Origin: Conexibacter sp.
GTDB lineage: Bacteria > Actinomycetota > Thermoleophilia > Solirubrobacterales > Solirubrobacteraceae
DNA: 17,376 nt
Assembly (NCBI GenBank): GCA_025964215.1
Contig: JAOPZG010000506.1
Coordinates: forward strand, 1-17,376
Reading direction: 5' to 3'
Shown here: in pieces, positions 1 through 17,376 of the stretch
Position numbering within the stretch: position 1 is the stretch's first letter
How the letters are laid out: each line of letters begins with the position of its first letter
Made by a program: the position numbers and the translations under genes
The notes under the pieces: generated by a model
Database searches by the model: none
Told to the model about the DNA's origin: nothing
The model's input: only the letters and a program-made list of their open reading frames with translations

Positions 1-1131
1 GACCGGCAGCCGCTCGCCGCCGCGGCGGGTCTGCATCAGCGCCTGGCCGCCCTGGGCGTCGACCGCGTCGACCGCCGTGCGGACGACGATCTCCAGGAGC
101 CCGTCGCGGTCGAGGCTGGAGGCGAACGTCTCGCCGATCCTCCGCAGCGAGAGCTCCATCCGCAGGCGCTCCTGCCCGAGCTCCTCGAGGCGGCCCTCGA
201 GCTGGCGCGACATCTTGTTGAACTCCTCGCCGAGCTGGGCGAACTGGTCGCGCCCGCGCGTGTCGACCTCCGCGGAGAAGTCGCCGGCGCCGAGGCGGCG
301 GGCGGCGCCGAGGAAGTCCTCGATCTGGCGGTTGAGGGAGCGCGAGACGACGATCGCGGAGACCAGCGCCAGCAGGAAGAAGCCGAAGAGGACGAGGCCG
401 GCGACGAGGCGGCCGTCGCGGATGTCGTCGTCGGTGGCCGCGGTCGGCTCGAGCACGGACACCTGGAGGCGCTCGCCGCGGAAGCCCGGTGCGGTGAAGG
501 AGGCGGCGCGGTAGCCGTGGCCGTCGATCGTGACCTCGCCGGTGTGCTGCGGCAGCGTGGCTCGCGTCGCGTTGGGGATCGTCGAGGCGATGGTGCGCGC
601 GCCGCGGCGCACGATGGTCTCCATGCGCGTGCCGCGCGCGACGAGGCGGGTGTAGGCGGCGGCGGTCTCCACGGAGACCTGGAGGTCGGCGACCGGCGTG
701 CCGTCGGCGACGAGGCTGCGGGTGGCGGGGAAGGAGGCGTCGGGATCGCCGACGTCGGCGAGGGTCGTGGCGTCGTGGGCGAGCACGATGCGCCTGGCGT
801 CCGTGGTGGTGAGGCGTGCGCGCGCGATGCGCTGGATCGCGGCGCGATCGTCGGTCCTGAGCGCTCGGGCGAGCTGCGGGTCGCGTCCGAGCCGGGCGGC
901 CAGACGGTCCGCCGCGCCCCGCGCGTCGTAGTAGAGGCCGATCACGGCCTCCTGCCGAGCAGCTACACGCGCATCCGCCTGCCCGTTCTCGCTGTCGGCG
1001 ATCAGCCGGAAGACGATGAACGTCACCGCGACCATCGGCACGATCACGATCAGCACGAAGAACAGCCGCAACCGCGTGCGGAAGCTGGATAGGCGATCGC
1101 GTAGATCGCCGATGAGGCCACGCGTCGACAT
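1..1131 (-). CDS. Membrane sensor protein with HAMP domain (partial, C-terminus beyond window)
   Basis: The minus-strand frame stays open from an ATG at 1131 to base 1, giving 377 residues with no stop, so the C-terminal output domain is outside the window. Seen: a basic N-terminus, TM1 at about residues 23-43 (LFFVLIVIVPMVAVTFIVF), a roughly 200-residue extracytoplasmic segment, TM2 at about 242-262 (LVAGLVLFGFFLLALVSAIV), a HAMP linker at about 264-316 ending in EEFNKMSRQLEGRLEEL, then a coiled stretch and the start of a GAF-like region (RIGETFASSLDRDGLLEIVV). The architecture is that of a transmembrane receptor whose missing end would be a histidine kinase, GGDEF or similar domain; the output cannot be told from here. 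It is divergent from the tRNA-Ala gene. The start is supported because the basic residues and TM1 follow it directly. Confidence 0.85.
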   Translation of the reverse strand, partial: MSTRGLIGDLRDRLSSFRTRLRLFFVLIVIVPMVAVTFIVFRLIADSENGQADARVAARQEAVIGLYYDARGAADRLAARLGRDPQLARALRTDDRAAIQRIARARLTTTDARRIVLAHDATTLADVGDPDASFPATRSLVADGTPVADLQVSVETAAAYTRLVARGTRMETIVRRGARTIASTIPNATRATLPQHTGEVTIDGHGYRAASFTAPGFRGERLQVSVLEPTAATDDDIRDGRLVAGLVLFGFFLLALVSAIVVSRSLNRQIEDFLGAARRLGAGDFSAEVDTRGRDQFAQLGEEFNKMSRQLEGRLEELGQERLRMELSLRRIGETFASSLDRDGLLEIVVRTAVDAVDAQGGQALMQTRRGGERLPV

Positions 1132-1171
1132 CTCCCGCGCGCAGCGTACCCCCGCACCCGGAGACGTCCTC

Positions 1172-1201
1172 TTGGCGTCCACGCCGAGCCTTGGCTACAA
1201 T
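1172..1201 (+). promoter_or_regulatory. Promoter of tRNA-Ala
   Basis: TTGGCG at 1172-1177 (4 of 6 to the -35 consensus) and TACAAT at 1196-1201 (5 of 6 to the -10 consensus) are separated by 18 bases. Transcription should start near 1208, seven bases before the mature tRNA 5' end at 1215, which is typical for a short tRNA leader. Confidence 0.7.
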
Positions 1202-1214
1202 CGAGTCTTCACCC

Positions 1215-1290
<76 letters not shown>

Positions 1291-1297
1291 GGGAGAA

Positions 1298-1320
1298 GGC
1301 CCCGCAAATGCGGGGTCTTC
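1298..1320 (+). terminator. Rho-independent terminator of tRNA-Ala
   Basis: CCCCGC (1300-1305), loop AAAT, GCGGGG (1310-1315), extended by G-U and G-C pairs at the base and followed by the short T-rich run TCTTCGT. It sits just after the tRNA 3' end. Confidence 0.8.
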
Positions 1321-1365
1321 GTCGTTCTGGGGTGCGTCTGGTTTGGGCCGATTTCGAGGTCGCGA

Positions 1366-1383
1366 AAAGGCACTAGTGCCTTT
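1366..1383. repeat. Perfect 18-bp palindrome
   Basis: AAAGGCACTAGTGCCTTT is identical to its own reverse complement, with no loop. It lies 79 bases past the tRNA-Ala 3' end in otherwise non-coding DNA. It could be a protein-binding operator, a recombinase site or a second transcription stop. The half-site AGGCACT recurs in the inverted repeat at 5280-5312. Confidence 0.75.
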
Positions 1384-1398
1384 ATTCCGCTGTATGTG

Positions 1399-1428
1399 CG
1401 TGGATTGCCGCGGATTGACGTGGATTCG
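1399..1428 (+). repeat. Three tandem 10-bp direct repeats (CGYGGATTNN)
   Basis: CGTGGATTGC, CGCGGATTGA and CGTGGATTCG follow one another with an exact 10-base period at 1399-1408, 1409-1418 and 1419-1428. Seven of ten positions are invariant and one more is always C or T. Such iteron-like arrays are used as protein-binding arrays (integrase arm sites, replication iterons, operators). No partner protein is evident in the window. Confidence 0.6.
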
Positions 1429-1469
1429 GCCGCCTCGGAAATGCGCACGCCAGCGGCTGACGGGCTACG

Positions 1470-2399
1470 GTGCGCCCCGTGCTGGCTGACGTCCACCTCG
1501 ACTTCTCCAACATCGGCTGGGACGCGGCGGTCGCGATCGGCACCGGTGTGCTGGCTCTGTCGACCGGCGCGCTCGCGGCTTACACGGCCAGGCTCGCCAA
1601 GAAGACGTCTGACATGGCCGAGGACGAGCGCGACGCGGCCAAGGCCCGGACCCGGCCGGTCCTGATGCCGCCCTCAGAAGTCCGCGCCGTCATCAGCCGG
1701 ATCAACAGCGACGCCGAGCCGATCGCACTGCGCCTGGCGTTGGTCAACGCCGGCGTCGGCCCGGCGCTCAATGCCTACGCCTACGCGGTCGTGGCGACGT
1801 CCGCCGGTTCGGTGCAGACGCGCCTTGCGACGATCGGCAGCGTCGCCCCCGATCACAGCGCTGACATCGTTATTCCCGACGTGCCCGACCACGATGCGGG
1901 CGACTTCGACGACAACGCCTACCTCGCCGTCTATGTCACCGTCGTCTACGGCGATCTGGGCGACCGGACCTATCACTCGGTCATCGGGTTACTCGACCCC
2001 GATCGCGGCCTGGCGCTGCAACCGCGGCCAGGCTTCATCAGCGGGCCACGGACCCTTGAAGTGCTGGCGACCGAGGTCGGGGAAGGAGACGCGCCACCAC
2101 CCCAGTGGCGCGTGACCTTCACCGGGCCGGACGTCACCGACGATCAACGCAACCAACTCGCCTCCGCCAACGTCGTCCTGTTCGCATCGACCGCCGGCGG
2201 CACCGCCCCAGCCCCCGTACCAGGAGAGCCACTGCGGGTGCCAACACCGAGCGTGTTCCGCTGGAGCGCCTACGCCCAGGGCGCCGCCGACGACGACGCC
2301 ATCGCGCGGGTCGGCAAGGCGCTCGCTGACGACCGGTTCGTCGCCTACTCGGCAACCCTGTGGGTCCGCGGCCGGCTCACCACTGCCAGCCTGGAATAG
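1470..2399 (+). CDS. Hypothetical protein with one N-terminal transmembrane segment
   Basis: 309 residues from a GTG at 1470; a second in-frame GTG at 1479 is equally possible because neither has a clear ribosome binding site. Seen: a hydrophobic segment at about residues 18-40 (VAIGTGVLALSTGALAAYTA), then a charged helix rich in D, E, R and K (AKKTSDMAEDERDAAKA), then a soluble, beta-rich body with clear coding character (few rare codons, strong GC3). The layout of a short N-terminal TM anchor, a charged linker and a cytosolic or extracellular body is common in uncharacterised actinobacterial proteins. I do not recognise a family for the body. It stands alone between the tRNA-Ala region and a stretch of decayed genes. 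Confidence 0.75.
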   Translation: MRPVLADVHLDFSNIGWDAAVAIGTGVLALSTGALAAYTARLAKKTSDMAEDERDAAKARTRPVLMPPSEVRAVISRINSDAEPIALRLALVNAGVGPALNAYAYAVVATSAGSVQTRLATIGSVAPDHSADIVIPDVPDHDAGDFDDNAYLAVYVTVVYGDLGDRTYHSVIGLLDPDRGLALQPRPGFISGPRTLEVLATEVGEGDAPPPQWRVTFTGPDVTDDQRNQLASANVVLFASTAGGTAPAPVPGEPLRVPTPSVFRWSAYAQGAADDDAIARVGKALADDRFVAYSATLWVRGRLTTASLE

Positions 2400-2606
2400 C
2401 ACCCGCAAACGACGACGCGCCAGTGAGCGATGATCGGGCGACGTGCCCGCCGACCCGTCACCGCCGCTGAGGATCGAACGCTTCGACGGTGGTCTGCTCG
2501 GTGCTCGACAGTCGAGGTCTCGCATCGCGCTTCTTCGCGCTAGACCCGAGTTCGCTTGCCGTCGATTCCTAGGACGGCCTCGCCGGGCTGGGCGTTCGGG
2601 ATCAAT
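2400..2606. other. Intergenic stretch, no recognisable gene
   Basis: 207 bases between the stop of the one-TM hypothetical protein and the 3' end of the sigma-factor remnant. Frames that stay open here have arginine- and serine-rich translations typical of the antisense of GC-rich DNA. I see no tRNA, terminator or protein motif that stands up. Confidence 0.5.
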
Positions 2607-3109
2607 TCACGACAGGCGACTTCGAGCGATCAACCGCACGATGCGCGCCCGCAGCTTGAGAACCGCGGCCTGCTGCTCATCGAGGGACTCGACCACGAGA
2701 CGCAGCGCATCGGCCTCGAGCCGTAGATAAGCCAGCTCGTCGGGCAGCGCATCGCCGTCGGCGACCGCCGCCAGGACCGAGCTGGCGGGGTCGATCGTCT
2801 CGGGCCGGTGGCGCTTGGCCGCGTCCGCCGCGCGACGCCACGCGATCTTCTCAGCAGCGCCCGACGATTTCGGACGGTCTCGCCGCGAGCCTCGAAGGCG
2901 AGCAGCTCGGCCCACGCCTCCTGATAGAGCTCCTCGGGATCCGCCTGCCGCGGGAATTCGGACCGCAGCATCGCCATGACCGCGGCGCGGTGCTCGGCGT
3001 AGTCGCGCTCGATCTCGGTGTCGCGCGACGAGGGATGGGGGCCGATCGAGGGCATGTCGACGGACAGCACACGGCTGCTGCCCTCTCTGTCGACCAGCTC
3101 GCTCAACAC
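2607..3109 (-). pseudogene. Frameshifted, truncated ECF-type sigma-70 factor
   Basis: Starts at GTG 3109, preceded by a purine-rich AGGTGAGG. The first frame encodes a sigma region 2-like segment (YAEHRAAVMAMLRSEF...DPEELYQEAWAELLAFEA). It then needs a shift at about 2850-2860 into the next frame to continue as KIAWRRAADAAKRH, the usual end of region 2, followed by a linker and the beginning of region 4 (LVVESLDEQQAAVLKLR). The sequence around CTGCTGAGAAGATC fits the loss of one base from a codon between the second Leu and Lys. The region 4 helix-turn-helix that should follow LKLR is missing: the frame ends about 13 residues later at 2607. Two independent lesions argue for a dead gene; a sequencing error could explain only the first. 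Confidence 0.65.
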
Positions 3110-3416
3110 CCCTCACCTCAACTTTTTGTTGGGGAAGGTTTACCGCGTAGCTCAGCAACTGAACCCTCGTGGACGACTTTTGTGCCCAACCCGCGTCGCT
3201 CCTCGAGCCGCACGTGCTCGACGCGCTGTCGTCGTGGCGGGCGTCGCTCGTCGCGCAGGTCGCGCGCGAAGGCGCGATCAACGACTGCAAGTACCCTGGA
3301 TCGTGGTGTCCCTGGTCCCGGGAGGTCCGGCCCCTTGCGCGCCGACCTGTGCTGCCCTAGCGCTCGGCACACTTCCACGGAGAACCGAGCGACGCCGGCG
3401 CGCGGCCGTTCCGAGA
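3110..3416. other. Non-coding or decayed stretch between sigma remnant and SUKH gene
   Basis: 307 bases. A 63-codon plus-strand frame opens with a GTG at 3169 and its first half has a plausible helical composition (LLEPHVLDALSSWRASLVAQ). It then turns into low-quality sequence and stops at 3360, so it may be a leftover of a lost gene. No family can be named. Nothing else is supported here. Confidence 0.4.
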
Positions 3417-3965
3417 TCAGTAGACGCCGAGCTGCTGGACGCGCGCGGGGAGCAGATCCCAGTTGGTGTCCTTCCACGCTCCGCTGTCGTCGATCGCGTA
3501 CGCACCGATCTCGATCAGGTCGATCCAGATCGCCACGAGCTCACCGATCGACGGCAGCGCGTAGCGGTCGCTCTCGCCATGGCCGCCGACGTAGATGGGC
3601 ACGGGGGCGTCGCGGGCGCCGCTGCAGTCGAAGAAGATCCACGGCTGCTCGGAGACCGGCATCAGTCGCATGTCGACTCCCTGGGCGTCCAACATCGCCC
3701 CTCGCACCGCCCCGAAGACCTCGAGCGTGCGCTGGAGCGTGGTCGCGACCCGGTTCGGCGTGATCTCCTCGCGCCCGCCTCCGTCGTGCCATCGCCACCA
3801 CACCCTGGCCTCATCAGGCAGCTCGAAGCTATGCGGACGCGTCAGCGCGTCGATCTGCCCGTCGTCGAGCCCCGGGCGCCACGCGCGGATGATCGGGGCG
3901 CCTGCCGAGTGCAGAGTCTGATCGAAGCGCTTGAGGAGCTCGGGAGTGAGGAGTTGCGGCGTCAC
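3417..3965 (-). CDS. SUKH / SMI1-KNR4 family protein (possible immunity protein)
   Basis: 182 residues from GTG 3965 (MTPQLLTPELLKRF). Features of the SMI1/KNR4 (SUKH) fold are seen: a short N-terminal helical part, RPHSFELPDEARVWWRWHDG (tandem Trp and HDG near residue 55-65), EQPWIFFDCSGAR, then LPSIGELVAIWIDLIEIGAY with an acidic C-terminal tail. Many SUKH proteins are immunity proteins for polymorphic toxins or contact-dependent inhibition effectors; others have regulatory roles. That role is only inferred here because no toxin gene is visible nearby. A second, damaged copy follows upstream at 4049-4441 with roughly 80% nucleotide identity, so the gene was tandemly duplicated. SUKH genes are often found in such arrays. 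Confidence 0.75.
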   Translation of the reverse strand: MTPQLLTPELLKRFDQTLHSAGAPIIRAWRPGLDDGQIDALTRPHSFELPDEARVWWRWHDGGGREEITPNRVATTLQRTLEVFGAVRGAMLDAQGVDMRLMPVSEQPWIFFDCSGARDAPVPIYVGGHGESDRYALPSIGELVAIWIDLIEIGAYAIDDSGAWKDTNWDLLPARVQQLGVY

Positions 3966-4048
3966 GGCGTCGTCGGCCTGTTGCGGATGCCGGTCATGTC
4001 AACGGTCGGAATAGGCAACACGAGATTCAGCCCGGCGTCTCCGCATAC

Positions 4049-4441
4049 TCAGAAGACGCCGAGCTGTTGGACGCGCTCGGGCACCAAATCCCAGTCGGTG
4101 TCCTTCCAGGCGCCGCTGTCGTCGACAGCATGAGCCCCGATCTCGATCAACTCGATCCAGATCACTACAAGCTCACCGATCGACGGCAGCGCGTAGCGGT
4201 CATCCTCACCGTGCCCTCCGACCCAGATCGGAACGGGAGCGTCCCGGGCGCCGCTGCAGTCGAAGAAGATCCATGGCTGCTCCGAGACCGGCGAGAGCCG
4301 CATGTCGGCTCCCTGGGTCTGGAGCACCGCACCTCGCAGCGCCGCGAAGTGCTCGAGCGTGCGCTTGAGCGGGATCGCGACCCGACCCGGCGTGATGTCC
4401 GCATTTCCACCGCCGTCGTGCCATCGCCACCACACCTGGCC
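4049..4441 (-). pseudogene. 5'-truncated second SUKH / SMI1-KNR4 copy
   Basis: From VWWRWHDGGG to the C-terminal VQQLGVF it matches the neighbouring intact SUKH protein almost residue for residue (EQPWIFFDCSGAR and LPSIGELVVIWIELIEIGAH are kept). The first 55 or so residues of the family are missing: homology stops at about 4441, where the sequence becomes the response-regulator remnant on the opposite strand. A frame does continue upstream to an ATG-like start at 4567, but its first ~40 residues would be antisense of the regulator, so a functional product is unlikely. Spacing to the intact copy is 83 bases. Confidence 0.7.
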
Positions 4442-4714
4442 GCGCGCGCCGGTCGGGTCGTCACGCGCCTGGCGATCCTCGACGAGGTCTGGGACGGCGA
4501 GGCCGACCTGCGCTCCAACGCCATCGACGTTCACGTCGCCAAGCTGCGCGCCAAGGTCGACCGGCACTTCGACGCCCCGGCCGACATCCAGTGGCTCGTC
4601 GCGGCATGGGACCGGGGATGGCTGGAGGTTGTCAACCCCGGTCTGCGCCTCGAGGCCGTCGAGGATCGCTTCGCCGGCGATGCGACCGACCGCTTCGCAT
4701 TTACGACGCGATAG
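4442..4714 (+). pseudogene. 3' remnant of an OmpR/PhoB-type response regulator (winged-helix part)
   Basis: The plus-strand frame reads AGRVVTRLAILDEVWDGEAD followed by LRSNAIDVHVAKLRAKVD. This is the C-terminal winged-helix DNA-binding domain of OmpR-type regulators, including the recognition helix. The receiver domain and the first half of the effector domain are absent. After ADIQ the expected T-x-R-G-x-G-Y-R-hairpin is replaced by LVAAWDRGWLEVV and a tail to a stop at 4712-4714, which suggests a small frameshift near 4590. It is joined head to head with the truncated SUKH copy at about 4441/4442, so one rearrangement appears to have cut the 5' ends of both. Confidence 0.65.
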
Positions 4715-5093
4715 ACAGGCTCAGTCGGGCGGTGCTACGTCTCGGACCGGGCGCAGGCCCAGCGCACCCGCTCGCCGGGGAAGGTCGGGCGAGCCAAAGC
4801 GTGCGCCGCCAAGGAGATCTCGGTGATCGGTGCGGGGCGCGTTGTACGCCAACAGGCCATGAAGACCGCTCATGGCCGAAACCAACAGGAATCCGAGCGA
4901 AACCCCAGGTCGGGCTCCCGGCCACCATCGCAGAGTCGCTGCTCATCACGCCGCCAGCAACACCTCAAGTAATCGTGGTGTCCTTCGTTCGAGTGGCCCA
5001 GGGACGGCAGGCGCCTCCGAGGCCGCCCTCGCGCAAACTCCATGCGACCGCCACGACATGCCTGAAACTTCAAAGTCCTGCACCCCGAACGAC
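4715..5093. other. Stretch without recognisable gene
   Basis: 379 bases between the response-regulator remnant and the tRNA-His terminator. Open frames exist on both strands, but none has a recognisable domain or a convincing start, and their composition is erratic. I see no transposase, integrase or RNA gene. It is probably decayed flanking DNA. Confidence 0.5.
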
Positions 5094-5117
5094 AAAAGCC
5101 CCGCTACTGCGAGACTT
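5094..5117 (-). terminator. Rho-independent terminator downstream of the tRNA-His fragment
   Basis: On the minus strand AAGTCTCGC (5117-5109), loop AGTA, GCGGGGCTT (5104-5096) form a nine-pair stem including G-U pairs, followed by a TTTT run (to 5094). It begins eight bases after the tRNA-His 3' end, the normal place for a tRNA terminator. That indicates this side is the original chromosomal context of the tRNA gene. Confidence 0.75.
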
Positions 5118-5125
5118 CTGTGAGG

Positions 5126-5167
5126 GGTGAGCGACGGGACTCGGACCCGCGACCGTCCGGACCACAA
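5126..5167 (-). other. 3' fragment of tRNA-His (GTG); candidate attachment-site scar
   Basis: Read on the minus strand: anticodon loop TTGTGGT (5167-5161, anticodon GTG), anticodon-stem 3' strand CCGGA, a five-base variable loop, the T arm GCGGG-TCCGAGT-CCCGT, the acceptor 3' strand CGCTCAC (5133-5127) and discriminator C5126, as expected of tRNA-His. The 5' anticodon strand should be TCCGG but reads GCTGC. There is no D arm and no GTGAGCG acceptor 5' strand upstream. So exactly nt 32-73 remain. Homology that starts in the anticodon loop and ends at the 3' end is the usual identity block of tyrosine integrases that use tRNA genes. Confidence 0.7.
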
Positions 5168-5279
5168 GCAGCGGATCTACGAGCCGTCCTGCCTGAAATC
5201 TCCTGTTTCCAGGTATTTCGTGGACTCGGACTACGACGCTAGGTGCGCGATGTACGCGGATGCAGGGCGATTGCCGGCG

Positions 5280-5312
5280 ACTCAGGCACTTAACGTCCCT
5301 GAGTGCCTGAGT
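5280..5312. repeat. 11-bp perfect inverted repeat with 11-base spacer
   Basis: ACTCAGGCACT (5280-5290) and AGTGCCTGAGT (5302-5312) are exact reverse complements around TAACGTCCCTG. It lies about 110 bases on the element side of the tRNA-His fragment. There is no T-run on either side, so a terminator is less likely than a protein-binding site. The spacer itself holds CCTGAG, so CTCAGG-type words recur across the site. Confidence 0.65.
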
Positions 5313-5383
5313 ACGAGCAACTCCTACACCTACGCCCTGTGCAGCTCCTGCCGACCCGTGGCTCGCAGGCCTCTTCTGGGCCA

Positions 5384-5414
5384 CGTGATCGCCGACCGGA
5401 CGATCGCGATCACG
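5384..5414 (-). terminator. Hairpin at the end of the catabolic operon (probable terminator)
   Basis: CGTGATCGC (minus strand, 5414-5406) and GCGATCACG (5392-5384) pair perfectly over nine bases with a 13-base loop. The upstream arm overlaps the stop codon of the last gene. There is no U-tract, so it would be an L-shaped, U-less terminator of the kind often proposed in actinobacteria, or an mRNA-stabilising end hairpin. Confidence 0.5.
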
Positions 5415-5991
5415 CAGGCCCGCCAAACGCATCGGACGCCTGCGGCACGCGTGCGCGCTCGCCCGCGCTCTGCGCCAGTGCCCGGAGCGTGCCCGCGAGC
5501 TCCTGCTCGAGGGTCGCGTCGGTGAGGCGGCCGGCCGCGTCGAACTGCTCGTGCGCGGTGGGAACCGCCAGCTCGAGGTCCAGCACGCGAGCGCCGATCG
5601 CGCCGAGCACCTTGCGGGTCTCGGCCTGCGCCCAGACGGCACCGAACATGCCTGTCGAGGCACCGACCACGGCGACGGGCTTGTTGCGCAACACGCTCTC
5701 GGCGAGCGGCCGGGAGAGCCAGTCCAGCGCGATCTTCAGGACGCCGGGGATCGAGCTGTTGTACTCGGGCGTAGCGATCAGGAGCGCGTCGGCGGCCGCC
5801 ACGGCGTCGCCCAGTTCCTGCACGGCGATCGCCGGATGTCCGAGATGGTCCTCGCTGAACGGCGGGATCCCGTCCAGGGCGGGATAGAGCTCCAGCTCGA
5901 GGGCGGGCGGCAACAGGCTCGCCGCCGCCCGCAGCAGCGCAGTGTTGTGCGAATCCCGGCGCAGCGATCCTGAGATGGCCAGGATCCGCAT
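5410..5991 (-). CDS. NADPH-dependent FMN reductase family protein
   Basis: 193 residues from ATG 5991. Flavodoxin-like fold: the FMN-phosphate loop ISGSLRRDSHN lies at residues 6-16, the ATPEYNSSIPGVLKIALDWL segment (P75-E-Y-N) contacts the flavin ring, and VVGASTGMFGA follows at 108-118. This is the SsuE/ArsH/azoreductase-like family, which passes electrons from NAD(P)H to FMN or to quinones. It is the last gene of the operon, starting three bases after the YceI stop. Its likely job is to reduce flavin or re-reduce quinone by-products from the hydroxylated aromatic. The class A monooxygenase in the operon does not itself need a separate reductase, so a quinone role fits better. That role is inference. 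Confidence 0.88.
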   Translation of the reverse strand: MRILAISGSLRRDSHNTALLRAAASLLPPALELELYPALDGIPPFSEDHLGHPAIAVQELGDAVAAADALLIATPEYNSSIPGVLKIALDWLSRPLAESVLRNKPVAVVGASTGMFGAVWAQAETRKVLGAIGARVLDLELAVPTAHEQFDAAGRLTDATLEQELAGTLRALAQSAGERARVPQASDAFGGPA

Positions 5992-5994
5992 CGG

Positions 5995-6519
5995 TCAGAG
6001 GAGGTCGAACTCGAGCTCGACCGACAGCGTGACCTCGTCGGAGAGCGCCTTGCCGCCCTTGGGCAGGTCGGCGTTCCAGGCCATGCCGAACTCGGTGCGG
6101 TCGATGACGGTCTCCAGCGCGAAGCCCAGGCGCGTGTGGGTCATGAACTCGGTGGGGCCGCTCACGGTCCCGGTGGCGCGCACCGGCTTGGTAACGCCGC
6201 GCAGCGTCAGCTGCCCCTCGAGCGTCAGCGAGTCGCCGTCGATCGAGAGCACGTCGGATCGGAAGCTGATCGCGGGATGCCGCTCGCCGACGAAGAAGTC
6301 GGGCGACTGGAGGTGGCTGCCCAGCGTCGGCTCTTTGACGTTGATCGACGCCACCTTCACCGCGCCAGTGAGGACGCCGTCGCGCAGCGCGCCGTCGACC
6401 TCCTCGAAGGTCCCGCGGAACTTGGCCACGGTGTAGTCGATGGAGAAGCTCGCCGACGAGTGCGTCGGGTTGAGCTTCCACTGGCCGATCAGACGGTCGT
6501 CGAAGGTCGTGTCGGACAC
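5995..6519 (-). CDS. YceI family lipid/isoprenoid-binding protein
   Basis: 174 residues from GTG 6519. An excellent AGGAG (6532-6528) sits eight bases before this start. An earlier ATG at 6546 forms an ATGA overlap with the preceding stop but has no ribosome binding site, and would add nine Pro/Gly-rich residues. YceI hallmarks are seen: WKLNPTHSSASFSIDYTVAK at the N-terminus, KEPTLGSHLQSPDFF, HPAISFRSDVLS, GQLTLRGVTKPV, and FGMAWNADL near the end. YceI proteins are beta-barrel (lipocalin-like) binders of long polyprenyl or other hydrophobic molecules. No signal peptide is present, so this one should be cytoplasmic. In this operon it might hold a hydrophobic substrate or intermediate. Confidence 0.88.
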   Translation of the reverse strand: MSDTTFDDRLIGQWKLNPTHSSASFSIDYTVAKFRGTFEEVDGALRDGVLTGAVKVASINVKEPTLGSHLQSPDFFVGERHPAISFRSDVLSIDGDSLTLEGQLTLRGVTKPVRATGTVSGPTEFMTHTRLGFALETVIDRTEFGMAWNADLPKGGKALSDEVTLSVELEFDLL

Positions 6520-6542
6520 GGGTGATGCTCCTGGGTTCGGGG

Positions 6543-7379
6543 TCATGGGGTCGGTGAGGATGCGGTGGCGAGACCGAGCGCGAGCGCCGCTTGCGCAGGC
6601 GAGTTGAGCGGTCGTTCCAGCGCGCCGGCGATGGCGGCCAGGCGCGCGACGAGCTGGGCGCTCGAGCGCGCGGGCTCGCCGCGGCGGATGAGCAGCGTGT
6701 CCTCCAGGCCGGTCCGCGCGTTGGCGCCGAGCGCGAGACCCATCGCGGTGATCGGCAGGTTGGAGCGTCCGATCGCCACGACCTGCCAGACGGCGGTCGG
6801 CGGCATGCGGCGCACGAGCGACAGCAGGTTCTCCGGCGTCGCCGCCATGCCGCCGCGGACGCCGAGGACGATCGAGAACTGCAGCGGCTCGACGAGCAGG
6901 CCGTCGGCCAGCAGCTCCAGCGCGACGTCGAGGTGGCCGGTGTCGTAGATCTCGAGCTCGGGCTTGACGCCGAGCTCGGCCATGCGCGCGGCCAGGCGGC
7001 GCACCTCGTCGGCCGGGTTGAGGAACTCCCCCGCGCCGAAGGTCATCGAGCAGACGTTCAGCGTCGCCATCGCCGGTCGAACCTCGACGAGCTGGGCACG
7101 CTCGCTGAGCGGCACCCCGAGGCCCACCCCGGTCGACATCTGGACGAGGGCATCGCAACGCTCACCGATCGCGTCGATGACCCGGTGCGCGACGTCGAGG
7201 TCGGCGGTCGGCCGGCCCTCGTCGTCGCGGAGGTGGACGTGCACGATCGCCGCTCCTGCGGCGGTCGACTCGGCGGCGGCGACGGCGATCTCGTCGGGCG
7301 TCACCGGCAGCGCGGGATGGTCGGCCTTGGTGGCGATCGGGCCGGTCAGGGCCGCGGTCAGCGTGACCGGACCGCTCAT
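6543..7379 (-). CDS. Beta-keto acid cleavage enzyme (BKACE / DUF849, Kce-like)
   Basis: 278 residues from ATG 7379, with GAGGG six bases upstream. BKACE enzymes condense a beta-keto acid with acetyl-CoA and cleave it to acetoacetate plus a new CoA ester, using zinc. Zinc ligands are visible: H47 and H49 in IVHVHLRDDEGRPT, and E226 in ARTGLEDTLL. Other family segments are MSTGVGLGVP, FSIVLGVRGGMAATPENLL and the C-terminal GEPARSSAQLV. Its start overlaps the cyclase stop by four bases (ATGA). Specificity cannot be read from sequence; the family covers many different beta-keto acids. Its presence implies that the pathway makes a beta-keto acid, probably after ring opening. Confidence 0.9.
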   Translation of the reverse strand: MSGPVTLTAALTGPIATKADHPALPVTPDEIAVAAAESTAAGAAIVHVHLRDDEGRPTADLDVAHRVIDAIGERCDALVQMSTGVGLGVPLSERAQLVEVRPAMATLNVCSMTFGAGEFLNPADEVRRLAARMAELGVKPELEIYDTGHLDVALELLADGLLVEPLQFSIVLGVRGGMAATPENLLSLVRRMPPTAVWQVVAIGRSNLPITAMGLALGANARTGLEDTLLIRRGEPARSSAQLVARLAAIAGALERPLNSPAQAALALGLATASSPTP

Positions 7380-8173
7380 GCGTCGCCCTCGGGAACCATC
7401 GCGACGACGCGGCTCCAGGCCGCGCTCGCGTCGGCGAGGCGGATCGGCAGGGCGCTCACCAAGAAGCCGGAAGGCGGCAGCTGGGAGAGGTTGACGAGCT
7501 TCTCGATCTGGCAGTACTCCTTGCGGCGACCGAGGAAGTGCGACTCCCACAGCTGGTCGCGGTCGCCGGCGCGGGCCTCGTCGGCCATGACGCCTAGCGG
7601 CCGGTCTAGTCCCCACGCGTCGATGCCGATGAGCCGCACCCCGTGATCGACGAGCCACTCGGTGGCCGAGAGGCGCAGGCCGGAATGGCGGCGGTCGTAG
7701 CCCGCGGTCTCGAACTGCAGCGAGACGTCGGTGCGGATCAACACGATGTCCAACGGCTGCAGGTCATGGCCGATCAGCTCCAGCGCGTGCTCCACCTCGC
7801 CGGCCTCGATGCCCTCCCCCGCCTGCTTGTGCGTGAAGTCCAGGACGACCCCGGGCCCGAGGCACCATCGCAGCGGCACGTCGTCGATCGTCCGGGCCGG
7901 ACGGCCGGCGGTGGTGCTGGCGTAGTGGTAGGGCGCGTCGACGTGGGTGCCGGAGTGCGTCGACAGCGTCACGCGCTCCACCGCCCACGCCTCCCCGTCA
8001 ACCCAGAGCTCCGGCTCAATGCCGTAGGCACCGGTGAGCGTCGCCGCCGTGCGATGGTCGATGTACTCGATCTCGTGCGGGTTGGGCTCGAACGCGCGGG
8101 TCGCGTTGCCCAGTCGCTGGGAGAGGTCGACCAGCCGCAGCGGGCCGGCGGGCAGCGTGACGGTGTCAGTCAT
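7376..8173 (-). CDS. Cyclase family metal-dependent hydrolase (KynB / kynurenine formamidase-like)
   Basis: 265 residues from ATG 8173, overlapping the dioxygenase stop by eight bases. The family metal-binding motif HxGTHxDxPxH is complete at residues 73-83 (HSGTHVDAPYH). The protein opens with LVDLSQRLGNATRAFEP as in kynurenine formamidases and isatin hydrolases. GIDAWGLDRP near residue 190 is the second conserved segment. These Mn/Zn enzymes hydrolyse amide, lactam or lactone bonds. It is longer than bacterial KynB (about 210 residues), and no tryptophan-pathway genes are near, so kynurenine formamidase itself is unlikely. Opening of a lactone or an N-acyl intermediate is a reasonable guess. 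Confidence 0.87.
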   Translation of the reverse strand: MTDTVTLPAGPLRLVDLSQRLGNATRAFEPNPHEIEYIDHRTAATLTGAYGIEPELWVDGEAWAVERVTLSTHSGTHVDAPYHYASTTAGRPARTIDDVPLRWCLGPGVVLDFTHKQAGEGIEAGEVEHALELIGHDLQPLDIVLIRTDVSLQFETAGYDRRHSGLRLSATEWLVDHGVRLIGIDAWGLDRPLGVMADEARAGDRDQLWESHFLGRRKEYCQIEKLVNLSQLPPSGFLVSALPIRLADASAAWSRVVAMVPEGDA

Positions 8174-9110
8174 GTGAGCCCACGGGCGGCGACGCCTCGT
8201 ACATGGAGTCCGGGATGCCGCCCGACCACATGATCGCCGGGTGCTCGGAGACCCACCACTCGACGGGCTTCCAGTCGGGAGCGAACACGAGGTAGCCACC
8301 GCTGCAGATCTCCACGCGGTTGCCACCCGGCTCGCGGAGGTACAAGAACATGATCTCGGTGCCGCGATGCCGGCTCGGCCCCCACTCGATCTCGACGTCG
8401 TAGTCGGCGGCGATGTCGGCGAGCCGCAGAACCTCTTCCCGCGTCTCCTCCCAGAAGCACACGTGATTGAGCCGGCCGCGCTCGCCGGCGGGATCGCGAC
8501 CGAAGGCCACGTCGTGCGCGAGGTTCGAGACGCTGAGGAACGAGAACAGCTCCTCCTTGGTCTCGTCGAAGCGCTGGATCTCGTTGGTGCGGAACCCGAG
8601 CCGCTCGAACAGCTCGCGGCTGGGCGTCGGATCGCTGCAGTTGACCGTGACGTGGTCCAGCCGGCGGCATGAGGCGCCGCGCGTCACGTACTTCTGCGGC
8701 CTGGTCTTGTGGATCGTCTGCAGCTCCGGCGGCGCCTCCCAGATGTCGACGTCCCAGAACGCCTCGACGACGTGGCCGTCCGGGGTCGAGAAGCGGTAGG
8801 CGCGGCCGTGCCCGACGTCGCCGTCGATGTAGCCGAGCCCGAGCCCGAGCGGCTCGACGATCGCCGCGACCTGGTCGACCTCGTCGGCGCCGTCGGTCCG
8901 GAACGCCATGTGGCCGAGCCCCGACCGCGGCGACGCCGTCAGCTTAAGGCTGTGATGGTGGAACTCGCCCCAGCAGCGCATGTAGACGGAGTCGCCCTCG
9001 CGCGCCGACTCCTCCAGGCCGAGGATGTTGGAGAAGAAGTCCACGCTCCCCTCGAGGTCGGTGGTGAGGAGCTCGACGTGGCCGAGCTGTGAGAACAGGT
9101 GATGCGCCAT
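8166..9110 (-). CDS. Two-domain extradiol ring-cleavage dioxygenase (catechol 2,3-dioxygenase family)
   Basis: 314 residues from ATG 9110, with GGAAGG upstream. Two vicinal-oxygen-chelate domains: residues about 8-125 (starting LGHVELLTTDLE) and about 150-275. Fe(II) ligands are complete in domain 2: H153 (RRLDHVTVN), H216 (RLNHVCFW) and E267 (NRVEI). The active-site partners H199 (NLAHDVAF), H248 and Y257 are also present, at nearly the same numbers as in XylE-type enzymes. It should cut a catechol next to one hydroxyl (meta cleavage) using O2. It follows the amidohydrolase by 16 bases. Both ACMSD-type proteins of this cluster may act just before or after this step. Confidence 0.92.
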   Translation of the reverse strand: MAHHLFSQLGHVELLTTDLEGSVDFFSNILGLEESAREGDSVYMRCWGEFHHHSLKLTASPRSGLGHMAFRTDGADEVDQVAAIVEPLGLGLGYIDGDVGHGRAYRFSTPDGHVVEAFWDVDIWEAPPELQTIHKTRPQKYVTRGASCRRLDHVTVNCSDPTPSRELFERLGFRTNEIQRFDETKEELFSFLSVSNLAHDVAFGRDPAGERGRLNHVCFWEETREEVLRLADIAADYDVEIEWGPSRHRGTEIMFLYLREPGGNRVEICSGGYLVFAPDWKPVEWWVSEHPAIMWSGGIPDSMYEASPPVGSHD

Positions 9111-9126
9111 GGTCCCTTCCGGTGTG

Positions 9127-10161
9127 TCAGGTCTGGTCGTGCGTGGTGACGTGCTGCGATGCGAACAGGCGGGTCGCCGCGTTCTGTCCGAGGATGCGGG
9201 CCTTCGCCTCGTCGCTGATCCCGGGCAGGCCGCGGACGACGTCCCAGCCCGGGAAGTCGTCCCAGCCGGGATGGTTCGTCCCGAGGACGACCTGCTGGTC
9301 GCCCATCATCTGGATCAGGAAGACGAGCGCCCGCGGGTCGTGGACGACGGTGTCGAAGAAGAAGGACGGCAGGTACTCCGCGATCGGCCGCGTGACGCCG
9401 CCGATGATCTCGGCGTGGCGCTCGAGGCGGCCGAGGTGGTACGGGATCATCCCGCCGCCGTGGGGGACGCTGAAGCGCAGCGCGGGAAAGCGGTCCAGCA
9501 CGCCGCCGAGGATGAGGCCAGCCACGGCGACGGTCTCGCCGAACAGGTAGCCCCACGCCCAGTCGGTCTGGTGCTCGGCCAGCCACGGCGCGCCGGCGGC
9601 GACGAGGTCCATCGTCTGGCCCAGTGGCACCGGGTGCAGCTGGATCGGCACGTCGAGGGCCTGGGCGGCGGCCAGCAGCGGCTCGTACTCGGGCGCGGCC
9701 AGCGTGCGGCCGCCACCGGTGACGAAGTCGATCGTGCAGGACCGGAACCCGAGCTGCGTCACGGCGTGCTCGAGCTCGGCCGCGGCCAGCACGGGATCCT
9801 GGACCGGGAGGTGCGCCGAGCCCCAGAAGCGCTCGGGGAAGGCGGCGATCAGCGCGGCGGTCTGCTCGTTGAACGCCCGGCTGAAGCGGGCGTTGACGGC
9901 GGCCGGCAGGTGCAGGTTGAACACCAGCGGGCTGGGTTGCAGCACCTGGATGTCGACCCCTGCGGCGTCCATCTGCGCGACGCGGTCGGCGAGGCCGTCG
10001 CCCCAGAACGCGTTCGGCGATCCGGGGATGACGTACTCGAGGTCGCCGCTGCGGAACAAGTAGCGGCCGTCGGCGCGCTCGGTCATCGTGATGCCGAACG
10101 GCGCGACGACGTCCAGCACCGCTCGCGGCTGGAAGTGCGTGTGGGTGTCGATCACGACCAT
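9127..10161 (-). CDS. ACMSD-type amidohydrolase (decarboxylase or hydrolase), metal Asp replaced by Asn
   Basis: 344 residues from ATG 10161, with GAGG four bases upstream; a GTG at 10155 would give a GTGA overlap. Amidohydrolase_2 family: metal-binding H7-x-H9 (IDTHTHF), H176 (IQLHPVPLG) and H234 (SVPHGGG). The family's near-C-terminal catalytic Asp (normally in G-[ST]-D-[YWH]-P) is N296 here (VVLGTNHPGWDD). Relatives include ACMSD, gamma-resorcylate decarboxylase and 5-carboxyvanillate decarboxylase LigW, which remove a carboxyl group from aromatic or ring-opened acids. With the Asp gone the enzyme may have altered chemistry. It overlaps the monooxygenase stop by ten bases. Confidence 0.88.
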   Translation of the reverse strand: MVVIDTHTHFQPRAVLDVVAPFGITMTERADGRYLFRSGDLEYVIPGSPNAFWGDGLADRVAQMDAAGVDIQVLQPSPLVFNLHLPAAVNARFSRAFNEQTAALIAAFPERFWGSAHLPVQDPVLAAAELEHAVTQLGFRSCTIDFVTGGGRTLAAPEYEPLLAAAQALDVPIQLHPVPLGQTMDLVAAGAPWLAEHQTDWAWGYLFGETVAVAGLILGGVLDRFPALRFSVPHGGGMIPYHLGRLERHAEIIGGVTRPIAEYLPSFFFDTVVHDPRALVFLIQMMGDQQVVLGTNHPGWDDFPGWDVVRGLPGISDEAKARILGQNAATRLFASQHVTTHDQT

Positions 10162-11660
10162 GACGCCTCATGCTCCACGCGCGCGCATGCAGGTACGCGG
10201 GCCAGCACCGCGGCGAGCTCCTCAGCCGTGGCGGCGACGCCGAGCACGTAGCGGTCGGGGCGGATCACGACCGCGCGGGCGTCGTGGTCGGCCAGCCACC
10301 GGCGCACGACGGGTCCGGGATCGGTCACGCAGACCGCGCCCAGCCGCGCTGCCTGCTCGGCGACTTCGGGCCCCGCGGCGGCCAGGAGCCCAGCCGGATC
10401 GACGATGGCGAAGCGCAGGCCGACGACGTCGTCGAGCAGCGGCCCCGCGGCGGTCTCGTCCTGCGGCAGCAGCGTACCCGCCGCCGTCTCGGAGGCGGGG
10501 TGCAGCGCCGGGCCGAGCCGCGGGACCTGCGGCTCGTAGGTGAGATCGCGAAGCATGTCATCGCGCTCGGTCGCGGCGCCGGGCTCGAGGATGCTCCACC
10601 ACTGCGCGAGCATCGCAGAGCCCGCGACGTAGTGGCGGGCATGCGGGGAGCGCTCGGCCTGGTAGCTGTCGAGCAGCTCCTCGTCCATCGTCCCGGCGAG
10701 GACCGCGGCGAGCTTCCAGGCCAGGTTGCCCGCGTCGCGCATCCCGCTGCACAGGCCCTGGCCCATCGTCGGCGGCATCTGATGCGCCGCGTCACCGGCG
10801 ATCAGCAGCGGACCCCGGCGCCACGTGTCGGCCAGCAGCGCGTGGAACTGGAACACCGTCGACAGGACGATCTCGGCATCGTCGGGACCGATCCACGGAG
10901 CCAGCAGGTCCCAGACCTGCGGCTCGCCGACCATCGACGCCCCGTCCTCGCCGGGCAGCAGCCGGAAGTAGAACCGCCGGTAGCCGCGCGGGTTGCGCAG
11001 GTAGGCCATCGGGCGGGCCGGATCCAAGATGTAGAAGTTGTGCTCGGGGAGCTCGGCGGCGCGCCGCAGGTCGACGTCGATAAACAGCCAGTCGTAGTCG
11101 TCGCCGAGGACCTCGTGGCGCGCGCCGATCGCGCGGCGCACGAGCGAGCGCCCGCCCTCGCAGCCGACCACGTAGCGGCTGCGCACCTGTGTCCGCTCGC
11201 CGGTGGCGCAGTCGCGCACCGTCAGCAGCGCGTGGTCGCCGTGCTCGGCGACGGCTTCGACCTCGTGGCCGCGCCGCACACCGACCGTCGGCTGCGCCTC
11301 GACGACGCCGCGCATGGCCTGCTCGACGTCGGGCTGGTGGATCATGTAGGTGCTGCGCCAGTGGTGCGGTCGCGGACCCTCGAACCCCAGCGTCATGAGC
11401 AGCTCGCCCGCGGCCGACCAGTAGCGGAACTCCGGCGCCGGGCGGAAGCGCTCCTCCAGGTGCTCGGCGATCCCGAAGGCCTGGAAGATCCGCATGATCT
11501 CGCCGTCGACCATCCGGGCGCGGGGCAGCGGCGTGACGTCGGGCTGGCGCTCGAAGGCCAGGACGTCGGTCCCGAAGGACCCCAGGTAGGCGGCCAGCGC
11601 GGCACCCGTCGGGCCCAGGCCGACGATCGCCACCTCGGTGTCGAGCTCCGGGCCGGTCAC
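10152..11660 (-). CDS. Class A FAD-dependent aromatic monooxygenase (MhpA / 3-HPP hydroxylase-like)
   Basis: 502 residues from GTG 11660, which overlaps the permease stop by four bases (GTGA). Seen: the Rossmann GxGxxG at residues 14-19 (VAIVGLGPTGAALAAYL), the ribose-binding E37 (FERQ), the second FAD/NAD(P)H motif VVGCEGGRSLVRRAIG (the usual CDG is CEG here), and the third motif IAGDAAHQMPPTMGQGLCSG. A thioredoxin-like C-terminal domain with low conservation follows, as in the 500-plus-residue members of the family (phenol, resorcinol and 3-(3-hydroxyphenyl)propionate hydroxylases). It should add a hydroxyl ortho or para to an existing one using NAD(P)H and O2, giving the catechol or hydroquinone for the downstream dioxygenase. 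The exact substrate is unknown. Confidence 0.9.
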   Translation of the reverse strand: MTGPELDTEVAIVGLGPTGAALAAYLGSFGTDVLAFERQPDVTPLPRARMVDGEIMRIFQAFGIAEHLEERFRPAPEFRYWSAAGELLMTLGFEGPRPHHWRSTYMIHQPDVEQAMRGVVEAQPTVGVRRGHEVEAVAEHGDHALLTVRDCATGERTQVRSRYVVGCEGGRSLVRRAIGARHEVLGDDYDWLFIDVDLRRAAELPEHNFYILDPARPMAYLRNPRGYRRFYFRLLPGEDGASMVGEPQVWDLLAPWIGPDDAEIVLSTVFQFHALLADTWRRGPLLIAGDAAHQMPPTMGQGLCSGMRDAGNLAWKLAAVLAGTMDEELLDSYQAERSPHARHYVAGSAMLAQWWSILEPGAATERDDMLRDLTYEPQVPRLGPALHPASETAAGTLLPQDETAAGPLLDDVVGLRFAIVDPAGLLAAAGPEVAEQAARLGAVCVTDPGPVVRRWLADHDARAVVIRPDRYVLGVAATAEELAAVLARVPACARVEHEASWS

Positions 11661-12703
11661 GACGAGCCCGGTGCCTGGCGACGCCGCTGCGCGATCACCG
11701 CGACGCTGACCGCCCCGATCAGCGCGACGCCGTTGAACAGGTCGGTGATCCAGATGCTGCCGCCCGCGAGCTGCAGACCCTTGACGCCGGTGGCCAGCAG
11801 GTAGATCGCCAGCAGCGTGCCCCAGACGTTGAAGCGGCCGAGCTTGATCTGCGTCGTCCCCAAGAAGCACGCGGCGAACGCCGGCAGCAGGTACGGCGGG
11901 CCGAGGCCCGAGCTGGTCTGGCCGATCCGGGCCGCGAGCAGCGTGCCCGCCAGCGCGGCGATCGTCCCCGTGGCCACGAACGACCAGAACACGTTGCGGC
12001 CGGTGCGGACGCCGGCCAGCCGCGCCGCGTCCGCGTTGGCGCCGGTCGCGTAGACCCGCCGACCGACAGGCGTGTGCTCGAGCACGTACCAGACGATCGC
12101 ACCGAGGAGCACCGCGTACACGGTGATCACCGGCACGCCGAGCGGCTCGTGGCTCAGCGTGGCCTGAAACGACGCGGGCAGCGGCCCGATGAACTGGTCG
12201 TTGGAGATCTGCTCGGTGAGCGCGAGCAGGATCGAGCTCATGCCCAGCGTCGCGATGAAGCTGTTGACGCCGACGACCGCGACGATCAGGCCGTTGGCCG
12301 CGCCGATGCCCGCGCCGAGGGCGAGGGTCAGCAGCACGGCCGGCAGCGGCGCGACGTGCGAGTTGACCATCAACGAGCTGCTGACGACCGCGCTGAGGCC
12401 GAGGTTCTGCGCGCAGGACAGGTCGTACTGCCCGGCGCTCAGGGTGAACAGGGCGCCCAGCGCCAGCATCACGGTGATCGCCTGGTCGCCCGCGATCGAC
12501 TTGGCCGTCGACGTCGCCAGGAACGTGTCGGGGATCCACAACGCGAAGATGATGATGAACAACGCCCAGAGGGCGAAGCCGCTGTAGCGCAGCCCGACCG
12601 CGCGCGCGACCAGGCCGGCACGCCGGCTCAGGGCGACGGCCCCGGGCTGCGCGGGCGGCTCGGGTCCCGTGGTCGGGGCCGGCGACGACGTGAGCTCGGT
12701 CAT
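11657..12703 (-). CDS. ABC transporter permease, sugar type (RbsC-like)
   Basis: 348 residues from ATG 12703, with GAGGGG upstream overlapping the end of the ATPase gene. A hydrophilic Pro/Ala-rich N-terminus of about 35 residues precedes 8-10 TM segments (SGFALWALFIIIFALW first). The BPD_transp_2 signatures are present: LSAGQYDLS, GIGAANGLIVAVVGVNSFIATLGM, VGRRVYATGANADAARLAGV (the EAA-like loop that meets the ATPase) and LPAFAACFLGTTQ. It forms the membrane channel of the importer with the two neighbouring genes. In this family cargo is mostly sugars, but members also carry autoinducer-2 and other small molecules, so placement in an aromatic operon is informative. Confidence 0.92.
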   Translation of the reverse strand: MTELTSSPAPTTGPEPPAQPGAVALSRRAGLVARAVGLRYSGFALWALFIIIFALWIPDTFLATSTAKSIAGDQAITVMLALGALFTLSAGQYDLSCAQNLGLSAVVSSSLMVNSHVAPLPAVLLTLALGAGIGAANGLIVAVVGVNSFIATLGMSSILLALTEQISNDQFIGPLPASFQATLSHEPLGVPVITVYAVLLGAIVWYVLEHTPVGRRVYATGANADAARLAGVRTGRNVFWSFVATGTIAALAGTLLAARIGQTSSGLGPPYLLPAFAACFLGTTQIKLGRFNVWGTLLAIYLLATGVKGLQLAGGSIWITDLFNGVALIGAVSVAVIAQRRRQAPGSS

Positions 12704-12711
12704 CTCGCCCC

Positions 12712-14247
12712 TCACGCTCCGACCGGAGTCGGCACGCCGTCGCCGGCGCGCATGCTCATCGTCAGCAGGCGCTCGGTCGTCAGCTCGTCTCCGGCCAGCT
12801 CGCCGGCGACGCGACCGTCGCGCAAGACCAGCACGCGATCGCAGACCGCGCAGAGCTCCTCCGCATCGCTCGAGGACAGGACGATCCCCGCGCCGGAGGC
12901 GGCGAGCGTGCTCAGCGCCTCGTAGACGGCGCGCTTGGAGGCGACGTCGATCCCGGCGGTCGGCTCGTCGAGCAGGAAGACCCGCGCGCCGCGACGCAGC
13001 CAGCGCGCCAGGACCACCTTCTGCTGGTTGCCGCCGCTGAGGTCGGCGAACAGGTGCTCGGGGCTGGCCGGCTGCACGTCGAGGCGCTCCAGCCACGGCA
13101 CCACGTCGGCGCGCTCGGCGCGTGGGGCGAGCCAGCGCGCGGGACCCCGCGAGGGGATCGCCGGCAGCGTGACGTTCTCGCGCAGCGTCCAGGTCGCCGT
13201 GGCGCCCAGGCGCCGGCGATCGGCCGACGCGTAGGCCACGCCGGCCTCGATGGCCGCGCGCGGGTCGCCCGGGCGCACGACGTCGGTCCCCACGGCCACC
13301 GTGCCGGACGACCGCTCACGGCCGCCGAAGATCGTGGCCAGCAGCTGCTCGTGGCCGGAGCCGACGAGCCCGGCGACCCCGACGATCTCGCCGCCGCAGA
13401 CCCGCAGCGTCACCGCGTCGAGGCCCGGGGCGCGGATGTCGAGCGCCTCGAGCACGACGTCGCCGCCGTGTGCCGGCGGGTCCGGGTAGAACGCGCTCAA
13501 CGAGCGCCCGACGATCAGCTCGACGAGCCCGTCGTGCGTGAGCGATGCCACGTCGCGGGTCGCCACGCGGCGGCCGTCGCGCAGGACGCTCACGCGGTCG
13601 GCGATCTCGAAGACCTCCGACAGCCGGTGCGTCACGTACAGGATCGTCCCGCCCTGGCGGCGGACCTCGCGGACCAGCTCGAACAGGTGGCTGACCTCGG
13701 CGGCGGGCAGCGCGGCCGTCGACTCGTCCAGCACCAGCACGCTGCCGCGTCCCACCCCGTGCTGGAGCGCGCGCACGACCGCGACGATCGTGCGGCGCGC
13801 CGGGCTGAGATCCCGCAGCGGGGTCGAGACGTCGAGGTCGACGCCGTACTCCGCCAGCCGCTCGCGCGCGGCCCGGCGCTCGCGGCGATCCGACAGCCAC
13901 CAGCGTCCTTGGTAGCGCGCGCCCAGCGCCAGGTTGTCGACCGCGTCGAGCTCGTCGATGACGCCGAGGTCCTGGTGGACGAAGGTGATCCCCGCGGCGT
14001 GCGCCGCCTCCGCCGAGCCGAGGCTGAGGGGCTTGCCGTGCAGCGTGGCCCGTGCGCCGGGCTCGGGCTGGTGGTAGCCGGCGAGGATCTTGATGAGCGT
14101 GGACTTCCCGGAGCCGTTGTGGCCCAGGAGCGCGTGGACCTCCCCGCTGCGCAGCGTCAGATCGACGCCGCGCAGCGCGGGCTGGCCCTGGAACACCTTC
14201 GACACGTCCTCCAGCACGAGCGCGTTGTTGTCGTCGACGACGCTCAT
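12712..14247 (-). CDS. ABC transporter ATPase with two nucleotide-binding halves, sugar type (RbsA-like)
   Basis: 511 residues from ATG 14247, four bases after the binding-protein stop. The first half carries Walker A GHNGSGKST (42-50), a Q-loop in ITFVHQDLGVI, a degenerate signature (LSPARRTIVAVVRAL), Walker B VLVLDESTA and a switch His (LYVTHRLSE). The second half lacks a normal Walker A (VAGLVGSGHEQL) but has a good signature (LSGGNQQKVVLARWL) and Walker B VFLLDEPTAGIDVAS. This asymmetry is normal for the RbsA/MglA/XylG group. It powers import with the adjacent permease and the lipoprotein. Confidence 0.93.
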   Translation of the reverse strand: MSVVDDNNALVLEDVSKVFQGQPALRGVDLTLRSGEVHALLGHNGSGKSTLIKILAGYHQPEPGARATLHGKPLSLGSAEAAHAAGITFVHQDLGVIDELDAVDNLALGARYQGRWWLSDRRERRAARERLAEYGVDLDVSTPLRDLSPARRTIVAVVRALQHGVGRGSVLVLDESTAALPAAEVSHLFELVREVRRQGGTILYVTHRLSEVFEIADRVSVLRDGRRVATRDVASLTHDGLVELIVGRSLSAFYPDPPAHGGDVVLEALDIRAPGLDAVTLRVCGGEIVGVAGLVGSGHEQLLATIFGGRERSSGTVAVGTDVVRPGDPRAAIEAGVAYASADRRRLGATATWTLRENVTLPAIPSRGPARWLAPRAERADVVPWLERLDVQPASPEHLFADLSGGNQQKVVLARWLRRGARVFLLDEPTAGIDVASKRAVYEALSTLAASGAGIVLSSSDAEELCAVCDRVLVLRDGRVAGELAGDELTTERLLTMSMRAGDGVPTPVGA

Positions 14248-14251
14248 CCGG

Positions 14252-15397
14252 CTAGTCGACGTGCCAGGCGCTGAGGAAGGCGGCGGGCGAACCCGGCGCC
14301 GACGGCGCGACGGTGGTCTGCGTGACGTTGTCCTTGGTGAGGATCTGCGCCCAGCCGGCCGGGTCGCGCAGGTCGCCGAGCTCGACGCCCATCGCGAGCC
14401 GCGCCATCTGATCCACCGCGCGGTAGCCGCCGGAGGTGTTCTCCTCGGCCACGGCCGCCCAGGTGCTCCCGTTCTTGATGTCGGCCAGGTTGGCGGCCTG
14501 CGGGGCGCGGCTGATGATCTTGACCTTGTCGCTCAGCCCGGCGACCTTGAGCGCCTGCGGAACGCCGACGGTGAAGTCGGCGACCGAGAAGGCCAGGTAC
14601 TTGACCTTGGGGTGCGACTGCACGTAGCTGACGACCTGACCGGGGATCGACTTGCCGATGTTGGCCAGCGCGACCTTCATCACGTCGGCGTGGCCGCCCG
14701 CGTCGCCGACGGTCTTGGCGAACGCCGCCTCGGCGGGCTTGAAGACCGTGACCGAGGGATCGGTGATCCACACGGTGTCGGGTCCCCGGCCTGCGTCGGC
14801 GACGACCGTCGAGCCCATCAGCCGCCCGTCCTGCGCGAACTGCGGCACGCCGGCCACCGCGGCCTTCAGCGGACCCTCGCTCGTCGGCCGGTCACCGGAG
14901 GGACCCAGCTCGACCAGCGGGATGTTGCGCTTGGCGACGACGGCGAGCTGCTTGGCGATGAAGGAGTCGGGCACGACCGCGCTGGCGGCGATCAGGTCCG
15001 GCGGGTCCTCCAGCAACTGGTTCCACGCCGTCTGATAGCCCTCCGGCGTGTACGGCGCCTGGATCGTCTTGACCTTCCAGCCGAGGATCTTCGCCGCCTC
15101 GGCCACGGGGTCGGACTCCGCGCGGCAGACCGGCAGCGGGCACGTCGTGATCGTCAGGCGCAGGCCGGCCGGCGGCTTCTTGGGCAGCGTGGGCACGCTG
15201 ATCGGCGGCTGCGTGGCATGGAACTTGGCGAAGTCGGCCTTGGCCGCCGCCACCGCGGGCGACGCGGCGTCCGCTCCGGAGCTCGCCGTCGACGTCGTCG
15301 CCGAGGACTTCGAATCACCGCCCCCGCACGCCGACAGCGCGCCGGCGGCGATCAGGGCCGCGGCTGCGGCCGAGGCACCTCGTGTCAAGAACATCAT
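14252..15397 (-). CDS. ABC transporter substrate-binding lipoprotein (Peripla_BP_4 type)
   Basis: 381 residues from ATG 15397. AGGAG at 15411-15407 is nine bases from this ATG but directly abuts an in-frame ATG at 15406, so 15397 is preferred. Lipoprotein signal: TRG, then a hydrophobic Ala-rich stretch, then lipobox LSAC with the lipidated Cys at residue 24. A Ser/Thr/Ala linker follows, then a two-lobe periplasmic-binding fold (LRLTITTCPLPVCRAE, AAKILGWKVKTIQAPYTPEG, PDLIAASAV, VKYLAFSVADF). It presents the ligand to the permease. Two Cys residues five apart (TTCPLPVC) at the first strand are unusual and could form a disulfide. The ribosome binding site overlaps the stop codon of the FAH-family gene, so the two are coupled. 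Confidence 0.9.
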   Translation of the reverse strand: MMFLTRGASAAAAALIAAGALSACGGGDSKSSATTSTASSGADAASPAVAAAKADFAKFHATQPPISVPTLPKKPPAGLRLTITTCPLPVCRAESDPVAEAAKILGWKVKTIQAPYTPEGYQTAWNQLLEDPPDLIAASAVVPDSFIAKQLAVVAKRNIPLVELGPSGDRPTSEGPLKAAVAGVPQFAQDGRLMGSTVVADAGRGPDTVWITDPSVTVFKPAEAAFAKTVGDAGGHADVMKVALANIGKSIPGQVVSYVQSHPKVKYLAFSVADFTVGVPQALKVAGLSDKVKIISRAPQAANLADIKNGSTWAAVAEENTSGGYRAVDQMARLAMGVELGDLRDPAGWAQILTKDNVTQTTVAPSAPGSPAAFLSAWHVD

Positions 15398-15406
15398 GTT
15401 GAACAT

Positions 15407-15411
15407 CTCCT
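15407..15411 (-). promoter_or_regulatory. Ribosome binding site that sets the start of the binding-protein gene
   Basis: AGGAG, sharing two bases with the TAG stop of the FAH-family gene (15412-15410). Spacing is nine bases to ATG 15397 and zero to ATG 15406, which selects the inner start and points to translational coupling. Confidence 0.7.
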
Positions 15412-16447
15412 AGCTCGGTGACCCGTCGTTCAGGGCTGGCGCCCCGCGGTGCTGTGTCTGCGTGCCTGCGTCCTGCGCGCCGGCCACGGGCTCGGCGACG
15501 CAGCGGTTGCGCTGCCGGCCGAGCCCCGTGATCTCGCCCTCCATGAGGTCGCCGGGGCTGAGGAAAGTGCCGTGGTGCGCGCCGTTGCCGGCGGGCGAAC
15601 CGGTGAGGACGAGATCGCCCGGACGCAGCTCGGAGACGGTCGAGAGGTACTCGACCAGCCGGGCCACGTCGAAGAGCATGTCCTCGGTGCTCTCGTCCTG
15701 CATGACGATCCCGTTGACCTGCAACGTGATCTGGAGGTCCATCGGATCCTCGATGTGGATCGCGGGGACGAACAGCGGACCAACCGGAAGGAAGGTCGGA
15801 ACGTTCTTGGCCGCCAACCAATCGAGGCCGCCCGGGACGTCGGCCCGGCGCAGGCGATCGCGGAGCGTCACGTCGTTGGCGATCGTGTAGCCGGCCACGT
15901 ACGCGAGCGCGTCCTCGCGGCGCACACGACGTGCACGACGCCCGATGACGACCGCAAGCTCGAGCTCCCAGTCGGGCTGGACCCCGTCGTAGGGCAGCAC
16001 CACATCGTCCTCGGCGCCGATGACGGCATGGGCGTTGCCCTGGAAGACGAACGGCGCGCCCGTCCGGGATCGCTCAGCGAGCGCGATGCGCGCCTTGCCG
16101 CGCTCCTCGTCGCGCATGCCGTCCGAGCCGTCCTCCCGGCGCTCGGCGGCGGCCATGAGGTCGAGGACGTGGGTCCGGTAGTTGGCGCCCGCCTGGAAGA
16201 TCTGCGCGGTCGGGACGACGGGCGGCAGCGGATGCAGGTCGCCGAGGCTCAGGCCGGCGTCGCCGGAGGCCAGCCGGTTCGCCGCCGCCTGCAGCTCGGG
16301 CAGCGCATCGTCCCAGCGAGCGAGGAGATCGCCCAGCGACACGCCGCCGGCGAGCGGCCACGCGACGTCGCCGACCACGACGGCCACGACGTCGGGCGTT
16401 GTCGGGGTTCGGAACCTCCCCAGGGCAAAGCGACTCTCCTCACGCAT
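15410..16447 (-). CDS. Fumarylacetoacetate hydrolase (FAH) family protein
   Basis: 345 residues from ATG 16447; a frame continues further upstream but would run through the promoter. FAH-fold metal ligands are seen: E161 and E163 (PDWELELAVVIG) and D192 (GYTIANDVTLRD). K214 (LAAKNVPTFLPVGP) matches the family's catalytic lysine. FQAGANYRTHVLDL at 84-97 is the start of the core, and GDLVLTGSPAGNG at 277-289 is the conserved C-terminal loop. Members include fumarylacetoacetase, 2-hydroxypentadienoate hydratase, 4-oxalocrotonate decarboxylase and acylpyruvases. In this operon it most likely handles a ring-opened dienoate or acylpyruvate. The last 25 residues are low-complexity. It is the first gene of the operon. 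Confidence 0.9.
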   Translation of the reverse strand: MREESRFALGRFRTPTTPDVVAVVVGDVAWPLAGGVSLGDLLARWDDALPELQAAANRLASGDAGLSLGDLHPLPPVVPTAQIFQAGANYRTHVLDLMAAAERREDGSDGMRDEERGKARIALAERSRTGAPFVFQGNAHAVIGAEDDVVLPYDGVQPDWELELAVVIGRRARRVRREDALAYVAGYTIANDVTLRDRLRRADVPGGLDWLAAKNVPTFLPVGPLFVPAIHIEDPMDLQITLQVNGIVMQDESTEDMLFDVARLVEYLSTVSELRPGDLVLTGSPAGNGAHHGTFLSPGDLMEGEITGLGRQRNRCVAEPVAGAQDAGTQTQHRGAPALNDGSPS

Positions 16448-16454
16448 CGGCGGC

Positions 16455-16483
16455 AACCTAGATCGATGTTGGCAATTTGTCAA
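16455..16483 (-). promoter_or_regulatory. Promoter of the eleven-gene catabolic operon
   Basis: On the minus strand a perfect -35 TTGACA (16483-16478), a 17-base spacer, and TAGGTT (16460-16455), which fits the actinobacterial TANNNT -10. Start of transcription is expected near 16448, immediately before the ATG at 16447, so the mRNA would be leaderless or nearly so. There is no good ribosome binding site, which agrees. Confidence 0.65.
16469..16483. promoter_or_regulatory. Near-perfect 15-bp palindrome, candidate operator
   Basis: TTGGCAATTTGTCAA: six of seven arm positions are complementary around a central T, the exception being a G opposite T. It covers the -35 box of the operon promoter and lies just upstream of the -10 of the divergent gene, so one bound regulator could control both. 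Size and half-site type would suit a GntR- or IclR-like repressor; the regulator is not in the window. Confidence 0.5.
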
Positions 16484-16488
16484 GTGGA

Positions 16489-16494
16489 TACACT
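16489..16494 (+). promoter_or_regulatory. -10 element of the divergent amidohydrolase gene
   Basis: TACACT fits TANNNT and ends seven bases before C16501, so transcription would start at or next to the ATG at 16502. No clear -35 at proper spacing (a TTGGCA is 14 bases upstream) and no ribosome binding site are seen. Confidence 0.5.
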
Positions 16495-16501
16495 CGGCAA
16501 C

Positions 16502-17376
16502 ATGCGCATCGACGCCCACGCCCACGTGATCCCGGACGCCTACCGCCACGAGCTCGACCGGCGCCAGCTGCTGGACTTCCCGCTGCCGCCGGCGTCTGCC
16601 GAGGGCCTGGCGGCGATGCTCGAGCGCCACGCGATCGACGGCGCGATCGTCTCGCCGTCACCCCCGGGCGTCGCCTTCGGCGACCAGCCGCTCGCCGACC
16701 ACCTCGCCCGCCTGCTCAACGAGAAGCTGTCTGCGGTCCGACGCGACCTGCCGCAGTGCGTCGGCGCGCTGGCGATCCTGCCGCTGCCGGACGTCGAGCG
16801 CGCGCTGACCGAGTTGGCCTATGCCTTGGACGTCCTGAAGCTCGACGGCGTGATGCTGCTGTCCAACGTCCTGGGCACCTACCTCGGCGATCCGGCGCTG
16901 GACCCGCTGATGGCCGAGCTGGACCGGCGTGCGACCCACGTGTTCATCCATCCGCAGCAGCCGCCCTACGCGCCGCCGCTCGGCGAGCATCCGGTGTGGC
17001 TCTACGAGTACCCGTTCGACACCACGCGGGCGGTGGTCAACCTGATCTACTCGGGCACGCTGGAGCGCTACCCGCAGATCACCTTCCAGCTCTCGCACCT
17101 GGGCGGCGCCGCGCCCTACCTGGGCCACCGCATCGCGTCGCTCGCCACGCGCGTTCCCGCCGCGGGCGCCGCGGCCCCGCTCGGCGCGCTCGCCTACCTG
17201 GAGCGGCTGCAGTACGACACCGGCCTGGCCGACAACGCCATCCAGCTGGCCGCGATGCGCCTGGTGGCTCCGGCGCGGCAGATCCTCTTCGGCACCGACT
17301 GGCCCTACGCGCCGCTGCCCGCGGCGGGCGACCCGCAACCCGCGCTCGCGGCGTTCGGCGACGACCGTGCCGCCGT
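16502..17376 (+). CDS. ACMSD-type amidohydrolase (partial, C-terminus beyond window)
   Basis: 291 residues from ATG 16502 to the window edge; the family is usually about 300-340 residues, so little is missing. All expected metal and catalytic residues are seen: H6-x-H8 (RIDAHAHVIPD), H150 (VFIHPQQPP), H199 (QLSHLGGAAPYLG) and D266 (ILFGTDWPYAPL). The start is well fixed because HxH lies right behind it in this family. It belongs with gamma-resorcylate, 5-carboxyvanillate and ACMSD-type decarboxylases, although hydrolases also occur. It is divergent from the catabolic operon and shares its control region, so it likely works in the same pathway. Unlike the paralogue at 9127-10161 it keeps the catalytic Asp. 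Confidence 0.9.
   Translation, partial: MRIDAHAHVIPDAYRHELDRRQLLDFPLPPASAEGLAAMLERHAIDGAIVSPSPPGVAFGDQPLADHLARLLNEKLSAVRRDLPQCVGALAILPLPDVERALTELAYALDVLKLDGVMLLSNVLGTYLGDPALDPLMAELDRRATHVFIHPQQPPYAPPLGEHPVWLYEYPFDTTRAVVNLIYSGTLERYPQITFQLSHLGGAAPYLGHRIASLATRVPAAGAAAPLGALAYLERLQYDTGLADNAIQLAAMRLVAPARQILFGTDWPYAPLPAAGDPQPALAAFGDDRAA

Follow-up and report, generated by a model that had tools for sequence, protein, structure and literature searches.

An operon joining a hydroxylase, an extradiol dioxygenase and an FAH-family enzyme has been characterised in Pseudomonas mandelii 7HK4, where hcdABC serves the breakdown of 7-hydroxycoumarin; HcdA and HcdB work through 3-(2,3,5-trihydroxyphenyl)propionate, and HcdC is the FAH-family member (PMC6222606). 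The Mhq pathway for 2-methylhydroquinone is reported to run from trihydroxytoluene to 2,4,6-trioxoheptanoate (PMC8571283, as far as the sections drawn on here go). In phloroglucinol breakdown by Clostridium scatologenes, a cyclase-family enzyme breaks a C-C bond by a retro-Claisen reaction, and the final enzyme is a beta-keto acid cleavage enzyme (BKACE) (PMC10470551). The flavonoid A-ring pathways ifc and fde, in the parts of the source used here, employ an FAD hydroxylase followed by a glyoxalase-fold dioxygenase, and the ifc cluster uses cupin enzymes (IfcD1/D2) (PMC11069340). The operon described below seems to join parts that have been described in separate pathways of this kind. A literature search did not find the combination in one system, in agreement with the sequence-only reading, which could match it to no named pathway; the parts, however, have precedent in hcdABC, Mhq and phloroglucinol breakdown.

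The window, that is, the whole stretch of DNA analysed, is an entire contig (C86) of 17,376 bases from a genome of 65% completeness, that of a bacterium with kinship to the Solirubrobacterales. Eleven genes lie on its minus strand from 16447 to 5410, with intergenic gaps of -10 to +23 bases between gene ends, a spacing that makes a single operon likely. At the other side of the operon start lies a divergent gene truncated by the contig end. In operon order, followed by the divergent gene, they are:

15410..16447, minus strand: FAH-family hydrolase of 345 aa, operon gene 1 (PF01557, 1.2e-61), a proposed pyruvate-releasing acylpyruvase
14252..15406, minus strand: ABC substrate-binding protein, from a weak family match (PF13407, 4e-6) and position
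12712..14247, minus strand: double ATPase of a sugar-type ABC importer (ABC_tran, 3e-36)
11657..12703, minus strand: ABC importer permease (PF02653, BPD_transp_2, 5e-31)
10152..11660, minus strand: class A flavin hydroxylase, MhpA-like (FAD_binding_3, 9e-66; NF004829, 471.7 bits)
9127..10161, minus strand: ACMSD1, an ACMSD-type amidohydrolase (PF04909, Amidohydro_2, 6e-35)
8166..9110, minus strand: type I extradiol dioxygenase, catechol 2,3-dioxygenase-like (Glyoxalase/dioxygenase, 4e-22; TIGR03211, 287.3 bits)
7376..8173, minus strand: cyclase-family hydrolase, of the family of KynB, isatin hydrolase and DPGC (PF04199, 3.5e-35)
6543..7379, minus strand: BKACE (PF05853, 2.7e-87)
5995..6519, minus strand: YceI-like protein (PF04264, 1.5e-32)
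5410..5991, minus strand: NADPH-dependent FMN/quinone reductase-type flavoprotein, last operon gene (PF03358, FMN_red, 4.4e-36)
16502..17376, plus strand: ACMSD2, a 6-methylsalicylate-decarboxylase-like amidohydrolase (PF04909, 1.1e-19), divergent and cut by the contig end

The aromatic operon and divergent ACMSD-type gene claimed between 5410 and 17376 are present as described, with clear family matches save for the ABC binding protein. The YceI and FMN reductase genes are operon members too, an addition to the earlier gene list; the start of the former was set at 6519 from codon scores, its PF04264 match having been scored on 5995-6540. None of the genes called on the contig looks like a regulator.

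As in hcdABC, a class A flavin hydroxylase, a type I extradiol dioxygenase and an FAH hydrolase stand together when compared by family. The ABC importer, cyclase, BKACE and putative decarboxylase of the present operon have no counterpart in the hcd operon, which comprises three genes. The MhpA-like hydroxylase and the extradiol dioxygenase are shared with mhp and catechol meta-cleavage pathways, but Pfam and NCBIfam matching found no hydratase, aldolase, acetaldehyde dehydrogenase or MhpC-type hydrolase among the operon's genes. The phloroglucinol pathway (PGR-DPGC-TfD-TAL) combines a cyclase-family C-C hydrolase with a BKACE and proceeds through polyketo acids, and both families occur in the operon; the Clostridium pathway is, however, anaerobic and reductive, and its SDR reductase and 3-hydroxyacyl dehydrogenase-like enzyme have no counterpart among the contig genes matched.

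The hydroxylase passes the curated cut-off of NF004829 (471.7 vs 390). Catechol 2,3-dioxygenase is the nearest named family of the dioxygenase, which falls under the curated cut-off of TIGR03211 (287.3 vs 320.2); its residues H153, H216 and E267, which we take to be the iron ligands of this fold, and H199, H248 and Y257 do not vary across an alignment of 19 sequences, its own included, in line with the claim of a complete catalytic set. The closest solved relatives of the FAH enzyme are HpaG (1gtt) and L-2,4-diketo-3-deoxyrhamnonate hydrolase (8gsr), and a 59% identical relative lies in a cluster of another genome, G014. That cluster also holds a counterpart of the ABC binding protein (83 bits); the window's protein reaches 26.9 bits against PF13407 (Peripla_BP_4), under the Pfam cut-off of 35.1, while the G014 protein itself passes. 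The ABC ATPase is AraG-like (414 bits, under the equivalog cut-off of 689). No NCBIfam model matched ACMSD2; among 120 relatives listed, 28, at 58-72% identity, carry the automatic JGI name 6-methylsalicylate decarboxylase, and the rest have a general hydrolase name or none. The BKACE passes the PF05853 cut-off (293 bits vs 24.8).

Several of these proteins bear on whether the operon might encode a meta pathway that resembles the kynurenine/3-hydroxyanthranilate route and handles a nitrogen-bearing aromatic, in which the cyclase would deformylate, the hydroxylase would act like kynurenine 3-monooxygenase and ACMSD1 would decarboxylate the ring-cleavage product. ACMSD chains are indeed the nearest solved relatives of ACMSD1 (5e-34; the meta-cleavage compound hydrolase 5vn5 follows at 8e-16), and kynurenine formamidase belongs to the cyclase family. 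However, the conserved Asp that follows the GT/GS motif towards the C-terminus of ACMSD is Asn in ACMSD1, in both of the close sequences aligned (window and MKSH01000070). The cyclase-family enzyme, which matches isatin hydrolase at 6e-12, lies far under the cut-off of the KynB model TIGR03035 (60.6 vs 223.05), the hydroxylase is MhpA-type, the genes called include neither a kynureninase nor an amine-processing gene, and in our reading of the alignment the BKACE has Ile where Kce bears its amine-binding Glu. We regard this pathway as improbable.

As the best explanation, to which we give about an even chance, we propose an operon dedicated to importing a hydroxylated benzoate-type compound and degrading it aerobically through trihydroxybenzene cleavage, an FAH cut and BKACE exchange. 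In the route that we infer, reactions, their order, hydrolysis site and substrate alike, an ACMSD-type decarboxylase would strip a ring carboxyl adjacent to a hydroxyl, as in a 6-substituted salicylate or resorcylate, and the MhpA-like hydroxylase would put on another hydroxyl, making a 2,3,5-trihydroxyphenyl-R compound. The extradiol dioxygenase would open this ring to a 2,4,6-trioxo (2,4-dihydroxy-6-oxo-dienoic) acid, a 1,3-diketone that the FAH enzyme could cut in retro-Claisen fashion to pyruvate and R-CO-CH2-COOH; BKACE would then convert the latter and acetyl-CoA to acetoacetate and R-CO-CoA. The cyclase-family enzyme may reopen a pyrone or lactone, or take some share in C-C hydrolysis, and the flavoprotein reductase may hold the easily oxidised trihydroxybenzene in the reduced state. 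Since an FAH-plus-BKACE exit requires a third ring oxygen, the ring cleaved is probably a trihydroxybenzene rather than a plain catechol. The sequence of decarboxylation, hydroxylation, meta cleavage, hydrolysis and BKACE action suggested earlier fits in outline, and related gene sets recur; its choice of catechol as the cleaved ring is the part that we would change.

A trihydroxybenzene intermediate and a trioxo acid would be shared with the Mhq pathway, whose starting compound is a hydroquinone and for which the sections of PMC8571283 used here do not mention a BKACE. The hcd authors favoured another cut, to succinate and 2-hydroxy-4-oxopent-2-enoate, and the product of HcdC was not identified (PMC6222606), which counts against our best explanation; so does ACMSD1, which it leaves without an explanation. 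An hcd- or mhq-like opening followed by a phloroglucinol-type cyclase-BKACE exit would account for the lack of an aldolase and an acetaldehyde dehydrogenase. Somewhat tentatively, we suggest a distinct aerobic route of Solirubrobacterales with an hcd-type upper and a phloroglucinol-type lower part, in which FAH and/or the cyclase would yield pyruvate and a beta-keto acid, BKACE would form acetoacetate and R-CoA, and the cell could do without an aldolase, an aldehyde dehydrogenase and a CoA ligase. If this is correct, it would be another exit from meta cleavage, in which no aldehyde is set free and the acyl-CoA arises through acetyl-CoA exchange; it would hint at the FAH cut site in recurring hydroxylase-extradiol-FAH operons, which the hcd study left open, and would suggest what a small BKACE clade and the recurring Solirubrobacterales gene sets do. 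The FAD hydroxylase and glyoxalase-fold dioxygenase would suit the first steps of fde/ifc-like breakdown of a flavonoid or isoflavone A ring. By its description in the parts of PMC11069340 used here, that pathway stands apart: a later step depends on cupin enzymes, for which the proteins scanned from this incomplete contig gave no match, and neither BKACE nor decarboxylase genes of ACMSD type have a named role in the ifc cluster. We consider a flavonoid substrate very unlikely.

A gene-neighbourhood search had been proposed as a check; among 80 loci fetched with the dioxygenase it gave BKACE at one, FAH at 10, an ACMSD-type gene at six and a cyclase match at none, which counts against our best explanation. 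The surroundings of ACMSD2 speak for it. Of 399 genomes of the class, a selection from a larger group that includes the window's own, eight have a close ACMSD2, and all eight loci have an extradiol/VOC gene within 9 kb and the genome's best FAH match within 11 kb. A cyclase gene lies near ACMSD2 at seven, and a close BKACE (at least 59% identity) is in the cluster at three; one of the five loci missing it is on a 6.9-kb contig. The G014 cluster brings together FAH, ABC importer, BKACE, cyclases, ACMSD2 and dioxygenase, and MKSH01000070 has ACMSD1, dioxygenase and BKACE side by side. On the other side, the dioxygenase and cyclase of a cluster are often not the closest match in their genome: the dioxygenases of the G001 and G006 clusters match at 37%, against 46% and 43% for copies elsewhere in the genome, and cluster cyclases of G001, G014 and G305 at 39-50%, against 55-59% elsewhere in those genomes. 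The only flavin hydroxylases at four of seven relative loci (G001, G006, G014, G076) are smaller (367-410 aa) and distant. Other loci (L111, L117, L118, L120) pair a dioxygenase with a cyclase and have neither ACMSD2 nor a close FAH.

These loci also bear on an ordinary catechol meta pathway, with its lower genes elsewhere and BKACE, cyclase and FAH as accessories. The dioxygenase falls not far short of the catechol 2,3-dioxygenase model, the genome is incomplete, and in G001, of the same genus, an aldolase gene and an acetaldehyde dehydrogenase gene lie as a pair next to other extradiol genes. The lack of pyruvate aldolase and acetaldehyde dehydrogenase noted earlier in the operon nevertheless extends, for 4-hydroxy-2-oxovalerate aldolase and acetylating acetaldehyde dehydrogenase over cut-off, to the whole of the window's own genome (G000). 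In that genome alone, such absences are weak evidence, given its completeness, the one-contig window, the cut ACMSD2 and the lack of a regulator. Neither enzyme passes the cut-off in G002, G005 or G006, the last a 96% complete genome of the same genus with a related cluster. With FAH and cyclase recurring as they do beside ACMSD2 and an extradiol/VOC gene, we give the ordinary pathway little credence.

Alternatively, the operon might hold two modules, an extradiol-FAH pair opening one ring, and cyclase and BKACE processing a cyclic 1,3-diketone or lactone of the same substrate family in the manner of DPGC and TAL. The cyclase adjoins BKACE in the window, and the two share a cluster in G014 and G305 C102. 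On a Mycobacterium plasmid they lie one gene apart in a stretch whose annotation names no extradiol gene, and the extradiol-free stretch G305 C146 has cyclase, SDR, a 3-hydroxyacyl-CoA dehydrogenase-type gene and BKACE, the families of the phloroglucinol set; such pairs suggest that BKACE may serve a cyclase product. The SDR reductase and this dehydrogenase are, however, not among the genes called on the window's contig (a 3-hydroxyacyl dehydrogenase-like gene is present in G014's cluster), and the BKACE falls well under the cut-off of the 3,5-dioxohexanoate model NF053538 (183.2 vs 430). Two modules are in our view a real but rather unlikely arrangement.

Plasmid regions around relatives of the hydroxylase carry part of the set proposed for trihydroxybenzene cleavage. 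VOC and FAH genes, checked by sequence, are both present in 14 of 17 regions viewed, and neither occurs in any of four 50-kb control stretches. BKACE is absent from 16 of the 17 and, as noted, from most ACMSD2 loci, which makes it an add-on and counts against our best explanation. So does a comparison with the window's dioxygenase, in which dioxygenase-like genes from five of the plasmid regions reach just 18-55 bits. A Streptomyces region additionally holds a 64% BKACE, and one plasmid carries a canonical mhp cluster (hydratase, aldolase, acetaldehyde dehydrogenase) as well as a hydroxylase relative with VOC and FAH.

The gene cluster is a coherent, real catabolic operon whose core recurs, and it would be a variant joining two known kinds of pathway: ring opening of the type seen in hcdABC, the 7-hydroxycoumarin operon of Pseudomonas mandelii, and a phloroglucinol-type exit through a cyclase-family enzyme and a beta-keto acid cleavage enzyme (BKACE). 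Contig C86 (17376 bases) makes up the whole window; it comes from a 3.4 Mb source genome that is 65% complete and comprises 674 contigs. Eleven consecutive minus-strand genes, separated by intergenic gaps of -10 to +23 bases, are arranged in the following order:

16447 down to 5410, minus strand: FAH hydrolase, ABC binding protein, double ATPase, permease, class A flavin hydroxylase, ACMSD-type protein (ACMSD1), extradiol dioxygenase, cyclase-family hydrolase, BKACE, YceI-like protein, FMN/quinone reductase

All operon proteins except the ABC binding protein gave clear family matches. The gene list of the sequence-only reading was correct, and the YceI and reductase genes round off the operon. 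ACMSD2, a second ACMSD-type gene, starts 54 bases off on the opposite strand and is truncated by the contig end; a promoter and terminator scan of the divergent gap between the two gave nothing. The rest of the contig carries a tRNA-Ala (cgc) gene (1215-1288), a fragment of a HAMP-domain protein truncated by the contig end (1-1071, minus strand), and two tandem minus-strand ORFs (3417-3965 and 4049-4567) that are identical at 103 of 129 aligned positions and have no Pfam match.

Recurrence was measured around ACMSD2 in 399 genomes of the class, sampled evenly from a larger group, at a threshold of E 1e-70. A close ACMSD2 was found in eight genomes, including the source genome. The sequence-only reading had proposed a neighbourhood search for co-occurrence of the dioxygenase, BKACE and cyclase families. 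An extradiol/VOC gene was located within 9 kb of ACMSD2 at 8/8 loci (the one in G049 being distant from the window dioxygenase, at 42 bits), and a cyclase gene was present at 7/8, the eighth locus lying on a contig of only 6.9 kb. Close BKACE copies (at least 59% identity) were confined to three of the eight genomes, the source genome, G014 and G305, with one cluster copy each and two more outside the cluster in G305; BKACEs of the other five were all below 40% identity. The best FAH match of the entire genome lay within 11 kb of ACMSD2 at all eight loci, these genomes having 1 to 10 FAH matches each (E 1e-20). G014, which belongs to another genus, has almost the same operon (FAH 59%, BKACE 66%, ACMSD2 55%, cyclase genes, ABC importer and dioxygenase) and additionally a 3-hydroxyacyl-CoA dehydrogenase-type gene. 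G305 carries dioxygenase, FAH, ACMSD2, cyclase, BKACE and FMN-reductase genes inside 18 kb. Two same-genus clusters (L131 and L132) contain two FAH genes, ACMSD2, cyclase, ABC importer and dioxygenase, and no BKACE match was obtained in these stretches. ACMSD1 is rare, with matches at E 1e-60 in 2/232 genomes from the order, the source genome counted; on contig MKSH01000070, ACMSD1, dioxygenase and BKACE adjoin and reach the contig end.

The gene families stay together, and their members differ between clusters. Cluster dioxygenases of the same-genus genomes G001 and G006 are 37% identical to that of the window, with matches of 46% and 43% elsewhere in those genomes, and cluster cyclases of G001, G014 and G305 are at 39-50% versus best matches of 55-59% elsewhere in the same genomes. 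In G001, G006, G014 and G076, four of the seven relative loci, the only flavin hydroxylases are smaller and distantly related; the one in G305 is distant and has 567 residues, that of G049 is closer, and the short contig of the same-family genome G401 shows none. In four further loci (L111, L117, L118 and L120), dioxygenase and cyclase genes co-occur with neither ACMSD2 nor a close FAH. With the single window dioxygenase as query, no relative was found in the genome contigs. An alignment-based scan of 84,980 species genomes returned, among the matches listed, mostly general catechol 2,3-dioxygenase loci, and 80 loci taken from these matches had a BKACE in 1, FAH in 10, an ACMSD-type gene in 6 and a cyclase in 0 (E 1e-12). 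Seen from the dioxygenase, the gene set is rare among the matches listed.

BKACE, missing from most loci, is an add-on. As close BKACEs also lie near cyclase genes in stretches containing no extradiol gene (G305 contig C146 and a Mycobacterium riyadhense plasmid), the partner of BKACE may be the cyclase. The genes at these two loci are as follows:

L119 (G305:C146), 10915-19797: cyclase, SDR, 3-hydroxyacyl-CoA dehydrogenase-type and BKACE genes, the same families as in the phloroglucinol set
L173 (M. riyadhense plasmid), 10806-12816: cyclase, cupin and BKACE genes, the BKACE 68% identical to that of the window

The hydroxylase passed NF004829 (score 471.7, cut-off 390), a subfamily bearing the name of 3-(3-hydroxyphenyl)propionate hydroxylase. 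The dioxygenase scored near yet below the cut-off of the catechol 2,3-dioxygenase model (287 vs. 320); its active-site residues, the predicted iron ligands included, are invariant in 19 sequences. Among proteins of solved structure, the two closest to the FAH protein are HpaG and L-2,4-diketo-3-deoxyrhamnonate hydrolase, the latter of which splits a 2,4-dioxo acid to release pyruvate. BKACE aligns almost end to end with Kce, an amine-binding BKACE. In a study of the phloroglucinol enzyme, Glu14 of Kce is the amine binder and Trp occupies that position in the phloroglucinol enzyme (PMC10470551); by our reading of the alignment the position is Ile in the window BKACE and Ile, Val or Thr in 5, 2 and 1 of eight aligned BKACEs, own included, and this makes an amino substrate less likely. 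In ACMSD1, HxH and two other His motifs are conserved, but GTN stands in place of the GTD of ACMSD; its relative in MKSH01000070 has GSN, likewise with Asn for the C-terminal Asp, and ACMSD1 may not be an ordinary decarboxylase. ACMSD2 retains the Asp. Among 120 ACMSD2 relatives listed, 28 (58-72% identity) carry the automatic JGI name 6-methylsalicylate decarboxylase, and the remainder have a general hydrolase name or none.

We infer every reaction assigned to the operon. FAH hydrolases cleave 1,3-diketones, and a plain catechol gives none upon meta cleavage; a third ring hydroxyl would therefore be needed. The hcd study provides a precedent: HcdA forms 3-(2,3,5-trihydroxyphenyl)propionate, the ring of which is cleaved by HcdB to give 2,4-dihydroxy-6-oxonona-2,4-dienedioate, and this product vanishes with the FAH-family HcdC, whose products were unidentified there and were suggested to be succinate and 2-hydroxy-4-oxopent-2-enoate (PMC6222606). 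Alternatively, FAH could cut beside the pyruvate unit, yielding pyruvate and R-CO-CH2-COOH, a BKACE-type substrate; with the hcd side chain this would be 3-oxoadipate. We favor the latter cut here because BKACE shares the operon. In phloroglucinol breakdown, a cyclase-family enzyme performs a retro-Claisen ring opening and BKACE the last described cut (PMC10470551), a pairing paralleled by the cyclase gene of the operon. Our best guess for the substrate is a 6-substituted salicylate or resorcylate, converted to a 3-substituted phenol or 5-substituted resorcinol. This gene set was not found in titles and abstract starts of open-licence literature on BKACE or on flavonoid, alkylresorcinol, coumarin or methylhydroquinone degradation.

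The aldolase (TIGR03217) and acetaldehyde dehydrogenase (TIGR03215) of the usual lower pathway exceeded cut-offs in one of five genus genomes searched (G001) and did not reach them in the 65% complete source genome, G002, G005 and G006. Since G006, at 96% completeness, has an ACMSD2-FAH-cyclase-dioxygenase cluster and neither lower gene, these two genes are dispensable for the presence of a related cluster, and a plain catechol meta pathway was set aside. A flavonoid (ifc/fde) cluster was set aside as no cupin enzyme matched among the contig proteins scanned, and a kynurenine-type cluster as the KynB and ACMSD1 tests failed.

Hydroxylase relatives were followed onto plasmids in 17 of 40 listed records (854 matched), a non-random choice, mostly top-ranked then spaced, with some congeneric. 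By sequence search, VOC dioxygenase-like and FAH genes were both present in 14/17 regions; H45 had VOC without FAH, H51 neither, and H69 an intradiol dioxygenase set. No match to either family was found in four 50-kb control stretches, which were placed by round coordinates and came from four of these plasmids. One such stretch, on a Paraburkholderia plasmid that also bears a hydroxylase relative with VOC and FAH, contains a canonical mhp cluster that includes hydratase, aldolase and acetaldehyde dehydrogenase genes (L176, 22865-30661). At H69, on Pseudomonas plasmid pPHE24 (L156, 7950-11585), the hydroxylase relative accompanies maleylacetate reductase and intradiol dioxygenase, as would be expected of a resorcinol-to-hydroxyquinol route; this resemblance suggests a hydroxylase type that introduces a third hydroxyl. 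Streptomyces NBC_01727 has a BKACE gene, at 64% identity to that of the window, which overlaps the hydroxylase gene; FAH lies two genes ahead of this BKACE, and VOC is close by. The Rhodococcus set has a YceI gene ahead of it, and one Variovorax set includes an NAD(P)H-dependent oxidoreductase. Four extra regions, outside the count of 17 and two of them lacking a gene table, were found via the FAH protein: one has VOC, FAD oxidoreductase, two FAH and an amidohydrolase gene, and in another FAH lies near amidohydrolase and FAD oxidoreductase genes.
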